From the NCBI RefSeq assembly GCF_003002055.1, contig NZ_PVZF01000003.1, positions 124,001 through 188,000 of the forward strand: a stretch of DNA of 64,000 nucleotides, given 5' to 3'. The position numbers and the translations under genes are program-made. This stretch comes from Kineococcus rhizosphaerae (GTDB taxonomy: Bacteria > Actinomycetota > Actinomycetes > Actinomycetales > Kineococcaceae). The notes below the pieces were generated by a model. It made no database searches. It worked only from the letters and a program-made list of their open reading frames with translations, and was not told the origin of the DNA. Positions 1 through 64,000 of the stretch are shown here, piece after piece. Numbering within the stretch: the stretch's first letter is position 1; each line of letters begins with the position of its first letter.

Positions 1-300
1 GCCAACGGGGTCGCCGACCGCGTCCGCGTCGAGCGCGACGACGCGGGCAGCCGCATCCCCGACGCGGGTGTCGACCTCGTCCTGCTGAACCCGCCCTTCC
101 ACGTCGGCGGTGCCGTGCACACGGCCATCGCCTCGAAGGTGTTCCGCGCCGCCGCCCGGGTGCTCGCGCCCGGGGGCACCCTGGTGGCGGTGTGGAACTC
201 GCACCTGACCTACCGCCGCGAACTCGAACGCGTCGTCGGGCCGACCCGGCAGGTCGCGCGCACGCCGAAGTTCACGCTCACCGCGAGCACGCGGCGCTGA
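1..300 (+). CDS. Class I SAM-dependent methyltransferase, C-terminal fragment (RsmC/RlmG-like)
   Basis: This is the C-terminal 99 residues of a gene that begins outside the window; the frame is open from base 1 and ends TGA at 298-300. The visible part has an N-P-P-F-H motif (around residue 37), the (N/D)PP(Y/F) signature of N-specific nucleic-acid methyltransferases. A following ARVLAPGG segment is typical of Rossmann-fold methyltransferases. The N-P-P-F-H form with a downstream W-N-S-H-L-x-Y is characteristic of the RsmC/RlmG group, which makes m2G in 16S or 23S rRNA. The SAM-binding half is not visible, so the exact target is inferred. It converges with the reductase gene, with 15 bases between the stops. 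Confidence 0.75.
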   Translation, partial: ANGVADRVRVERDDAGSRIPDAGVDLVLLNPPFHVGGAVHTAIASKVFRAAARVLAPGGTLVAVWNSHLTYRRELERVVGPTRQVARTPKFTLTASTRR

Positions 301-315
301 GGGCGCCCCCGCGCC

Positions 316-1446
316 TCAGGAGTCGATCTCGACGTCCCCCAGGGGCTTGCTGCAGCAGATGAGCACCTTGCCCGCCGCGATCTCGCGCGGGCGGATGCCG
401 CCGTTGTGCTGCATGTCGACGTCCCCGGACAGCAGGACGGTCTTGCACGTCCCGCACATGCCCTGGCTGCAGGAGCTCGGCGGCGAGATCCCCGCCCGGA
501 AGGCGGCGTCGAGGATGAACTCGTCGGGGGCGCACGCGAACGTGCGGCCGGACCTCGCCATCGAGACCGTGAACGTCCCCAGGTCCGTCCCCGCCGGGAC
601 GTGCGCCCCGATCGACCCCACGTCGACGGGCTCGGTGCCGGTGAACGCGGCCTGCGGCAGGGCCTCGAAGGTGAACGTCTCCTCGTGGTGGTGCGCGAGG
701 TCGAACCCGAGCGCGGTGAGGGCGTCCCGGACCGTGGCCGTGTACCCGTCGGGGCCGCAGACGAACACCTCCCGCTCGTGCAGGTCGGGGGCGATCTCCT
801 GCAGCACCTCGCGCGTCAGCCGGCCCTTCCAGCCCCACCACTCCTGACCGGGGCTGTCCCGGCTGCACACCTGCACGACGTTCACGGTCGGGAACTGGGT
901 GGGCAGACCGAGCAGCTCGGGCCGGTAGACGATGTCGGCCGGGCTGTGGGCGGAGTGGACGAAGACCACGTCGACGTCGCTCCCGAGGTCCACGAGCGTG
1001 CGCGTCATCGAGATGAGCGGGGTGATCCCCGATCCCGCCGAGAGGAACAGGTACTTGCGCGCGGGGTGATGGACCATGCTGAACGCCCCCAGCGGTGGGG
1101 CGGCGGCGACCCGGTCCCCCACGGTCAGGTTGTCGTGCAGCCAGTTGGAGACGAGGCCACCGGGTTTGCGCTTGACCGTGATGGCCAGCCGGTGCGGACG
1201 GGTGGGCGGGGACGAGATCGTGTAGGACCGCTCGACGCGCCGGCCGTCGATCTCGAGGTGCAGCGTGATGAACTGCCCCGGGTCGAAGTGGAACACCTGC
1301 GAACCGACCGGTTCGAACCAGAACGTCTTGACGTCGTGGGTGATCTCCCGCACCCCGCCGCAGACGAGTTCGGCGACGTCGGCGTCGTCGCCCCAGACCG
1401 TGATCCCCCCCGGGTGCGGGACGCCCTGCGTCTCGGTGACCGTCAC
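316..1446 (-). CDS. gbcB: Glycine-betaine demethylase reductase component (GbcB-type, FAD/NAD/2Fe-2S)
   Basis: This 376-residue protein passes electrons from NAD(P)H through FAD and a plant-type 2Fe-2S centre to the Rieske oxygenase encoded just upstream. The order is a ferredoxin-reductase FAD domain with R-S-Y-T-I-S-S near residue 75, an NAD-binding domain with G-S-G-I-T-P near 142, and a C-terminal ferredoxin domain with the C-x4-C-x2-C cluster plus a later CC pair. The start chosen is GTG 1446, which overlaps the TGA of the oxygenase gene by four bases (GTGA), indicating translational coupling. Length and architecture match Pseudomonas GbcB and the stachydrine demethylase reductase, so stachydrine or carnitine cannot be excluded as substrate. 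Confidence 0.85.
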   Translation of the reverse strand: MTVTETQGVPHPGGITVWGDDADVAELVCGGVREITHDVKTFWFEPVGSQVFHFDPGQFITLHLEIDGRRVERSYTISSPPTRPHRLAITVKRKPGGLVSNWLHDNLTVGDRVAAAPPLGAFSMVHHPARKYLFLSAGSGITPLISMTRTLVDLGSDVDVVFVHSAHSPADIVYRPELLGLPTQFPTVNVVQVCSRDSPGQEWWGWKGRLTREVLQEIAPDLHEREVFVCGPDGYTATVRDALTALGFDLAHHHEETFTFEALPQAAFTGTEPVDVGSIGAHVPAGTDLGTFTVSMARSGRTFACAPDEFILDAAFRAGISPPSSCSQGMCGTCKTVLLSGDVDMQHNGGIRPREIAAGKVLICCSKPLGDVEIDS

Positions 1447-2711
1447 GCGATCGCCTCGCGCAGCCGGGTCACGTACCAGTTCACGAACGCCTCCACGTCG
1501 TCCTCGACCATCGAGTAGGGCCCCGGCACGTACCCGGGGTCCGAGCACCCCGCCTGCGTCCCGGCCACCAGGGCGCGGTCCTGGTCGTTCGTCGCCCGCC
1601 AGACCGCGGTCAGGGCGTCGAGGTCGTAGTCGACCCCCTCGACCGCGGCCGGGTGCACCAGCCACGTCGTCCGCAACGTGCTCGTGCCCGTGGACGTGGG
1701 CAGCACCGAGAACACCACGGCGTGGTCGGACAGCAGGTGGAACCAGGAGTTGGGCTGCAGGTGCAGCGACAGGTCGCCGAACGCGGCGTCCTGCACCTGC
1801 CCCATGAGCGTGCGGCAGACCGCGCCCCCGTTCGGCGCGAACGACTTCCCCTCCCCGTCCAGGGGCAGGTGGGACAGCTGGAACCCCACGACGCGGGTGT
1901 CGAGCTCGCGGTGGTCGGTCAGCGGGAGCCCGTGCGCGGCCCGGATCTTCTCCAGGGCCTCAGCGGCCTTGACGTAGCGGTCGTACAGGGGTTTGAGGCG
2001 CGGGGTGATGTCCTCGGCCTCGTAGGCGAACAGCGGGAAGTAGGCCGTGATGAGCTCGGGGTGACCGTCGCAGTGGTAGCACTCGCGGTTGTTCTCCATC
2101 ACGAGCTTCCAGTTGCCGGCCTCGGCCAGGTCGTACGTCGCGGCGACCTTGGCCTTGCCCAGCTCGTAGGGACGCAGGTGCGGTTCGAGGACCTCGGCGA
2201 CGGCGTCGAAGTCCTGCGGTGCCTGCTCGGCCAGGCAGATGAAGACGAGCCCGGCCAGGTCGCGCACGTGCACGGGCCGCAGCGAGAAGCAGGTCGTGTC
2301 GAACGTCGCGGGCTGGGACTCGGCGAACCGCAGCCGGCCGTCCACCCCGTACGTCCAGCGGTGGTAGGGGCAGACGATGTTGCCGACCGCCCCCTGGCGC
2401 TCGGGCAGCAGCCGCGACCCCCGGTGCCGGCAGACGTTGTGGAACGCGCGGACCTGCTCGTCGTCGTCGCGGACCACGATGACGGAGTACTCCCCCACGT
2501 CGACCGTGACGTAGTCGCCGGGTTCGGGGATCTCGGCGGCCGCGGCGACGAAGATCCAGTTGCGGGCGAAGATCACGTCGAGGTCGCGCCGGTACACCTC
2601 CTCGGAGGTGTAGAAGGGCGCCTCCAGGCTCTGCCCGGCCACCCGGCCGCGCACGAGGTCGTCGACGACCTCGTGCGCGGCCGGGGCGGGGACGGCGGTC
2701 TGGGCGGTCAT
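1443..2711 (-). CDS. gbcA: Rieske oxygenase, glycine betaine demethylase large subunit (GbcA-type)
   Basis: This 422-residue Rieske non-haem iron oxygenase most likely demethylates glycine betaine to dimethylglycine and formaldehyde. The Rieske ligands are C94-x-H96 and C114-x2-H117. The mononuclear iron region reads N-N-R-E-C-Y-H-C-D-G-H at 207-217, very like GbcA, but with three residues between the two histidines where I expect four. The start ATG 2711 is preceded by GAGGGAGA. It is coupled to the reductase by GTGA and lies 27 bases downstream of a BCCT osmolyte carrier, and a dimethylglycine oxidase is nearby. This context favours glycine betaine over stachydrine, choline or carnitine. 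Family assignment is firm; substrate is inferred. Confidence 0.86.
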   Translation of the reverse strand: MTAQTAVPAPAAHEVVDDLVRGRVAGQSLEAPFYTSEEVYRRDLDVIFARNWIFVAAAAEIPEPGDYVTVDVGEYSVIVVRDDDEQVRAFHNVCRHRGSRLLPERQGAVGNIVCPYHRWTYGVDGRLRFAESQPATFDTTCFSLRPVHVRDLAGLVFICLAEQAPQDFDAVAEVLEPHLRPYELGKAKVAATYDLAEAGNWKLVMENNRECYHCDGHPELITAYFPLFAYEAEDITPRLKPLYDRYVKAAEALEKIRAAHGLPLTDHRELDTRVVGFQLSHLPLDGEGKSFAPNGGAVCRTLMGQVQDAAFGDLSLHLQPNSWFHLLSDHAVVFSVLPTSTGTSTLRTTWLVHPAAVEGVDYDLDALTAVWRATNDQDRALVAGTQAGCSDPGYVPGPYSMVEDDVEAFVNWYVTRLREAIA

Positions 2712-2738
2712 GCTGTTCTCTCCCTCGGTACGGCGGGC

Positions 2739-4316
2739 TCAGTCGGGGACGCGGGCTTCGGCGGGTTCCCGCGCGGCGCCGTTCAGGTGGACGACCGACG
2801 GGCGCGTGAAGAGGCGGTCGCTGCGGACGTCCTTCACGACGGCCACGCACAGGAGCACCATGACCACGAGGAACGGCGTGGCCGCGATGATGGTGACGTT
2901 CTGCAGCGCCTGCAGCCCGCCCGCGGAGAGCAGGACGATCGCCACCGCCCCGGTCAGCGCCCCCCACAGCGCCGTGAGCCAGCGCCGGGGTTCGTCGTCG
3001 CCGTGGCTGGACAGCGACGCCATGACGATGCTCGCCGCGTCGGCCCCGGAGACGAAGAAGATGGCCACCAGCAGGACCACGAGGACCGAGGTCGCCCCCG
3101 CCCACGGGAACTGCTGCAGCAGCGTGAACATCTGGACGTTCTGGTCCGGGCTGGCCAGCACGTCGAGCGCGCCCGTGAGCTGCTCGTGGATGGCCGTCCC
3201 GCCGAAGACGGAGAACCACAGCAGGCTGACGGCGGTCGGGATGAGCATGACCCCGACGACGAACTCGCGGATGGTCCGGCCCCGGGAGATCTTCGCGAGG
3301 AACGCGCCGACGAACGGCGTCCACGAGATCCACCAGGCCCAGTAGAAGATCGTCCACCCGGACAGCCACGACCCGCCGCCGTAGGCCCCCGTGCGCACGG
3401 ACATCTCCGGCAGCTGCGCGAGGTAGTTCCCGGCCGCGTTGGGGATGAGGTCGAGGATGAACACCGTCGGCCCGACGACGAACAGGAACAGCAGCAGGAC
3501 GGCCGCGAGGACCATGTTGGTGTTCGACAGGATCTTGACCCCGCGTTCGATGCCGCTGACGGCGGAGACGACGAAGCAGACGGTCAGGACGACGATGATG
3601 CCGATCTGCCACGCCCGGCCGTTGCCGGCGCCGAACACCTCGGACAGCCCGCCGTTGATCTGGGCCGCGCCGAGCCCCAGGCTCACGGCGGAGCCGAAGA
3701 TGGTGGCGAAGATCGCCAGGACGTCGATCGCCCGGGCGGCGCCGTGGCCGCGCGGTCCGCGCAGCAGCGGCGCGAACGCGGCGGAGAAGCCACCGGTCCG
3801 GCCCTTGCGGTAGCTGGAGTACGCGAGAGCCAGGCCGACGACGGCGTAGATGGCCCACGGGTGCAGGCCCCAGTGGAACATCGCGTAGTTCATGGCCTCC
3901 CCGGCGGCGGCGTCGGTGCCGGGTTCGATGCCCGCCTCGGGCGGGGTCATGAGGTGGGTCACGGGTTCGGTGACGCCGTAGAACATCAGGCCGATGCCCA
4001 TGCCGGCCGAGAACATCATCGCGATCCAGGAGGCGCGCGAGTGCTCGGGCCTCTCGTCGTCGGCGCCGAGGCGGATCCGCCCGACGCGGCTGAAGGCGAG
4101 CAGGAGGGCGAACACGACGAAACCCGTCGCGCCGAGCACGAACGCCCAGCCGAGGTTGGTGGTGATCCAGCTCAGGACCGACCCGGTGCCCGAGGCGAGC
4201 CGCTCGGGGACGGCGACGCCGACCGCGAGCAGCACGGCCACGACGGCCACCGAGACGATCAGGACGGGCCGGTCGAGGGGGAGTCTGCGGTGACGTGTTC
4301 CCGGGTCGAGCGCCAT
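2739..4316 (-). CDS. BCCT-family quaternary ammonium (betaine/choline/carnitine) transporter
   Basis: This 525-residue membrane protein has about 12 hydrophobic segments and the BCCT signature W-A-W-W-I-S-W-T-P-F-V-G in the middle of the chain, followed by R-G-R-T-I-R-E-F. The conserved A-M-N-Y-A-M-F-H-W-G stretch lies around residues 140-150. It imports betaine-like solutes with sodium or protons. The start ATG 4316 has GAGGAG 12 bases upstream. It is first in the minus-strand run with the Rieske oxygenase and its reductase, so it probably supplies glycine betaine as carbon and nitrogen source. No long cytosolic C-terminal osmosensing tail is visible, which also fits a catabolic rather than an osmoprotective role. 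Confidence 0.9.
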   Translation of the reverse strand: MALDPGTRHRRLPLDRPVLIVSVAVVAVLLAVGVAVPERLASGTGSVLSWITTNLGWAFVLGATGFVVFALLLAFSRVGRIRLGADDERPEHSRASWIAMMFSAGMGIGLMFYGVTEPVTHLMTPPEAGIEPGTDAAAGEAMNYAMFHWGLHPWAIYAVVGLALAYSSYRKGRTGGFSAAFAPLLRGPRGHGAARAIDVLAIFATIFGSAVSLGLGAAQINGGLSEVFGAGNGRAWQIGIIVVLTVCFVVSAVSGIERGVKILSNTNMVLAAVLLLFLFVVGPTVFILDLIPNAAGNYLAQLPEMSVRTGAYGGGSWLSGWTIFYWAWWISWTPFVGAFLAKISRGRTIREFVVGVMLIPTAVSLLWFSVFGGTAIHEQLTGALDVLASPDQNVQMFTLLQQFPWAGATSVLVVLLVAIFFVSGADAASIVMASLSSHGDDEPRRWLTALWGALTGAVAIVLLSAGGLQALQNVTIIAATPFLVVMVLLCVAVVKDVRSDRLFTRPSVVHLNGAAREPAEARVPD

Positions 4317-4368
4317 GGGCGGGTCCTCTCCTCAGCGGTGCGCGTGCACCCGTGGGCGGTGGAGTGGA

Positions 4369-4409
4369 GCTGTTGCAGACTACGGCCCACGTTGCGCCAT
4401 GGGCAACAG
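4369..4409. promoter_or_regulatory. Divergent promoter region with TTGC/GCAA inverted repeats
   Basis: The gap between the BCCT gene and the Rieske ferredoxin gene carries TGTTGC at 4371-4376 and GTTGC-N7-GCAAC at 4391-4407, so the outer TGTTGC and the last GCAACA also form an inverted pair. On the minus strand TTGCCC and TAGTCT, 18 bases apart, could be a promoter for the BCCT gene, and the inverted repeats overlap it. A regulator site is likely; which of the IclR or GntR proteins nearby binds it is not known. Confidence 0.4.
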
Positions 4410-4510
4410 GTTCACGTGGATGAAACGGGACCCAACGTCGCCGAAACACGCACGGGCGCAGGGTGGGACGATGGGGCCGACCGTGGAGCCCGAACGAGGA
4501 GGAACTGCCG

Positions 4511-4849
4511 ATGTCGACTGGTCACAGGGTCGTGGTGTGCCCGGCGGCCGCGCTGCCGGCGGGCGAGGTGGTGCGCGTCGACCGCCCCGGGCTGGACGTC
4601 CCCGTCGCCGTCTTCAACGTCGACGGCGACCTGTTCGCCATCGACGACACGTGCACGCACGCCGACGAGTCCCTCGCGGAGGGCTGGGTGGAGGACTGCG
4701 CCGTCGAGTGCCCCCGGCACGCCTCGGCGTTCGACCTGCGCACGGGTGTCCCGTCGAGCCCGCCGGCCATCACGCCCGTGCGGACCCACCTCGTCGAGGT
4801 CGTCGACGGTGAGGTCGTCGTCGAGGTGGGGACCCCGCGCCCCGCCTGA
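4511..4849 (+). CDS. Rieske-type 2Fe-2S ferredoxin
   Basis: This 112-residue soluble Rieske ferredoxin resembles NirD or biphenyl-dioxygenase ferredoxins. The cluster ligands appear as C-T-H near residue 47 and C-P-R-H near residue 65, and the protein ends about 25 residues after the domain with no fusion. The start ATG 4511 is preceded by AGGAGG with good spacing; an in-frame upstream start at 4463 lacks such a site. It is divergent from the betaine uptake and demethylation genes, so it may serve the Rieske oxygenase as an additional electron carrier even though the GbcB-type reductase already has its own ferredoxin domain. This partnership is inferred from position only. Confidence 0.85.
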   Translation: MSTGHRVVVCPAAALPAGEVVRVDRPGLDVPVAVFNVDGDLFAIDDTCTHADESLAEGWVEDCAVECPRHASAFDLRTGVPSSPPAITPVRTHLVEVVDGEVVVEVGTPRPA

Positions 4850-4850
4850 C

Positions 4851-4913
4851 CGCGCGAAGCACACCTCGGACCCCGCCGGGCGACGGTTCCGGGTCCGAGG
4901 TGTGCGTCGCGCG
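4851..4913. repeat. Intergenic palindrome of the AGGTGTGC family
   Basis: Arms 4851-4873 and 4891-4913 are inverted copies of each other with a single mismatch over 23 bases and a 17-base loop. The core is GCACACCTCGGACCC against GGGTCCGAGGTGTGC. It begins just past the stop of the ferredoxin gene. Related palindromes occur near 26.3, 47.3 and 48.4 kb. No T-run follows, so it is not a classical terminator, although the hairpin could still end transcription or protect RNA ends. Confidence 0.6.
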
Positions 4914-4930
4914 GCAGCCGTCGACGGTCC

Positions 4931-4967
4931 CCGACCCGAAGCGCTGGGAGGAGCTCAGCGGAAGACC
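4931..4967. repeat. 37-bp direct repeat, copy 1 (copy 2 at the purU 3' end)
   Basis: Bases 4931-4967 are identical to 5051-5087 and lie exactly 120 bases away. Copy 2 spans the purU stop codon and its last codons, so copy 1 looks like a small tandem duplication of the end of purU with its downstream flank. Between the copies, 5011-5034 contains a 22-base stretch shared with the spacer element at 28.1 kb. Confidence 0.7.
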
Positions 4968-5074
4968 CAGCTGAGCGACGACCAGCGCGTCGGGGTCCGC
5001 GGGTGACCGACACGCCGACGGAGTCGCTGCGTGGCGGGCGTCCGCGGGCTCCGACCCGAAGCGCTGGGAGGAGC

Positions 5075-8803
<3,729 letters not shown>

Positions 8804-8835
8804 GCGGGGACGCTAGACGACGACGCCGGACCACG

Positions 8836-9615
8836 TCAGGGCGTGACGCGCCACCCCAGGGCCGCCGAGGCCCGCTCGGCCGCCGCCACGACCGCGGGGG
8901 CGACCTCCAGCAGGCGCTCGGCCGACAGGCGGTAGGCGGGCCCGGAGACGCTGAGGGCCGCCACCACGGACCCGTCCGGTCCCCGCACCGGGGCCGCGAC
9001 CGCGTTGAGGCCGACCTCCAGCTCCTCCGCGGTCGTCGCGAACCCGTCGACGGCGATCTTGTCGAGCGCCTCCTCCAGGTCGCGGCGGCGCGTGAGGGTC
9101 GCGTCCGTGAACCGGCGCAACCGCCCGGCCAGGCCCCGGGCCCGCACCGGGGCGGAGAAGGCCATGAGCACCTTGCCGCTGGAGGTGGCGTGCAGGGGCG
9201 TGCGCTCGCCGATCCAGTTGTGCGTCACGACCGACGAGGCGCCCCGCACCTGGTCGACGTTGAGGGCCGCGTCACCGTCGGCGAGCGCCACGTTCACCGT
9301 CTCCCCCGTCTGCGCGGCGAGGTCCTCGCAGGCCGGCCGGGCGCGCCGGGTGACGTCGAGCTGGTCGGCGACGGCTCCGGCGAGGCGCACGACGGCCATG
9401 CCCAGGCGGTACTTGCCGCGGTCGCCGACCTGTTCGACCAGACCCCGGTTCTCCAGGGCGGCCACGAGCCGGAAGGCCGTGGACTTGTGGACGTCGAGCC
9501 GCTGGGCGATCTCGGTGACCCCCGTCTCGCCGAGCTCGGCGAGCACCTCGAGGATCGTGATGGCCCGGTCGACGGACTGCACCGGTGAGGTCCGCGTCCC
9601 GGGGGTCTCGCTCAT
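8836..9615 (-). CDS. IclR-family transcriptional regulator
   Basis: This 259-residue protein has an N-terminal winged helix (V-T-E-I-A-Q-R-L-D-V-H-K-S-T-A-F-R recognition region near 35-52) and a C-terminal IclR effector domain containing T-P-L-H-A-T-S-S-G-K-V-L-M-A-F. IclR proteins control catabolic operons in response to small carboxylates or aromatic ligands. It is divergent from a GntR gene with an 82-base gap. Its position beside the betaine, dimethylglycine and purU genes makes that block a likely target. The start ATG 9615 follows a short GC-rich gap; no strong ribosome site is obvious. The ligand is unknown. Confidence 0.92.
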   Translation of the reverse strand: MSETPGTRTSPVQSVDRAITILEVLAELGETGVTEIAQRLDVHKSTAFRLVAALENRGLVEQVGDRGKYRLGMAVVRLAGAVADQLDVTRRARPACEDLAAQTGETVNVALADGDAALNVDQVRGASSVVTHNWIGERTPLHATSSGKVLMAFSAPVRARGLAGRLRRFTDATLTRRRDLEEALDKIAVDGFATTAEELEVGLNAVAAPVRGPDGSVVAALSVSGPAYRLSAERLLEVAPAVVAAAERASAALGWRVTP

Positions 9616-9664
9616 GGGGTCATCGTCTCAAACGGGACCCCGCCCCACCCGCCACTGGACGGGT

Positions 9665-9678
9665 ACTGGTGTACCAGT
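9665..9678. promoter_or_regulatory. ACTGGT-N2-ACCAGT operator upstream of the GntR gene
   Basis: A perfect inverted repeat with six-base arms lies 20 bases before the GTG start at 9698. TAGGAT at 9686-9691 is a plausible -10 element ending six bases before the GTG, so the transcript may be leaderless and the palindrome would occupy the -35/spacer region. The arrangement suggests autorepression by the GntR protein. Confidence 0.5.
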
Positions 9679-9697
9679 TCGCGCGTAGGATGCCCGC

Positions 9698-10360
9698 GTG
9701 AGTGCCGAAACGGTCCCCGACGCCCCCGCCTCGCTGGCCGACCTGGCCTACGAACGGCTGCGGGACAGGCTGGTCGTGCTCGACATCCGGCCCGGCGCCC
9801 CCCTGAACGACGACGCCCTCGCCAAGGAGTTCGGCGTCGGCCGGACCCCCGTCCGGGAGGCGCTCAAACGCCTCGAGGCCGACCGGCTCGTCGTCGCCTA
9901 CCCCCGGCGCGGGACGTTCGCGACGACCGTCGACATGACCGACCTCGGCCACATCTCCGAGGTGCGCCGGGCCCTGGAACCGGTCGCGGCCGCCGACGCC
10001 GCGCGGCGCAGCGGCCCGGCGGCGCGGGCCGAGATGCGGGCGCTGGCCCGCACCGTGGCCGAGCTGGGCGACTCCCCGCGACTGACGCAGCGCGAGCTCA
10101 TGGAGCACGACGTCGAGGTCCACCGCAGCATCTACCGCAACTCCCAGAACCCCTACCTGCAGGACGTCCTCGTCCGTCACGACAACCTCGCGACGCGCAT
10201 CTGGTGCCTGGTCCTGGACCGGTTGCCGACCTTCGCCGGCCACGTCGGGGAGCACGTGGACCTGCTCGAGGCCATCGTCGCCGGGGACGCCGACCGGGCC
10301 GCGGAGCTGGCCCTGGCCCACGTCACGGGCTTCGAGGAGACGGTCCGCGCCGTCCTCTGA
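9698..10360 (+). CDS. GntR-family transcriptional regulator, FCD subfamily
   Basis: This 220-residue regulator has an N-terminal GntR winged helix with the E-F-G-V-G-R-T-P-V-R-E-A-L-K-R-L recognition segment and an all-helical FCD ligand domain. Two histidines in the FCD domain (H-D-V-E-V-H-R around residue 140 and H-V-G-E-H-V near 185) are candidate metal ligands, as usual in the subfamily. The start GTG 9698 appears leaderless. FCD regulators usually sense small organic acids and repress transport or catabolic genes. The neighbouring methyl-amine genes and the palindrome at 9665 are candidate targets. The effector is unknown. Confidence 0.92.
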   Translation: MSAETVPDAPASLADLAYERLRDRLVVLDIRPGAPLNDDALAKEFGVGRTPVREALKRLEADRLVVAYPRRGTFATTVDMTDLGHISEVRRALEPVAAADAARRSGPAARAEMRALARTVAELGDSPRLTQRELMEHDVEVHRSIYRNSQNPYLQDVLVRHDNLATRIWCLVLDRLPTFAGHVGEHVDLLEAIVAGDADRAAELALAHVTGFEETVRAVL

Positions 10361-10445
10361 GCACGACCCGCACCCGCCAGGTGCACAGGGAAGTCACACG
10401 CGGGTGCGCACATTGTTCGCCGGTACCGGGTCCGGATGCGCCAAG

Positions 10446-10922
10446 ATGTCGTCCGTGCGCCGTCTCGACTCCATCGATGCCCGGATCCTCCTCGCGCTCG
10501 ACGAGGACCCGCGAGCCACCGTGCTGGGCCTGTCGCGCGAGCTCGGCCTGGCCCGCGGGACGGTCCAGGCCCACCTCGAACGGCTCGAGTCCGACGGGGT
10601 GCTGCACCGCTTCTCCCGGCGCCTGGCCCCCGCGGCCCTGGGGTTCTCGGTCTCGGCGTTCGTCATGATCGAGATCCACCAGGGCCAGCAGGACGACACC
10701 CTGCACCGGCTGCGCGAGACGCCCGAGGTGCTGGAGGTCCACGGGATCACCGGCGACGGGGACCTCATGTGCCGGGTCGTGGCGCGCGACGCCGACGACC
10801 TGTACCGCGTGGGCCAGGGCCTGCTGTCGATCCCGGGAGTGGTCCGCACGCGCACCTCCCTGGCCATGCGCGAGCTCGTCCCCTACCGCGTCGACCCGCT
10901 GCTGACCGAGCTCGCCGACTGA
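10446..10922 (+). CDS. Lrp/AsnC-family transcriptional regulator
   Basis: This protein of about 158 residues has an N-terminal AsnC-type HTH (D-A-R-I-L-L-A-L-D-E-D-P-R-A-T, then G-L-S-R-E-L-G-L-A-R-G-T-V-Q) and a C-terminal RAM/AsnC ligand domain (V-L-E-V-H-G-I-T-G-D-G-D-L near 95). Such proteins respond to amino acids and form octamers. The start is set at ATG 10446; GTG 10455 and ATG 10404 are in-frame alternatives, and the N-terminal consensus fits 10446 or 10455 best. It lies upstream of aroC in the same direction with a 66-base gap, so it may act on amino-acid metabolism. Targets are unknown. Confidence 0.9.
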   Translation: MSSVRRLDSIDARILLALDEDPRATVLGLSRELGLARGTVQAHLERLESDGVLHRFSRRLAPAALGFSVSAFVMIEIHQGQQDDTLHRLRETPEVLEVHGITGDGDLMCRVVARDADDLYRVGQGLLSIPGVVRTRTSLAMRELVPYRVDPLLTELAD

Positions 10923-10988
10923 CGCACCGCGCGACCGGGGCACGACCGGGGCACGGACGAGGGCCCCCGGTGCGGCAGAATCGGGGGC

Positions 10989-12221
10989 GTGTTGCGCTGG
11001 CTGACCTCAGGTGAATCGCACGGCCCCGCCCTGGCGGGCATCCTCGAAGGCCTGCCCGCGGGCGTCGAGATCGACAGCGCGCAGATCCGCCGGGCCCTGG
11101 CCCGCCGTCGCCTCGGGCACGGCCGCGGGGCCCGCATGAACTTCGAGCAGGACGAGCTGGAGGTCATCGGCGGGGTCCGCCACGGCCTCACCCAGGGCGG
11201 CCCGATCGCGCTGCGCATCGGCAACACCGAGTGGCCGCGCTGGTCGGAGGTCATGGCCGCCGACCCGGCCGACGCCGACGGCCGCCGCTACGACGAACCC
11301 GGCCGCATCCCGGCCCGGGGCCGCTCCGCTCCCCTGACCCGTCCCCGTCCCGGGCACGCCGACCTGACGGGCATGCAGAAGTACGGCTTCACCGACGCCC
11401 GCCCCGTCCTCGAACGCGCCTCGGCGCGCGAGACGGCGACCCGCGTGGCGCTCGGCGAGGTCGCCCGCGCCTTCCTGGCCCAGACCGTCGGCGCCGAGGT
11501 CGTCTCCCACGTCGTCTCGATCGGGACCCAGGCCGTCGCCGAGGGCACCGTCCCCGCCCGCGGGTCGCTGGCCGCCGTCGACGCCGACCCGGTGCGCTGC
11601 GCCGACCCCGAGGCCAGCGCACGGATGGTCGCCGAGATCGACCGGGCCCACACCGAGGGCGACACCCTCGGCGGGGTCGTCGAGGTCGTCGTCCACGACC
11701 TGCCGCCGGGGCTCGGCTCGTACGTGCACTGGGACCGCAAGCTCGACGCCCGCCTCGCCGCGGTGCTCATGGGCATCCAGGCCATCAAGGGCGTCGAGGT
11801 CGGCGACGGTTTCGAGACCGCCCGGCGCCGGGGTTCGGCCGCCCACGACGAGATCGAGCGCGTCGAGGACGGCACGGGTGGTTTCACGGTCCGCCGCCGC
11901 ACCGACCGCGCCGGCGGGATCGAGGGCGGCATGACGAACGGCGAGGTGCTGCGCGTGCGGGCCGCGATGAAACCCATCTCCACCGTGCCGCGCGCCCTCG
12001 ACACGATCGACACCGCCTCCGGGGACGCGGCCCAGGCGATCGCCCAGCGCTCGGACGTGTGCGCGGTCCCCGCGGCCGGTGTCGTCGCCGAGGCCATGGT
12101 CGCGCTCGTGCTCGCCGACGCCGTCGTGGAGAAGTTCGGCGGCGACAACGTCGAGCAGGTCCGCGCGAACGTGCGGAACTACCTGGACAACCTCGCCGTC
12201 AAGGTCGCCGAGACCGCCTGA
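10989..12221 (+). CDS. aroC: Chorismate synthase
   Basis: This 410-residue enzyme converts 5-enolpyruvylshikimate-3-phosphate to chorismate with reduced FMN, the last step of the common aromatic pathway. The first signature G-E-S-H-G-P-A-L is at residues 8-15. The second (R-x-S-A-R-E-T-A-type, here [10 protein letters not shown]) is near 140, and the third lies near 335 (R-S-D-V-C-A-V-P). The start GTG 10989 has CAGAAT seven bases upstream, which suggests a leaderless mRNA. In many actinobacteria aroK and aroB follow directly; here the gene stands alone and converges with a tetR gene only two bases from its stop. Confidence 0.97.
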
Positions 12222-12223
12222 GG

Positions 12224-12817
12224 TCAGGAACCGGCCGGGCGGGACCGCCTGCGCGGCAGGAGGAACCGCCGGCCGGTCTCCTTGAGCAGGTCCCGCAGCT
12301 CGTCGTCCGGGACGTCCCGGCACGACGGGTCCCCGATCGGGCCGACGAGCCCGGACAGGAAGAAGACGACCGAGACGCGCCGCTCGACGTCGGCGTCGGG
12401 ACCGGCGAGCAGGTCCCGCAGCGCGTCGCCGACCTCCCGCATCCTCGGGTAGTTCTCGTTCAGGTGGGCGATGACCGGGTCGACCGCCGCCACCACGTAC
12501 AACCGGCGCACGTCCACGACGACGTCGACGAGGCCGTCGATGAGCGTCTCGACCTGCGCCCGGTGGCCGCGCCGGGCCCGGGCGGCCGCCACGACGTCGA
12601 AGACGCGGTCGAGGAACGGGGCGACCACCCCGACGACCAGGTCGTCCTTGGTCCTGTAGTGGTAGTAGACCGCGGCCTTGGTGACCCCGACCTCGTCGGC
12701 GATCATCTGCAGCGACGTCCCGCTGACCCCGTGCTCGCCGAACAGCCTGATCGCCGCCTCGTGCAGCCGCTGCCGTCCCGGTCCCGCCGGTCGCGCCTCG
12801 CCGACCGTCGTCGTCAC
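12224..12817 (-). CDS. TetR-family transcriptional regulator
   Basis: This 197-residue protein has a TetR N-terminal HTH (G-V-S-G-T-S-L-Q-M-I-A-D-E-V-G-V followed by T-K-A-A-V-Y-Y-H-Y) and an all-helical C-terminal domain. The start GTG 12817 has GAGGAG seven bases upstream. It is divergent from an MMPL exporter gene, and two related palindromic sites sit in the 216-base gap. The usual arrangement is repression of both the exporter and itself, relieved by an exported or toxic lipophilic ligand. The ligand is unknown. Confidence 0.93.
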   Translation of the reverse strand: MTTTVGEARPAGPGRQRLHEAAIRLFGEHGVSGTSLQMIADEVGVTKAAVYYHYRTKDDLVVGVVAPFLDRVFDVVAAARARRGHRAQVETLIDGLVDVVVDVRRLYVVAAVDPVIAHLNENYPRMREVGDALRDLLAGPDADVERRVSVVFFLSGLVGPIGDPSCRDVPDDELRDLLKETGRRFLLPRRRSRPAGS

Positions 12818-12894
12818 TGGGTCTCCTCGTTCGTCGTCTGCGCCGACTCTAACCCGCGACTACGACTTCCGGCGGATCCGTGGGCCGCTCAGAA

Positions 12895-12910
12895 CTAGCC
12901 GATCGACTAG
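12895..12910. promoter_or_regulatory. Putative TetR operator 1 (CTAGCCGATCGACTAG)
   Basis: A 16-base palindrome with one mismatched pair, CTAG(C)CGATCG(A)CTAG, lies in the tetR/MMPL intergenic region. A second copy agreeing at 13 of 16 positions starts 58 bases downstream at 12953. Paired sites in a divergent gap are the usual sign of TetR control. Confidence 0.55.
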
Positions 12911-12952
12911 GAGCCAGCCGTTGGCAGCACCCCGGACTCGGGGTACCGTCGA

Positions 12953-12968
12953 CCAGCCGATCAGCTAG
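12953..12968. promoter_or_regulatory. Putative TetR operator 2
   Basis: This second, less symmetric copy of the site at 12895 shares CC-GATC and CTAG with it and is 66 bases before the MMPL start codon. Binding here would block the MMPL promoter. Confidence 0.45.
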
Positions 12969-13033
12969 CTCGGCGCGCGTCGCCACCGGTGCCGACGAAC
13001 CCCGGTCCGCCCCACCGCGAAGGAGCCCGCCCG

Positions 13034-16000
13034 ATGGCCACCCTGCTCTACCGACTCGGGAGGTTCAGCGCCCGCCGCCACTGGCAGGTGCTCGCCGTCT
13101 GGGCCGTGCTCCTCGCGGTCCTGGCCTCGCTCGCGTTCGGGCTCAAGCAGACCGCCGCCCAGGACACCAGCTTCTCCATCCCCGGCACCCAGGCCAGCGA
13201 CGGCCTGGACCTGCTGGAGCAGAAGTTCTCCAGCGGCGCGAACGACGCCACCGCGACCATCGTCTTCCAGGCCCCCGCCGGCCAGACCCTGACCGCGGCC
13301 AACGCCACCGCGGTCGAGGACCTCCTCGGCCGGGTGCGCGGGCTCGACGGCATCGCCTCGGTCAGCGACCCGCTGTCCCAGCAGACCCCGATGGTGTCGC
13401 GGGACCAGCGCATCGCGGCCGCGACCGTGACGTTCGACGGCACCGTCGGGGACGTGACCACCGAGCAGGTCGACGCCCTGACCGCGGCCACCGACCACGA
13501 CGCCGGCGACGTCCGCGTCGAGGTGACCTCGCAGGTCCAGCGGACCGAGGCGGGCCACACGAGCGAGGCCATCGGGGTCGCCGTCGCCTTCCTCGTCCTC
13601 GTCCTGACCTACGGGGCGCTGGCCGCCGCCGGGGCGAACCTGCTCACCGCCGGGCTCGGCGTCGGCGCCGGGTTCCTCGGCATCATGGCGCTGGGCAAGG
13701 TCGTCTCCCTGTCGACCACCACCCCCGCGCTGGCCGGGATGCTGGGCCTGGCCGTCGGCATCGACTACGCGCTGTTCGTCTTCGCCCGCACCCGCACGGA
13801 ACTGCGCCGCGGTGAGGAGCTGGACCAGGCCATCGCCAAGGCCACCGGGACCGCCGGGACCGCCGTCGTCTTCGCCGGCACGACCGTCATCATCGCCCTC
13901 GCCGGGCTGTCGGTCGTGAACATCCCCTTCCTGACGCAGATGGGTCTGGCCGCGGCCGCCACCGTCGCGATCGCCGTCGTCGTGGCGCTCACCGCCGTGC
14001 CCGCCTTCCTCAAGGTGCTCGGCCTGAAGGTCCTGCCGAAGAAGGAACGCCGCCGCGACCCCGCCGGCCTGCGCGCCGTCGCCGACAGCGACGACTCCCT
14101 CGTCGACGGGGCCACCGCCGACCTCGCCGGGCGCGGGTTCCTCGGACGCTGGGCCCGCGCCGTCACGCGGCACCCCGTCGTGGCGCTGCTGATCGCCGTC
14201 GTGGCCGTCGGGGTCATCGCCGTCCCGGTCGCCTCGATGCGCACCGCGCTGCCCTCGGCCGAGAACGCCGACCCGGCCACGTCCCAGCGCCAGGCGTACG
14301 ACCTGCTCGTGGAGGGCTTCGGCCCCGGGTCGCAGTCCACCCTCGTCGTCCTGGTGGACGGGCCGGAGGCGGCGTCGGTCGCCGCCGAGGTCGGACCGAG
14401 GATCCAGGCCCTGCCCGACGTCGTCGCGGTCACCCCCGCGATCCCCTCCCGGGACGGCAGCGCGCAGCTCATCACCGTCGTGCCGGGCTCGGGGCCCACC
14501 GACGAGCGCACGTCCACCCTGGTGCGCGCCATCCGCTCGGCCACCGACGGCACCCGCGGCGCCGAGGTCCTCGTGACGGGCCAGACGGCGCTCGACATCG
14601 ACGTCACCGACGCCCTGAACGGCGCCCTGCCGATCTACATCGCCCTCATCGTCGTGCTGGCGCTGCTGCTGCTGATCATGCTGTTCCGCTCGCTGGCGGT
14701 GCCGCTGCTGGCGACCGTGGGGTTCCTGCTGTCCCTCGGCGCCGCACTGGGCTCGGTCGTGGCCATCTACCAGTGGGGGTGGCTCTCGGACGTGTTCCAG
14801 ATCGCCCAGCCCGGCCCCCTGCTGAGCTTCATGCCCGTCCTGGTCGTCGGGATCCTGTTCGGGCTCGCCATGGACTACCAGATGTTCCTCGTCTCGGCGA
14901 TCCACGAGCAGCACGCCCACGGCCGCAGGCCCGTCGACGCGGTGCTCGCCGGCTTCCGCCGCTCGGCGCCCGTGGTCGTGGCGGCCGCGCTCATCATGTC
15001 GGGCGTCTTCGTCGGGTTCGCCACCAGCGGCGACCAGATCATCGGCTCCATCGGGATGGCGCTGACCGTCGGCGTCCTCGCCGACGCCCTCGTGGTGCGG
15101 ATGGTCATCATGCCCGCCGCCCTGACCCTGCTCGGCGACGCCGCGTGGTGGATGCCGCGGTGGATGTCGCGCCTGGTGCCGAACGTGGACGCCGAGGGGC
15201 AGAAGCTCACCGAACTGCTCGCGCAGGAGGCCACCGGGTCCGCGGACCTGCCCGGCGGGCGCGCCGAACGCCGCCGCCCCGAGGAGGCCGCACCCGAGGA
15301 GGCCGCGCCTGCGGAGGCCGCTCCCGCCGGGGCACCGCACGGGGTGCCCGCCGGGCAGCGCGTCGAGCGGCTGCTGCAGGACCTCGACCTGGGGATCGTG
15401 GGGATCGTCACCGACGGGGTCGGCGGCGCGCTGCCGGACGCGGTGCTCACCGTCACCGACCCCACCGGCCGCCAGGTCGCGCGCACCCACGCCGACGACG
15501 TCGGGTTCTACGCCCTGCCCCTGAGCGCGGGCGGGACGTACGTGCTCATCGTCGCGGCGACGGACGCCCGACCCGTCGCGCACCTCGTCGCGGTCTCCGA
15601 CCGGGCGGTCCGCCACGACGTGCGCCTCGTCGGCAGCTGCGCCCTGCACGGCCTGCTGCGCAACGGGTCCGAGCCCGTGCCCGGGGCCGTCCTGACGCTG
15701 CTCGACGTGCAGGGCCAGGTCGTGGCCTCCACCCGGGCCGGTGACGACGGCCGCTACCGGTTCGGCGACCTCGTGGCCGGCAGCTACGTGCTGAGCGTGC
15801 TGTCCGAGGACCACCGGCCCGTCGCCCAGAACGTCGAGGTCGGTCACGGGCAGGAGACCGAGCTCGACCTCGAGCTCAGCCACGGCGGCCGCCTCGTCGG
15901 GACCGTGAACGCCGCCAGCGACGGCCGGGGCGTCCAGGAGGCCTCGGTCACGCTCGTCGACGGCGGGGGCGCGGTGGTCGACGCGACGACGACCGACCTC

Positions 16001-16174
16001 GACGGGTCGTTCTCCTTCGACGACCTCTCCGGCGGCCGCTACACGCTGACCGCGGCGGGCTTCCCCCCCGTCGCCACCGGCGTCGAGGTGCCCGAGGGCG
16101 GCCACCGGGACGTGGAGGTCGCACTCGGCGACGGCGCGCGCCGGGACGCGGACGAGGAACCGTCCCGCTCCTGA
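13034..16174 (+). CDS. MMPL/RND exporter with C-terminal carboxypeptidase-regulatory-like repeats
   Basis: This 1046-residue protein has two MMPL halves of six helices each. The intramembrane motifs G-I-D-Y-A-L-F (about residue 245) and A-M-D-Y-Q-M-F (about 615) mark the two proton-relay positions. After the last helix comes a low-complexity linker rich in Pro, Glu and Ala, with short P-E-E-A-A repeats (about 745-765). Three beta-sandwich repeats of the carboxypeptidase-regulatory/SdrB type follow (about 790-1035), each with a G-x-Y or G-x-F-x-F element. MMPL proteins export lipids, pigments or drugs; the extra domains are unusual. The start ATG 13034 has AAGGAG nine bases upstream. The divergent TetR gene and two operators suggest inducible expression. 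Confidence 0.9.
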   Translation: MATLLYRLGRFSARRHWQVLAVWAVLLAVLASLAFGLKQTAAQDTSFSIPGTQASDGLDLLEQKFSSGANDATATIVFQAPAGQTLTAANATAVEDLLGRVRGLDGIASVSDPLSQQTPMVSRDQRIAAATVTFDGTVGDVTTEQVDALTAATDHDAGDVRVEVTSQVQRTEAGHTSEAIGVAVAFLVLVLTYGALAAAGANLLTAGLGVGAGFLGIMALGKVVSLSTTTPALAGMLGLAVGIDYALFVFARTRTELRRGEELDQAIAKATGTAGTAVVFAGTTVIIALAGLSVVNIPFLTQMGLAAAATVAIAVVVALTAVPAFLKVLGLKVLPKKERRRDPAGLRAVADSDDSLVDGATADLAGRGFLGRWARAVTRHPVVALLIAVVAVGVIAVPVASMRTALPSAENADPATSQRQAYDLLVEGFGPGSQSTLVVLVDGPEAASVAAEVGPRIQALPDVVAVTPAIPSRDGSAQLITVVPGSGPTDERTSTLVRAIRSATDGTRGAEVLVTGQTALDIDVTDALNGALPIYIALIVVLALLLLIMLFRSLAVPLLATVGFLLSLGAALGSVVAIYQWGWLSDVFQIAQPGPLLSFMPVLVVGILFGLAMDYQMFLVSAIHEQHAHGRRPVDAVLAGFRRSAPVVVAAALIMSGVFVGFATSGDQIIGSIGMALTVGVLADALVVRMVIMPAALTLLGDAAWWMPRWMSRLVPNVDAEGQKLTELLAQEATGSADLPGGRAERRRPEEAAPEEAAPAEAAPAGAPHGVPAGQRVERLLQDLDLGIVGIVTDGVGGALPDAVLTVTDPTGRQVARTHADDVGFYALPLSAGGTYVLIVAATDARPVAHLVAVSDRAVRHDVRLVGSCALHGLLRNGSEPVPGAVLTLLDVQGQVVASTRAGDDGRYRFGDLVAGSYVLSVLSEDHRPVAQNVEVGHGQETELDLELSHGGRLVGTVNAASDGRGVQEASVTLVDGGGAVVDATTTDLDGSFSFDDLSGGRYTLTAAGFPPVATGVEVPEGGHRDVEVALGDGARRDADEEPSRS

Positions 16175-16186
16175 GCCGCACATCAT

Positions 16187-16223
16187 GAACCCAGGGTTGA
16201 CAACTTCTGTCAACCCTGGGTTC
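16187..16223. promoter_or_regulatory. Long perfect palindrome overlapping a TTGACA promoter element
   Basis: Arms 16187-16202 and 16208-16223 are perfect 16-base inverted copies around a 5-base spacer. The left arm ends with TTGACA (16197-16202), a consensus -35 box, and a weak -10 (GTTCAC, 16220-16225) lies 17 bases downstream, which would start transcription at or near the GTG at 16233. A symmetric element covering -35 and the spacer is the signature of a strong operator, probably for the HTH protein it precedes. It could also act as the terminator of the MMPL gene, since it starts 12 bases after that stop. Confidence 0.6.
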
Positions 16224-16232
16224 ACTGCTGTC

Positions 16233-16628
16233 GTGACCGAGGCACCGGAGGCGTCGTGGGGGGAGGTGCTCCCCCACCGGGACCCCTACGACCCCACCCT
16301 GCCCGAGGTGGCCCACCGGCTCGGGCGGCTCACCTCGCCCCCCGTCGTGGCCGACGTCCTCGCCGACCACGGCGACGGGCTGCTGCGTCAGCTCGCGGGG
16401 CTGCCCGTCCCCCGCGACTGGGTGCGCGACTGCGGCGGGCTGCTCGGGGCCGTCCTCGTCCTGGCCGAGGTCGACGTCGCGGCCTCCGCGCTGCGCTCGC
16501 AGCTCGCGGCGGCCCGCGCGAGGGCGCTGGCCGACCTCGTGCAGGACCACAGCCTCGTGGACCTCGCCCGCGAGCTCGGGGTGACGCGGCAGGCGCTGCA
16601 CAAGACGTTGAAGAACCGCGGGCTGTGA
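16233..16628 (+). CDS. Small HTH DNA-binding protein, likely autoregulator
   Basis: This 131-residue protein ends in a clear helix-turn-helix (S-L-V-D-L-A-R-E-L-G-V-T-R-Q-A-L-H-K-T-L) in its last 35 residues. The first 95 residues are helical, Leu- and Ala-rich, and I do not recognise the family. The frame extends upstream to ATG 16185, but that would translate the operator palindrome, so GTG 16233 is preferred; the promoter geometry suggests a leaderless mRNA. It precedes a membrane protein gene by 10 bases and probably forms an operon with it. Function beyond DNA binding is not clear. Confidence 0.75.
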   Translation: MTEAPEASWGEVLPHRDPYDPTLPEVAHRLGRLTSPPVVADVLADHGDGLLRQLAGLPVPRDWVRDCGGLLGAVLVLAEVDVAASALRSQLAAARARALADLVQDHSLVDLARELGVTRQALHKTLKNRGL

Positions 16629-16638
16629 GGGGACGACG

Positions 16639-17244
16639 ATGACGACGCACGGGCTCACCACCGGCACCCACCCCCTGCAGCGCGCGGGGGCGGGCCGGAC
16701 CCTCTACGCGGCCGGTCTCGCTGCCGACCTGCTCGGACTGATCGCCCTCCTGGCGCTGTCCTCCGGGCTCCTGACGGTCGACTCGTTCGCCCAGCCGGCC
16801 GGGATCGTCGCCATGCTCGGGTTCCAGCTCGTCGCGAACCGGCTGCGCTCGCGCGCGTGGTGGTACGTCCCGCTGCGCGAGGCGGTGCCGGTGCCGGTCC
16901 GCGTCGACCTGCTGTTCTGGGGCGTGTTCGCCGCGGCGGTCGTGGTCACGGGCGCGCTGCGCACCTTCGCGCTGGACGGCAGGTCCGCCACCTTCCCCTT
17001 GTGGGTCCTCGCGGTCGTCACCGTCGCGATGGCGCTGCTGCCCTCGACGAACCGCCCCGGCCCCGAACCCGCCGCCGCCTGGTGGCCGCGCTGCGTGCCG
17101 ATGCTGACCGCGACCGTGGCCCTGCTCGCGATCGGGGTCGGCGGCCGGGTCCTGTCGCCGGTGACGGCGGCCGTGTTCCTCGCCGTGGCGGCCGGCGCCA
17201 CCGCGCTGTCGCGGGTGCTCACCCGCCGGTGGCACCGCCGCTGA
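16639..17244 (+). CDS. Unknown membrane protein, about five helices
   Basis: This 201-residue protein has hydrophobic stretches at about 24-45, 50-68, 90-108, 120-135, 150-170 and 175-195, ending in an Arg/His-rich tail (R-V-L-T-R-R-W-H-R-R). I do not recognise the family. It follows the small HTH gene closely and is likely regulated with it. Its last 26 bases overlap the convergent LacI gene, which takes its stop codon from this gene's 3' end. Parts of this gene (16865-16913 and 17209-17232) recur as a truncated copy at 19780-19880, so it has been duplicated and partly deleted. Confidence 0.75.
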   Translation: MTTHGLTTGTHPLQRAGAGRTLYAAGLAADLLGLIALLALSSGLLTVDSFAQPAGIVAMLGFQLVANRLRSRAWWYVPLREAVPVPVRVDLLFWGVFAAAVVVTGALRTFALDGRSATFPLWVLAVVTVAMALLPSTNRPGPEPAAAWWPRCVPMLTATVALLAIGVGGRVLSPVTAAVFLAVAAGATALSRVLTRRWHRR

Positions 17245-18259
17245 CCGTGGCCGGGGACCGCGGCGGGGCGGTGCTGCCGCGGACGACGAGGTCCACGGCG
17301 AGGTCCATCCGCAGCGCGGGGGGTTCCTGCCCGGCGGCGAGGGTGAGGAGCAGACCGGTGGCGGCGGCGGCCATCCGGGTCAGGGGCTGGTGCACCGTCG
17401 TCAGCTCGGGGCCGACCCAGCGGGCCACGGGCAGGTCGTCGTAGCCCACGACGGACAGGTCGTCGGGGACGTGCAGGCCCAGTTCCCGCGCGGCCCGGTA
17501 CACGCCGAGGGCCTGCAGGTCGTTGCCCGCGAAGATCGCCGTCGGCGGGTCGGAGGCGGTCAGCAGGCTCAGCGCCTCGTCGTGCCCGTCCTCGACGAAG
17601 AAGTTCCCGTGGCGGACCAGTGCCTCGTCGACCGGCACCCCGTACCGGGCGAGCGCGTCGCGGTAGCCCCCGACGCGGGCCCGGCTGCAGAGGGTCTCGG
17701 GCGGTCCGCCGATGACGGCGATGCGGCGGTGGCCGAGCTCGAGCAGGTGGCGGGTGGCCTGCTGACCGCCGCTGAAGTTCGCCGACCCGACGGAGGGGAC
17801 GTCGCTCGCCTCCTCGCCGACGGGGTCGACGACGACGAAGGGGATGCTGCGCGCCTCCAGCTGGGTCCGCTGGTCGTGGTCGAGGTCGGAGAACACCATG
17901 ATCACGCCGGTGGGGCGCCGTTCGAGGACGCTGTCGAGCCAGTCCTGGCGGGGGGTGCGCGCCCCGAGGCACTCCGAGAGCACGACCTCCACACCCTGCT
18001 CGCGGGCGGCGTTCTCGACCCCCTGGATGACCTCCAGGGCCCAGGGGTTGCCGAGCTCGTTGAAGACGAGGTCGATCAGCCGGGGACCGCGGGGGGTGGC
18101 GGCGCGGCGGCGCTGGTAGCCGTGGCGCTGGATGGCGGCCTCGACGCGGGCGCGGGTCTCGCTCGCCACATCCGGGCGCCCGTTGAGGACCTTCGAGACC
18201 GTGGGGACGGAGACCTGGGCCGCAGCGGCGAGCTGCGAGATGGTCATGCGCTCGGCCAT
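17219..18259 (-). CDS. LacI-family transcriptional regulator
   Basis: This 346-residue regulator has an N-terminal LacI HTH (T-I-S-Q-L-A-A-A-A-Q-V-S-V-P-T-V-S-K-V-L-N-G) and a periplasmic-binding-protein-like sugar domain with D-D-L-P-V-A-R-W-V near the end. The start ATG 18259 has GGGGAGGG about 11 bases upstream; ATG 18247 is an alternative. It lies just downstream of a GH10 xylanase gene, whose promoter carries a LacI-type palindrome (19593-19609), so it is probably the xylan-responsive repressor of that gene. Its 3' end overlaps the membrane protein gene on the other strand by 26 bases. Confidence 0.93.
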   Translation of the reverse strand: MAERMTISQLAAAAQVSVPTVSKVLNGRPDVASETRARVEAAIQRHGYQRRRAATPRGPRLIDLVFNELGNPWALEVIQGVENAAREQGVEVVLSECLGARTPRQDWLDSVLERRPTGVIMVFSDLDHDQRTQLEARSIPFVVVDPVGEEASDVPSVGSANFSGGQQATRHLLELGHRRIAVIGGPPETLCSRARVGGYRDALARYGVPVDEALVRHGNFFVEDGHDEALSLLTASDPPTAIFAGNDLQALGVYRAARELGLHVPDDLSVVGYDDLPVARWVGPELTTVHQPLTRMAAAATGLLLTLAAGQEPPALRMDLAVDLVVRGSTAPPRSPATVSGGATGG

Positions 18260-18373
18260 GGTTCCGCGAACCCTCCCCTGTTCAGGGTTCGACCCTACCC
18301 GGCGCCCCGCCGGTCGCGGGGGCGCGCCGGGCGGGACCGGCGGCGCGGGGGAAGAGCCCCGCGCCGCGGTGGC

Positions 18374-19534
18374 TCAGGCCCAGCCGCCACCGGACTCCGC
18401 GCGGTGCGGGGCCCGGGTGGTGCGCAGCACGTCCTGCAGCGCGGTGTACTGCGGCTTGGGGGCGAGGTCCTCGTCGTAGAGGTTCGCCGCGCCCTGACCG
18501 GGGAAGGTGCCGGGGACCCACGAGTAGGCGTCGCCGAAACCCCACGCGGTGTAGGAGATGCAGTTCTCCACCGCGAGGCAGGCCTGCAGGGTCTGCGTCC
18601 AGTAGGAGGTCTGCTTCGCCTGCACCGCAGCGGTCACGGGCAGGGTGCTGCGGACGTCGACCTCGGTCTCGGCGACGAACAGGCCCAGGTCGGCGAAGCG
18701 CTGCAGGTTGGCCTGCAGGTCCGGGAACCCGTACTGGGTGTCGAGGTGGGTCTGGAACCCGACGCCGTCGATCGGCACGCGTTGGGCCTTCAGCTGCTTC
18801 GCCAGTGCGAAGGCGGCGTCGCTCTTGGGGCCGGTGAACTCGATGTTGTAGTCGTTGTAGAACAGCTTGGCCTGCGGGTCGGCCTCGTGGGCCCAGCGGA
18901 AGGCGTCGGCGATGTACCCCGTGCCGCCCCAGGCCTGGTACCAGACGTCCTGGCGCGGGGTGCCGTCCTCGTTGAAGGCCTCGTTGACGACGTCCCACTG
19001 CCAGACGCGGCCCTTGAAGTGGCCGACCTCCTCCTGGACGTGCTTCTTCAGCAGCGCCTTCAGCTCGCTCGCCGGCAGGCTCGAGGTGTCGACCCGGTTG
19101 CCCGCGGCGTCGGTGGTGGAGGTGATCGTGGCCTGCAGCCACGAGGGGAGCTGGCTGTGCCAGACGAGGGTGTGCCCGCGCACGCGCTGCTTGTTGGCGT
19201 GGGCGAAGTCGACGAGGCGGTCGGCGGCGGCGAAGTCGAGGGTCCCTCGCTGCGGTTCCACGACCTCCCACTTCATGACGTTCTCCGCGGTCACGGAGTC
19301 GAACTGCTGCGCGGTGATCTGCGCGTACTGCGGGGTGGAGGCGAGGAGGTCGGTGTTGACGGCCGTGCCGATGCGCAGGCCGGAGGGGTGGTCGAGGCGG
19401 CGCAGGGAGTCGGCCGGGGAGCTGCGGTAGAGGGAGGGCGCGGGGGTCGGCGCGGCGGCGAGGGCGGTCGCCGGGGTGCACAGGACGGCGGTGACCCCGA
19501 GGGCCCCGACGAGGAGGGATCGGCTCAAGCGCAT
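18374..19534 (-). CDS. Secreted GH10 endo-1,4-beta-xylanase
   Basis: This 386-residue enzyme has an N-terminal Sec signal (R-L-S-R-S-L-L-V-G-A then A-T-A-L-A-A-A, cleavage near residue 27) and one GH10 domain. The acid/base glutamate is in W-D-V-V-N-E-A-F (about 190) and the nucleophile in V-A-E-T-E-V-D-V (about 295). The substrate-binding V-R-G-H-T-L-V-W-H-S-Q motif is near 120. It should cut xylan main chains outside the cell; no carbohydrate-binding module is attached. The start ATG 19534 has AAGGAG eight bases upstream. A symmetric LacI-type site lies 58 bases before it, and a LacI gene follows downstream. Confidence 0.95.
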   Translation of the reverse strand: MRLSRSLLVGALGVTAVLCTPATALAAAPTPAPSLYRSSPADSLRRLDHPSGLRIGTAVNTDLLASTPQYAQITAQQFDSVTAENVMKWEVVEPQRGTLDFAAADRLVDFAHANKQRVRGHTLVWHSQLPSWLQATITSTTDAAGNRVDTSSLPASELKALLKKHVQEEVGHFKGRVWQWDVVNEAFNEDGTPRQDVWYQAWGGTGYIADAFRWAHEADPQAKLFYNDYNIEFTGPKSDAAFALAKQLKAQRVPIDGVGFQTHLDTQYGFPDLQANLQRFADLGLFVAETEVDVRSTLPVTAAVQAKQTSYWTQTLQACLAVENCISYTAWGFGDAYSWVPGTFPGQGAANLYDEDLAPKPQYTALQDVLRTTRAPHRAESGGGWA

Positions 19535-19866
19535 GACGTGCTCCTTCGCACGGGTGGCGGCGAGACGGCGGCGGACCGCGTGATCTCGAAACTATCGGGA
19601 AATTCCCGATCGCAGGAACCGTAAGCGGGTGGTCGCACCGCGTCAAGGAGGATGGCGACGAGAAACGTCGAGGGTGCACCCGGGGACCCCCGGGGGTGGA
19701 CGCACGCACGGACGTGCCCGTCGCGGTGGCGGTACGGGCTCGGCGCCGTCCCTGCGGGTGCGTCAGGCGTGCGGGCGGCACGTCCCGCTGCGCGCGGCGG
19801 TGCCGGTACCGGTCCGCGTCGACCCGCTGCCCCGGACCCCGTTCGCCACCGTGCCGTCGCGGGTGC
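19535..19866. other. 332-bp gap: xylanase promoter plus degraded duplicate
   Basis: This gap between the xylanase start and the GNAT stop holds the LacI-type operator at 19593-19609 and a truncated copy of the membrane-protein gene at 19780-19880. The stretch 19615-19780 is GC-rich with no recognisable gene or site. Confidence 0.6.
19593..19609. promoter_or_regulatory. LacI-type operator ATCGGGAA-N-TTCCCGAT
   Basis: This perfect palindrome with eight-base arms and one central base lies in the xylanase promoter region. The size and central symmetry fit LacI-family operators. The adjacent LacI gene is the obvious candidate regulator. Confidence 0.6.
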
Positions 19867-19880
19867 TCACCCGCCGGTGG
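19780..19880 (+). pseudogene. Truncated copy of the 16639-17244 membrane-protein gene
   Basis: Bases 19780-19830 match 16865-16913 with only a few differences and encode V-P-L-R-A-A-V-P-V-P-V-R-V-D against V-P-L-R-E-A-V-P-V-P-V-R-V-D. Bases 19857-19880 are identical to 17209-17232 and encode the S-R-V-L-T-R-R-W end. About 300 bases between these parts are missing and no start is present. As with LacI at the parent gene, the convergent GNAT gene takes its stop codon (19867-19869) from this same 24-base segment, so the duplication supplied its 3' end. Confidence 0.7.
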
Positions 19881-20334
19881 AACTCCCGACGACGTCCGCC
19901 GGCCGCACCATCGTCCGGTGCGGGATCCGGTCCTCGAGGAACTCCTCGCCCTGCGCGACGAACCCGAACCGCGCGTACCAGTCCACGAGGTGCGCCTGCG
20001 CGTCGAGCACGACCTCGTCGCCGTCGAGCAGTTCCAGCGCCCGCCGCACCAGCGTCCCGGCGACCCCCGCCCCCCGGGAGGCGGGCGCGGTGGCGACCCG
20101 GCCGATGCGGCCGCGCCCGTCGGGGTCGCGCAGGACCCGCAGCGCCGCCACCGGCACCCCGCCGGACTCCGCCCACACGTGCACGCAGTCCGGTTCGAGG
20201 TCGCGGCCGTCGAGCTCGGGGTAGGCGCACTCCTGCTCGACGACGAACACGTCGACCCGCAACCGCAGCAGCGCGTAGAGCACCGCGGGCGGGAGGTCGG
20301 CGAGCGCCGCCTCCCGCACCACGAAGGAACTCAC
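19867..20334 (-). CDS. ElaA-type GNAT N-acetyltransferase
   Basis: This 155-residue protein has the ElaA pattern L-Y-A-L-L-R-L-R-V-D-V-F-V-V-E-Q-E-C near the N-terminus and the acetyl-CoA loop R-G-A-G-V-A-G-T-L-V (motif A) near residue 92. The substrate is unknown. The start chosen is GTG 20334, eight bases past the purA stop, since the ElaA N-terminus (S-S-F-V-V-R-E-A-A-L) begins there; a longer frame from 20397 would run into purA. The last codons come from the duplicated segment described at 19780, so the C-terminal S-S-T-G-G may not be native. Confidence 0.85.
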   Translation of the reverse strand: MSSFVVREAALADLPPAVLYALLRLRVDVFVVEQECAYPELDGRDLEPDCVHVWAESGGVPVAALRVLRDPDGRGRIGRVATAPASRGAGVAGTLVRRALELLDGDEVVLDAQAHLVDWYARFGFVAQGEEFLEDRIPHRTMVRPADVVGSSTGG

Positions 20335-20341
20335 GGGGTGC

Positions 20342-21763
<1,422 letters not shown>

Positions 21764-22786
21764 TCAGCCGGCGAAGCGCCCCCGGAGCTCCTCCCCCAGC
21801 GCGGTCCCCGACTCCCAGGCCGTCTGCACGCGCGCCCGCTCGCCCCAGGCGTCCCCGCAGACGCCGATCGCCGTCTCCTCGTCCCAGCCGAACGTGAGGT
21901 CCTCGTGCCGGCGCAGCGGCTCGGCCAGCGACCAGCGGTGCGCTCGCGCCCACTCGGCCCCGGGCGTGGGGGCCGAGGTCAGCATCGGGCCCAGCCCGGC
22001 CAGGACGTCGCTGATCACCGCGGCGGGTGCGTCCAGGTGGTCGGCCGAGCGCTGCGGAGCGACGTGCGCGACGAGGACGGGGGCGTCGTCGCCGCGGCGG
22101 GAGCCGTCGTCGGCGAGGAAGACCAGCAGGTCGGAGTCGTTGACGAACGCCGCGTGGAAGTCGGGCCACCACCGCTGGGACCAGGCCGCGTAGACGGAGA
22201 TGCAGGGGCGCCAGTTCCACTGGGCCGACACGTCGAGCCGCATCGCGGCCATGCGCGGCAGCAGGTCCGCGGCCTGCGGGTCGGGCATGGCCAGCACGAC
22301 GGCCGCCGCGGGGCGACCGTCCACGGCCGGGCCCTCGGCGCCGGCGGAGACCGCCTCGACGTCGATGCCGTTGACGACCTCCAGCGGGGTCCGGCCGGGC
22401 GGGTCGACGAGGTCGTCCAGCAGGGTGCGCAGGCCCCCGGTGGTCCCCCAGCGCACCGGGCCCGACGAGCTGCGGGACAGGACCCCGTCCTCGACGACGC
22501 CGAAGGTGTCGGTCCACGGCCGGGCCAGGCCGCGCTGCTCCCAGTCCGCGACGGTCCGGGCGAACCCGCCGTCGCCGGAGACGGTGAAGTAGGCGGCCCC
22601 GAGGTCGGCGACGCGCACGCCCACGCTCGTCTCGACGCGCCGCCCGCTCATGCGGCCCCCGATCCGCCGTCCCCGGTCCAGCACGCGGACGGGGACCCCG
22701 GCGTCGGCCAGCACGCGGGCGCAGGCCAGGCCGGAGATCCCGGCGCCCACGACGAGGACGGGGCGTTCGGGCGTCACGGTGCTCAC
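21764..22786 (-). CDS. Renalase-like FAD-dependent amine oxidase-fold protein
   Basis: This 340-residue protein has an N-terminal Rossmann FAD motif (V-V-G-A-G-I-S-G-L-A-C-A) followed by the R-R-I-G-G-R-M-S segment typical of amine-oxidase-like flavoproteins. It has a conserved D-L-G-A-A-Y-F-T-V pattern and a C-terminal A-I-G-V-C-G-D-A-W-G FAD-contacting motif, as in renalase-type oxidases of NAD(P)H isomers. Substrate assignment is by family only. The start GTG 22786 overlaps the stop of the DUF3151 gene (GTGA), so the two are co-translated. An ORF extension to 22936 would overlap DUF3151 and is rejected. Confidence 0.82.
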   Translation of the reverse strand: MSTVTPERPVLVVGAGISGLACARVLADAGVPVRVLDRGRRIGGRMSGRRVETSVGVRVADLGAAYFTVSGDGGFARTVADWEQRGLARPWTDTFGVVEDGVLSRSSSGPVRWGTTGGLRTLLDDLVDPPGRTPLEVVNGIDVEAVSAGAEGPAVDGRPAAAVVLAMPDPQAADLLPRMAAMRLDVSAQWNWRPCISVYAAWSQRWWPDFHAAFVNDSDLLVFLADDGSRRGDDAPVLVAHVAPQRSADHLDAPAAVISDVLAGLGPMLTSAPTPGAEWARAHRWSLAEPLRRHEDLTFGWDEETAIGVCGDAWGERARVQTAWESGTALGEELRGRFAG

Positions 22787-23202
22787 GACGGCAGCAGCTC
22801 TCGCGCGGCCGCGGGGTCGCAGTCGTTGAGGAAGGTGGTGCAGCGCACCGCTTCCTCGGTCTCGCCGATGGCCTCGGCCGCCTGCTGCAGGACGGCGAGC
22901 GCCCGCAGGAACCCGCGGTTGGGCTCGTGCGCCCACGGGACGGGCCCGTGGCCGCGCCAGCCGGCGCGCCGCAGCGCGTCCAGGCCGCGGTGGTAGCCGG
23001 TGCGGGCGAAGGCGTACGCGGTGATCGTCTGCCCCGCCGCGAGGGCCCGTTCGGCCAGCAGCGCCCAGGGCAGGGACGCCGCGGGGTGCGCGGCGGCGAC
23101 GGCGTCGGGGTCGGTCCCGGCCGTCAGGGCCGCCTCGACCGCGGGGTCGGCGGGCAGGTGGGTGGGCGGGGGCCCGCCGAGCAGGTTCGTGCCGGTGCTC
23201 AC
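22783..23202 (-). CDS. DUF3151 family protein
   Basis: This 139-residue soluble protein belongs to an actinobacterial family of unknown function. Visible features are an N-terminal N-L-L-G-G-P-P-P-T-H-L-P segment, a helical A-L-L-A-E-R-A-L-A middle with A-Y-A-F-A-R-T-G-Y-H-R-G-L-D, and W-R-G-H-G-P-V-P-W-A-H-E-P-N-R-G-F-L-R-A-L, which is highly characteristic of DUF3151. In many actinobacteria the gene lies near purA or fba; here it is 1.15 kb upstream of purA. The start GTG 23202 has AGAGGAAC upstream. Confidence 0.88.
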   Translation of the reverse strand: MSTGTNLLGGPPPTHLPADPAVEAALTAGTDPDAVAAAHPAASLPWALLAERALAAGQTITAYAFARTGYHRGLDALRRAGWRGHGPVPWAHEPNRGFLRALAVLQQAAEAIGETEEAVRCTTFLNDCDPAAARELLPS

Positions 23203-23224
23203 GTGCGTTCCTCTCGAACGGTGG

Positions 23225-25627
23225 TCAGTGGCTGATCTCGACCCAGACGATCTTGCCCCGCCGGGTCCGGGTGGTGCCCCAGCGGCCCAGCGAGGCGACG
23301 AGCCGCATGCCGTGGCCGCCGGCGCCGTCGGGGCGTGCGTCGACGACCCGGGGTTCCTCGGGGCTGTCGTCCTCGACCTCGATGCGCAGCGTCCCCGGCA
23401 GGTCGAACAGGCGCAACCCGATGGTCCCCCAGCCGTGCAGGACGGCGTTGGCGACGAGCTCGGAGACGACGATCTCGGCGACGGGGCCGCGGTCCAGGCC
23501 CCACACGGCGCAGGCGCGCAGGGTGGCGTGCCGGGCCTTGCCGATGGAGGACGGTTCGGACGGCAGCTGCCAGCGCCGGCGGCGGGGGGTGTCGGCCGTG
23601 GGCAGGGGCTCGCCGTCGAGCTCGGACTCGGCGGGGACGCGGACGACGACGATCGCCGTGTCGTCCTCGGGGGTCTCCCCGAGGCCGGCGAGCAGCTCCT
23701 CCCCGATGCCGGCGGCGTCGCGGGCGGTGGAGCCGGACAGGACCTCCACGAGGACCTCCAGGCCGTCGCGCATGGGCCGGGACCGGGTCTCGATGAGGCC
23801 GTCGGTGTAGAGGACGAGCACGTCGCCGGGCGACAGGGCGCGTTCGCGGGTGGGCCGGGGGCGTTCGCCGAGGCCGACGAGGGTGCCGGTGGCCTCGCTG
23901 AGGACCTCGACGCTGCTGCCGCGGCGCAGCAGCGGAGGCAGGTGCCCTGCGCTGGACCACGCCATCTCCCACTCCCCGTCCTCCAGGCGCTGGAGGGTGG
24001 CGAAGACGAGAGAGGCCATCCGGCCGATGCGCAGGCCGCCGGCGAGCTGGTCGACGCGCATGAGGACGCTGCCGGGGTCGTCGAACTCGTGGGCGGCGGT
24101 GCGCACGACGGAGCGGATCTGGCCCATGGCGGCGGCGGCCTCGACGTCGTGGCCGACGACGTCGCCGACGACGATGCCCGCCACGTGCCCGCCGCCGTGC
24201 TCGGCGCCGGCGGGCAGCACGTCGTACCAGTCGCCGCCGACCTGGGTGTGGTCGGCGTTGGAGGCGTAGAACGTCCAGACGTCCAGGCCCTCGATGCCCT
24301 CGAGCCCCGTCGCGTCCGGCAACATGCTGCGCTGCAGCGTCTCGGCCAAAGCGTGCTCCCGTTCGTGCAGTCGTGCGTTCTCCACCAGCAGGCCCGTGCG
24401 CCGGGCCGCGCCTACGACGACCGCGCGGTCGTCGGGGCTCAGCCCCCCCGGGTGGGGGCGGACCACCAGGACGCCGAGGACGTCCTCCCGTCCCCGCAAC
24501 GGCACGGCCAGCGCGGAGGTGCCCGCGGCCGGCGCGTCGGGCGTGCAGATCTCGTGCAGCCACTGCGTGAGCGTGCCCGGGGACGCGGCGGTGGTCGTCA
24601 GGTCGAGCACGTCCCCGGGCCCGGCCTCCAGGACGGGGTCGTCGCCGGAGCGCCGCGAGCGGCGGAAGCGGTGTCCGAGGCGGGGGCGCAGGTCGCGCCC
24701 GTGGGCGGCGACGACCTCGACCTCGAGGGCCTGCGAGCCGGGCCGGGTGCGGACCTCGGCGACGAGGGCGGCGGCCACGAGCTGGTCGCCCAGGACGCGC
24801 ACGACGGCCCGCAGCGCGCTCACGGGGTCCTGGCCGGCGTCGACGACGGCGTCGTCGAGCCGGGTGAGCGCGGCCACCCGGCTGCTCGCGCCCCGGTCGG
24901 CGGCCGTGCGGCGGGTCGCGTCGGTGTGCCGGGTCAGGACGTGGGACACCGTGCCGGAGCGGTCGTGCAGGGGGATGGCGCGGACCTGGTGCAGGAAGTC
25001 GGTGCCGTCGGCGCGGTGGTCCAGGACGGTGACCGTGGTGCGCCGCCCGGCGGCGACGGCGGCGGCGAGCTCGTCGAGCGCCTGGTCGTCGCGGGCGCGC
25101 AGCAGGTCGTGGCAGGGGTGGCCCAGGACCTCGGCCGCGGGGGTGCCGGTGGTCCGCACGTACCCGCCGTCGACCCAGTCGACGACGACCTCGCCGCCGC
25201 GCACGGCCGACAGGGCCGTACCGGGCGCGGCGGTCACGACGGCCCCGGCCCCGGCACCCTCGGGCAGGTCGACCTCGGCGAGGACGACGAGCAGCTCGTC
25301 GCGGTCGGGGACCCGGCCCGCCATCACCCACAGGTGCCCCTCGAGGAGCTCCCCGGCCAGGGCGTGGCCGCGGCCGACGAGGTCCCACGCGGGGGCGGGG
25401 GGCAGGCCGGCGGCCCGCAGGTAGGCGGTCAGGTCCGTGGGCGGGCCGGCGGGCTGGTCGGTGGCCGGGTCCGCCGCCGGGCCGTCGCCCGGACCGGCCC
25501 CCGCGCGGTCGCGACCGGCGGCGTCGACGGCGAGGAGGGCACCGGTGGGGCGCTCGGGCACGGACTCCAGGAGCAGCACCGCGGCGGGCTCGCGCAGCGC
25601 GAGCGCCTGCGGTCGGCTGCCGGGCAT
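23225..25627 (-). CDS. PAS-GAF-SpoIIE phosphatase fused to a histidine-kinase-like ATPase
   Basis: This protein of about 800 residues combines an N-terminal sensory region with a PAS-like domain (about 130-250), a GAF domain (about 255-410), a PP2C/SpoIIE phosphatase domain (about 430-640; G-G-D-W-Y-D-V, G-D-V-V-G-H-D and L-Y-T-D-G-L-I-E-T metal motifs) and a C-terminal RsbW-like ATPase (about 670-800; S-E-L-V-A-N-A-V-L-H-G and G-G-H-G-M-R-L-V). Such proteins dephosphorylate or phosphorylate STAS partners in stress and sigma-factor control. The start ATG 25627 has GAGGAG nine bases upstream; a longer reading to 25903 covers the promoter. A STAS gene is divergent 259 bases away. Confidence 0.93.
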   Translation of the reverse strand: MPGSRPQALALREPAAVLLLESVPERPTGALLAVDAAGRDRAGAGPGDGPAADPATDQPAGPPTDLTAYLRAAGLPPAPAWDLVGRGHALAGELLEGHLWVMAGRVPDRDELLVVLAEVDLPEGAGAGAVVTAAPGTALSAVRGGEVVVDWVDGGYVRTTGTPAAEVLGHPCHDLLRARDDQALDELAAAVAAGRRTTVTVLDHRADGTDFLHQVRAIPLHDRSGTVSHVLTRHTDATRRTAADRGASSRVAALTRLDDAVVDAGQDPVSALRAVVRVLGDQLVAAALVAEVRTRPGSQALEVEVVAAHGRDLRPRLGHRFRRSRRSGDDPVLEAGPGDVLDLTTTAASPGTLTQWLHEICTPDAPAAGTSALAVPLRGREDVLGVLVVRPHPGGLSPDDRAVVVGAARRTGLLVENARLHEREHALAETLQRSMLPDATGLEGIEGLDVWTFYASNADHTQVGGDWYDVLPAGAEHGGGHVAGIVVGDVVGHDVEAAAAMGQIRSVVRTAAHEFDDPGSVLMRVDQLAGGLRIGRMASLVFATLQRLEDGEWEMAWSSAGHLPPLLRRGSSVEVLSEATGTLVGLGERPRPTRERALSPGDVLVLYTDGLIETRSRPMRDGLEVLVEVLSGSTARDAAGIGEELLAGLGETPEDDTAIVVVRVPAESELDGEPLPTADTPRRRRWQLPSEPSSIGKARHATLRACAVWGLDRGPVAEIVVSELVANAVLHGWGTIGLRLFDLPGTLRIEVEDDSPEEPRVVDARPDGAGGHGMRLVASLGRWGTTRTRRGKIVWVEISH

Positions 25628-25886
25628 GGGTGGCGCTCCTCGTGGTGGGACGTCGTGGGACGGGCTGGGACGGAGGGGGTCGGCGGGGTGGGTGCGACGT
25701 GCGCGGACCTGCGGGGGTCGGCACGGACCCGGCGTCGATAGCATGCAGGGGGGTCGTTCGGACCGCGCGTCGAGGGTGGCGCCGGGGCGGGCGGTCCCAC
25801 CGTGCGGTTCGAGGCCGTGCGGTACGGACATCCGCTGCCTGTAGAAGCCGGGCACGGCCATACAGCGGACGGACTGCGGAGGACCC

Positions 25887-26300
25887 ATGACGAACGACGC
25901 CACCCCACCGGGGGAGTCCCCCCGGGTGCCCCAGGTGCGCTCGGTGGACCCGGGCTCGGTGCACGTCCTCTACGAACCCCGGGCCACCCGTGTCGTGCTC
26001 ACCGGTGAGATCGACGCGGAGCTCGGGCCGGACCTCCTGGAGGCCGCGGAGGACGCTCTCAGCTCGGGCCGCCCCGTGCAGGTCGACGCCCACCACGTGA
26101 CGTTCATGGACTCGACGGGACTGGCCTTCCTGGCCCGGCTCGCGTCGCGGTCCAAGGCGCACCGGGTGACGTTGATCCGGCCCCCGGCGGTCGTGAAGTT
26201 CCTCATCGAGACGACGAACATCGTGCAGCTGCTCGACGTCGTCGACGAGGAGCCCGGCCTCACGAGCTCAGCCGAGGACGACGGGCCCCAGCCGGCCTGA
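25887..26300 (+). CDS. STAS-domain anti-sigma factor antagonist
   Basis: This 137-residue protein consists of one STAS domain. The phosphorylatable serine region reads F-M-D-S-T-G-L-A-F-L (residues about 71-80), with the expected D-S-T-G. The start ATG 25887 follows GGAGGA. It is divergent from the PAS-GAF-SpoIIE-ATPase gene, and together the two form a plausible partner-switch: the ATPase phosphorylates the serine and the phosphatase removes it. The downstream sigma factor is not in this window. Confidence 0.93.
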   Translation: MTNDATPPGESPRVPQVRSVDPGSVHVLYEPRATRVVLTGEIDAELGPDLLEAAEDALSSGRPVQVDAHHVTFMDSTGLAFLARLASRSKAHRVTLIRPPAVVKFLIETTNIVQLLDVVDEEPGLTSSAEDDGPQPA

Positions 26301-26312
26301 CGACCTCCCCCG

Positions 26313-26372
26313 CCGCAGGCGGCACCTCCGGCCCCTCGAACGTCGTTCCGGGGGCCGGAGGTGCGCCTGCGG
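26313..26372. repeat. Intergenic palindrome between STAS and fbaA stops
   Basis: Arms 26313-26335 and 26351-26372 are inverted copies apart from one inserted G, with a loop of about 15 bases. The core is GCACCTCCGGCCCC / GGGGCCGGAGGTGC. It lies between two convergent genes, so it may serve as a bidirectional transcription end, and it resembles the AGGTGTGCCT palindromes elsewhere in this window. Confidence 0.6.
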
Positions 26373-26383
26373 CGGTCAGGGGG

Positions 26384-27406
26384 TCACTTCAGGGACTTGC
26401 CGGCGCTGCGCAGGTTCTGCGCGGCCTCCACGACGCGGGCGGCCATGCCGGTCTCGCCGGCCTTGCCCCACACGCGCGGGTCGTAGGTCTTCTTGTTGCC
26501 GACCTCGTCGTCGACCTTCAGCACGCCGTCGTAGTTCTTGAACATGTGGTCGGCGATCGGGCGCGTGAACGCGTACTGGGTGTCGGTGTCCACGTTCATC
26601 TTGATGACGCCGTAGTCGACCGCGTCGCTGATCTCCTGCTCGGAGGAGCCGGACCCGCCGTGGAAGACGAGGTCGAACGGCTTGTCCTTGCCGAGCTTCG
26701 CGCCGACCTGCTCCTGGATGTCCTTGAGGATCTCCGGGCGCAGCTTGACCCCGCCGGGCTTGTAGACGCCGTGCACGTTGCCGAAGGTGAGGGCCGTCAG
26801 GTAGCGGCCGTTCTCCCCCGAGCCGAGGGCGTTGACGGTCGCGAGGGCGTCCTCGACGGTCGTGTAGAGCTTGTCGTTGATCTCGTGCGCGACGCCGTCC
26901 TCCTCGCCGCCGACGACGCCGATCTCGACCTCCAGGACGATCTTCGCGGCCGCGGCCGCGGCCAGCAGCTCCTTGGCGATCTCCAGGTTCTCCTCCAGCG
27001 GCACGGCCGAGCCGTCCCACATGTGCGACTGGAACAGCGGGTCCCGGCCGCTCTTGACGCGCTCGTCCGAGATCGCCAGCAGCGGGCGGACGAAGCCGTC
27101 CAGCTTGTCCTTGGGGCAGTGGTCGGTGTGCAGGGCGATGTTGACGCCGTAGCCCTTGGCGACGTGGTGGGCGTACTCGGCGAGGGCCTGCGCGCCGAGG
27201 ACCATGTCCTTGACGGTCGTGCCGGACAGGAACTCGGCCCCGCCGGTGGAGACCTGCACGATCCCGTCGCTCTCGGCCTCGGCGAAACCGCGGATGGCGG
27301 CGTTCAGCGTGATCGAGGAGGAGATGTTGATGGCCGGGTAGGCGAAGGAACCGGCCTTGGCGCGGTCCAGCATCTCGGCGTAGACGTCCGGGGTGGCGAT
27401 GGGCAT
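26384..27406 (-). CDS. fbaA: Class II fructose-bisphosphate aldolase
   Basis: This 340-residue zinc-dependent aldolase of glycolysis and gluconeogenesis contains the A-L-H-T-D-H-C-P-K segment with the catalytic Asp and zinc His (about 105-113). It also has the E-V-E-I-G-V-V-G-G-E-E-D-G loop, G-N-V-H-G-V-Y, and the phosphate-binding H-G-G-S-G-S-S and N-V-D-T-D-T-Q segments, all class IIa features. The start ATG 27406 has GGAGGA upstream; a longer upstream reading covers a divergent gene. It is transcribed alone, divergent from the DJ-1/PfpI gene. Confidence 0.97.
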   Translation of the reverse strand: MPIATPDVYAEMLDRAKAGSFAYPAINISSSITLNAAIRGFAEAESDGIVQVSTGGAEFLSGTTVKDMVLGAQALAEYAHHVAKGYGVNIALHTDHCPKDKLDGFVRPLLAISDERVKSGRDPLFQSHMWDGSAVPLEENLEIAKELLAAAAAAKIVLEVEIGVVGGEEDGVAHEINDKLYTTVEDALATVNALGSGENGRYLTALTFGNVHGVYKPGGVKLRPEILKDIQEQVGAKLGKDKPFDLVFHGGSGSSEQEISDAVDYGVIKMNVDTDTQYAFTRPIADHMFKNYDGVLKVDDEVGNKKTYDPRVWGKAGETGMAARVVEAAQNLRSAGKSLK

Positions 27407-27520
27407 TGAAGGCTCCTCCGTCTGGCGGCTCTGGCGGCACGATCCTTCCACGGCCCCCCGCGCCCGGGCACCCGGCCCTTCCGGATGCCGACCCCGGTCC
27501 GCGGTGCGAGCGTGGCCGAC

Positions 27521-28075
27521 ATGACGGACTCCTCCCTGAAGGGCAAGAAGGTCGCGTTCCTCGTGGCCGAGGAAGGCATCGAGCAGGTCGAGCTGACCGA
27601 ACCGTGGAAGGCCGTGCAGGAGGCGGGCGGCGAACCCGTGCTCATCTCCACCTCCCCCGGGACGGTGCAGGCGTTCAACCACCTCGACAAGGCGGACACC
27701 TTCGACGTGGACGTCGTCGTCGACGACGCCAGCCCGTCGGAGTACGCCGCGCTCGTCCTGCCGGGCGGGGTCGCCAACCCCGACGCGCTGCGCACCAGCC
27801 TGTCGGCCGTGAAGTTCGTGGGGCAGTTCGCGGCCTCCACGCGCCCGATCGCCGCGATCTGCCACGCGCCGTGGACGCTGGCCGAGGCCGACGTGCTCAA
27901 GGGGCGGCGGATGACGTCGTGGCCCTCGCTGCGCACCGACCTGAGCAACGCGGGCGCCGAGTGGGTCGACGAGGAGGTCGTGGTCGACCGCAACGGCCCC
28001 GGGCCGCTGGTCACGAGCCGCAACCCCGACGACCTGCCCGCCTTCAACCGGGCACTGCTCGAGGTGCTGGCGTGA
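27521..28075 (+). CDS. DJ-1/PfpI superfamily protein (deglycase/protease-like)
   Basis: This 184-residue protein has the nucleophile elbow A-A-I-C-H-A-P-W (Cys near 105) and E-Q-V-E-L near residue 22, giving the Glu-Cys-His pattern of the YhbO/PfpI subfamily. Roles proposed for the family are repair of glycated proteins or stress protection. The start ATG 27521 is chosen because the family N-terminus (L-K-G-K-K-V-A-F-L-V) follows; no strong ribosome site is visible. The stop overlaps a 40-codon reading frame (GTGA) that bridges to the next gene. Confidence 0.9.
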   Translation: MTDSSLKGKKVAFLVAEEGIEQVELTEPWKAVQEAGGEPVLISTSPGTVQAFNHLDKADTFDVDVVVDDASPSEYAALVLPGGVANPDALRTSLSAVKFVGQFAASTRPIAAICHAPWTLAEADVLKGRRMTSWPSLRTDLSNAGAEWVDEEVVVDRNGPGPLVTSRNPDDLPAFNRALLEVLA

Positions 28076-28194
28076 GCGACGAGCGGCGCGTCGGCGCCTG
28101 GAACGAGGGAACGCGCCGACGGAGTCGCTGCGTGGTCCCGAGCGGAGGCGCCGACCCCGGCGCCGTGACGGAGCGAACCGAGGAGATGGCGTGA
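28072..28194 (+). repeat. Inter-cistronic element with 40-codon frame, copy A
   Basis: The spacer between the DJ-1/PfpI gene and the flavin-type oxidoreductase is a single open frame of 40 codons. Its GTG start overlaps the upstream TGA, and its TGA overlaps the downstream GTG, four bases each. The peptide starts V-S-D-E-R-R and has W10 and R16-R-S-R19. Copy B, at 62357-62476 on the minus strand, has V-S-E-Q-G-R, W10 and R16-R-S-R19 in the same positions with the same overlaps. The DNA also shares CCGACGGAGTCG and GAGCGAAC. It may be a mobile spacer carrying a ribosome site, or a real small protein. Confidence 0.5.
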
Positions 28195-29192
28195 GCGTCG
28201 GGATCGGCTACACCTGCATGAGCGAGCAGTCGGACCCGCGCTGGCTGGTCCGCGACGCCCGCGCCGCCGAGGAGGCCGGGTTCGACACGGTCGTCTTCTC
28301 CGACCACGCCTCGCCGTGGCTGACGACCCAGGGGCACGCGCCGTACGCCTGGTCGGTGCTGGGCGCGGTCGCCGCGACCACCTCGCGGGTCGAGCTCATG
28401 ACGTACGTGACGTGCCCGACGATCCGCTACCACCCCGCGGTGGTCGCCCAGAAGGCCGCGACGGTGCAGATCCTGTCCGAGGGCCGGTTCGTCCTGGGCC
28501 TCGGCTCGGGCGAGAACCTCAACGAGCACGTCGTGGGTCAGGGCTGGCCGGCCGTGGAGGAACGGCAGGACATGCTCGTCGAGGCGGTCGAGATCATCTC
28601 GAACCTGTTCGACGGGGACCTGCTCACCTACGCGGGCGAGTACTTCCGGGTGGACTCCCACCGCCTGTGGGACGTGCCGGACCACCGCGTCCCCCTCGCG
28701 CTCGCGGTCAGCGGGGAGAAGTCGGCCACCCGGTTCGCGCCGCTGGCCGAGCACCTCATCGCCGTCGAGCCCGACGCCGCGATCGGGGCGTGGGACGCGG
28801 CCCGCGAGCCCGGCCAGGCCCCCAGCCGCAAGATCGGGCAGATGCCGGTCAGCTGGGACTCCGACCGGGACGCGGCGATCTCGCGGGCCCACGAGCAGTT
28901 CCGCTGGTTCGCGGGGGGCTGGAAGGTGAACGCGGACCTGCCCACCACGGCCGGTTTCGCCGGGGCCACCCAGTTCGTGCGTCCCGAGGACGTCGCGCAG
29001 CAGATCCCGTGCGGGAACGACGTCGACGCGATCGTCGAGGCGGCGTCGGCGTACTTCGAAGCCGGGTTCACCGACCTCGCCCTCGTCCAGATCGGCGGGG
29101 AGCACCAGGAGGCGTTCCTGCGGGCGGCGCGCGACGAGATCGTCCCGGCGCTGCGGGAGGCGGCCCAGGGCAGCGACCCCTCCCCCAGCTGA
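28191..29192 (+). CDS. Luciferase-like oxidoreductase of the F420-dependent TIGR03557-type group
   Basis: This 333-residue TIM-barrel protein of the luciferase-like superfamily begins V-S-V-G-I-G-Y. It has F-S-D-H-A-S-P-W near 43, the T-C-P-T-I-R-Y-H-P-A-V-V-A-Q segment near 80 and the G-S-G-E-N-L-N-E-H-V motif near 105, which are typical of the F420-binding glucose-6-phosphate-dehydrogenase-like group. It should use F420 rather than FMN; the substrate is unknown. The start GTG 28191 is coupled to the small element frame, which provides GAGGAG. It may be co-expressed with the DJ-1/PfpI protein. Confidence 0.9.
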   Translation: MSVGIGYTCMSEQSDPRWLVRDARAAEEAGFDTVVFSDHASPWLTTQGHAPYAWSVLGAVAATTSRVELMTYVTCPTIRYHPAVVAQKAATVQILSEGRFVLGLGSGENLNEHVVGQGWPAVEERQDMLVEAVEIISNLFDGDLLTYAGEYFRVDSHRLWDVPDHRVPLALAVSGEKSATRFAPLAEHLIAVEPDAAIGAWDAAREPGQAPSRKIGQMPVSWDSDRDAAISRAHEQFRWFAGGWKVNADLPTTAGFAGATQFVRPEDVAQQIPCGNDVDAIVEAASAYFEAGFTDLALVQIGGEHQEAFLRAARDEIVPALREAAQGSDPSPS

Positions 29193-29211
29193 GTACCGGC
29201 ATCATGGCGGC

Positions 29212-29871
29212 ATGAGCACGGACGCGCAGGACCCGATCGCCACCGGTTCGCCCGCACGGCAGATCGCGCGCGAGGCGGTGGCCCCCGTGGAGGGCCACCT
29301 CGAGCGCAGCATCGCCGCGCAGGTGCGGGCGTACCGGCTGGCGTCGGGGGCGTCGGTCGCCGAGATGGCCGAGCGGGTCGGCATCTCCAAGGCCATGCTC
29401 TCCAAGATCGAGAACGCCCAGACGTCCTGCAGCCTGACGACCCTCGCCCGGCTGGCGGCGGGGCTGGATGTCCCGGTGACGGCCCTGTTCCGCGGGGTCG
29501 ACGACCAGCGCGAAGCCGTCTACGTCCCGGCCGGTCACGGGGCGCAGATCATCCGGCGGGGGTCCAAGCAGGGCCACCTGTACGAGCTCCTCGGGGGGTT
29601 GCGCGGGCCCCACAAGCGCATGGAGGCCGTCCTCGTGACGCTCACCGAGGCATCCGAGGTGTTCCCCCTGTTCCAGCACCCGGGCACCGAGATCCTCTAC
29701 ATGCTCGAGGGGGAGATGGTGTACGGCCACGGCGAGGCGCGCTACACCATGCGCCCGGGGGACGCGCTGCAGTTCGACGGCGAGGGGCCGCACGGCCCCG
29801 AGGAACTCGTCGGGCTGCCGGCGAAGTTCCTGGCGATCACGGCGTACGGGGACGGGTCGGCCCACACCTGA
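29212..29871 (+). CDS. XRE-family regulator with C-terminal cupin domain
   Basis: This 219-residue protein has an N-terminal HTH (S-V-A-E-M-A-E-R-V-G-I-S-K-A-M-L-S-K-I-E-N) and a C-terminal cupin with F-Q-H-P-G-T-E-I-L-Y-M-L-E-G-E-M-V-Y-G-H-G and H-G-P-E-E-L. XRE-cupin proteins typically control amine, amino-acid or polyamine catabolism. It lies 20 bases after the F420-type oxidoreductase and about 8 kb from glnT. The minus-strand N-methyl-amine operon is a candidate target, but nothing in the sequence proves it. Confidence 0.9.
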   Translation: MSTDAQDPIATGSPARQIAREAVAPVEGHLERSIAAQVRAYRLASGASVAEMAERVGISKAMLSKIENAQTSCSLTTLARLAAGLDVPVTALFRGVDDQREAVYVPAGHGAQIIRRGSKQGHLYELLGGLRGPHKRMEAVLVTLTEASEVFPLFQHPGTEILYMLEGEMVYGHGEARYTMRPGDALQFDGEGPHGPEELVGLPAKFLAITAYGDGSAHT

Positions 29872-29953
29872 GGGACGACCCGAACCATTCCCAGAGAGTG
29901 AACCCCGCGATACCCTCGGTGACGACATCGAGGTCGCAGGGGGGACGATCGTC

Positions 29954-30793
29954 ATGCGCACCCGCACCGCGGTCCTGGCCGCACCCGTCGCCGTCGCGGC
30001 GGTCCTGACCTCCGGACCGGCCGCCGCCGCCGTCCCCCGCACCAGCACCCCCCCGTGCGGTTCCACCCTGGTCCAGAGCGTGCGCCTGGCCTCCGACGTG
30101 GTGTGCCCGGACGGCGGGGCCCTCACGCTGGCCGCCGACGGCGTCGAGCTGAACCTCAACGGGCACCGGCTCGTGGGGCCCGGCGCCGGTGGGGCCGGGG
30201 TGGTCGTCGCCGCCCGCGACGTCGTGGTGCGCAACGGCACGATCACCGGGTGGGGTGCGGGAGTGCTGGCCGCCCCCGCCGACGGCGACGAGGACTCCCC
30301 ACCCTCGGCGACCGCGACGGCCCGCGCCCTGCGCATCGACCGCAACGGCGTCGGCGTCTCCGTGGGGCCCGAGGGCTCCGTCCTGGTCCGCGACAGCTGG
30401 ATCACCGGCAGCCGACGCGGCGGCGACGTGAGCTTCGGCGGCCGGCTGCGCGTCGAGAACTCCACCGTCGCCGACAACACCGTCGGCCTGTGGTCCTTCT
30501 CGATCGACCGGCAGGGTCTGGTGGTCCGGGGCTCCGTGGTCCGCGGCAGTTCCGACGCCGGGATCGCCTGCGGCCAGGACGGGCACTACGACGTGGCGGG
30601 CAGCACGCTGCAGCGCAACGGGACCGGCGTCTACGCCTTCGAGTGCAACGGGCGCGTCGTGAACTCCCGGTTCGTCTGGAACACCCGGCACGTCGACGGT
30701 TTCCTCGTCGACGAGGACGTCATGGAACTGCGGTGCGACACCTACAGCCGCGACGGGCTGCCGCTGCTGTTCCCCGCCACGCCCTGCTCCTGA
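29954..30793 (+). CDS. Secreted right-handed parallel beta-helix protein
   Basis: This 279-residue protein has a Sec signal peptide (R-T-R-T-A-V-L-A-A-P then A-A-A-A-V-P, cleavage near 26). A repeating beta-helix follows, with imperfect repeats of about 22 residues such as V-E-L-N-L-N-G-H-R-L-V-G, D-V-V-V-R-N-G-T-I-T-G and L-R-V-E-N-S-T-V-A-D-N. Four cysteines flank the helix. Proteins of this fold bind or cleave polysaccharides, but no catalytic acidic cluster is clear. The start ATG 29954 follows a G-rich ribosome site. It converges with the amidohydrolase, one base between stops. Confidence 0.8.
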   Translation: MRTRTAVLAAPVAVAAVLTSGPAAAAVPRTSTPPCGSTLVQSVRLASDVVCPDGGALTLAADGVELNLNGHRLVGPGAGGAGVVVAARDVVVRNGTITGWGAGVLAAPADGDEDSPPSATATARALRIDRNGVGVSVGPEGSVLVRDSWITGSRRGGDVSFGGRLRVENSTVADNTVGLWSFSIDRQGLVVRGSVVRGSSDAGIACGQDGHYDVAGSTLQRNGTGVYAFECNGRVVNSRFVWNTRHVDGFLVDEDVMELRCDTYSRDGLPLLFPATPCS

Positions 30794-30794
30794 C

Positions 30795-32006
30795 TCAGGC
30801 CAGGAGGTCGGCGAGCACGTCGGCCAGCGCCACCGACCCGAGTTCGGCGTCGTCGTCCGTGCACGATTCCTCCGGCGAGTGCGAGACCCCCGTGGGGTTG
30901 CGGGTGAACAGCATCGCCGTCGGCACGTGGGAGGCGAGGATCCCGGCGTCGTGCCCGGCGCCGGTCGCCAGGACCGGGGCCCCACCCAGCGCCGCGGTCA
31001 GCCGCTGCGCGAGCGCGGGGTCGAAGTCGACGGTGCCGCCGAAGGACTCCTCGCGGACCTCGACGGTGCAGCCCTCCCCCGCGGCGAGCTCGGCCGCGCG
31101 GCGGGAGATCTCGGCGACCACGGCGGCCGTCACGACGTCCTCGGGGTGGCGCACGTCCAGCCACAGGTCGACGCGCGAGGCGATGACGTTCGTGCCGCCG
31201 GGCACGGGCTGCAACCGGCCGACCGTGGCCCGCGTCCCGGGGTTCGCGGCGGCCACCTCCCGCGCGGCGACGACGATCCGCGAGGCCGCCAGCAGCGGGT
31301 CGCGCCGGTCCTCCAGCAACGTGGTCCCGGCGTGGTTGCCCTGGCCGTGGACGCTGAACCGCCACCGCCCGTGACCGATGATCGAACTCGCGACGGCCAC
31401 CGGCGCGTCGAGGTCGACGAGCCCGCGGCCCTGCTCGACGTGCAGCTCGACGAACGCGCCGACGCGGGCCAGCGCCTCGTCGTCGCGCCCGAACCCGGCC
31501 GGGTCGAACCCCGCGGCACGGGCCACGTCGGCGAACGTGTTCCCGTCGGGGTCCTTCAGGGCCAGGGCGCGCTCGGGCGTGATCGCACCCGTCAGCAGCC
31601 GGGACCCGAGGCAGGCGACGCCGAAGCGGGAACCCTCCTCCTCGGGGAAGACCGCCAGGCCCAGGGGCCGCGCCGGGTCCACCCCGCGCTCGCGCAGCAG
31701 GTCGAGGGCGCGCAGCGCGGACGCCACCCCCAGGGGCCCGTCGAAGGCACCGCCGCCGGGCACGGAGTCGAGGTGGCTGCCGGTGACGACGGCCCCCTCC
31801 AGCGGCGCGCCGTTCGGGTTCCACCACGCCCAGACGATCCCGTTGCGGTCGGTCTCGGGCTGCAGACCGCGGCGGTCGAGCTCGCCCGCGCACCACTCGA
31901 CGAGTTCACGTTCCGCCGGGCCGAAGACGGGACGGGAGTACCCGCCGCGAACGGTGTCGCGGCCCGTACCGGCGATGGCGGCGAGCAGGTCGGAGGTCTC
32001 AGACAC
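30795..32006 (-). CDS. M20-family amidohydrolase (allantoate amidohydrolase / N-carbamoyl amino acid hydrolase type)
   Basis: This 403-residue binuclear zinc hydrolase has G-S-H-L-D-S-V-P-G-G-G-A-F-D-G near residue 78 (His/Asp metal ligands), E-E-E-G-S-R-F-G near 124 (general base and metal) and H-V-E-Q-G-R near 190. G-H-D-A is in the C-terminal part. The family removes carbamoyl or ureido groups from N-carbamoyl amino acids or allantoate. The start GTG 32006 overlaps the end of the sarcosine-oxidase-like gene by eight bases. Being last in the operon, it may process an N-carbamoyl or N-acyl N-methyl amino acid that feeds the oxidase. Substrate is unproven. Confidence 0.88.
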   Translation of the reverse strand: MSETSDLLAAIAGTGRDTVRGGYSRPVFGPAERELVEWCAGELDRRGLQPETDRNGIVWAWWNPNGAPLEGAVVTGSHLDSVPGGGAFDGPLGVASALRALDLLRERGVDPARPLGLAVFPEEEGSRFGVACLGSRLLTGAITPERALALKDPDGNTFADVARAAGFDPAGFGRDDEALARVGAFVELHVEQGRGLVDLDAPVAVASSIIGHGRWRFSVHGQGNHAGTTLLEDRRDPLLAASRIVVAAREVAAANPGTRATVGRLQPVPGGTNVIASRVDLWLDVRHPEDVVTAAVVAEISRRAAELAAGEGCTVEVREESFGGTVDFDPALAQRLTAALGGAPVLATGAGHDAGILASHVPTAMLFTRNPTGVSHSPEESCTDDDAELGSVALADVLADLLA

Positions 32007-33126
32007 GCGCCGAACCTACCCGGAACCGGTCCGGCACGGTGCCCGTGCCCAGCGCCGCGTCGGCGGCGAGCTCCCCGAGCAGGGGCGCGAACTTGGCGCC
32101 GTGCCCCGAGCAGGGGGACACGACGGTGACGCCGTCGACGCCGTCGACGACGAAGTCCTCGGTCGGGGTGTTCGTGAACAGGCACGTCGTCTCGGCGTAC
32201 GGCTCGGGCTCCAGACCGGGCAGGTAGGTCTTGACGTACTCCACGACGCGGGCCCGGTTGGCCGGGTCGACCACCCCGGACCGGGCCGCCGCCGAGGGGA
32301 TCGCCCGGCCGGCGTCGTACTCGGCGACCTTCTGACCGCGGAACTGCGCGTCGCGCCCACCGGGCAGGGAGTAGACGCTGATGTCGGCGCGCTTGTGGAT
32401 GAGCGTGGGCCAGTCCGCGCCGGGGTCGCGGTGGGGGAAGTGGAAGGCGTTCTCCTCGCGCACCTGCAACGGCGGGAACGCGCGCAGGAAGGCGTCCGGC
32501 AGCGAGAGGTTCCCGAGCAGCGCCGGCAGGAAGCCGCCCGCGCTCACGACGACGCGCTCGGCCCTGACGGTCCGCCCGTCGGCGCTGTGCGCGGTGAACC
32601 CGTGGCCGTCGCGCTCGAGCCGGTCCAGCGGCCAGCCCGTGAGGACCTCCGCACCGTTCGCCTCGGCCGCCGCGACCATGGTGTTCACGGTGGACTCGGC
32701 GTCCAGGACCCCGCCGGCGGCGTGGAACAGGACGTCGGTGTCGGCGAGGACGTGCGGCCAGCGCTCGCGGGCCTCGGCCTGCGGGACGAGTTCGTGGTCG
32801 ACGCCCGCCTCGGTGAGGACGGCGGCGAGGCCGTGCGGGTCGCGGGTCGCCCCGAAGTCCAGCGCGCCGCAGCGGGTGATGAGGTCGGAACCGTGCAGCC
32901 GCGACAGTTCCTCCCACCCCGGGACGGACGCCTTCACGAGGTCGACGTACTGCCGGCGCGGGTAGGGGAACCGGAAGATGCGGGCCGACCCGTGCGAACT
33001 GCCGTGCTCCGACGCCGGGACGTCGCGCTCGACGAGGGTGACCGAGAAACCCCGCGCGGCCAGCCGCCAGGCCGCCGAGGCGCCCGCCAGGCCGGCGCCG
33101 ACGACGAGGAACTGCGTGGAACTCAT
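31999..33126 (-). CDS. Monomeric sarcosine oxidase / N-methyl amino acid oxidase-type flavoprotein
   Basis: This 375-residue protein has an N-terminal FAD motif (V-V-G-A-G-L-A-G-A-S-A-A) and the S-S-H-G-S-A-R-I-F-R-F-P-Y segment typical of the MSOX/MTOX family. It carries Cys315 in E-T-T-C-L-F-T-N-T-P-T-E-D-F, the same residue number as the cysteine that carries covalent FAD in Bacillus monomeric sarcosine oxidase. It should oxidise an N-methyl amino acid to the free amine, formaldehyde and H2O2. ATG 33126 overlaps the HutD/Ves stop (ATGA). Its place behind N-methylglutamate-synthase-like genes suggests N-methylglutamate or sarcosine as substrate. Confidence 0.9.
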   Translation of the reverse strand: MSSTQFLVVGAGLAGASAAWRLAARGFSVTLVERDVPASEHGSSHGSARIFRFPYPRRQYVDLVKASVPGWEELSRLHGSDLITRCGALDFGATRDPHGLAAVLTEAGVDHELVPQAEARERWPHVLADTDVLFHAAGGVLDAESTVNTMVAAAEANGAEVLTGWPLDRLERDGHGFTAHSADGRTVRAERVVVSAGGFLPALLGNLSLPDAFLRAFPPLQVREENAFHFPHRDPGADWPTLIHKRADISVYSLPGGRDAQFRGQKVAEYDAGRAIPSAAARSGVVDPANRARVVEYVKTYLPGLEPEPYAETTCLFTNTPTEDFVVDGVDGVTVVSPCSGHGAKFAPLLGELAADAALGTGTVPDRFRVGSARV

Positions 33127-33566
33127 GTGATCCCTTCCACCACGACCCCCTGGGCGGTCACGTCCCCGGGGGCCACTGCGAAGAACGTCTGCAGCGTCGT
33201 CAGGTCGACGAACGCCTCGGCCGCGCCGGGGACCCCGACCCGGACCCGCGCCCGGTGCGGGCGGGTGGTCATGACGTTGACGGCCGTGACCTCCCCGTCG
33301 GGGGCGGCGCGCACCTCGTCCTCACCGGCGAACTCCAGGAGGTCGCCGGGGAGGAGGCGGTGCGCCGTCCCCGCGACGGTCAGGACGAGCGTCCCCCGGG
33401 CGACCGTGAAGGTGCGCTCCACCCCGGGGAACGCCGAGAACCGCCCCGCCGCGCGGATCGTGGCGATGCTCAGCCGCCAGCGCTCGTCGCGGTGCAGTTC
33501 GCGCGTCGTCCCTCCCCCGTTGCGCCAGGGCTGGTCGGGGACGTCGTCGTAGTCGAGCGTTCGCAC
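33123..33566 (-). CDS. HutD/Ves family cupin-like protein
   Basis: This 147-residue double-cupin-like protein has the family N-terminus P-W-R-N-G-G-G-T-T-R-E-L near residues 13-24 and S-I-A-T-I-R-A-A-G-R-F-S-A-F-P-G-V-E-R near 33-51. The function of HutD/Ves is not settled; hutD is found with histidine and other nitrogen-catabolism genes and is thought to limit or sense flux. The start GTG 33566 is four bases after the FMN-subunit stop, so it is within the operon. Confidence 0.88.
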   Translation of the reverse strand: MRTLDYDDVPDQPWRNGGGTTRELHRDERWRLSIATIRAAGRFSAFPGVERTFTVARGTLVLTVAGTAHRLLPGDLLEFAGEDEVRAAPDGEVTAVNVMTTRPHRARVRVGVPGAAEAFVDLTTLQTFFAVAPGDVTAQGVVVEGIT

Positions 33567-33570
33567 CCGC

Positions 33571-34896
33571 TCAGAGTGCCTGACCGGGGATCCAGCTGGT
33601 CCCCGCGAGGGGCAGCTTGGCCATGGCGGCGGCCTCGATCGACAGCGCCACGAGGTCCTCGGGTTCGAGGTGCTGCAGGTGCGCCTTGCCGCAGGCGCGG
33701 GCGATGATCTGCGCTTCCATCGTCATGACCCGCAGGAAGTTCGCGAGCTTGCGGCCGCCGACCTCGGGGTCGAAGTTCTTCTGCAGCTCGGGGTCCTGGG
33801 TGGTGATGCCGGCCGGGTCCCGCCCCGCCTGCCAGTCGTCGTAGAACCCCGCGGCCGACCCGATCTCGCGGTACTGCGCGTCCAGCGCCGGGTCGTTGTC
33901 GCCGAGGGCGATGAGCGCGGCGGTGCCGATCGCGACGGCGTCGGCGCCCAGGGCCATGCACTTGGCGAGGTCGGCACCGTTGCGGATGCCGCCGGAGACG
34001 ACGAGCTGGACCTCGCGGTGCACGCCCATCTCCTGCAGGGCACGGACGGCCTCGGGGATCGCGGCGAGCGTCGGGATGCCCACGTGCTCGATGAAGACGT
34101 CCTGCGTGGCGGCCGTCCCGCCCTGCATCCCGTCGACCACCACGACGTCCGCACCGGCCTTCACGGCGAGCTTGACGTCGTAGTAGGGGCGCGAGGCACC
34201 GACCTTGACGTAGATCGGCTTCTCCCAGTCGGTGATCTCCCGGATCTCGCCGATCTTGATGGCGAGGTCGTCCGGGCCGGTCCAGTCGGGGTGGCGGCAC
34301 GCCGAGCGCTGGTCGACGCCCACGGGCAGGGTGCGCATGCCCGCGACGCGTTCGGTGATCTTCTGGCCGAGCAGCATGCCGCCGCCGCCGGGTTTGGCGC
34401 CCTGGCCGAGCACGATCTCGATGGCGTCGGCCGCGCGCAGGTGGTCGGGGTTCATGCCGTAGCGCGAGGGCAGGTACTGGTAGACGAGGTGCTTGGAGTG
34501 CCCGCGCTCCTCGTCGGTCATGCCGCCGTCGCCCGTGGTGGTCGAGGTGCCGACCTCGCTGGCCCCGCGCCCGAGGGCCTCCTTGGCCCGGCCCGACAGC
34601 GCCCCGAAGCTCATGCCCGCGATGGTCACCGGCGTCGACAGGTGCAGCGGGAACCTCGCGTTCCTCGCCCCCAGCACCACGTCGGTGTCGCAGCGTTCGC
34701 GGTACCCCTCCAGGGGGTAGCGGGACATGCTGGCGCCGAGGAACACCAGGTCGTCGAAGTGCGGGAGCTTGCGCTTGGCACCGCCGCCGCGGATGTCGTA
34801 GATGCCGGTGCGGGCGGCGTGCTGGATGGCGGCGATCGTGGTCCGGTCGAACGTCGCGGATTCGCGCAGCCCCCGGGAGGCGAACTCGTCGGTCAT
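33571..34896 (-). CDS. Glutamate synthase-like FMN subunit (N-methylglutamate synthase large subunit, MgsC/GlxD type)
   Basis: This 441-residue protein corresponds to the FMN TIM-barrel of glutamate synthase alone. It has M-S-F-G-A-L-S (about 100), the T-G-D-G-G-M and K-P-G-G-G-G-M-L-L-G-Q-K-I phosphate and FMN loops, V-D-G-M-Q-G-G-T-A-A-T and G-G-I-R-N-G-A-D-L-A-K. The end has A-C-G-K-A-H-L-Q-H-L-E-P-E-D-L, as in MgsC/GlxD proteins. The start ATG 34896 has GAGGGT upstream. With the GXGXG and GATase genes it forms the three-gene synthase that makes N-methylglutamate from glutamine-type donors and an amine. True glutamate synthase is unlikely because GltB is normally one fused chain. Confidence 0.9.
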   Translation of the reverse strand: MTDEFASRGLRESATFDRTTIAAIQHAARTGIYDIRGGGAKRKLPHFDDLVFLGASMSRYPLEGYRERCDTDVVLGARNARFPLHLSTPVTIAGMSFGALSGRAKEALGRGASEVGTSTTTGDGGMTDEERGHSKHLVYQYLPSRYGMNPDHLRAADAIEIVLGQGAKPGGGGMLLGQKITERVAGMRTLPVGVDQRSACRHPDWTGPDDLAIKIGEIREITDWEKPIYVKVGASRPYYDVKLAVKAGADVVVVDGMQGGTAATQDVFIEHVGIPTLAAIPEAVRALQEMGVHREVQLVVSGGIRNGADLAKCMALGADAVAIGTAALIALGDNDPALDAQYREIGSAAGFYDDWQAGRDPAGITTQDPELQKNFDPEVGGRKLANFLRVMTMEAQIIARACGKAHLQHLEPEDLVALSIEAAAMAKLPLAGTSWIPGQAL

Positions 34897-34907
34897 GGGA
34901 ACCCTCC

Positions 34908-35624
34908 TCAGTACGCCGAGGCGTTGTCGACGTGGAAGTTGTAGAGCGTGCGGGCCGAGCCGTAGCGGGTGAACGCGGCGGGGTCGTCGTCGCGGCCGGC
35001 GGCCTCGAGCAGCCGGGTGAGCTCGTCGAGGTGCTCGGGGCGCATCTCCTTGGCGACGCAGTCCGCGCCCAGGGACTTCACGGTGCCCTTGACGTAGATG
35101 CGCGCCTCGTAGATCGAGTCGCCGAGGGCGTCCCCGGCGTCGCCGCAGACGACCAGGCGGCCGGCCTGGGCCATGAACCCGCTCATGTGGCCGACGTTCC
35201 CGCCGACGACGATGTCCACGCCCTTCATCGAGATCCCGCAGCGCGCAGCGGCGTTGCCGTCGACGACGAGCAGCCCGCCGTGCGCCGTGGCGCCGGCGGC
35301 CTGGGAGGCGTCGCCGTGGACGAGGACCGTGCCGGACATCATGTTCTCGGCGACGCCGACCCCGGCGTTGCCGTCGATCTCGACCGTCGCGAGCTGGTTC
35401 ATGCCCGCGGCGTAGTACCCGACGTGACCGTCGATCGTGACGGTCACGGGGCGGTTCAGGCCGACCGCGAGGGAGTGCTTGCCCTCGGGGTGCACGACCC
35501 GGTAGCCCGCGGTGGAACCCTCGGGTTCGGCGTGCAGGGCGGCGTTCAGGTCCCGGACGGAGGAGGCCGAGAGGTCGACCTCGGTGACGGTCTCCTGCAC
35601 GACGTCTTCGGTCAGCGTTCCCAT
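34908..35624 (-). CDS. GXGXG-motif subunit of glutamate synthase-like enzyme (MgsB/GlxC type)
   Basis: This 238-residue beta-helix protein has repeated G-N-A-G/G-D-A-S/G-N-V-G turns (for example V-E-I-D-G-N-A-G-V-G-V, L-V-V-D-G-N-A-A and I-V-V-G-G-N-V-G-H-M-S-G). This matches the C-terminal structural domain of glutamate synthase alpha chains as a separate gene. The start ATG 35624 lies 13 bases inside the end of the GATase gene, so the genes are translationally coupled. It completes the split synthase with the genes on both sides. Confidence 0.9.
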   Translation of the reverse strand: MGTLTEDVVQETVTEVDLSASSVRDLNAALHAEPEGSTAGYRVVHPEGKHSLAVGLNRPVTVTIDGHVGYYAAGMNQLATVEIDGNAGVGVAENMMSGTVLVHGDASQAAGATAHGGLLVVDGNAAARCGISMKGVDIVVGGNVGHMSGFMAQAGRLVVCGDAGDALGDSIYEARIYVKGTVKSLGADCVAKEMRPEHLDELTRLLEAAGRDDDPAAFTRYGSARTLYNFHVDNASAY

Positions 35625-36508
35625 GCGTACACCACTTCCGGCTCGGGTTCGAAGATGCGGGCGTTCTCGACACCGGGCAGGCCGGTGAGGTAGCGGTACT
35701 CGCTGGCCATCGCGACCCACTGGTCGGTCTCGGCGACGACGGCGGGTTTGCAGGCGATGGCGTCGCGGACGACGGCGAAGGAGTTCTCGGTCGCGACCAG
35801 CAGGGTGTAGAAACCGTCGAACCGCTCGCAGAGCAGCCGCAGCGCCTTCTCGACGTCGGCGCCCTCGGCGAGCTGCTTGGCGACGAACCGCGCCCCCACC
35901 TCGGTGTCGTTCTGCGAGTCGAACTCGATGCCCTCGGCCATCAGCTCGCGGCGGATCGTCGCGTGGTTGGCGAAGGACCCGTTGTGGACCATGCACTGGT
36001 CGGGGCCGACCGAGTAGGGGTGGCTGCCGGTGGAGGTGACGGCGGACTCCGTCGCCATGCGGGTGTGGGCGACGCCCTGGTAGCCGCCGGCGTCGGCCAG
36101 CCGGAACGTCGTGGCGAGGTCGTCGGGGTGGCCCGTGCCCTTGAGGACGGCGAGGTTCTCCCCCCGGCTGGTGACGACGGCTCCCGGCAGCGCCGTGCGG
36201 ACGGCGGTCTCGAGCAGCGCGGGGTCCACGGCCGCGGTGAACACCGTGGTCTGGCCGCTGGCCCGGCCCTGGACCGGCTGTCCCAGTGCGCGTTCGACGC
36301 CCGCGACCGCCTCAGCGGCGGCGAGCGGGGACTCGATGACGCAGACCGTGGCCCGGCCGGCGGGGTTCAGCGACGGGTCCCCGTAGAGGCCGACCCCGGC
36401 GGCGTCGGTCCCGCGTTCGGCGGCCTGGCAGAGCATCGTCTGCAGCAGGGAACCGAGCTGCGGCTGCAGCGCCGCGTCCCGCAGGTGAAGACCGGCGATC
36501 CCGCACAT
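35612..36508 (-). CDS. Class II glutamine amidotransferase subunit (MgsA/GlxB type)
   Basis: This 298-residue Ntn-type amidotransferase has the catalytic Cys2 in M-C-G-I-A-G-L-H, G-V-A-H-T-R-M-A-T near 150, H-N-G-S-F-A-N-H near 180 and N-D-T-E-V near 210, all conserved glutaminase residues. It should release ammonia or amine from glutamine or gamma-glutamylmethylamide for the FMN subunit. The start ATG 36508 has AAGGAGG upstream. An 86-base gap separates it from glnT and contains two AAGAAAC copies, so an additional promoter is possible here. Confidence 0.92.
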   Translation of the reverse strand: MCGIAGLHLRDAALQPQLGSLLQTMLCQAAERGTDAAGVGLYGDPSLNPAGRATVCVIESPLAAAEAVAGVERALGQPVQGRASGQTTVFTAAVDPALLETAVRTALPGAVVTSRGENLAVLKGTGHPDDLATTFRLADAGGYQGVAHTRMATESAVTSTGSHPYSVGPDQCMVHNGSFANHATIRRELMAEGIEFDSQNDTEVGARFVAKQLAEGADVEKALRLLCERFDGFYTLLVATENSFAVVRDAIACKPAVVAETDQWVAMASEYRYLTGLPGVENARIFEPEPEVVYAWER

Positions 36509-36594
36509 CAGCGTCCTCCTTCGTTCTGGTGTTTCTTCACAGTAGTCTGCGTTTCTTGGTGGTGTCCAGTCGTCCCGCCCTGGCTGCGCAGCCG

Positions 36595-37986
36595 CTACAC
36601 CGACGTGAGGTAGCGGTCGACCTCCCAGTCGGAGACCCGGGAGTGCCAGGCGTAGAACTCCTCGCGCTTCAGCTCGGCGTAGTAGCGCGAGACCCCCGCA
36701 CCCGGGTCGACGGCGTCGAGGACCCCCGTCACGACCTCGTCGGACTCCAGCGCGTGCACGGCGTCCAGCAGGGTGCGCGGCAGCAGCGGGGCGTCCTGGC
36801 GCCGCGCCCCCGGAGCGCCGGGGTCGAGGTCGCGCCGGATGCCGTCCAGGCCGGACCCCAGGGCGACCGCCGCGGCCAGGTGCGAGCTCGCCGCGCCGTC
36901 ACCGGCCCGCAGTTCCACCCGGTTCGCGTCCGGGACCCGGACCAGGTGGGTCCGGTCGTTGCCCCCGTAGGTGGCCGCCCGCGGCGCCCAGGTCGCCCCC
37001 GACGCGGTCGAGGTCGCCCCGGTCCGCTTGTACGAGTTCACGGTGGGGGCGATCACGGCCTGCATGGCCGGCGCGTGCTCCAGCAGACCGGCGATGAAGC
37101 CGTAGGCCGTGCGGGACAGGCCCAGCCCGTGCTCGTCGACCAGCGCCGGGAACCGCGCACCCTCCGCACCCCACAGCGACAGGTGCAGGTGCATGCCGCT
37201 GCCGGTGCGGTCGGTGAAGGGTTTCGGCATGTAGGTGGCGATCATGCCGCGCTGCTCGGCGAGCATCTGGATGACGTAGCGCAGGGTCGTGACCCGGTCG
37301 GACGTCGTGAGCGCGTCGGCGTAGTGGAAGTTCTGCTCGAACTGCCCGTTGCCGTCCTCGTGGTCGCTCGCGTACGGCCCCCACCCGAGTTCGTCCATGG
37401 CGTCCGAGACCGCGGCGAGGTGGTCGTACATCCGCGTCACGCCGCGGGTGTCGTAGCAGGGCTGGTCGGCGTCGTCGTGGGCGTCGGCCGTCACGAGCCT
37501 GCCGTCGGGGCCGCGCCGGACGAGGAAGTACTCGACCTCCGCGCCGACGGACAGGGTCATGCCCAGGTCGGCGGCCGCGGCGAGCTGGCGGCGCAGCAGG
37601 ACCCGCGGGGCGAAGGCGTACGGGACGCCGTTCACGTGCGGGTCGCAGTGGACCATGGCCAGACCGGGACGCACGAAGGGCAGCGGCGCGTAGGAGCTCT
37701 TGTCCGGGACGGCCACGACGTCCGGGTCGGCGGGGACCTGGCCGAGCCCGCCGGCGGCGTACCCGGCGAACCCGCACCCCTCGGCCTCGAGCTCGTCGGC
37801 CGCCGAGACGGGGACGAGCTTGGAGCAGGGTTTGCCGGTGAGCGTGGTGAAGGTCGCGAGCAGGTACTTCACGCCGTCGGCGCGGGCGAGGCTGGCCAGG
37901 GACTGGGTGCTGTCCGGCGCCGGCGGCGGGGTGGTGGTCGCGACGGGGGCGGTCTCGATCGGGGGGGTCTCGACTGGGGCGGTCAC
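36595..37986 (-). CDS. glnT: Type III glutamine synthetase / gamma-glutamylmethylamide synthetase (GlnT/GmaS)
   Basis: This 463-residue glutamine-synthetase-fold enzyme of the GlnT/GMAS group has E-V-E-Y-F-L near 135, D-H-E-D-G-N-G-Q-F-E-Q-N near 205 and G-S-G-M-H-L-H-L-S near 260, the metal and ATP residues of the family. N-R-V-E-L-R near 350 is also present. It lacks the adenylylation tyrosine region of GlnA. It joins glutamate with ammonia or a small amine such as methylamine. The start GTG 37986 follows GGAGG by six bases; the frame extends to a TTG at 37998. Three synthase genes follow, the gene order of the N-methylglutamate pathway, and a GlnR-like box lies upstream. Confidence 0.9.
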   Translation of the reverse strand: MTAPVETPPIETAPVATTTPPPAPDSTQSLASLARADGVKYLLATFTTLTGKPCSKLVPVSAADELEAEGCGFAGYAAGGLGQVPADPDVVAVPDKSSYAPLPFVRPGLAMVHCDPHVNGVPYAFAPRVLLRRQLAAAADLGMTLSVGAEVEYFLVRRGPDGRLVTADAHDDADQPCYDTRGVTRMYDHLAAVSDAMDELGWGPYASDHEDGNGQFEQNFHYADALTTSDRVTTLRYVIQMLAEQRGMIATYMPKPFTDRTGSGMHLHLSLWGAEGARFPALVDEHGLGLSRTAYGFIAGLLEHAPAMQAVIAPTVNSYKRTGATSTASGATWAPRAATYGGNDRTHLVRVPDANRVELRAGDGAASSHLAAAVALGSGLDGIRRDLDPGAPGARRQDAPLLPRTLLDAVHALESDEVVTGVLDAVDPGAGVSRYYAELKREEFYAWHSRVSDWEVDRYLTSV

Positions 37987-38023
37987 GGGAGCCTCCAAGG
38001 GCGTCTCACGGTAGCGTCCAATA

Positions 38024-38038
38024 TCTACTACCAGTAGA
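38024..38038. promoter_or_regulatory. TCTACT-N3-AGTAGA operator upstream of glnT
   Basis: A perfect inverted repeat with six-base arms lies 38 bases before the glnT start, in an AT-richer patch, between the GlnR-like box and the gene. It probably binds a specific regulator, such as the XRE-cupin or a GntR protein. Which one is unknown. Confidence 0.45.
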
Positions 38039-38048
38039 CACCTTCGGT

Positions 38049-38075
38049 GTTTCGTCCGTGTTTCGCGAGCGTCAC
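38049..38075 (-). promoter_or_regulatory. GlnR-like box upstream of glnT
   Basis: Read on the minus strand, GTGAC-N6-GAAAC-N6-GAAAC occupies 38075 to 38049, with half-sites at 11-base spacing. This matches the actinobacterial GlnR pattern gTnAC-N6-GaAAc. Its position 63 bases upstream of glnT suggests nitrogen-limitation control of the operon. The half-sites are seen; GlnR binding is inferred. Confidence 0.55.
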
Positions 38076-38107
38076 CGGCAGGTGACCGACACCCCCGGAA
38101 CGACGGA

Positions 38108-38133
38108 ACCCCCTCCGCGCGGGCGGAGGGGGT
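38108..38133 (-). terminator. Hairpin terminator after the cupin gene
   Basis: An 11-base perfect stem (38108-38118 with 38123-38133) rich in C and G, with a four-base loop, follows the cupin stop by 13 bases in the minus direction. There is no long T-run. It separates the permease-cupin unit from the glnT operon transcribed onward. Confidence 0.55.
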
Positions 38134-38145
38134 CCGGGTCGGCGG

Positions 38146-38481
38146 TCAGTCGAGCGCGGTGTCCTGCCGGGCGGACACCGACACGTGGGTCATGGCCGCG
38201 TCCGGGGCGGCGGCGTGCCGGTGGACGGCCCCGGGCGGGACGACGCGGACGGCGCCGGCAGCGAGCTCGTGCAGCGCTCCGTCCCGGAACTCCAGGACAC
38301 CGCGTCCCTCGCCGACCACGAGCACCTGGGGGTGGTCGTGGTGGTGCCAGGCCGTCCCGGCCCCGGCGGCGAACGTCGTGAGCACGACCGTGACGGGCTG
38401 CCCGACGACTGCCGCGAGGTCGGCCCAGGCGACGTCACCGGAGAACAGCGGCGCCCCCAGGGGCTGGAACTCCAGCGGCAC
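38146..38481 (-). CDS. Single-domain cupin protein
   Basis: This 111-residue cupin has metal-ligand motifs W-H-H-H-D-H-P-Q near 45-52 and P-P-G-A-V-H-R-H near 82-89. Such small cupins act as isomerases, dioxygenases or ligand sensors. Its GTG start follows immediately after the TGA of the permease gene with no gap, so the two are translated together, which links the cupin to the compound imported by the permease. No more specific function can be read. Confidence 0.85.
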   Translation of the reverse strand: MPLEFQPLGAPLFSGDVAWADLAAVVGQPVTVVLTTFAAGAGTAWHHHDHPQVLVVGEGRGVLEFRDGALHELAAGAVRVVPPGAVHRHAAAPDAAMTHVSVSARQDTALD

Positions 38482-39954
38482 TCAGGCCTCGCTCGCCGAG
38501 GGCACCGGGGAGGCGGCTTCCGCGGCCCGGTCCCCGCGGACGGGCCCGCTGCGGTGCCACAGCGGCGGGAGCCGGTGCAGCAGCAGCCACGCCGCCCCGC
38601 CGACCAGGAACCCGACGACGTAGGACAGGTCACCCCACTGCGGGTGCGCCGCCGCGACCGGCCCGACGTAGAAGGACAGGTTCCAGAAGGGCGCCGAGGC
38701 GGCGGCCCCCAGCAGCCAGGCCACGAAACCCCACTCCAGGACGCGACGCTCGTCGTACAGCTCCCCGATGCGGTTGCGGTCGCGGCGCCCACCCACGGTG
38801 TAGTCGAGCAGCAGGATCGCGCCGAACGGGGCGATGAGGTAGGCGCCGACGAAGAGGAAGTTCTTGAACTTCGCCTCGAACCCCGCGTCGGCCCACAGGC
38901 TCACGGCGTAGGCCAGCGCGCAGATCGCGATGACGGCGGTCTTGCGGCTGACGGGGATGCGCAGCGTCTGGATCGAGATGGCCCCGCCGTAGACGTTGAG
39001 GAAGTTCTGCGAGAAGGACGAGAGCAGGACCACCAGCAGCGCCGGGGTGGCGAACGGGCCGGTGATGCGGGTCAGCGCGCCGATGGCGTCCTCCCCGGAG
39101 ACCGCCGAACTGCCCAGCAGGGCTCCCGCGATGCCCAGCCAGCTGAGGGTGATGAAGTTCCCGGCCCACGTCCAGCCCCCCGTGGCGCGACTCGTCCGCT
39201 CGTCGTCCGGCAGGTACCGGGAGTAGTCCGACGCGAACGGCCACCAGGCGATGAGGAAGCTGAGGAAGTACCCGGCGAAGGTGATCCACCCCCCGGTCGG
39301 GCCCGACCAGTACGGCGCGGCCGGGTTCTGCCCGAAACCGCCGTGCACACCGCGCACGACCGAGACGACGGTGATCATCGCGAACCCGACGAACAGCACC
39401 ACGGCGAGGATCCGCTGGAGGAAGTGGATCATGTTGTAGCCGTAGACGGCGACGACCAGTTGCAGCGCCACGAGGGCCCCGGACGCGAGCCAGTACGGCA
39501 CGAACGGCACCAGGTGGTGCAGGGCCTGCCCGCCCAGGATGATCGTGACGGCCGCCCAGCCGATCCCGGCGAAGACGTTGATGTAGGCGACCGGGACGAA
39601 GTTGCCGAAGAACCCGAGCGGACCACGGGCCTGGATCTGCTGCGGGACGCCGAGCTTGGCCCCCATCCGGGCCAGGACGCCCATGACGACCGACCCCAGG
39701 AACGAGCCGACGAGGATCGCGGTCACCGACGACGTCAGCGAGAGCCCGAAGCTCACGGCCGAGAACCCGAGGACCATGATCGGGAAGTTCATGCCGGCGG
39801 CGAACCAGATGGAGAACTGCGACGAGGCCCTGCCGTGGCGTTCGGCGTCGGGGATGTGGTCGACGCCGTACGGCTCGACGACCGCGACGCGGTCGCGGTA
39901 CCCCCGGTCCTGGGGGTGGGCGGGGCCGGTGGAACCTGCGGGCTGGTCGTTCAC
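38482..39954 (-). CDS. NCS1-family nucleobase/allantoin/hydantoin-type permease
   Basis: This 490-residue carrier has about 12 hydrophobic helices, the family segment W-F-A-A-G-M-N-F-P in helix 1, I-Q-A-R-G-P-L-G-F-F-G near 95, and W-W-P-F-A-S-D-Y-S-R-Y-L-P in the middle. NCS1 carriers import purines, pyrimidines, hydantoins, allantoin or vitamins such as thiamine and B6. The start GTG 39954 has AGGAGG upstream; a longer reading to 40068 would include the promoter. The promoter at 40072-40100 (minus strand) contains the GntR-type site described at 40075. It is divergent from the GntR regulator and presumably imports the substrate of the flavin-monooxygenase cluster. Confidence 0.9.
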   Translation of the reverse strand: MNDQPAGSTGPAHPQDRGYRDRVAVVEPYGVDHIPDAERHGRASSQFSIWFAAGMNFPIMVLGFSAVSFGLSLTSSVTAILVGSFLGSVVMGVLARMGAKLGVPQQIQARGPLGFFGNFVPVAYINVFAGIGWAAVTIILGGQALHHLVPFVPYWLASGALVALQLVVAVYGYNMIHFLQRILAVVLFVGFAMITVVSVVRGVHGGFGQNPAAPYWSGPTGGWITFAGYFLSFLIAWWPFASDYSRYLPDDERTSRATGGWTWAGNFITLSWLGIAGALLGSSAVSGEDAIGALTRITGPFATPALLVVLLSSFSQNFLNVYGGAISIQTLRIPVSRKTAVIAICALAYAVSLWADAGFEAKFKNFLFVGAYLIAPFGAILLLDYTVGGRRDRNRIGELYDERRVLEWGFVAWLLGAAASAPFWNLSFYVGPVAAAHPQWGDLSYVVGFLVGGAAWLLLHRLPPLWHRSGPVRGDRAAEAASPVPSASEA

Positions 39955-40071
39955 GAGGTGTGTCCCTCCTGCTCGGCGCGGGGCGACGGGTGGGGCGGCC
40001 CTCGACCGCGAGGGGCGCAGCGGTGCGGGGATCGAGGTGCCGGGGCGAGGTGCGCTCACCGGTGACACAGG

Positions 40072-40100
40072 ACGGTGGCATGCAACACCGACGGAGTCAA
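40072..40100 (-). promoter_or_regulatory. Permease promoter TTGACT-N17-CACCGT with embedded operator
   Basis: On the minus strand TTGACT (40100-40095) and CACCGT (40077-40072) are 17 bases apart. The spacer and -10 contain TTGCATGCCA, one of four related sites in this locus. It would start a transcript about 110 bases upstream of GTG 39954. Confidence 0.55.
40075..40086. promoter_or_regulatory. GntR-type site 1 (GTGGCATGCAAC)
   Basis: This site contains TGGCATGCAA, shared with sites at 40221, 41533 and 41696, and lies within the permease promoter. It places the permease in the same apparent regulon as the catabolic genes. Confidence 0.6.
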
Positions 40101-40188
40101 GGCCCTCAGGTCACCGCGAGCTGCGGGCCCGGGAACTGCCGGTTCCTCCGCTCTTCTCCTGCAGCAGGCGCACACGGGCCCGGAACGG

Positions 40189-40224
40189 TTGACGAGAGCG
40201 ACAGGTCCTCCTACCGTCTCTTGC
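40189..40224 (+). promoter_or_regulatory. Leaderless promoter of the GntR gene
   Basis: TTGACG (40189-40194) and TACCGT (40212-40217) are 17 bases apart, and seven bases separate the -10 from the ATG at 40225, so transcription should begin at the start codon. The regulator site at 40221-40230 contains this ATG. Confidence 0.6.
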
Positions 40225-40233
40225 ATGCCACAG
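40221..40233. promoter_or_regulatory. GntR-type site 2, containing the GntR start codon
   Basis: TTGCATGCCACAG reads as an inverted copy of site 4 (CTGTGGCATGCAAG). The ATG of the GntR gene is the central ATG of the palindrome, so binding would block transcription start, a compact autorepression design. Confidence 0.6.
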
Positions 40234-40887
40234 CCGATGGAGGCCGCGGCGCTCACCGGAGCGCAGGCGCGAGTCCTGGACGCCCTGCGGACCGCGATCA
40301 TCAGCGGTGACCACCAGCCCGGGTCACCGTTGTCCGAGATCGCCCTCGCCGAGCAGCACGGCGTCAGCCGCACCCCGGTCCGGGAGGCGCTCAAGCAGCT
40401 GCAGATCGAGGGCCTCATCGAGGTCCGGCCCCGCGTGGGCACCTTCGTGCGCGCCCCCAGCCGGCGCGAGGTCATCGAGCTCTTCGAGCTCAAGGAGGTC
40501 CTGGAGGGCATGGGGGCGCGCCTGCTGGCCGCCCGCGGCCGGGTGCCCGCCCTCGACGAGCTCGAGGAGAACATCGAGCGCTCGCGCCTGGCCGTGGCCG
40601 CCGACGACCACGACGGGTACGCCGACCTCGTGCACGCGTTCCACTCCACGATCATCGACGGGGCGGACAACACCCAGCTGAAGAACCACTACCGCACCCT
40701 CATGAACCAGCTCGCCTACCACCGGCTGGTCGCCCGCTCCCTCAACCGCCCGGGCCGCCTCGGCGCCTCCCTGGGGGAGCACGAACGCGTCCTGACCCGG
40801 ATCCGGGACAAGGACGGCTTCGGGGCCGAGTTCGCGATGCGCGACCACGTGCGCTCCAGCGAACGGGAGACCCTCTCCGCGGACTGA
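40225..40887 (+). CDS. GntR-family regulator (FCD subfamily) of the permease and monooxygenase cluster
   Basis: This 220-residue regulator has the GntR HTH with G-V-S-R-T-P-V-R-E-A-L-K-Q-L (about 45-58) and an FCD domain with candidate metal ligands D-L-V-H-A-F-H (about 136-142) and D-H-V-R-S-S near the C-terminus. The start ATG 40225 is set by promoter geometry and lies inside its putative operator. Four copies of a TGGCATGCCA-like site, at the permease promoter, at this gene, after the flavin reductase gene and at the first DUF1185 gene, suggest it controls all of them. The ligand is probably the pathway substrate or an acid derived from it. Confidence 0.93.
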   Translation: MPQPMEAAALTGAQARVLDALRTAIISGDHQPGSPLSEIALAEQHGVSRTPVREALKQLQIEGLIEVRPRVGTFVRAPSRREVIELFELKEVLEGMGARLLAARGRVPALDELEENIERSRLAVAADDHDGYADLVHAFHSTIIDGADNTQLKNHYRTLMNQLAYHRLVARSLNRPGRLGASLGEHERVLTRIRDKDGFGAEFAMRDHVRSSERETLSAD

Positions 40888-40984
40888 CCCGCGCCCGCAC
40901 CACCGGGTCCGCGCACCCACCCACGGCGACGGCGCCACGACACCGGGGCCGTCGACACCCGAGAACCGACCCCCAGGAGCTTCC

Positions 40985-41518
40985 GTGACCGAGCCGCTCA
41001 CCCTGCAGGCCTTCGAGGACGACCCCGCCGCCCTGCGCACCACCTTCGCCCTGTACCCCTTGGGCGTCGCCGCGATCTGCGCCGAGGTCCCCGGCGCCGA
41101 CGGGCCGGAACCGGTCGTCCTGGTCGCCTCCTCCTTCCAGGTGGGGATCTCCCTGGACCCGCCACTGGTCCTGTTCGCCGTCCAGCACACCTCCACGAGC
41201 TGGCCGCGACTGAGGGCGGCCGCCGACGCCGGGCTGCGGCTGGGGGTCTCCGTCCTCGGCGAGGCGCACGACCTGACGGCGCGCCAGCTCGCCTCCCGGG
41301 CCGCCGACCGCTTCGCCGGGATCGAGACGACCACCACCGGAGCGGGGGCGAAGTTCGTGCACGGCGCCCCGGTCTGGCTGGAGTGCTCGGTGCACTCGCA
41401 GTTCCCCGCCGGCGACCACGACGTCGTGCTCCTGCAGGTGCACGCCCTGGCCGCCGCTCCCGACGCCGAACCCCTCGTCTGGCACTCGTCCGGGTTCCGC
41501 ACCCTGACGCCGCGCTGA
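40985..41518 (+). CDS. Flavin reductase family protein (monooxygenase small component)
   Basis: This 177-residue protein is a flavin-reductase-like FMN-binding split barrel. It has A-S-S-F-Q-V-G-I-S-L-D-P-P-L-V-L-F near 50 and H-G-A-P-V-W-L-E-C near 122. It should supply reduced FMN to the luciferase-like monooxygenase at 45.2 kb. The start GTG 40985 has AGGAG six bases upstream. It follows the GntR gene by 97 bases and is ended by a strong terminator at 41566, so it is probably transcribed with the regulator and separately from the rest of the cluster. Confidence 0.92.
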   Translation: MTEPLTLQAFEDDPAALRTTFALYPLGVAAICAEVPGADGPEPVVLVASSFQVGISLDPPLVLFAVQHTSTSWPRLRAAADAGLRLGVSVLGEAHDLTARQLASRAADRFAGIETTTTGAGAKFVHGAPVWLECSVHSQFPAGDHDVVLLQVHALAAAPDAEPLVWHSSGFRTLTPR

Positions 41519-41532
41519 TCCCAACGTTCCTT

Positions 41533-41546
41533 TGTGGCATGCCACA
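41533..41546. promoter_or_regulatory. GntR-type site 3, perfect TGTGGCATGCCACA
   Basis: This 14-base perfect palindrome lies 15 bases past the flavin reductase stop. It is the most symmetric of the four sites and defines the consensus. As it is not in a clear promoter, it may be an auxiliary site for cooperative binding with the site at 41696. Confidence 0.65.
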
Positions 41547-41565
41547 GAGTCGGTTCATCGTGTCC

Positions 41566-41604
41566 CGAGAACCCCGCCGTCCGACCCGGACGGCGGGGTT
41601 CTCG
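41566..41604 (+). terminator. Strong hairpin terminator after the flavin reductase gene
   Basis: A perfect 18-base stem (41566-41583 and 41587-41604) with a three-base loop is followed by GTGCGTC rather than a T-run. Its strength and its position between two promoters make it a likely transcription end. Confidence 0.7.
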
Positions 41605-41665
41605 TGCGTCAAGCCCTGCATCGCAGAGTTTTTCGCATCAGATCGAGAAGCATCCCGCCAATTCC

Positions 41666-41701
41666 TTGACCGGACGTGGAGCAACACCTAGCGTCTGTGG
41701 C
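41666..41701 (+). promoter_or_regulatory. Leaderless promoter of the DUF1185 operon
   Basis: TTGACC (41666-41671) and TAGCGT (41689-41694) are 17 bases apart, and ATG 41702 follows seven bases after the -10, so the transcript should begin at the start codon. The design is the same as at the GntR gene. Confidence 0.6.
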
Positions 41702-41708
41702 ATGCAAG
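41696..41708. promoter_or_regulatory. GntR-type site 4, containing the first DUF1185 start codon
   Basis: TGTGGCATGCAAG shares ten central bases with the site at 40075 and has the gene's ATG at its centre. It links the catabolic operon to the GntR protein. Confidence 0.6.
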
Positions 41709-42388
41709 AGGTCGCACGCACTACCGCGGTGGACACGCTCCCCCGGCCGACCACGCCCTCGCTGCGGGCCACCGCGGACGACCGCGCCCCCGCCGGCGTC
41801 GAGGTCCGCAAGCTCGTCGTCTACCGCGAGACGGTGCTCTCCGAGGCCGGCGCGGCCCCCGCGGTCCCCGCCGAACGGGCCTCCGCGGCCGCCGTCATCG
41901 CGAACCCCTGGGTGGGCACCCCGGCCACCACGGACCTCGACGAGACGGTCGCCGCCATCGCCCCGTCCCTGGCGAAGCTGCTGACCGACGCCCTCGTCGA
42001 CGCCCTCGGCGGCGTCGGGAACGTCGAGGCGTTCGGCAAGGCCGCCGTCGTCGGCACCGCCGGGGAGATCGAGCACGGCGCCGCGCTCATCCACACGCCC
42101 TACTTCGGCAACCTCGTCCGCGCCTTCCTCGAGGGCGAGTCGATCATCTGCTTCGCCGACACCCGCGGCGAGGCCGGCGAGACCCTCGTCGTGCCGCTGT
42201 GGCACAAGACCCGGGCCTCGACGCGCAGCCACTACCAGACGGTCACGACGCGGGTCGCGGACGCACCCCGCCCCGACGAGATCGTCGTCGTGGCCGCCGC
42301 CTCCACCGGACCGCGCCCGCACGCCCGCATCGGCGACCGCACCACCGACCCGAACGTCACCCCCGCGATCCTGGAGGACAAGGCATGA
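41702..42388 (+). CDS. DUF1185 (PF06684) family protein, long paralogue
   Basis: This 228-residue protein has an N-terminal extension of about 30 residues, then V-E-V-R-K-L-V-V-Y-R-E-T-V, the A-A-V-I-A-N-P-W-V-G-T segment near 60 and G-K-A-A-V-V-G-T-A-G-E-I-E-H-G-A-A-L-I-H-T-P near 115-137. These match DUF1185, a family with a chorismate-mutase-like fold and no proven reaction (the Pfam name amino-acid synthesis is tentative). It lacks membrane segments. It is the first gene of a five- or six-gene run and is coupled by ATGA to a second paralogue, so a hetero-oligomer is plausible. Confidence 0.9.
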   Translation: MQEVARTTAVDTLPRPTTPSLRATADDRAPAGVEVRKLVVYRETVLSEAGAAPAVPAERASAAAVIANPWVGTPATTDLDETVAAIAPSLAKLLTDALVDALGGVGNVEAFGKAAVVGTAGEIEHGAALIHTPYFGNLVRAFLEGESIICFADTRGEAGETLVVPLWHKTRASTRSHYQTVTTRVADAPRPDEIVVVAAASTGPRPHARIGDRTTDPNVTPAILEDKA

Positions 42389-42936
42389 ACGTGCGCAAGC
42401 TCGTCACCGTGGTGGAGGAGACCCGCCTGGAGGGCGGCCGCGAGGTCGACCCCGTCGCGCGCGTCGCCGTCGTCGCCGCCGTCATCGAGAACCCCTGGGC
42501 CGGTGCGGGGTTCGTCGAGGACCTCGCCCCCGGCATCGAGGCGAACGCCTCCGAGCTGGGTGCCCTGCTCGCCCCCCGCGTGCTGGAGGCGCTCGGCGGC
42601 ACCGCCGAGGCCTACGGCAAGGCGGGCATCGTCGGGCTCGACGGGGAGGTCGAGCACGCCTCGGCCCTCATCCACACGCTGAAGTTCGGCGACCACTTCC
42701 GCAAGGCCGCCCAGGCCACGACGCTGCTGCCCGCCGTCGAGAAGCGGGGCCGGGCCGGGACCACGTTCGACATCCCCCTCAAGCACGTCACCGACGCCAC
42801 GATCCGCTCGCACCACCAGAGCGTCGAGGTGCAGGTCCCCGACGCCCCGCACGCGGGCGAGATCGTCGTCGCCCTCGCCGCCGCGACCCGCGGCCGGCCC
42901 CAGCAGCGCCTGGCCCCCCTGTCCTCCGAGCAGTGA
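42385..42936 (+). CDS. DUF1185 (PF06684) family protein, short paralogue
   Basis: This 183-residue paralogue starts directly with M-N-V-R-K-L-V-T-V-V-E-E-T and keeps V-I-E-N-P-W-A-G-A-G-F, Y-G-K-A-G-I-V-G-L-D-G-E-V-E-H-A-S-A-L-I-H-T-L and R-S-H-H-Q-S-V. Both paralogues keep the G-x-x-G-E-x-E-H-x-x-A-L-I-H-T pattern, a likely active-site or interface region. ATG 42385 overlaps the first paralogue's stop (ATGA). It is followed 10 bases later by the hydrolase. Confidence 0.9.
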   Translation: MNVRKLVTVVEETRLEGGREVDPVARVAVVAAVIENPWAGAGFVEDLAPGIEANASELGALLAPRVLEALGGTAEAYGKAGIVGLDGEVEHASALIHTLKFGDHFRKAAQATTLLPAVEKRGRAGTTFDIPLKHVTDATIRSHHQSVEVQVPDAPHAGEIVVALAAATRGRPQQRLAPLSSEQ

Positions 42937-42946
42937 GCCGGCACCG

Positions 42947-43684
42947 GTGACCAGCCACGACAGCGTCGTCCTCCTGCACGGGGTGGGCCTGGACCGCACC
43001 ATGTGGCAGCCGGCGGCGGACCTCCTGCGCCGCGACGGGTTCGAGGTCCTCACCCCCGACCTGCCCGGCCACGGGGCGAACCCGCCGGTCGCCGAGGGGA
43101 CGAGCCTCGCCGACCTGGCCGGGCAGGTCGCCCCGCTGGTCCCCGCCGGCTCCCACGTCGTCGGGTTCTCGCTCGGGGCGTTGATCGCCCAGCACCTCGC
43201 CCGGTTCCGGCCCGACCTGGTGGCGACGCTCACCTCGGTGAGCTCGGTCTGCCGGCGCACCCCGGCCGAGCGCGCCGCGGTCCTGGACCGGCTGGCCACG
43301 GCCGGGCGGGACTTCCCCGCCGGCGTGGCCGCGTCGCTGCAGCGCTGGTACCCGGCCGACGACGACGTCGACCCCGACCTGGTGCGCCGCACGGAGAAGA
43401 CCCTGCTCGCCAACGACACCGCGTCCTACCTGCGCTGCTACCGGGTCTTCGCCACCGCCGACGCCGAGATCGGTCCCGAGCTGGACCGCATCACCGTCCC
43501 CGCCCTCGCCGTGACCGGCGACCTCGACCCCGGGTCGACACCGGAGATGACCCGCCGCCTCGCGCGGGCGATCCCGGGGTGCGTGGCGCACGTGGTCCCC
43601 GGCGCCCGGCACATGTGGCCGGCGCAGCGACCGCAGGACCTGACCACCCGCCTCACGACCTTCTGGGAGGAGATCGACGCATGA
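42947..43684 (+). CDS. Alpha/beta-fold hydrolase
   Basis: This 245-residue hydrolase has an H-G-V-G-L-D oxyanion segment at 11-16 and nucleophile Ser75 in G-F-S-L-G. The acid is probably in T-G-D-L-D-P-G-S (about 192) and the histidine in G-A-R-H-M (about 223). It resembles 3-oxoadipate enol-lactonase-like and RutD-like hydrolases, so it may open a lactone, ester or carbamate produced by the monooxygenase. The start GTG 42947 follows the second DUF1185 gene by 10 bases, and its stop overlaps the dehydrogenase start (ATGA). Confidence 0.9.
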   Translation: MTSHDSVVLLHGVGLDRTMWQPAADLLRRDGFEVLTPDLPGHGANPPVAEGTSLADLAGQVAPLVPAGSHVVGFSLGALIAQHLARFRPDLVATLTSVSSVCRRTPAERAAVLDRLATAGRDFPAGVAASLQRWYPADDDVDPDLVRRTEKTLLANDTASYLRCYRVFATADAEIGPELDRITVPALAVTGDLDPGSTPEMTRRLARAIPGCVAHVVPGARHMWPAQRPQDLTTRLTTFWEEIDA

Positions 43685-45168
43685 GCGACGTGCAGCAGCT
43701 CGACCACCACATCGGCGGCACGACGAGCGCCCCCGCCGGCGGGGACTACCTCGAGAGCACCAACCCGGCCACGCTCGCGGTGAACTACCAGGTGGCGCGC
43801 GGGACCGCCCCCGACGTGGACGCCGCCGTCCGCTCCGCCCGCGACGCCTTCGAGGACCCGCGCTGGCGCGACCTCAGCCAGACCAGGCGCGGTCACCTCC
43901 TGCGCCGCCTCGGCGACCTCGTCGCCGAGAACGCGGAGGAACTGGCCCGCATGGAGACCGCGGACAACGGCAAGCTCCTGCGCGAGATGCGCGGGCAGCT
44001 GACCACGCTGCCGGAGTACTTCCACTACTACGCGGGCCTGGCCGACAAGATCCAGGGCGACGTCATCCCCACGTCGGACCGGCGCGTCCTGAACTACACC
44101 CAGCGCGAACCGCTCGGCGTCGTCGGGGCCATCACCCCGTGGAACTCCCCGCTGACCCTGACGACCAGCAAGCTGGCCCCGGCCCTGTGCGCGGGGAACA
44201 CCGTCGTCGTCAAACCGTCCGAGCACACCTCGGCCACGATCCTGCGGCTGGCGCAGCTGGCCGTCGAGGCCGGGTTCCCGCCCGGCACCGTCAACGTCGT
44301 CACCGGCTACGGCGCCGAGGCCGGACAGGCTCTCGTCGACCACCCGGGCCTGGCGAAGATCTCCTTCACCGGCAGCACCGCGACCGGCGCCCGGATCGCG
44401 GCGGCCACCGCCTCCCGGTTCATCGGCTCGACGCTGGAACTGGGCGGCAAGTCCCCGAACATCGTCTTCGCGGACGCGGACGTCGCCAACGCCGCGATGG
44501 GGGTCGTCGCGGGGATCTTCGCCGCCGCCGGCCAGACCTGCATCGCCGGCAGCCGCGTCTTCGCCCACCGTTCCGTCTACGACGAGCTGCTCGAACGCGT
44601 CACCGACCGCGCCCGCACCATCCGCATCGGCGACCCGCTGGACGACGCCACCGAGCTGGGTCCCCTCGCCTTCGCCGACCAGCGCGTCAAGGTCGACGGC
44701 TACGTGCAGCTCGGGGTCTCCGAGGGTGCGCGCGTCCTGACGGGCGGCCGGCAGACCGACGGCGGCCTCGGCGGCTACTTCTACGAACCCACCGTCCTCG
44801 TCGACGTCGACAACTCGATGCGCGTCGTCCGCGAGGAGATCTTCGGGCCCGTCGCCGCCGTCATGCCGTTCGACACCGAGGACGAGGTCGTCGCCCTCGC
44901 CAACGACACCGAGTACGGGCTCGCGGCCGGGGTGTGGACCTCGGACCTGTCCCGCGCGCACCGGATGGCGAACCGGCTGGACGCCGGCACCGTCTGGGTC
45001 AACACCTACCGGGCGATGTCGCCCATGTCCCCCCGCCAGGGTTTCGGCAGCAGCGGCGTCGGGGTCGAGCACGGCCAAGAGACGATCCGCGAGTACACGC
45101 GCCTGAAGAGCGTGTGGATCAACACCAGCACCGAGCCGCTCGCCGACCCGTTCACCATGCGCAGCTGA
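43681..45168 (+). CDS. NAD(P)-dependent aldehyde dehydrogenase
   Basis: This 495-residue member of the ALDH superfamily has P-W-N-S-P near 155, F-T-G-S-T-A-T-G near 225 (cofactor loop), L-E-L-G-G-K-S-P-N near 250 (general-base Glu) and A-A-G-Q-T-C-I-A-G-S with the catalytic Cys near 285. It should oxidise an aldehyde released in the pathway to the acid. ATG 43681 is coupled to the hydrolase gene. A 44-base gap with a ribosome site leads to the monooxygenase. The physiological aldehyde is unknown. Confidence 0.95.
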   Translation: MSDVQQLDHHIGGTTSAPAGGDYLESTNPATLAVNYQVARGTAPDVDAAVRSARDAFEDPRWRDLSQTRRGHLLRRLGDLVAENAEELARMETADNGKLLREMRGQLTTLPEYFHYYAGLADKIQGDVIPTSDRRVLNYTQREPLGVVGAITPWNSPLTLTTSKLAPALCAGNTVVVKPSEHTSATILRLAQLAVEAGFPPGTVNVVTGYGAEAGQALVDHPGLAKISFTGSTATGARIAAATASRFIGSTLELGGKSPNIVFADADVANAAMGVVAGIFAAAGQTCIAGSRVFAHRSVYDELLERVTDRARTIRIGDPLDDATELGPLAFADQRVKVDGYVQLGVSEGARVLTGGRQTDGGLGGYFYEPTVLVDVDNSMRVVREEIFGPVAAVMPFDTEDEVVALANDTEYGLAAGVWTSDLSRAHRMANRLDAGTVWVNTYRAMSPMSPRQGFGSSGVGVEHGQETIREYTRLKSVWINTSTEPLADPFTMRS

Positions 45169-45212
45169 GCCGTTCAGCACCACAGTCATCGACGCGATGA
45201 GGAGTAGACGAC

Positions 45213-46268
45213 GTGAAGTTCTCGCTGTTCGTGCACATGGAACGCTGGGACGAGGAGGTCTCCCACCAGCAGCTCTTCGAGAACCTGACCGAGCTGGCGC
45301 TCATGGCCGAGGAAGGGGGTTTTAGCACCGTCTGGATCGGTGAGCACCACGCGATGGAGTACACCGTCTCCCCCAGCCCGATGCCGCAACTGGCCTACCT
45401 CGCCGCCCGCACGTCGCGGATCCGGCTGGGCGCGGGGACGATCATCGCCCCCTTCTGGAACCCGATCCGCGCCGCGGGCGAGTGCGCCCTGCTCGACGTC
45501 ATCAGCGGCGGCCGCATGGAGGTCGGGCTGGCCCGGGGGGCCTACCAGTTCGAGTTCGACCGGATGGCCGATGGCCTGTCGGCGCGCGACGGCGGCAAGC
45601 ACCTGCGCGAGCTCGTGCCCGCCGTCCGGAAGCTGTGGGAGGGCGACTACGCCCACGACGGGGAGATCTGGCAGTTCCCGACGTCGACCAGCGTGCCCTC
45701 CCCCGTCCAGAAGCCCGGCCCGCCGGTGTGGATCGCCGCCCGGGACCCCGACTCGCACGACTTCGCCGTCGCCTCCGGCTGCAACGTCATGGTGACCCCG
45801 CTCATGAAGGGGGACGAGGAGGTCGAGGACCTGGCCCGCAAGTTCGACACCGCCGTGGCGAACCACCCGGAGCGGGACCGTCCGCAGCTGATGGTGCTGC
45901 GGCACACCCACGTCCACCCCACCGACCGGCCCGACGCCTGGCGGCCCGCCGCCGAGGCCGTCGCCCGGTACTACCGCACCTTCGACGCGTGGTTCGGGAA
46001 CCGGACCACACCCGAGAAGGGTTTCCTCGCCCCGAGCCCGGAGGAGAAGTTCGCCGACCGTCCGGAGTTCGAGGTCGACTCGCTGCACAAGACCGCGATG
46101 ATCGGCACACCCGAGGAGGTCGTCGAGCGCATCCGGTACTACGAGCAGCTCGGCGTGGACGAGTTCAGCTTCTGGATCGACAACGGCATGTCGCACGAGG
46201 AGAAGCGGGACTCCCTGGCGCTGTTCATCGAGCAGGTCGTCCCGGCGTTCACGGGGGACGGGCGGTGA
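45213..46268 (+). CDS. Luciferase-like FMN-dependent monooxygenase
   Basis: This 351-residue TIM-barrel protein of the bacterial luciferase superfamily has V-W-I-G-E-H-H near 42, R-L-G-A-G-T-I-I-A-P-F-W-N-P near 72-85 and G-L-A-R-G-A-Y near 107. The E-H-H motif and the neighbouring flavin reductase and flavokinase favour FMN over F420. It is likely the key enzyme that attacks the pathway substrate, by ring opening or carbon-heteroatom cleavage. The start GTG 45213 has GAGGAG upstream, and its stop overlaps the flavokinase start. The substrate may be an N-heterocycle, judging by the NCS1 permease; that is inference. Confidence 0.92.
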   Translation: MKFSLFVHMERWDEEVSHQQLFENLTELALMAEEGGFSTVWIGEHHAMEYTVSPSPMPQLAYLAARTSRIRLGAGTIIAPFWNPIRAAGECALLDVISGGRMEVGLARGAYQFEFDRMADGLSARDGGKHLRELVPAVRKLWEGDYAHDGEIWQFPTSTSVPSPVQKPGPPVWIAARDPDSHDFAVASGCNVMVTPLMKGDEEVEDLARKFDTAVANHPERDRPQLMVLRHTHVHPTDRPDAWRPAAEAVARYYRTFDAWFGNRTTPEKGFLAPSPEEKFADRPEFEVDSLHKTAMIGTPEEVVERIRYYEQLGVDEFSFWIDNGMSHEEKRDSLALFIEQVVPAFTGDGR

Positions 46269-46693
46269 CGCCGCCGACCGGCGCCGCTGCCGCGCAGCGG
46301 ATCGAGGGCGTCGTGGAACACGGGGACGAGCGCGGCCGGCTGCTCGGTTTCCCGACCGCGAACCTCGGCGTCCACGGGCAGGACCTGCGCGACGGGGTCT
46401 GGGCCGGTCTCGTCGAGGTCGACCCGGGCACCGGGCGTGCGACGACCCACGTCGCCGCCGTCTCGGTCGGGCACCGGCCGACCTACTACGACCGCACCGG
46501 GGAACGCCTGCTCGAGGCGAACCTGCTCGACTTCAGCGGTGACCTGTACGGCCGCCGGGTGATCGTGCACCTGATCACCCGGTTGCGTCCGCAGCGCCGG
46601 TCCACCGGGTCGGAGGAACTCGTGACCCAGTTGCGCGCCGACGTCGCCGCCGTCCGGGAGTGGGCCGCGGGCGCGGGCCACTCCGGTTCCTGA
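46265..46693 (+). CDS. Stand-alone riboflavin kinase (flavokinase) domain
   Basis: This 142-residue protein corresponds to the riboflavin kinase half of RibF without the FAD synthetase half. It has G-F-P-T-A-N-L with P30-T31-A32-N33 and the late signature E84-A-N-L-L-D-F-S-G-D-L-Y-G containing the expected catalytic Glu. It should make FMN from riboflavin and ATP. GTG 46265 overlaps the monooxygenase stop (GTGA), which suggests dedicated FMN supply for that enzyme. Alternatively riboflavin or a relative is the pathway substrate, as in the riboflavin-degrading rca cluster of Microbacterium. Confidence 0.85.
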   Translation: MTPPTGAAAAQRIEGVVEHGDERGRLLGFPTANLGVHGQDLRDGVWAGLVEVDPGTGRATTHVAAVSVGHRPTYYDRTGERLLEANLLDFSGDLYGRRVIVHLITRLRPQRRSTGSEELVTQLRADVAAVREWAAGAGHSGS

Positions 46694-46737
46694 CCTCGAT
46701 CGCCGCCTGACCCCGCCCTCCCCCGCGCCCCCTCTCC

Positions 46738-46800
46738 GCGCGAGGCACACCTCGCGCCCTCCTGCCGCCCGATCCCGGGTCCGAGGCACACCTTCGGCCC
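46738..46800. repeat. Two AGGCACACCT repeat units, degraded palindrome
   Basis: This stretch holds two directly repeated AGGCACACCT units, near 46744 and 46784, in the gap after the flavokinase gene. They are members of the AGGTGTGCCT family, but the opposing arm has been lost. Confidence 0.45.
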
Positions 46801-46849
46801 CGGGGTCCGGCGGTCGGGCGGTCGGGCGCTGGCGGAGTCCGGGGGCACC

Positions 46850-47317
46850 GTGTACGGTCTCGCCCACGGTGAATCCGCGCCCGGGGGCTTCGTCTCCCGG
46901 TCTGTCGAGTGCGCGGATCTTCTCTTGCACCACCACACCGCGCTGACCCCGGTCAGTCTGCGCCTGTTCGTCGTCCTGCCCGTGCTGTTGCACGTCAAGG
47001 AGTTCCACCACCGCCACCGCCCGTGCGTCGGGGACGACGTGACGTGGTTCCTGCGGTCCCGCCCGGTACCCGCCGAACTGGGGACGGGCGTCCGGCACGG
47101 CACCCTGGACCCCGTCCCGGGGGCGGTGCCCACGACGGGTTTCCCCGTCCGCGTCCGCGTCGTGAACTGGGCCCTGTCCGGCCCGTCCGACGACCGCCGC
47201 CCCGTCCCCGGCTCCGCCGACCTGCGGGACGTCCACCGCCCACCGAAGAGGTTCCTCGCCGGCCGCGACCGCCGGGACACCCACGTCCTCGTCGACCTGG
47301 CCGTCCGCCGCACCTGA
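46850..47317 (+). CDS. Hypothetical protein, no recognised family
   Basis: This 155-residue reading frame has the strong third-position G/C bias of its neighbours, which supports coding on this strand over the opposite one. It has a short hydrophobic stretch (L-R-L-F-V-V-L-P-V-L-L) near 42-52 and several His-rich segments (L-L-H-H-H-T and H-H-R-H-R). No motif points to a function. The start GTG 46850 is uncertain. It stands alone between two intergenic regions rich in the AGGTGTGCCT repeat family. Confidence 0.45.
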   Translation: MYGLAHGESAPGGFVSRSVECADLLLHHHTALTPVSLRLFVVLPVLLHVKEFHHRHRPCVGDDVTWFLRSRPVPAELGTGVRHGTLDPVPGAVPTTGFPVRVRVVNWALSGPSDDRRPVPGSADLRDVHRPPKRFLAGRDRRDTHVLVDLAVRRT

Positions 47318-47340
47318 CTCCCGACCCGCCACCCCCCTTC

Positions 47341-47447
47341 CCGCCGAAGGCACACCTTCCGCCCTCCACGTGCCTCGTCTCCGGCCGAAGGCACATCTTG
47401 AGCCCCCGCGACGTCTGATCCTGGGGCGCGAGGTGTGCCTTCGGCGG
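47341..47447. repeat. AGGTGTGCCT-family palindrome
   Basis: CCGCCGAAGGCACACCT at 47341-47357 is a perfect inverse of 47431-47447, and a further half-copy (GCCGAAGGCACAT) lies between them. It sits 24 bases after the hypothetical gene's stop. The rest of the gap up to 47549 has no visible gene. Confidence 0.55.
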
Positions 47448-47549
47448 AGATGGCGCCGCGGTGTCCACAGGAGGGCGGGAACGGCGTGTCGTCCACAAGA
47501 CGCCGATCGTCGCGGTGAGAACGCGTCGTGAGGATCGCAGGGTGCGGGG

Positions 47550-48446
47550 ATGCGACGACGTGATCCCTCGATCCTGCTGCCGGAGGTCTTCCTCGGGCGC
47601 GACGCCGTGAAGGACGGCGTCTTCACCGCCAGGGAACTCCGCGGGAGTGCGGTCAAGCGCGTGCTGCGAGGCGTCTACACCGTGCCCGGCGTTCCGGTGA
47701 CCCACCGACTGCGGTGCAAGGCGGCCGCTCTCGTCCTGCCGGAGGGCGCCGTGGTGACGGGTCGTTCACAGGCGACTCTCCTCGGTGTCGAGCTCACGCG
47801 CTGGGAGGACGACGTCCAGGTCCTGTGTCGGCACGGGGATCGCTGGACGACCCCTCGGGGTGTGAGCATCCGGCGGGCCAAGCACGTGGCCGTCGCGAGC
47901 GTGCGCGACGGCGTTCCCCTCCCCGGACCCGAACGCATGGCGTTCGACCTGACGACTCGCGTCGGGCTCCTGGACGCGGTGGCCGATCTCGACGCCGTGG
48001 TCCGCGCGGGGCTCGTCGACCTCACGCGGTTCCGCCAGTGGCTCGAGGACGTGCACGACCCGCACGTGGTCCAGGCGCGCGAGGCCGCTGCCCTGTGCGA
48101 CCCGCGTGCGGACTCCCGTCCGGAGTCCAAGCTGCGCGTGGTGCTGCAGAAGGCGGGGCTCCCCGTGGAACCCCGGTGGAGGGTGTTCGACCAGGGCGGA
48201 CGATTCGTCGCCCGTCTCGACCTCGCTCTCGTCGATCTCCAGGTCGCGATCGAGTACGACGGCGAGTGGCACGCGCTGCGGGAACAGCTGTCGGAGGACC
48301 GCCTTCGACTGCGACGTCTGCGGGACGCCGGCTGGGAGGTGGTGCACGTGACGTCGCGGATGCTGCGCGACGGGCAGGAGATCGTCGACGCGGTCAACCG
48401 GGCGATCGCCCGTCAGCGCCTCGCACTGCGACCCCTCCGACGCTGA
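47550..48446 (+). CDS. DUF559-type endonuclease-like protein with AbiEi-like N-terminus
   Basis: This 298-residue protein belongs to a common actinobacterial family. The N-terminal part (F-T-A-R-E-L-R-G-S-A-V-K-R-V-L-R-G-V-Y) resembles AbiEi antitoxin HTH regions. The C-terminal part (A-R-L-D-L-A-L-V-D-L-Q-V-A-I-E-Y-D-G-E-W-H) has the D-x(n)-E-Y-D pattern of the DUF559/Vsr-like nuclease fold. The natural role is unknown; these genes are often numerous and unlinked to toxins. Codon use is somewhat less biased than in its neighbours. The start ATG 47550 has GGTGCGGGG upstream. Confidence 0.75.
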   Translation: MRRRDPSILLPEVFLGRDAVKDGVFTARELRGSAVKRVLRGVYTVPGVPVTHRLRCKAAALVLPEGAVVTGRSQATLLGVELTRWEDDVQVLCRHGDRWTTPRGVSIRRAKHVAVASVRDGVPLPGPERMAFDLTTRVGLLDAVADLDAVVRAGLVDLTRFRQWLEDVHDPHVVQAREAAALCDPRADSRPESKLRVVLQKAGLPVEPRWRVFDQGGRFVARLDLALVDLQVAIEYDGEWHALREQLSEDRLRLRRLRDAGWEVVHVTSRMLRDGQEIVDAVNRAIARQRLALRPLRR

Positions 48447-48503
48447 AGGCACACCTTCCGCCCGGGAATGTCAGTCGGGAGGGCGGAAGGTGTGCCTTCA
48501 GCG
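48441..48503. repeat. AGGTGTGCCT-family perfect palindrome
   Basis: Arms 48441-48463 and 48481-48503 are perfect 23-base inverted copies with a 17-base loop, the cleanest member of the family. It overlaps the stop codon of the DUF559 gene and lies between convergent genes, consistent with a bidirectional end-of-transcript hairpin. Confidence 0.65.
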
Positions 48504-48525
48504 TGGTGGGGGCGGGGCGGGGGGG

Positions 48526-49131
48526 TCAGCGGGAGTAGTGGACGTGGGTGGCGAGCGGGGAGTGGACGACCTCGACGGGAGTGAGGGTGAACCCGGTCAG
48601 GCCGTCGAACAGGCGCTCGCCCGCGCCGAGCAGGAACGGGGAGACGTCCAGGAACAGGTCGTCGACCAGGTCCCGCTCCAGGGCCTGCCGGACGGTGGAG
48701 GCACCGCCGGCGATGCGGACGTCACCGTCGCCGGCGGCTTCGCGCGCACGGGCGAACGCGGCGTCGAAACCCTCGGTGACGAAGTGGAAGGTCGTCCCCG
48801 TCGTCTCCAGCGGCGCGCGCTCGTGGTGGGTGAGGACGAACACCGGCGCGTGGTACGGCGGTTCCTCACCCCACCAGCCCCGCCACGACTCGTCCGGCCA
48901 CGCACCCCGGACGGGGCCGAACATGTTGCGTCCCATGACGACCGCACCGATCGGCCCCAGCAGGCCCGCGCGCCACGCGGCGTCGGCCTCGTGGCCGGGC
49001 TCGTCGGCGCGGAACATCCACTGGTGCAGGCGCCGCACGTCCCCGGTCCCCATCGGGGTGTCCAGGGTCTGCTCGGGCCCGGCGGAGAACCCGTCGAGGG
49101 AGGTGGACTGGTGGCACACGACTCGGCTCAT
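48526..49131 (-). CDS. Dihydrofolate reductase-like (RibD C-terminal) protein
   Basis: This 201-residue protein has the RibD-C/DHFR-like fold: S-L-D-G-F-S-A-G-P near residue 12, M-G-R-N-M-F near 60 and R-I-A-G-G-A-S-T-V-R-Q near 140. Families of this type reduce pteridine- or flavin-like substrates, but the physiological substrate is not known and the protein is not FolA. The start ATG 49131 is preferred over 49155, as the family N-terminus begins S-R-V-V-C. It is 42 bases downstream of the D-lactate-type dehydrogenase. Confidence 0.85.
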   Translation of the reverse strand: MSRVVCHQSTSLDGFSAGPEQTLDTPMGTGDVRRLHQWMFRADEPGHEADAAWRAGLLGPIGAVVMGRNMFGPVRGAWPDESWRGWWGEEPPYHAPVFVLTHHERAPLETTGTTFHFVTEGFDAAFARAREAAGDGDVRIAGGASTVRQALERDLVDDLFLDVSPFLLGAGERLFDGLTGFTLTPVEVVHSPLATHVHYSR

Positions 49132-49173
49132 GACGCTTCGACCTCTCGACTCCACGGAACTCAGCGGTCGGGC

Positions 49174-52062
49174 TCAGTCCTCGGGCAGGGCCTCGGCGAG
49201 CAGTTCGGCGAGGTGCTTGGGCCGGACGCCGGTGAGGTTGTCCGACTGCGTCCGGCACGAGTACCCGTCGGCGACGACGAGCGCGTCGCCGCGCTCGCGC
49301 AGCGCCGGCAGCAGGTCGTGCTCGGCGACCTTCACCGAGACGTCGTAGTGCCCCGCCTCGGCCCCGAAGTTGCCCGCCAGACCGCAGCAGCCCTTCAGGA
49401 CCTGCGCGTCCACACCGGCCTTGGCCAGCAGGCGCTCGTCGGGGGAGAACCCCATGACGGCGTGCTGGTGGCAGTGCGGCTGGACGACGGCCTTGACCGG
49501 CCCGTCGGGGTCGAGCTGCGGCGGGATCCAGTCCGGGCGCTGCTCGGCGATGAGCTCGGCCAGCGTCTTGACCCGGTGCTCCAGCGCGTGGGCGCGCGGG
49601 TCGTCGGGCAGCAGTTCGGCGGCGTCCTCGCGCAGCAGCGCCGTGCACGACGGTTCGAGCCCGACGACGGGGACGTTCGAGGTCCCCAGCGCGTCCAGCG
49701 ACGTCCGTAGCTGGCGCTTGGCCCCGTCCAGCTGGCCGGTGGAGACCCACGTCAGGCCGCAGCAGACCTGCTTCTCGGTCAGGCGCACCGAGAACCCGAG
49801 GTGCTCCAGCAGCTTCACGGCCGCGCGCCCCACCTCGGGCGAGAAGTGCTCGGTGAACGAGTCGACCCACAACAGGACGGGCTGACCGTCGTCGCGCACC
49901 GCACGTCGGGCGAACCAGTCGCGGAACGTCTCGACCGCGAACTCCGGCAGCGGCCGCTCCTGGGCCACCCCGCCGACGGCCTTCGCCGTCCACGCCAGCG
50001 CCGGGACCGACGTCAGCGTGTTCACCAGCTTCGTCAGCGCCGGGGCGGCCGTCGCCAGCTTCGACCAGCGCGGCAGCCAGCCCAGCAGGTAGTGGTTCAT
50101 CGGGCGCACCCGGCCCGCGTAGAACTTGTCGAGGAACTCCGCCTTGTACGTCGGCATGTCGACCCCGGCGGGGCAGTCCGCCGAGCACCCCTTGCAGGAC
50201 AGGCACAGGTCCAGGACGTCCTTGACCTCCTGCGAGCGCCACCCGTCGGTGACGAGGGTGCCGTTGGCCATCTCCTGCAGGAGCCGGGCGCGGCCGCGGG
50301 TGGAGTCCTTCTCGTCGCCGGTCGCCAGGTACGAGGGGCACATGACGCCGCCGGAGTCGGCGCGGCACTTGCCGACGCCGACGCAGCGGTGGACGGCGCG
50401 GGTCAGGTCGCCCTCGTCGCGCGAGTAGGCGAACTTGAGCGGCATGCCCAGGGCGTGCGCGGGACGGGCGGCGGGCACGCGCAGGTCGGCGGCGACGTCG
50501 GCGGGGCGCACGATGACGCCGGGGTTCAGCAGGTCGGCGGGGTCGAACGCGCGCTTGACCTCCTCGAACGCCGCGATGGCCTCGGCGTCGTACATGAGGG
50601 GCAGCAGCCCGCCGCGGGCGCGGCCGTCGCCGTGCTCGCCGGACAGCGACCCGCCGTGGCGGGCGACGAGCCGGGCGGCGTCCTCCAGGAACGCCTTGGC
50701 GAGCGCGCCGCCGCCGTCCTTGTAGAGGGGGAAGTCGATGCGGACGTGGATGCACCCGTCGCCGAAGTGCCCGTACGCCAGGCCGTCCACCCCGTGGGAG
50801 GCCATGAGCGCGTCGAACTCGCGCAGGTACTCCCCCAGCCTGGCGGGGGGCACCGCGGCGTCCTCCCAGCCCGGCCACGCGGGCAGCCCCTCCGGGGACC
50901 GGCCGGCCAGCCCGGCGCCGTCCTCGCGAATGCGCCACAGCGTCCGCGCCTCGGCGGCCGTCGGGATGACCACCGAGTCCAGCGCCCGGGAGTCGGCGAC
51001 CATCGCCCGCGCGGCGGCGAGGGACTCCTCGGGGCTCTCCCCGCCCATCTCGACGAACAGCCACCCGTCCCCACCGGGCAGGCCGTCGACGGACCCGCCC
51101 CGGCGCACGACGACGTCGGCCAGCCGGCGGTCGATGCCCTCGACGGCGAGCGGGGCGTGCTCCAGCAGGGCCGGGGTCGCGTCGGCGGCCTCGTGCATCG
51201 AGGGGTAGCCCAGGACCACGAAGGTGGTCGAGGGCGACTGCCGCACGAGCCGCACGCGGGCGCGCAGGATCGTGGCGAGGGTGCCCTCCGAACCGGTCAG
51301 CAGCCGCGCCAGCGCCGTGCCGGTGGGGCCACCGGTCTCGGGCAGCAGGTGTTCGAGGGCGTAGCCGGAGACCTGCCGGCCGAACGTGCCGAACGTGGTG
51401 CGGATCAGCCCCAGGTGCGCCGAGGCGATGCCCTGCAGCTCGGTCAGGAGGTCCGCGGGCGGGGCGTCGGTCCAGTACCGGCGGCCGTGGCCGTCCAGGA
51501 CCTCCAGGGCGACGACGTTGTGCGAGGTGCGGCCGTAGGCCAGGGCGTGCGAGCCGCAGGCGTCGTTGCCGATCATCCCGCCGACGGTGCAGCGGGCGTG
51601 GGTGGAGGGGTCGGGCCCGAACCGCAGCCCGTGCGGGGCGGCCTGGCGCTGCAGGTCGTCGAGGATCACCCCGGGCTCGATGAGCGCGGTCATGGAGTCG
51701 GCGTCGACCTCCAGGACGCGGTTCAGGTGCCGGGAGAAGTCGAGCACGACGCCGGAGCCGATGGCGTTGCCCGCCACCGACGTGCCCGCGCCGCGGGAGG
51801 TGAAGGGCACCCCGAGCTGCCGGCACACCGACCAGACGGACTCGACGTCCTCGACCGAGCGGGGGAAGACGACGACCTGCGGGACGACGCGGTAGTTCGA
51901 CGCGTCGGTCGTGTACTCGGCGCGCCGGCGGCTGGAGGCGTCGACGACCCCGGAGGCGGGGTCGGTGCCGAGCACGGCGTTGAGGGCGTCCACCAGGTCC
52001 GCGGCCGGGGCCCCACCGTCAGCGGCAGCGGTCGTCGCGCGGTTGTCGTCGATCAGGGTCAC
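49174..52062 (-). CDS. FAD-linked oxidase fused to Fe-S/CCG protein (D-lactate or D-2-hydroxyglutarate dehydrogenase type)
   Basis: This 962-residue membrane-associated or soluble dehydrogenase has an N-terminal PCMH-type FAD domain (T-S-R-G-A-G-T-S-V-A-G-N near 84) and a C-terminal oxidase cap. It also has a 4Fe-4S pair (C-V-G-V-G-K-C near 565 and C-L-S-C-K-G-C-S-A-D-C near 630) and two CCG domains (C-C-G-L-T near 770 and C-C-G-L-A-G near 900). The architecture matches the Dld-II/D-2-hydroxyglutarate dehydrogenase group that feeds electrons to quinone. The start GTG 52062 has CACACT seven bases upstream, suggesting a leaderless transcript. Confidence 0.9.
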   Translation of the reverse strand: MTLIDDNRATTAAADGGAPAADLVDALNAVLGTDPASGVVDASSRRRAEYTTDASNYRVVPQVVVFPRSVEDVESVWSVCRQLGVPFTSRGAGTSVAGNAIGSGVVLDFSRHLNRVLEVDADSMTALIEPGVILDDLQRQAAPHGLRFGPDPSTHARCTVGGMIGNDACGSHALAYGRTSHNVVALEVLDGHGRRYWTDAPPADLLTELQGIASAHLGLIRTTFGTFGRQVSGYALEHLLPETGGPTGTALARLLTGSEGTLATILRARVRLVRQSPSTTFVVLGYPSMHEAADATPALLEHAPLAVEGIDRRLADVVVRRGGSVDGLPGGDGWLFVEMGGESPEESLAAARAMVADSRALDSVVIPTAAEARTLWRIREDGAGLAGRSPEGLPAWPGWEDAAVPPARLGEYLREFDALMASHGVDGLAYGHFGDGCIHVRIDFPLYKDGGGALAKAFLEDAARLVARHGGSLSGEHGDGRARGGLLPLMYDAEAIAAFEEVKRAFDPADLLNPGVIVRPADVAADLRVPAARPAHALGMPLKFAYSRDEGDLTRAVHRCVGVGKCRADSGGVMCPSYLATGDEKDSTRGRARLLQEMANGTLVTDGWRSQEVKDVLDLCLSCKGCSADCPAGVDMPTYKAEFLDKFYAGRVRPMNHYLLGWLPRWSKLATAAPALTKLVNTLTSVPALAWTAKAVGGVAQERPLPEFAVETFRDWFARRAVRDDGQPVLLWVDSFTEHFSPEVGRAAVKLLEHLGFSVRLTEKQVCCGLTWVSTGQLDGAKRQLRTSLDALGTSNVPVVGLEPSCTALLREDAAELLPDDPRAHALEHRVKTLAELIAEQRPDWIPPQLDPDGPVKAVVQPHCHQHAVMGFSPDERLLAKAGVDAQVLKGCCGLAGNFGAEAGHYDVSVKVAEHDLLPALRERGDALVVADGYSCRTQSDNLTGVRPKHLAELLAEALPED

Positions 52063-52112
52063 GAGCCCCAGTGTGCCGCCGCGCGGGGGGTGCTGGGGCA
52101 CGGAGCCCACCC

Positions 52113-52997
52113 TCATCGGCGCAGCAGGGCGAGGTGGCGCGGGCTGACCCGCACGTGCAGGTGCTGCCCGCGGCTGACGGTGAGCCGGTCCTCCTCGACC
52201 CCGTCGCCGAAGACGACCAGGTCGTCGGACAGGACGTCGACCGTCAGCGACTCCTGCGCCAGGGTGCCCGCGACGAGGTCGGCGCCGGTGGTCGGCGAGG
52301 GCCAGGCCTCCCGGACGAACCAGGCCAGCGCCGGGTCCGTCGCACCGGGCAGGGCGGCCCCTCCGCGCGCCCGGGCCAGCGAGGCGAGCCACCCCGTGGC
52401 TCCCGTCCCGGTCCCGACGACGAGGCCGCTGGAGGCCTGCTCCTCGCGGCGCTCACCGCAGCGCAGGACGTAGCGCGACGTCTGGTGGCTGCGGTGGCCG
52501 ACGAAGACCTCGTTGAGGGCGTGCAGCTCCTGCCCGTCGTCCGTGGTCGCGCAGACCATGGTGCGCTGCTCGCACACCCCTTCGGACAGGCTGCGGTGCA
52601 GCAGGTCCCGGGCCTGCGAGGCGCGGTGCGGGACGAGGACCCCGGCGTTGCGGCCGGGCGCGGGGTCGATGCCGACGACGGTCTGGCCCGCCAGGTACTT
52701 GGCGACGTTGGCGACCAGCCCGTCCTGCCCGACGACCACGACGACGTCCTCGGGGGCGAAGAGGAAGCGGGACAGCTCGGCGCGTTCGACGGTGCCGGTG
52801 CGCCAGTCGGCGGGGACGGCGGCGGCGACGGTCGCGAGCGCCGCCCGCTGCTGGTCGTCGGCGGCGGCCAGGTCGTCGAGGGAGCCGCCGCGCTGGCGCA
52901 GGAAGAAGTCGGCGGCGCCGGGGGTGCCGTGCCGGGCGACGGCCTCGGCGTACTGGGTGCGCCGGTGCACGAGGACGGCGCGCGGCGCGAGGCTCAC
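52113..52997 (-). CDS. NAD-kinase-like protein with altered GGDG motif
   Basis: This 294-residue protein has an NAD-kinase-type fold. The nucleotide loop reads V-G90-Q91-D92-G93-L instead of G-G-D-G-T. L-N-E-V-F-V-G near 165 and S-S-G-L-V-V-G-T-G-T-G-A-T-G-W near 190 correspond to the family's L-N-E and T-G-S-T-A-Y regions. It may phosphorylate NAD or a relative, or may be a binding protein. GTG 52997 overlaps the SPFH gene stop (GTGA). The conserved pairing with an SPFH protein and a Nudix regulator points to NAD- or ADP-ribose-linked function. Confidence 0.8.
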   Translation of the reverse strand: MSLAPRAVLVHRRTQYAEAVARHGTPGAADFFLRQRGGSLDDLAAADDQQRAALATVAAAVPADWRTGTVERAELSRFLFAPEDVVVVVGQDGLVANVAKYLAGQTVVGIDPAPGRNAGVLVPHRASQARDLLHRSLSEGVCEQRTMVCATTDDGQELHALNEVFVGHRSHQTSRYVLRCGERREEQASSGLVVGTGTGATGWLASLARARGGAALPGATDPALAWFVREAWPSPTTGADLVAGTLAQESLTVDVLSDDLVVFGDGVEEDRLTVSRGQHLHVRVSPRHLALLRR

Positions 52998-53998
52998 GCC
53001 TGCCCTCCCGCCACCAGCTTCGTGAGGGCGCCGGTGACGACGTCGGGGGTCAGGACGAGGGTGCCGACGTTCGGGAGCTGACCGGCGAACTCCTTCAGGG
53101 CCAGGGTGAGCAGGACCTCGGGCGGGGTGCCGGCGATGGCGGCCATGCGGGCGGCCTCGGCGGCGGCGTCGGCCTCGCCCTGCAGGCGGCGGGCGGCGGC
53201 GTGGGCCCGGGCGAGGCGTTCTTCGCGTTCGGCCTCGGCGGTGGTGCGGATGGCGTCCGCGGCGGCGCTGTCCTCGACGGCGCGGCGCTGGTTGGCGCCC
53301 TTCTGGGCGACGAGCTGCTCCTCGCGGCGGGCGAGCTCGATCTTGCTCTGCAGCTCGTTCTCGCTGATGGCGCGCTCGCGTTCGACGGCCAGGGCCCGGC
53401 GCTGGGCGGTGGCCCCGTCGGCCTCGGTCTGCAGCTGCTCGCGGGTGGGGGTGCCGAGGGCCTTCTCGACGTCGGGGTCGGGGCGGACGGCGACGACGCG
53501 GGCGTCGACGAGGGCGAGCCCGGTCTGGGCGAGGCGGCTGTCGGCGAGCAGGCCGGCGGTGATGCGCTCGCGGGTGAGGCGGACGCCGTCGGTGAGGACC
53601 TGCAGCAGCGGCAGGCCGGCGACGACGTCGAGGACGTGCTGCTGGGCGGTCTCGGTGAGCAGGCCCGCGATCTGCTGCAGGGGGGCCGAGCGCCAGCGGC
53701 CGGTGGCGGGGTCGAGGGAGAAGTCGACGCGGGTGGCGGCGAGGTCGGGGTCCTCGATGCGGAAGGTGACGGTGGCCTGGACGGTGACGTCGACGAAGTC
53801 GGCGGTGCGGGCGTGCAGGACGAGCGGGAGCTCGCGGTCGTCGACGGGCAGCTCGGACAGGGTCGCCGACAGGGGCCGGAACCAGAACGCCTGGCCGGTG
53901 CCGGAGTGGGCGAGCTTGCCGCAGCGGTGGTGGATGACGTGGGTGGTGGGGGTGCTGCGCAGGTGGCGGGTGAAGGGGTAGCGGGTGATGTCGGCCAT
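52994..53998 (-). CDS. SPFH/Band-7 domain protein
   Basis: This 334-residue protein has an N-terminal SPFH domain (V-D-V-T-V-Q-A-T-V-T-F-R near 72) and a long coiled-coil from about 185 to 285 rich in Glu, Ala and Arg (A-V-E-R-E-R-A-I-S-E-N-E-L-Q-S-K). A short hydrophobic tail follows. It has no strong N-terminal membrane anchor. SPFH proteins form large oligomeric cages or scaffolds. The start ATG 53998 has GAGGAGG upstream. It is co-translated with the NAD-kinase-like gene and is divergent from an NrtR-like gene across a gap with inverted repeats. Confidence 0.88.
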   Translation of the reverse strand: MADITRYPFTRHLRSTPTTHVIHHRCGKLAHSGTGQAFWFRPLSATLSELPVDDRELPLVLHARTADFVDVTVQATVTFRIEDPDLAATRVDFSLDPATGRWRSAPLQQIAGLLTETAQQHVLDVVAGLPLLQVLTDGVRLTRERITAGLLADSRLAQTGLALVDARVVAVRPDPDVEKALGTPTREQLQTEADGATAQRRALAVERERAISENELQSKIELARREEQLVAQKGANQRRAVEDSAAADAIRTTAEAEREERLARAHAAARRLQGEADAAAEAARMAAIAGTPPEVLLTLALKEFAGQLPNVGTLVLTPDVVTGALTKLVAGGQA

Positions 53999-54018
53999 CG
54001 GGTCCTCCTCGGGAGTTC

Positions 54019-54064
54019 TTGTCGTCGAGATGACGATAACGTACTTTCGTCAGAATGACGACAA
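54019..54064. promoter_or_regulatory. Nested inverted repeats between SPFH and Nudix-regulator genes
   Basis: An outer inverted pair TTGTCGTC (54019-54026) and GACGACAA (54057-54064) encloses an inner pair TGACGA (54031-54036) and TCGTCA (54047-54052). The stretch is AT-richer than its flanks and lies over both divergent promoters. It is a good candidate for the NrtR-like protein's own operator. Confidence 0.55.
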
Positions 54065-54081
54065 GTCACTACGCTGACCGG

Positions 54082-54750
54082 GTGAGCCACCCCGCCCTGG
54101 CCGTGACCGTCGACCTCGTCGTCCTGACCGTCCGCGCCGACACGCTCTCGGTGCTCCTCGTCGAACGCGGCGAGGAACCCTTCCTCGGGCGCTGGGCCCT
54201 GCCCGGCGGTTTCGTGCGCCCCGACGAGGACCTGCCGGCGGCCGCCGAGCGCGAACTGGCCGAGGAGACCGGCCTGCCCCGCGGGCTGGTCCACCTCGAG
54301 CAGCTCGCCAGCTACGGCGCCCCGGGTCGCGACCCCCGCCAGCGCGTCGTGACGGTCTGCTACCTGGCCCTGGCCCCCGACCTGCCCGTCCCCCGCGCCG
54401 GGACCGACGCCGCCGACGCCCGCTGGTTCCCCGTCGCCGAGGCGCAGGGCCTCGCCTTCGACCACGACCATCTGCTGGCCGACGGCGTCGAGCGGGCCCG
54501 GTCCAAGCTGGAGTACAGCCCGCTCGCGACGGCCTTCTGCCCACCGGAGTTCACCGTCGCCGAACTCCGGAAGGTCTACGAGGCGGTGTGGGGCACCGGG
54601 CTGGACCCGCGCAACTTCCACCGCAAGGTGACGGGAGCGGCGGGTTTCCTCGACCCGACGGGCGCCACGACCACGCGCGACGGGGGGCGGCCCGCGGCCC
54701 TGTTCCGCCGGGGACCGGCCACGACCCTGCACCCGCCGCTGCTGCGCTGA
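54082..54750 (+). CDS. NrtR-like regulator: Nudix domain plus winged helix
   Basis: This protein of about 222 residues has an N-terminal Nudix domain and a C-terminal NrtR-type winged helix (V-A-E-L-R-K-V-Y-E-A-V-W-G-T and N-F-H-R-K-V near 165-190). The Nudix box reads G-G-F-V-R-P-D-E-D-L then A-A-E-R-E-L-A-E-E-T-G, essentially intact (G-x5-E-x7-R-E-x2-E-E). NrtR proteins bind ADP-ribose and control NAD-related genes. TACGCT at 54070-54075 ends six bases before GTG 54082, suggesting a leaderless mRNA; ATG 54055 is an alternative start but lies within the inverted repeats. The divergent SPFH and NAD-kinase-like genes are the probable targets. Confidence 0.88.
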   Translation: MSHPALAVTVDLVVLTVRADTLSVLLVERGEEPFLGRWALPGGFVRPDEDLPAAAERELAEETGLPRGLVHLEQLASYGAPGRDPRQRVVTVCYLALAPDLPVPRAGTDAADARWFPVAEAQGLAFDHDHLLADGVERARSKLEYSPLATAFCPPEFTVAELRKVYEAVWGTGLDPRNFHRKVTGAAGFLDPTGATTTRDGGRPAALFRRGPATTLHPPLLR

Positions 54751-54795
54751 GCGGACCCTGGAACCGGCCGCGTCCCTGGTCTAGGGTCGATCGAC

Positions 54796-55587
54796 GTGCC
54801 CGTCTACCCCGCCCTCGTCGCGGCGGGGTTCCGCAGGTGGTCGACCTACCGGGCCGCGACGGCTGCCGGCGCCCTCACGAACTCCATCTTCGGGGCCATC
54901 AAGGCCGCCGTGCTCGTGGGGACCGTGGGTTCGGCGGGCGCCGTCGCGGGGTACGACCTGCAGCAGGCCGCGACCTACGCGTGGATCAGCCAGGCCCTGC
55001 TCGCCCCCGTGAGCGTCTTCGCCGACGACGAGGCCGCCCGGCGCGTGCGGACCGGCGACATCGCCGTCGACCTCGCCCGGCCCGTCGACCCGCAGCTCGC
55101 CGCGTGGGCCACCGACCTCGGCCGCGCGGCGTACCTGTTCCTGCCGCGCGGGATCCCTCCGCTGCTGCTGGGGGTCGTCCTGACGGGCCTGAGCCTGCCC
55201 CCCGGCCCGGTCCCCTACCTGCTCGGGGCGTGCTGCGCGGTGCTCGGGGTGTCGGTCTCCTTCGCGGCGCGCTGGCTGGTGAACCTCACGGCGTTCTGGC
55301 TGACGGAGATCCGCGGGCTGCTGCTGCTGTACACGGTGCTCGCGTCGTCGCTGACCGGCCTGGCGATCCCCGTGGCCTGGTTCCCCGGGTGGCTGGAGAC
55401 CCTCGCGCACGCGACGCCGTTCCCCTCGATGCTGCAGGCGCCCATCGACGTCTTCCTCGGCCGGGCAACGGGATCGGAGGCCCTGCGCCTGATCGGGGTG
55501 CAACTCGGCTGGCTCGCGGGGCTGCTGCTGGCCGGGCGGGTCCTGCTGGGCGCAGGGTCGCGCAGGCTGGTGGTGCAGGGTGGCTGA
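54796..55587 (+). CDS. ABC-2-type transporter permease, first subunit
   Basis: This 263-residue membrane protein has six predicted helices. It shows the ABC-2/DUF990-like beginning R-R-W-S-T-Y-R-A-A-T-A-A-G-A-L-T-N and the segment A-D-D-E-A-A-R-R-V-R-T-G-D-I-A-V-D-L-A-R-P between helices 2 and 3, typical of this two-permease exporter group. The start GTG 54796 has TAGGGT eight bases upstream. Its end overlaps the second permease by eight bases. The substrate is unknown; lipids or antibiotics are common for the class. Confidence 0.9.
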   Translation: MPVYPALVAAGFRRWSTYRAATAAGALTNSIFGAIKAAVLVGTVGSAGAVAGYDLQQAATYAWISQALLAPVSVFADDEAARRVRTGDIAVDLARPVDPQLAAWATDLGRAAYLFLPRGIPPLLLGVVLTGLSLPPGPVPYLLGACCAVLGVSVSFAARWLVNLTAFWLTEIRGLLLLYTVLASSLTGLAIPVAWFPGWLETLAHATPFPSMLQAPIDVFLGRATGSEALRLIGVQLGWLAGLLLAGRVLLGAGSRRLVVQGG

Positions 55588-56386
55588 GGACCGGTCCGCG
55601 CCGTACCGCGCCCTCCTGGGCTCGCGGATCCGGTCGCAACTGTCCTACCGGGCGTCCTTCGCCGCGGACCTGCTCGCGAACGTCGGCATCGGGGCCGGTG
55701 AGTTCGTGACGCTCTACGTCGTGTTCTCCCGGGCGAACACCCTGGGCGGGCTGGACGTGTGGCAGGCCTGCCTGGTGTTCGCCCTGGCCAACGTCACCTT
55801 CGCCGTCGGCGACCTCCTGCTCGGGCACGTCGACAACCTCCCGACCCACGTCCGCACCGGGACCCTCGACGCGTTCCTGCTGCGTCCGCTGCCCGTCCTG
55901 ACCCAGCTGGCGACCTCCGACGTGTCGCTCAAGCGGATCGGGCGGGTCCTCGTCGCGGCCGCGGTGTTCGCCGTCGCGTGGCCGCACACGGGCGTCGAAC
56001 TCGACGCCCGGGCCGCGCTCCTGCTGCTGGTGGCCGTCGTCGGCGGCACCGGGGTCTTCACGGCCGTGTTCGTCGTCGCGGGCGCCCTGCAGTTCTGGCT
56101 GCTGGACGGCAAGGAGGCGGTGAACTCGATCACCTACGGCGGGTCGAACGCCGCGCAGTACCCGGCGTCGTTGTACTCGGCCCCGCTGCGGTGGTTGTTC
56201 TGCTACGTCGTGCCCGCCGCGTTCGTCGCCTACCTGCCGGTCCTGGCCCTGCTCGGCGAACCCGGGCCGGCCGGGTTGCCGGCGTGGCTCGGCTGGTTCT
56301 CCCCCGTCGCCGCCGCGGCCGTGTGGGGCATCGCGCTGCTGCTGTGGCGCAGAGGGGTCCGGCACTACACGGGGAGCGGGTCGTGA
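55580..56386 (+). CDS. ABC-2-type transporter permease, second subunit
   Basis: This 268-residue membrane protein has six hydrophobic helices. It begins with R-S-Q-L-S-Y-R-A-S-F-A-A-D-L and has H-V-D-N-L-P-T-H-V-R-T-G-T-L-D-A-F-L-L-R-P-L between helices 2 and 3. The same position in subunit 1 carries an equivalent motif, so the two form a heterodimeric channel. Its stop overlaps the ATPase start (GTGA). Confidence 0.9.
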   Translation: MAEDRSAPYRALLGSRIRSQLSYRASFAADLLANVGIGAGEFVTLYVVFSRANTLGGLDVWQACLVFALANVTFAVGDLLLGHVDNLPTHVRTGTLDAFLLRPLPVLTQLATSDVSLKRIGRVLVAAAVFAVAWPHTGVELDARAALLLLVAVVGGTGVFTAVFVVAGALQFWLLDGKEAVNSITYGGSNAAQYPASLYSAPLRWLFCYVVPAAFVAYLPVLALLGEPGPAGLPAWLGWFSPVAAAAVWGIALLLWRRGVRHYTGSGS

Positions 56387-57372
56387 ACGCGCTGGAGATC
56401 GAGGACCTCGTCCGCGAGTACGTCGTGCGGGAGAAGGCGGACGGCCGGTTCCGTCGGCGCCGCAAGGTGGTCCGGGCCGTCGACGGCCTGTCGATGCGCG
56501 TCGCCGCGGGCGAGTCCGTGGGGTTCATCGGCGCCAACGGGGCCGGGAAGTCGACGACGGTCAAACTCCTCACCGGCATCCTCGTCCCCACGTCCGGGAC
56601 GGTCCGCACGTGCGGGCTGGACCCCGTGACGCGCCGCCGCGACCTGGCCCGGCGCATCGGCGTCGTGTTCGGCCAGCGCAGCCAGCTCTGGTGGGACCTC
56701 CCGCTGCGCGAGTCGTTCCGCCTGCTGGCCGCCATCCACCGCCTACCGCCGACGGTGTGGCGGCCGAGGTTGCGCGACCTCGACGAACGGCTGGGCCTCG
56801 GCGAGTTCCTCACGACCCCCGTGCGGCAGTTGTCGCTGGGGCAGCGGATGCGCGGCGAGGTCGCCGCGGCCCTGCTGCACTCCCCCGGACTGCTGCTGCT
56901 GGACGAACCCACGATCGGGTTGGACGTGCTGTCCAGCGAACGCCTGCGGCAGTTCCTGCGGGCCGAACGCGCCGAACGGGGGACGACGCTGCTGCTGACG
57001 ACCCACGACATGGGCGACGTGCAGCGGTTGTGCGACCGGGTCCTCGTCGTCGACCGCGGCCGCGCCGCCTACGACGGCGACCTGCCCGGGCTCGTCCGTC
57101 GCGTCGGCGCCCGGCGGGTCCTCGTCGTCGACCAGCGCGAGCCCGTCGAGCCCGCCCGCGTCGACGACGCCGAACTGCTCGCCGTCGAGGAGGGCGGGTT
57201 GCGGCTGCGGTACGCCTTCTCCGCGGAGGAGACCACCGCCGCCGCGGTCCTCGCCCAGGTCTCGCGCCGGTCCGACGTCAGCGACCTGTCGGTGGAGGAA
57301 CCCGACATCGCCGACGTCCTGCGCACGCTCTACGCGACCTCGGTGGGCTCGGCGGGCAGGTCCGAGGCCTGA
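56383..57372 (+). CDS. ABC transporter ATP-binding protein of the two-permease exporter
   Basis: This 329-residue ATPase has Walker A G-A-N-G-A-G-K-S-T-T near 50, the Q-loop in F-G-Q-R-S-Q-L-W-W-D near 95, signature L-S-L-G-Q-R-M near 148, and Walker B L-L-L-L-D-E-P-T near 168. The signature has an unusual Q-R-M end, as seen in DUF990-type exporters. An extra C-terminal domain of about 80 residues follows. GTG 56383 is coupled to the permease gene. The last 43 bases overlap the convergent small regulator gene. Confidence 0.93.
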   Translation: MNALEIEDLVREYVVREKADGRFRRRRKVVRAVDGLSMRVAAGESVGFIGANGAGKSTTVKLLTGILVPTSGTVRTCGLDPVTRRRDLARRIGVVFGQRSQLWWDLPLRESFRLLAAIHRLPPTVWRPRLRDLDERLGLGEFLTTPVRQLSLGQRMRGEVAAALLHSPGLLLLDEPTIGLDVLSSERLRQFLRAERAERGTTLLLTTHDMGDVQRLCDRVLVVDRGRAAYDGDLPGLVRRVGARRVLVVDQREPVEPARVDDAELLAVEEGGLRLRYAFSAEETTAAAVLAQVSRRSDVSDLSVEEPDIADVLRTLYATSVGSAGRSEA

Positions 57373-57668
57373 GCCAGCGCCCCCGCGGCGATCGCCTGCA
57401 GGGCCGCGAGGTGACCGGCGAGCTTGCGCCGGCCGTCGGCCGTCAGCGAGACCCAGGTGCGGGGTCGCTTGCCGACGAACCCCTTGCGGACCTTGACGTG
57501 GCCGGTCTCCTCCAGTCCCGACAGCGTCCGGGAAAGGGCCGAGTCGCTGAGCTCCAGCCGGTCGCGCACCGACTTGAAGTCCGCTTCGAGGCAGCCGGAC
57601 AGGAACGCGACGACGGCGAGCTTGGTGGGGTGCTGGACGGCGGGGTCGAGCTGGGGTCCGGTACTCAC
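57330..57668 (-). CDS. Small winged-helix regulator (HTH_34/MarR-like)
   Basis: This 112-residue winged helix has H-P-T-K-L-A-V-V-A-F-L-S-G at 13-25, D-S-A-L-S-R-T-L-S-G-L-E near 43-54 (recognition helix) and a wing R-K-G-F-V-G-K-R-P-R-T-W-V-S-L-T-A-D-G-R-R. There is no separate ligand domain. GTG 57668 overlaps the stop of the membrane protein gene (GTGA). Such regulators often control a co-transcribed membrane protein, and two AAGTACTTTCC copies upstream are likely sites. It converges on and overlaps the ABC ATPase gene by 43 bases. Confidence 0.87.
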   Translation of the reverse strand: MSTGPQLDPAVQHPTKLAVVAFLSGCLEADFKSVRDRLELSDSALSRTLSGLEETGHVKVRKGFVGKRPRTWVSLTADGRRKLAGHLAALQAIAAGALAQASDLPAEPTEVA

Positions 57669-58072
57669 GACCGCCCCTGCCGGGAGACCTGACGCCACAG
57701 CGGCACCGCGAAGAGGGCCCCCAGCAGGACCAGCCCGAACCCCGGGTCCCAGAAGGCGGAGACCAGCAGGCACACGGCGATGGCCCCGAAGTCGGTGAGG
57801 TTCTGGGCACGGGTGCGTGCGGGCTTGGTCCGCACCCGCTGGCGCAGGACGGCGGTGAAGAAGACGACGAAGAAGACCAGGAGCAGGCCCACCCCGACGC
57901 AGACCCCCGCGACGCTCCCGGCCCACGAGGAGACGGCCAGTGCGGCGAACCCGCCGACGTACGGGATCACCATGGCGGGGGCGACCCAGCGCGGGAACGG
58001 CTCGGGGCGGGCCGCGGCGACAGCAGCGGCGGCGGCGTTCAGGTCGTCCTGGGCGCGATCGGCTGTGTTCAT
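57665..58072 (-). CDS. Membrane protein co-transcribed with a winged-helix regulator
   Basis: This 135-residue protein has an N-terminal Ala-rich soluble stretch and four hydrophobic segments (about 32-48, 52-74, 90-105 and 108-122). I do not recognise the family by name, but many HTH_34 regulators are paired with such small membrane proteins. ATG 58072 has TAGAAC six bases upstream, which hints at a leaderless mRNA. Its stop overlaps the regulator start. Function is unknown. Confidence 0.78.
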   Translation of the reverse strand: MNTADRAQDDLNAAAAAVAAARPEPFPRWVAPAMVIPYVGGFAALAVSSWAGSVAGVCVGVGLLLVFFVVFFTAVLRQRVRTKPARTRAQNLTDFGAIAVCLLVSAFWDPGFGLVLLGALFAVPLWRQVSRQGRS

Positions 58073-58088
58073 GCCTCAGTTCTACAGA

Positions 58089-58118
58089 AGTACTTTCCAT
58101 ACGCGCAAGTACTTTCCG
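58089..58118. promoter_or_regulatory. Direct repeat of AAGTACTTTCC upstream of the membrane protein/regulator pair
   Basis: AAGTACTTTCC occurs at 58089-58099 and 58108-58118, 19 bases apart, and each contains the palindrome AAGTACTT. They stand out from the GC-rich background and lie 17-46 bases before ATG 58072, so they are likely sites of the small winged-helix protein. Confidence 0.55.
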
Positions 58119-58125
58119 CGATGAA

Positions 58126-58404
58126 TCACAAGGACGGCTGCAGCCGCCCCAGCACCGGGTTCCAGCCCACCACGGTCCGCGAGGAGATGACGCGGCCGTC
58201 GAGCTGGAACGGGTCGGCGTCCAGCAGCGCCTCGACCGCGGGCACGTCGGCCGCTTCGAACACCAGCAGGGCGCCGTCGTCGTCCGTGGGACCGGACAGG
58301 ACGAGCTCGTCGAGGGAGGCCAGGTACTGCCGGTGCGCCGGGCGCACCGCGTCCCGGGCGCTGAGGTCGTCGGAGTAGGCGTAGGTCACGGCGAAGAACG
58401 GCAT
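58126..58404 (-). CDS. YciI family protein
   Basis: This 92-residue ferredoxin-like protein has the family pattern R-P-A-H-R-Q-Y-L near 21-28 (His and a following Asp form the proposed active site) and G-A-L-L-V-F-E-A-A-D near 44. The function of YciI is unknown. ATG 58404 has TAGCGT ending six bases upstream, so the mRNA may be leaderless. It stands between the regulator pair and the YczE gene. Confidence 0.88.
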   Translation of the reverse strand: MPFFAVTYAYSDDLSARDAVRPAHRQYLASLDELVLSGPTDDDGALLVFEAADVPAVEALLDADPFQLDGRVISSRTVVGWNPVLGRLQPSL

Positions 58405-58413
58405 GGCCCGACG

Positions 58414-59040
58414 CTATCCGGCGGTCGCGGCGGCCGGGACGGGGCGTGCGTGCCGGGCCCCGTCCAGGCGCGGCATCACGAAGCCGACGAGCGGGCCGAT
58501 GCCGAAGGCGAACACGACCGTGCCCACCCCGACGTTCCCGCCGAGGACCCAGCCGACCACCAGGGCCGAGACCTCGACGGCGCAGCGGCACAGCCAGATC
58601 GGCCGGCCCGTCCGGGCGTGCAGGCCGGTCATGAGCCCGTCGCGCGGACCGGGGCCGAGGCCGGCGCCGATGTAGACGCCGCTCGCGACGGCGAGCAGGA
58701 CCATGCCGGCGGCGAACAGGGGCACCCGGACCGCGAGGAGGTCGGGGGCCGGCAGCAGGTCCACGGTCGTCTCGATCGCGGTGCCGACGAGCAGGACGTT
58801 GAGGACCGTGCCGATGCCGGGCCTCTGCCGCAACGGGATCCACAGCAGCAGCACGCCGATCCCGATGAGGTTGGTGAGCCAGCCGACCCCCACGCCGGTC
58901 GATCGGGACAGCCCCGTGGCCAGCACCGACCACGGGCCGACACCGACGTGGGCGCTCACCATCAGCCCCTCGGCGACGCCGTAGAGGACGAGACCGGCGA
59001 GGAGCCGGAGGACACGGGGGAAGGACACTGGCCTGCTCAC
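58414..59040 (-). CDS. YczE/YyaS/YitT-type membrane protein
   Basis: This protein of about 208 residues has five or six hydrophobic helices. The family features are G-L-V-L-Y-G-V-A-E-G-L-M near the N-terminus, H-V-G-V-G-P-W-S-V-L after it and G-A-G-L-G-P-G-P-R-D-G-L-M-T-G near 125. The start is uncertain: GTG 59040 is used, GTG 59028 has a better-spaced GAGGAG, and GTG 59058 is a longer alternative. It is divergent from a MocR-type regulator; this YczE/YczR pairing is widespread in actinobacteria and firmicutes. The transported compound is not known. Confidence 0.82.
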   Translation of the reverse strand: MSRPVSFPRVLRLLAGLVLYGVAEGLMVSAHVGVGPWSVLATGLSRSTGVGVGWLTNLIGIGVLLLWIPLRQRPGIGTVLNVLLVGTAIETTVDLLPAPDLLAVRVPLFAAGMVLLAVASGVYIGAGLGPGPRDGLMTGLHARTGRPIWLCRCAVEVSALVVGWVLGGNVGVGTVVFAFGIGPLVGFVMPRLDGARHARPVPAAATAG

Positions 59041-59059
59041 TCCTCGAGTGGACCGCACG

Positions 59060-59084
59060 ATTGGCCTTCAAGAACAGTGCCAAT
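59060..59084. promoter_or_regulatory. ATTGGC-N13-GCCAAT inverted repeat between yczE-like and yczR-like genes
   Basis: Six-base perfect arms lie between the divergent starts. TAGAGT at 59090-59095 ends six bases before GTG 59102 of the regulator, so the repeat would cover its -35 region. It is a likely operator for the MocR-type protein. Confidence 0.5.
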
Positions 59085-59101
59085 CCGCCTAGAGTGGCCT
59101 G

Positions 59102-60520
59102 GTGGCTTCCCTCTCCGCGTCCAGTCTGCGCCACCTGCTGGGCGATTGGCACGACGACGGCCCCGCCCTGCGCGCCCTTGCCGACCGCATCCGGCTGCTG
59201 CTGCTCGACGGCCGCATCCCCTCCGGGACGCGCCTGCCCGCCGAACGCGAGCTCGCCGCCGCCCTGTCGGTGAGCCGGACCACCGTCGCCGCCGCGTACG
59301 CCCGGCTGCGCGACCAGGAGCACCTGCACAGCGTCCGCGGCTCCGGCAGCGTCCTGCGGCTGCCCGCCGGGGAACAGCCTGCCGAGGCGCCCCACCGGAG
59401 CCCCGCGACCGTCGACCTGACGCGCGCCGCCCTGCCCGCCGCTCCCGAGGTGCAGGCCGCCGTCGAGGCGGCCGTCGCCGACCTGCGCGCCCACCTGCCC
59501 GGCGACGGGTACGAGCTGCTCGGGGTGGCGGACCTGCGGCGCGCGGTCGCCGACCGGTACACCGCCCGGGGACTGCCCACCACCGCCGAGGAGGTGCTCG
59601 TGACGCTCGGCGCCCAGCACGCCGTGGGACTGGTGTGCCGGGCGGTGCTGACCCCCGGGGACCGCGTCCTCGTGGAGTCGCCCGGCTACCCGCACGCGCT
59701 GGACGCGGCCCGCGCGGCCGGGGGCCGGCCCGTCGCCGTGCCCGTCACGGCCGCCGCCGGTCCCGGGTCCGGCGGCTGGGACGAGGAGGCGCTCCAGGAG
59801 GCCTTCTCCCGCACCCGCCCCGCGCTGGCCTACCTCATGCCCGGGTTCCACAACCCGACCGGGTCGGTGATGCCCGCCGACCAGCGGCGCCGGGTCGTCG
59901 ACCTCGCCCGCCGGCACGGGACCCGGCTCGTGGTCGACGAGACGACCAACGACCTCGCCTTCGACGGCGAGGTCCCGGCACCGTTCCCGGCCGACGTCGT
60001 GCACGTCGGGTCGGCCGCGAAGTCGCTGTGGGGCGGGTTGCGCATCGGCTGGGTGCGGGCCGACGCGGCCACCGTGCGCCACCTCGCGGCCCACCGGGCC
60101 CCGTGGGAGCTGGGGACCCCCGTGTTCGAGCAGCTCGTCGTCGCCCGCTGCCTGCCGCGGCTCGACGAGATCCTCGTGGGCCGCCGCCGTGAACTGCGCT
60201 CGCGGCGCGACGCGCTCGTCACCGGGCTCGCCGCGCAGCTGCCGGAGTGGGAGGTGCCGCACGTCGACGGCGGGCTGGCCCTGTGGGTGCGCCTGCCGAC
60301 CCCCGCGAGTTCCGCCCTGGCCGTCGCGGCCCGCCGCCACGGGGTCCTGCTGACCGCCGGCCCCCGCTTCGGCCTCGACGGCGCGTTCGAGCGCCACCTG
60401 CGGCTGCCGTTCAACGCCGACGCCGCGACCGTGCGCGACACCGTGCCCCTGCTGGCGCGGGCCTGGCGCGAGGTCGGGACCTCCGTCCCGGCCCCGCGCC
60501 CGTTCGAGGTCGTCGTCTGA
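59102..60520 (+). CDS. MocR-type regulator (GntR HTH fused to aminotransferase-like domain), YczR group
   Basis: This 472-residue protein has an N-terminal GntR winged helix (L-P-A-E-R-E-L-A-A-A-L-S-V-S-R-T-T-V near 47-64) joined by a Pro-rich linker to a class I aminotransferase fold. The PLP lysine lies in H-V-G-S-A-A-K-S-L-W-G-G-L-R-I-G (about 310). H-N-P-T-G near 258 and D-E-T near 280 contact the cofactor. It probably senses PLP or a PLP-reactive amine and controls the divergent YczE-like gene. The start GTG 59102 fits a leaderless transcript. Confidence 0.92.
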   Translation: MASLSASSLRHLLGDWHDDGPALRALADRIRLLLLDGRIPSGTRLPAERELAAALSVSRTTVAAAYARLRDQEHLHSVRGSGSVLRLPAGEQPAEAPHRSPATVDLTRAALPAAPEVQAAVEAAVADLRAHLPGDGYELLGVADLRRAVADRYTARGLPTTAEEVLVTLGAQHAVGLVCRAVLTPGDRVLVESPGYPHALDAARAAGGRPVAVPVTAAAGPGSGGWDEEALQEAFSRTRPALAYLMPGFHNPTGSVMPADQRRRVVDLARRHGTRLVVDETTNDLAFDGEVPAPFPADVVHVGSAAKSLWGGLRIGWVRADAATVRHLAAHRAPWELGTPVFEQLVVARCLPRLDEILVGRRRELRSRRDALVTGLAAQLPEWEVPHVDGGLALWVRLPTPASSALAVAARRHGVLLTAGPRFGLDGAFERHLRLPFNADAATVRDTVPLLARAWREVGTSVPAPRPFEVVV

Positions 60521-60529
60521 GCGGCCGGG

Positions 60530-61441
60530 TCAGCCCTTGACCGCGCCGGAGGCCAGACCGGCGACGTAGAACCGCTGCAGCGCGACGTAGAGGATCACGC
60601 AGGGGATCATCGCCACGACGGCCCCGGCGACGAGGTAGCCGTAGTTGACGGCCCCGTACGCCCCGGCCTGCAGGTTCACCAGCGACAACGGCAACGTGTA
60701 GAGCCGGTCGTCGGTGAGGAACGTCAGCGCACCGAGGAACTCCGTCCAGCTGGCCAGGAACGCGTACAGCGCGCTCGTCGCCATGCCCGGGATCAGCAGC
60801 GGCCGCAGCACCGAGACGAGCGAGCGCATCGTGCCCGCCCCGTCGACGCGGGCCGAGTCCTCGATCTCGGCGGGGATCGTCTCGAACGCGTTGCGCATGA
60901 CGAACACCCCGAACGGCAGGTTCACCGTCGTGTAGAACAGCACGAGGCCGAGCCGGGAGTCGGTGAGGCCCATGGCGTTCATCTGCAGGTACAGCGGCGT
61001 GATGATGGCCTGGAAGGGCACCATCATCGTCACGACGATCACGCCGAACAGGACGTTGCGGCCGCGGAACCGGAACCGCCCGAAGCCGTACCCCGCCAGG
61101 GTCGCGACGAGCGCGGTGACGACGGCCGTGCCGAGGGCCACCACCAGGCTGTTCCCGATCGCCCGCACGATGTCGAGGTCGCTGGAGAACAGGGCCTTGA
61201 AGTTCTCCCCCGTCAGGTGGAGCAGCGCGCCCGCGCTGGGGTCGGGGGAGACGATCGCGTCGTTGCTCTGGAACGAGCGCAGGACCGACCACAGCAGAGG
61301 GACGAGGAACACCAGCGCGGCCAGGGTCCCCCCGAGCCAGTACAGCGTGCGCTTCGTCCGCGTCTCGGTTCGCCCGTTCGCCGTCACGGACCGCACGGAC
61401 CGGACCTGCAGGTCCGCAGGACTCTTCGTCAGCGTCGCCAT
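60530..61441 (-). CDS. Sugar ABC transporter permease (MalG type)
   Basis: This 303-residue permease has six helices and the cytoplasmic E-A-A-like loop D-S-A-R-V-D-G-A-G-T-M-R-S-L-V-S-V-L-R-P near 195-215 that docks the ATPase. The N-terminal cytoplasmic extension is about 30 residues. It forms the importer channel with the MalF-type subunit, whose stop lies four bases upstream of this start. No ATPase is encoded here, so a shared MsiK-type ATPase is likely, as usual in actinobacteria. Confidence 0.94.
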   Translation of the reverse strand: MATLTKSPADLQVRSVRSVTANGRTETRTKRTLYWLGGTLAALVFLVPLLWSVLRSFQSNDAIVSPDPSAGALLHLTGENFKALFSSDLDIVRAIGNSLVVALGTAVVTALVATLAGYGFGRFRFRGRNVLFGVIVVTMMVPFQAIITPLYLQMNAMGLTDSRLGLVLFYTTVNLPFGVFVMRNAFETIPAEIEDSARVDGAGTMRSLVSVLRPLLIPGMATSALYAFLASWTEFLGALTFLTDDRLYTLPLSLVNLQAGAYGAVNYGYLVAGAVVAMIPCVILYVALQRFYVAGLASGAVKG

Positions 61442-61445
61442 CGAC

Positions 61446-62360
61446 TCACTCCTTCTCGCGCAGCAGGCGGAACTGGGCGGCCGTCACCAGACCGATGACG
61501 ACGACCAGGACGATCGACAGCGCCGACGCCGCTCCGAGCTGGAGCTGCACGAACCCGCGCTGGTAGACGTACATGACGACCGTCTGGGTGTCGGTGCCCG
61601 GACCGCCGCGCGTCAGGACGTAGAACTGCGTGAAGGCCAGCAGCGAGCCGATGACGGAGATCACCAGGCTCATGGCGATCGTCCGGCGCAGCATGGGGAC
61701 GGTGATGCTGCGCTCGCGCTGCCACCACGAGGCGCCGTCCATCTCGGCGGACTCGTAGACGTCGCGCGGGATGCCCTGCATCCCGCCCATGAGCAGCACC
61801 ATCGTCAGACCCGACACGGCCCACACGATCATCCCGCAGATCAGGCCGGTGGCGGCGGGGCCGTCGGCCAGCCACGCGGTGGTCCCGTCGGTGATCCCCA
61901 GGGTCTTCAGGACGACGTTCACCATGCCCGACGACGGCTGCGCCTCGAGCACCATGAGAAAGCTCAGGGTCGTCAGGCCGACGACGTAGGGGACGAAGAA
62001 GATCGTCCGGAACACGGTCGCGAACCGGCGGTCGCTGCGCACCACGACGGCCAGCACGTAGCCGAGCACGAGGATCGGCACGGTGACGATCGCGGTGTAC
62101 AGCAGGGTGTACCCGACGGACTTCCAGAACACCGGGTCGGACGCGATGGCGGTGTAGTTGCCGAGGCCGATGAAGCGGTAGGACCCGATGAGCGGCCAGT
62201 TCGTCAGCGACATGTAGACCGCGAACGCCAGCGGGACCAGCACGAAGACCGTGACGAAGGCCAGGGCCGGCAGGGTCAGCAGGAACCCCGTGCGGGCCGG
62301 GTGGGTGAGGGACTTCGGGTTCCGGTCGATGGTCGCCGGGGTGCGGGTGAGTGTGCTCAC
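61446..62360 (-). CDS. Sugar ABC transporter permease (MalF type)
   Basis: This 304-residue permease has six helices and the loop E-S-A-E-M-D-G-A-S-W-W-Q-R-E-R-S-I-T-V-P near 215-235. The start GTG 62360 overlaps the stop of a 39-codon frame that fills the gap to the binding-protein gene; that frame's DNA supplies the GGAAGAAG ribosome site. It is co-transcribed with the binding protein and the MalG-type permease. Confidence 0.94.
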   Translation of the reverse strand: MSTLTRTPATIDRNPKSLTHPARTGFLLTLPALAFVTVFVLVPLAFAVYMSLTNWPLIGSYRFIGLGNYTAIASDPVFWKSVGYTLLYTAIVTVPILVLGYVLAVVVRSDRRFATVFRTIFFVPYVVGLTTLSFLMVLEAQPSSGMVNVVLKTLGITDGTTAWLADGPAATGLICGMIVWAVSGLTMVLLMGGMQGIPRDVYESAEMDGASWWQRERSITVPMLRRTIAMSLVISVIGSLLAFTQFYVLTRGGPGTDTQTVVMYVYQRGFVQLQLGAASALSIVLVVVIGLVTAAQFRLLREKE

Positions 62361-62476
62361 AGCTTCTTCCGTTCGCTCGGGCGGTCCGCTCTGGCCGGCG
62401 GCTTCACGTCGCGCCACACACGACTCCGTCGGAGCGGCGCGACGCTCCAGCCGCCGTCGCGGCCCTGCTCGCTCAC
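62357..62476 (-). repeat. Inter-cistronic element with 39-codon frame, copy B
   Basis: The gap between the binding protein and permease genes is one open frame of 39 codons. It starts GTG inside the upstream TGA and ends TGA inside the downstream GTG. The peptide begins V-S-E-Q-G-R-D-G-G-W and has R16-R-S-R19, aligned without gaps to copy A at 28072-28194. DNA shared with copy A includes CCGACGGAGTCG and GAGCGAAC before the downstream start. It is either a spreading coupling element or a small peptide gene. Confidence 0.5.
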
Positions 62477-63786
62477 AGCTGCGCCTGTTCCAGGATGCGG
62501 TCGAAGTCCTTCTGGCCCTGCTCGAGGGCCCCGTCGAGGTCGCCGTCGAAGACCGCCCGGCGGAACGCCGCGATCCACGGCGAGTCCTGCTGGTTGAACA
62601 GCAGGTTGTAGGCCAGCGTCGTCGGCGCGTACGCCCCGGCGATCCCGTCCAGCGGCGCGACGGCCAGCGGGAACGTGCGCCGGTACTCGTCGGTGGCGGC
62701 GTCGGAGCGGACCGGGATGTACCCGCCCGCGGGCAGGTTGGCCTGCTGCGGCAGGTCGAGGGCGAACTTGGCGAACTGCCACGCCCCCGAGGCGTTCGGC
62801 GCCCCGCGCGGGATGCAGAGGTTGTCGCCACCGGCGAACGTCGCCCGGCCCCCGTCGGGTCCGGGCAGCAGCACGACACCCGTCTTGGCCCGCATCTCCT
62901 CCGAGGCGTTCAGCGCCGCCACCGAGAAGTTCGCCGGGATCATCCCGACCTTGCCGTCGCGGAAGTCGGCCCCCCAGCGCGAGCCGTCGCCGGAGAAGTT
63001 CGCCTGCGGCATCAGCTTCTCCGTCCACAGCGTCCGGTAGAACGCGAACGTGCGCCGGACGGCGTCGTTGTCCTTCATCGAGCCCCGCTGCGCGCCCACG
63101 TCGCCCACGACGTTCGGCATCTTCGCGGCCCAGATGTGCGGCTGGACGACGAACCCGAGGATGCCCGCGGCGTTGCCGTCGACGGACCAGCCGTAGGTCC
63201 CCTCCCCCAGCTCCCCGATCGCGCGGGCCGCCTCGAGCAGGCCGTCGAGGTCCTGCGTCTGCTCCACCGGGTCCAGCCCCGCCCGCTCGAACAGCTCGGT
63301 GTTGTAGAACAACGCCGAGTTGTCCGCGATGTAGGGCACGCCGTAGTGCCGGCCGTTCCGCGTCGCCAGGCCCAGCTGGCCGGGGTTGAGCTGTGCGGCG
63401 AAGTCGAGCTGCTGCACGAGCGGGGTGAGGTCGGTGAACGAGTCGCGGTAGATGAACAGCATCGAGTTGATGTCGTCGATGTCGACGATGTCCGGGACGT
63501 TCCCGCCCCGGATCGCCGTCGCCAGCTTCGTGACGTACTGACCGTCCAGGACGGGCGTGACCTCGACGGTCACGGCGTCCTGGGACGCGTTGAACGCGTC
63601 GACGACCTGCCGGACCCCGACGACCGTCGCCGCCCGGCACCACAGCCGCACGGTCCCGGTCGCGTCCTCGCCGAAACCGGCGGCACTCACGTCGGCCTCG
63701 GGCAGGGCGGACGCGCACCCCGGCAGCAGCGCTGCCAGGGCCGCGAGCCCGCCCAGCCCGAGGACGTCCCTGCGGTGGAGCTCCAT
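62473..63786 (-). CDS. Sugar ABC transporter substrate-binding lipoprotein
   Basis: This 437-residue family 1 extracellular binding protein has an N-terminal R-R-D-V-L-G-L-G-G (possible Tat signal) and lipobox L-L-P-G-C with Cys24. V-D-A-F-N-A-S-Q-D near 62 and A-L-F-Y-N-T-E-L-F-E-R-A-G-L near 165 are typical of sugar-binding proteins. The ligand is probably an oligosaccharide containing arabinofuranose, given the neighbouring GH127 gene. ATG 63786 has GAGGTGC upstream. It precedes the two permease genes and follows the GH127 gene in the same direction. Confidence 0.93.
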   Translation of the reverse strand: MELHRRDVLGLGGLAALAALLPGCASALPEADVSAAGFGEDATGTVRLWCRAATVVGVRQVVDAFNASQDAVTVEVTPVLDGQYVTKLATAIRGGNVPDIVDIDDINSMLFIYRDSFTDLTPLVQQLDFAAQLNPGQLGLATRNGRHYGVPYIADNSALFYNTELFERAGLDPVEQTQDLDGLLEAARAIGELGEGTYGWSVDGNAAGILGFVVQPHIWAAKMPNVVGDVGAQRGSMKDNDAVRRTFAFYRTLWTEKLMPQANFSGDGSRWGADFRDGKVGMIPANFSVAALNASEEMRAKTGVVLLPGPDGGRATFAGGDNLCIPRGAPNASGAWQFAKFALDLPQQANLPAGGYIPVRSDAATDEYRRTFPLAVAPLDGIAGAYAPTTLAYNLLFNQQDSPWIAAFRRAVFDGDLDGALEQGQKDFDRILEQAQL

Positions 63787-63810
63787 CGCACCTCCTCGAA
63801 CGTCGTGGGA

Positions 63811-64000
63811 TCAGGCCCGGGGGAACCAGACCCGCATGGCTCCCAGTTCCCGGTTCGCCCAGGCGTAGTACGGGATCGCCGGGACGGTGAGGGTCTCGTC
63901 CGCGCCCTGCGGGGCCGGGTCGTCGCCGGCCGGCCGGTACAGCGGGCCGGTCGCGGCGGACAGGGCCGCGTGGACGGGCAGCTGCAGCACCGTGACCCCC
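63811..64000 (-). CDS. GH127-type beta-L-arabinofuranosidase, C-terminal fragment
   Basis: Only the last 62 codons or so are inside the window; the gene continues past base 64000 and ends TGA at 63813-63811. The end reads T-V-P-A-I-P-Y-Y-A-W-A-N-R-E-L-G-A-M-R-V-W-F-P, closely matching the conserved C-terminal segment of GH127/DUF1680 proteins. These remove beta-L-arabinofuranose from glycans. Its position upstream of a sugar importer supports arabinoside use. Confidence 0.75.
   Translation of the reverse strand, partial: GVTVLQLPVHAALSAATGPLYRPAGDDPAPQGADETLTVPAIPYYAWANRELGAMRVWFPRA

Follow-up and report, generated by a model that had tools for sequence, protein, structure and literature searches.

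Gene content and operator-like sites of the cluster

In the window, a stretch of 64,000 nucleotides from Kineococcus rhizosphaerae, ten genes are organized in two divergent blocks, one on the minus strand (38146-40068) and one on the plus strand (40225-46693). Pfam and NCBIfam profile matches and a coding-bias gene call confirmed the ten genes, their families and the divergent arrangement, as named by the first-pass annotation that was made from the sequence alone (Table 1). The permease start at 39954 follows from the coding-bias gene call; the longest frame reaches 40068. The ten genes are real, but the picture had been drawn too narrowly, as the adjoining glutamate-synthase-like and glutamine synthetase (GS) genes (33571-37986) are part of it and had been omitted.

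Table 1. Features of the cluster and of the adjoining genes, with positions in the window
Feature	Position	Strand	Match	Remark
N-methyl amino acid oxidase-like	31999..33126	-	NF008425, 216 bits, below cut-off 257	Possible N-methylglutamate oxidase
Three-gene N-methylglutamate-synthase-like set	33571..36508	-	Glu_synthase 300 bits, GXGXG 42, GATase_6 60	Putative MgsC, MgsB, MgsA
Type III glutamine synthetase / gamma-glutamylmethylamide-synthetase-like	36595..37986	-	TIGR03105, 583 bits vs cut-off 470	
Small cupin protein	38146..38481	-	PF07883	
NCS1-family permease	38482..39954	-	PF02133, 130 bits	Probable substrate importer
TKGCATGCMA operator-like site	40076..40085			Upstream of permease block
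TKGCATGCMA operator-like site	40221..40230			Covers gntR start codon
GntR/FCD-family regulator	40225..40887	+	PF00392 + PF07729	Probable cluster repressor
Flavin reductase	40985..41518	+	PF01613	TgnB role suggested by position
TKGCATGCMA operator-like site	41535..41544			Palindromic
18-bp perfect hairpin	41566..41604	+		Between reductase gene and DUF1185 genes
TKGCATGCMA operator-like site	41698..41707			Covers start codon of first DUF1185 gene
DUF1185 protein A	41702..42388	+	PF06684, 190 bits (version with two additional N-terminal residues)	TgnF family
DUF1185 protein B	42385..42936	+	PF06684, 206 bits; 2qtp match E 9e-42	TgnF family
Alpha/beta hydrolase	42947..43684	+	PF12697	TgnD role proposed
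Aldehyde dehydrogenase (ALDH)	43681..45168	+	PF00171, 581 bits	TgnC role proposed
LLM-class FMN monooxygenase	45213..46268	+	PF00296	TgnA role proposed
Stand-alone flavokinase	46265..46693	+	PF01687, 104 bits	Probable FMN supply

The pattern TKGCATGCMA occurs four times in the cluster, where 0.02 occurrences were expected from shuffled sequences. A whole-genome search found it at six places, including these four, and the control, the same pattern read backwards, at three. The repeated operator-like site that had been proposed for this locus is therefore borne out. The GntR protein may repress by binding where its own gene and the DUF1185 operon begin. Among 65 related loci with tandem DUF1185 genes (see below), the site pattern with an in-frame ATG was found in 36; the search used one fixed pattern and accepted an ATG no further than 330 bases into the longest frame. 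A promoter scan under a strict rule gave no promoter-like matches, and a terminator scan returned one site, compared to 1.8 in shuffled sequences. A TTGAC(G/C)-17-TA(C/G)CGT pair is visible by eye before gntR and DUF1185-A.

Conservation of the gene set in other genomes

From at least 581 confirmed relatives (tblastn E <= 1e-3), the best 80 loci were picked by similarity to the window LLM, and counts from these loci describe the near group of this protein only. A gene counted as present when its phmmer score passed a threshold, set at between 40 and 200 bits. A tandem-DUF1185 block was found in 65 of the 80 nearest loci, confirming that the cluster is conserved in other genomes. The first-pass annotation had proposed to look for co-occurrence of a PF06684 pair, an LLM monooxygenase and a short flavokinase; a flavokinase relative was found in only 2 of the 65 clusters, plus an Arthrobacter plasmid. 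The cupin is equally rare (2/65). At 10 of the 80 loci DUF1185 was not seen in the stretch examined, and some stretches are incomplete. Of these ten, one seems to end just before DUF1185 (L069), and for another DUF1185 lies 42 kb away in the same genome (L080). A BCCT-type (betaine) transporter accompanies 37 of the 65 tandem-DUF1185 loci and an NCS1 carrier 30, while an isochorismatase-family hydrolase is encoded near 16. Genes of the mgs/GS type lie near 12 of the 80 LLM loci (in one case, L036, with the GS gene end only). Such genes also adjoin the Azospirillum cluster and are present in the window.

In a sample of 197 genomes of the class, with the ten best candidates of each genome scored, we found the LLM at E <= 1e-80 in three; a pair of neighbouring PF06684 matches was likewise present in three. 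Both coincide in only two genomes, one of which is that of K. rhizosphaerae. One class genome has the LLM and no PF06684 match, locus L145 carries a lone LLM, and in another class genome (L144) the partner genes are the same but the LLM is a different one. None of ten genomes of the same genus gave a PF06684 match. Overall, the gene set is spread across soil actinobacteria and Pseudomonas.

Relation to tgn and trc clusters and alternative substrates

What the sequence itself shows is the set of genes with their families, the recurring site, the homology to other systems and the conservation of the neighbourhood. An LLM oxygenase, a flavin reductase, an ALDH, a hydrolase and a DUF1185 protein are parts of the tgn/trc pathway of trigonelline breakdown, and the gene set can therefore not be called undescribed, as had been claimed. 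The cluster is real and conserved, but most likely of an already described pathway kind. Sequence comparison makes it quite probable that it is an actinobacterial tgn/trc-type cluster for the catabolism of trigonelline (N-methylnicotinate), a compound common in plants. In this way a cluster regarded as unknown is tied to one specific and easily testable substrate.

The pathway steps that we refer to (ring opening, aldehyde oxidation and hydrolytic split) were reportedly described by Perchat in 2018 for the tgn cluster of Acinetobacter baylyi ADP1. That cluster is reported to share with the window a two-component ring-opening oxygenase, an ALDH, a hydrolase and a DUF1185-related protein. In contrast to it, the window has two DUF1185 genes, a short and weakly similar reductase and an added flavokinase and cupin, and no succinate-semialdehyde dehydrogenase (SSADH, TgnE) gene is found in the window cluster. 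The best SSADH candidates elsewhere in the genome are 48-49% identical to the Sinorhizobium meliloti enzyme, and an Arthrobacter-type SSADH lies near 12 of the 65 tandem-DUF1185 relatives. An Acinetobacter cluster record has all these parts and, in addition, an NCS1 carrier; its LLM belongs to a different clade from that of the window.

On pSymA of S. meliloti strain ml47, genes in the order GntR-DUF1185-hydrolase-reductase-LLM-ALDH-NIPSNAP-ABC-SSADH lie in a symbiotic region, between nod/noe genes and nifB/nifA. S. meliloti without pSymA is described in published work as unable to grow on trigonelline, and this GntR-to-SSADH block presumably represents trc. The two clusters have in common GntR, DUF1185, hydrolase, reductase, LLM and ALDH in a single block, whereas the ABC transporter, the in-cluster SSADH and the single DUF1185 are features of pSymA. 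The order also differs, being DUF1185-hydrolase-reductase-LLM-ALDH on pSymA and DUF1185-DUF1185-hydrolase-ALDH-LLM in the window. The window LLM is the one strong counterpart of the pSymA LLM in the genome (50%, E 3e-120; runner-up 27%, E 2e-20). Identity to the S. meliloti counterparts is 49% for DUF1185 A, 48% for DUF1185 B, 47% for the ALDH and 31% for the hydrolase. Across S. meliloti, Acinetobacter, Azospirillum and Caballeronia the ALDH reaches 45-51% and the hydrolase 31-36%, an agreement at the family level for the latter; the reductase is present but is not a close relative (25-33%). For TgnA, which we take to be an LLM protein, the S. meliloti and Acinetobacter records served as reference sequences, standing in for A. 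baylyi TgnA. The window LLM and the LLMs of the trc/tgn type fall into separate sister clades (47-58% identity, 100/100 support). The cluster type is distinct from known ones in its tandem DUF1185, an LLM clade of its own, two start codons overlapped by operator sites and stand-alone flavokinases beside FMN monooxygenases.

As the window LLM lies outside the trc/tgn-type clade, a shifted substrate is possible. The same machinery might be tuned to another N-methylated pyridine, such as homarine (N-methylpicolinate), 1-methylnicotinamide or N-methylpyridinium, with ring opening and methylamine release as for trigonelline. We consider this improbable, although the alternating transporters, the isochorismatase-family hydrolases, which could convert an amide to an acid, and the variant cluster in L144 would fit it. 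In six Pseudomonas genomes, a search with the S. meliloti LLM gave a single match per genome at E <= 1e-40, in each case of the window's clade; where mapped, S. meliloti-like DUF1185-hydrolase-ALDH genes lie beside this LLM or at a distance of about 8 kb or of 42 kb, as if it did the same job. For homarine, one study reportedly links the compound to Mgd. PMC8269262 argues that TgnA/B are unlikely to act on it for steric reasons.

Substrates further from trigonelline are much less probable still. One such group comprises pyrimidines, hydantoins and ureides, degraded by a pathway with the logic of Rut; the first-pass annotation had leaned in this direction. The catabolic logic as such (import, FMN-dependent attack, hydrolysis, aldehyde oxidation) is supported by the gene families, and the rut pathway shares with the window the general combination of FMN oxygenase, reductase, hydrolase and carrier, here of the NCS1 family. 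However, as had also been noted, RutA, RutB and RutC are not among the NCBIfam matches listed for the ten proteins (the list covers the best 25 of the 29 LLM matches and the best 25 of the 43 ALDH matches, and a weak match beyond it is possible), and the distant RutD- and RutF-like scores of hydrolase and reductase are far below the cut-offs (47 bits vs 238.5 and 37 vs 254.75). A contrary hint, which could point towards a ureide or hydantoin, comes from an amidase gene (30795-32006) above the cut-offs of both an allantoate amidohydrolase model (600 bits vs 372) and a hydantoinase/carbamoylase subfamily model (264 vs 204), with similar genes near 6 of the 65 clusters; this gene, however, adjoins the methylamine-type genes, apart from the ten. 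We rejected a Rut-like reading on the missing RutA/B/C among the matches listed and on the tgn/trc homology and neighbourhood, and regard it as highly improbable. Equally hard to credit is riboflavin or lumichrome catabolism, in which LLM, reductase and flavokinase would act together as in the Microbacterium rca cluster (likened here by gene content). PMC12746152 describes RcaE, the riboflavin lyase, as an FMN-dependent riboflavin monooxygenase. Unlike rca, the window type has conserved DUF1185, ALDH, hydrolase, a betaine-type carrier and methylamine-type genes, with the flavokinase optional; this reading was rejected on the rarity of the flavokinase among relatives, on the short flavokinases that this genome also has next to other LLM genes and on the BCCT carriers and methylamine-type genes, which do not fit. 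Plain pyridine was also rejected, since its breakdown would yield no methylamine and would not call for a betaine carrier. The betaine transporters in relatives and the mgs/GS genes next door, which fit methylamine use, make an N-methylated ring the better candidate than a flavin, hydantoin or pyrimidine. Of the N-heterocycle suggested earlier, the class of compound thus remains probable, but a pyridinium betaine is more likely than the pyrimidine, hydantoin or flavin then named.

Proposed pathway and possible roles of DUF1185 and the flavokinase

For trigonelline as substrate, we infer the following reactions. The NCS1 carrier would import the pyridinium betaine, and reductase and LLM oxygenase would break its ring at a carbon-carbon bond. 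Oxidation of the resulting aldehyde would fall to the ALDH, and the hydrolase would release succinate semialdehyde, methylamine, formate and CO2 from the oxidised product. The two DUF1185 proteins may assist the late step, a succinate-semialdehyde dehydrogenase encoded elsewhere would feed the TCA cycle, and the flavokinase would top up FMN. Methylamine would be handled by the adjoining N-methylglutamate-synthase-like and GS genes, and through these neighbours probable trigonelline use is tied to methylamine assimilation.

According to PMC7913881, a paper on coumarin, A. baylyi TgnF is homologous to a DUF1185-type protein and stimulates TgnE-dependent succinate-semialdehyde oxidation in the trigonelline pathway; no such effect was seen there with the authors' own DUF1185-type protein, HcdD. 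By this description of the family link, a TgnF-type component is present in two copies in the window. It is correct that DUF1185 still has no assigned reaction, as had been stated, but given the reported TgnF role one cannot say that nothing is known. The cluster places DUF1185 in a pathway where its role becomes measurable. A more speculative and rather unlikely idea is that in the actinobacterial form the two DUF1185 proteins make up a mixed oligomer catalysing a so far unassigned step between the hydrolase and succinate-semialdehyde oxidation, which might hypothetically hydrolyse an imine/enamine or decarboxylate an intermediate resembling formylsuccinate. If true, the stimulation of TgnE by TgnF would be the trace of a genuine enzyme, and PF06684 would gain its first reaction.

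The flavokinase had been called private to the cluster, but the genome contains seven PF01687 matches, this one included, and the protein is an optional extra of the cluster. Short flavokinases adjoin other LLM genes in the K. rhizosphaerae genome as well, which suggests that in this genus they recur as accessories that supply LLM monooxygenases with FMN.

The gene block and its spread

The ten genes at 38146-46693, which the first-pass annotation had arranged in two divergent blocks, were confirmed, with the families as named. The most likely start of DUF1185-A is ATG 41702, and that of DUF1185-B is 42385. The repeated operator-like site proposed at the same time was also recovered: 5′-TKGCATGCMA-3′ has four matches in the window, where 0.02 would be expected. 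Genome-wide (5.6 Mb) it is found in six places, including those four, and the control, the same pattern read backwards, in three. Two of the sites overlap a start codon, one that of gntR and the other that of DUF1185-A, and therefore a bound repressor would block a transcript starting at or near the ATG. An in-frame ATG within a KGCATGCM site near either start was found in 36 of the 65 relatives' loci. In addition, a perfect 18-bp hairpin lies between the reductase gene and the DUF1185 genes.

When the FMN monooxygenase (LLM) was scanned against one genome per species, at least 581 relatives were confirmed. The best 80 of these share 77-84% identity and come from Streptomyces, Mycobacterium/Mycolicibacterium, Nocardioides, Arthrobacter, Geodermatophilus, Nocardia, Pseudomonas and others. 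Co-occurrence of a PF06684 (DUF1185) pair with an LLM, part of the check suggested beforehand, was observed in 65 of these 80 loci, together with genes for ALDH (65), flavin reductase (65), hydrolase (64) and GntR (64). Five loci carry a single, S. meliloti-like DUF1185, and in 10 no DUF1185 was seen within the stretch. Among the 65 tandem loci, the transporter is BCCT in 37, NCS1 in 30, both in 3 and neither in 1, where BCCT identity was assigned by Pfam for two examples and by similarity to one of those for the remainder. Optional genes encode SnoaL-like proteins (47), tautomerase (35), isochorismatase-family hydrolase (16), Arthrobacter-type SSADH (12), RibBA (8), NUDIX (8), M20 amidase (6) and a flavokinase relative (2). 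In one locus, L009, an isochorismatase-family hydrolase and then RibBA adjoin the NCS1 carrier; these could provide trigonelline from its amide, or flavin.

The system is rare in an evenly drawn class sample of 197 genomes: the LLM was found in 3, two adjacent PF06684 matches in 3 and both together in 2. PF06684 was absent from all 14 control genomes and all 10 same-genus genomes searched, indicating that the cluster is patchy.

Location of features in the window and of loci elsewhere
Feature	Location	Strand	Remark
Rieske oxygenase, its reductase, BCCT transporter, FAD/GcvT demethylase-like, PurU formyltetrahydrofolate deformylase	316-8463		~30 kb from cluster
Second LLM-family protein	28191-29192		apart from cluster
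M20 amidase	30795-32006
Three-gene glutamate-synthase-like set, type III glutamine synthetase	33571-37986	minus	adjoins cluster
HutD, N-methyl amino acid oxidase-like gene, the same M20 amidase	beyond the preceding set	minus
Four operator-like sites	40076-41707
Hairpin	41566-41604
Stand-alone flavokinases beside LLM/reductase genes, this genome (G000)	window 46265; C15:57079 (L118); C14:159771 (L121); C1:573141 (L119)
Isochorismatase-family hydrolase, RibBA	L009 13589-15402
Variant cluster	L144 6575-11965		genome G230
Lone DUF1185 genes	L147 8878-9486; L148 8920-9507

Relation to the trigonelline clusters

No growth on trigonelline is reported for an S. meliloti strain that lacks pSymA (PMC4207669). 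In strain ml47, pSymA contains, between nodL/noeAB and nifB/nifA, a block encoding GntR, DUF1185, alpha/beta hydrolase, flavin reductase, LLM, ALDH, NIPSNAP, an ABC transporter and SSADH, which we infer to be the trc locus. Nearly the same block is present on plasmids of Rhizobium, Mesorhizobium (where we read hydrolase and reductase as fused in one long gene), Leisingera, Gemmobacter and Caballeronia. An unannotated Acinetobacter record has the order DUF1185-hydrolase-reductase-LLM-ALDH-NCS1-SSADH and is probably a tgn cluster. Cytosine-permease-type carriers are also encoded in the Caballeronia block and in that of Acidiphilium, which is interrupted by insertion sequences; thus, an NCS1 carrier does occur in this kind of cluster. 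The cluster is reportedly conserved among bacteria from marine, soil and plant-associated settings (Perchat, 2018). Our literature search covered open-access text, and we make no claim of novelty for the actinobacterial form. The putative roles of single genes follow the trigonelline pathway.

Searched with the S. meliloti LLM, this genome gives a single strong match, to the window LLM (50% identity, E 3e-120), the next-best being at 27% (E 2e-20). Of the 90 LLM proteins placed in a tree, the nine of trc/tgn type are split off by a branch with full support, and its other side holds 67 actinobacterial proteins, including that of the window, and 14 of Pseudomonas type (one labelled Paucimonas) as one branch nested among them; identity between the sides is 47-58%. 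At E <= 1e-40, the only LLM in each of six Pseudomonas genomes is of the window clade, and DUF1185 was found in all three searched. In the mapped Pseudomonas loci it is accompanied by S. meliloti-like hydrolase and ALDH, and these three genes adjoin the LLM in L049, L064 and L077, lie ~8 kb away in L057 and L065, and ~42 kb away in one genome. The simplest reading of these sequences is that one LLM would have replaced the other within the same pathway. This combination of a window-clade LLM with S. meliloti-like partners is the best argument, although indirect, for a shared substrate of both clades.

The variant cluster L144 encodes two DUF1185 proteins, hydrolase, ALDH, GntR, NCS1, reductase and glutamate-synthase-like/glutamine synthetase genes, but its LLM is another one, scoring only 135 bits against that of the window; the cluster may represent a sister pathway for a different N-methylated ring.

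Neighbouring genes and the substrate

Glutamate-synthase-like/glutamine synthetase sets turn methylamine into N-methylglutamate, and methylamine is said to be among the products of the trigonelline pathway (Perchat, 2018). A location near the LLM is what would be expected for a substrate that, like trigonelline, yields methylamine. In 12 of the 80 best loci such genes are found at most ~10 kb from the LLM (in one, L036, the end of the glutamine synthetase gene only), and also in an Azospirillum trc-type locus. Assuming one such operon in every genome, we estimate that a 20-kb stretch would contain it by chance ~0.3% of the time when genomes measure 6-8 Mb. A contrary indication is the M20 amidase, which exceeds the cut-offs of both an allantoate amidohydrolase model (600 bits, cut-off 372) and a hydantoinase/carbamoylase subfamily model (264 bits, cut-off 204) and is the strongest pointer left to a ureide or hydantoin substrate. 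The genes at the start of the window are, judged by family, of glycine-betaine-type catabolism.

The DUF1185 pair and the flavokinases

The first-pass annotation described DUF1185 as a family with a solved fold and no known reaction; a role is in print for a relative, TgnF. According to PMC7913881, on coumarin breakdown, TgnF of Acinetobacter baylyi stimulates TgnE-dependent succinate-semialdehyde oxidation; its DUF1185-type homologue HcdD, studied in that paper, gave its authors no demonstrable effect of this sort. SPO0826 of R. pomeroyi (there Silicibacter pomeroyi), a further DUF1185 protein, is encoded near ABC transporter genes (PMC2954203). The lone genes in L147 and L148 have quite other surroundings, and their 18-kb stretches gave no match to the panel's LLM, so DUF1185 proteins seem to have a part in further pathways as well.

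DUF1185-A and DUF1185-B share 42% identity, and each of them has matches to 2qtp and 3byq, two solved structures. Positions that do not vary in an alignment of 37 members, including (B numbering) R4, K5, NPW 36-38, GK 78-79, E88, E90, H91, H97, R141, H143, R171 and R175, are kept in both, so neither looks decayed. When 3byq is equated with BB2672 (chain number minus one), our reading of the alignment places the BB2672 interface residues Glu90, Glu92, His93, His98, His144, Arg172 and Arg176 among the invariants; His174 is retained in A and replaced by Gln in B.

Flavokinase domains were found in seven places in this genome, of which the match in one long frame is presumably RibF; four of the six short flavokinases have LLM and/or flavin reductase genes as neighbours. 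In the genus sample, 26 matches were counted in 11 genomes: 11 are higher-scoring and RibF-like, one per genome, and six of the remaining 15 have an LLM or reductase match within 1.5 kb on either side, one of these being weak (L134). The window flavokinase fits this pattern of FMN supply.
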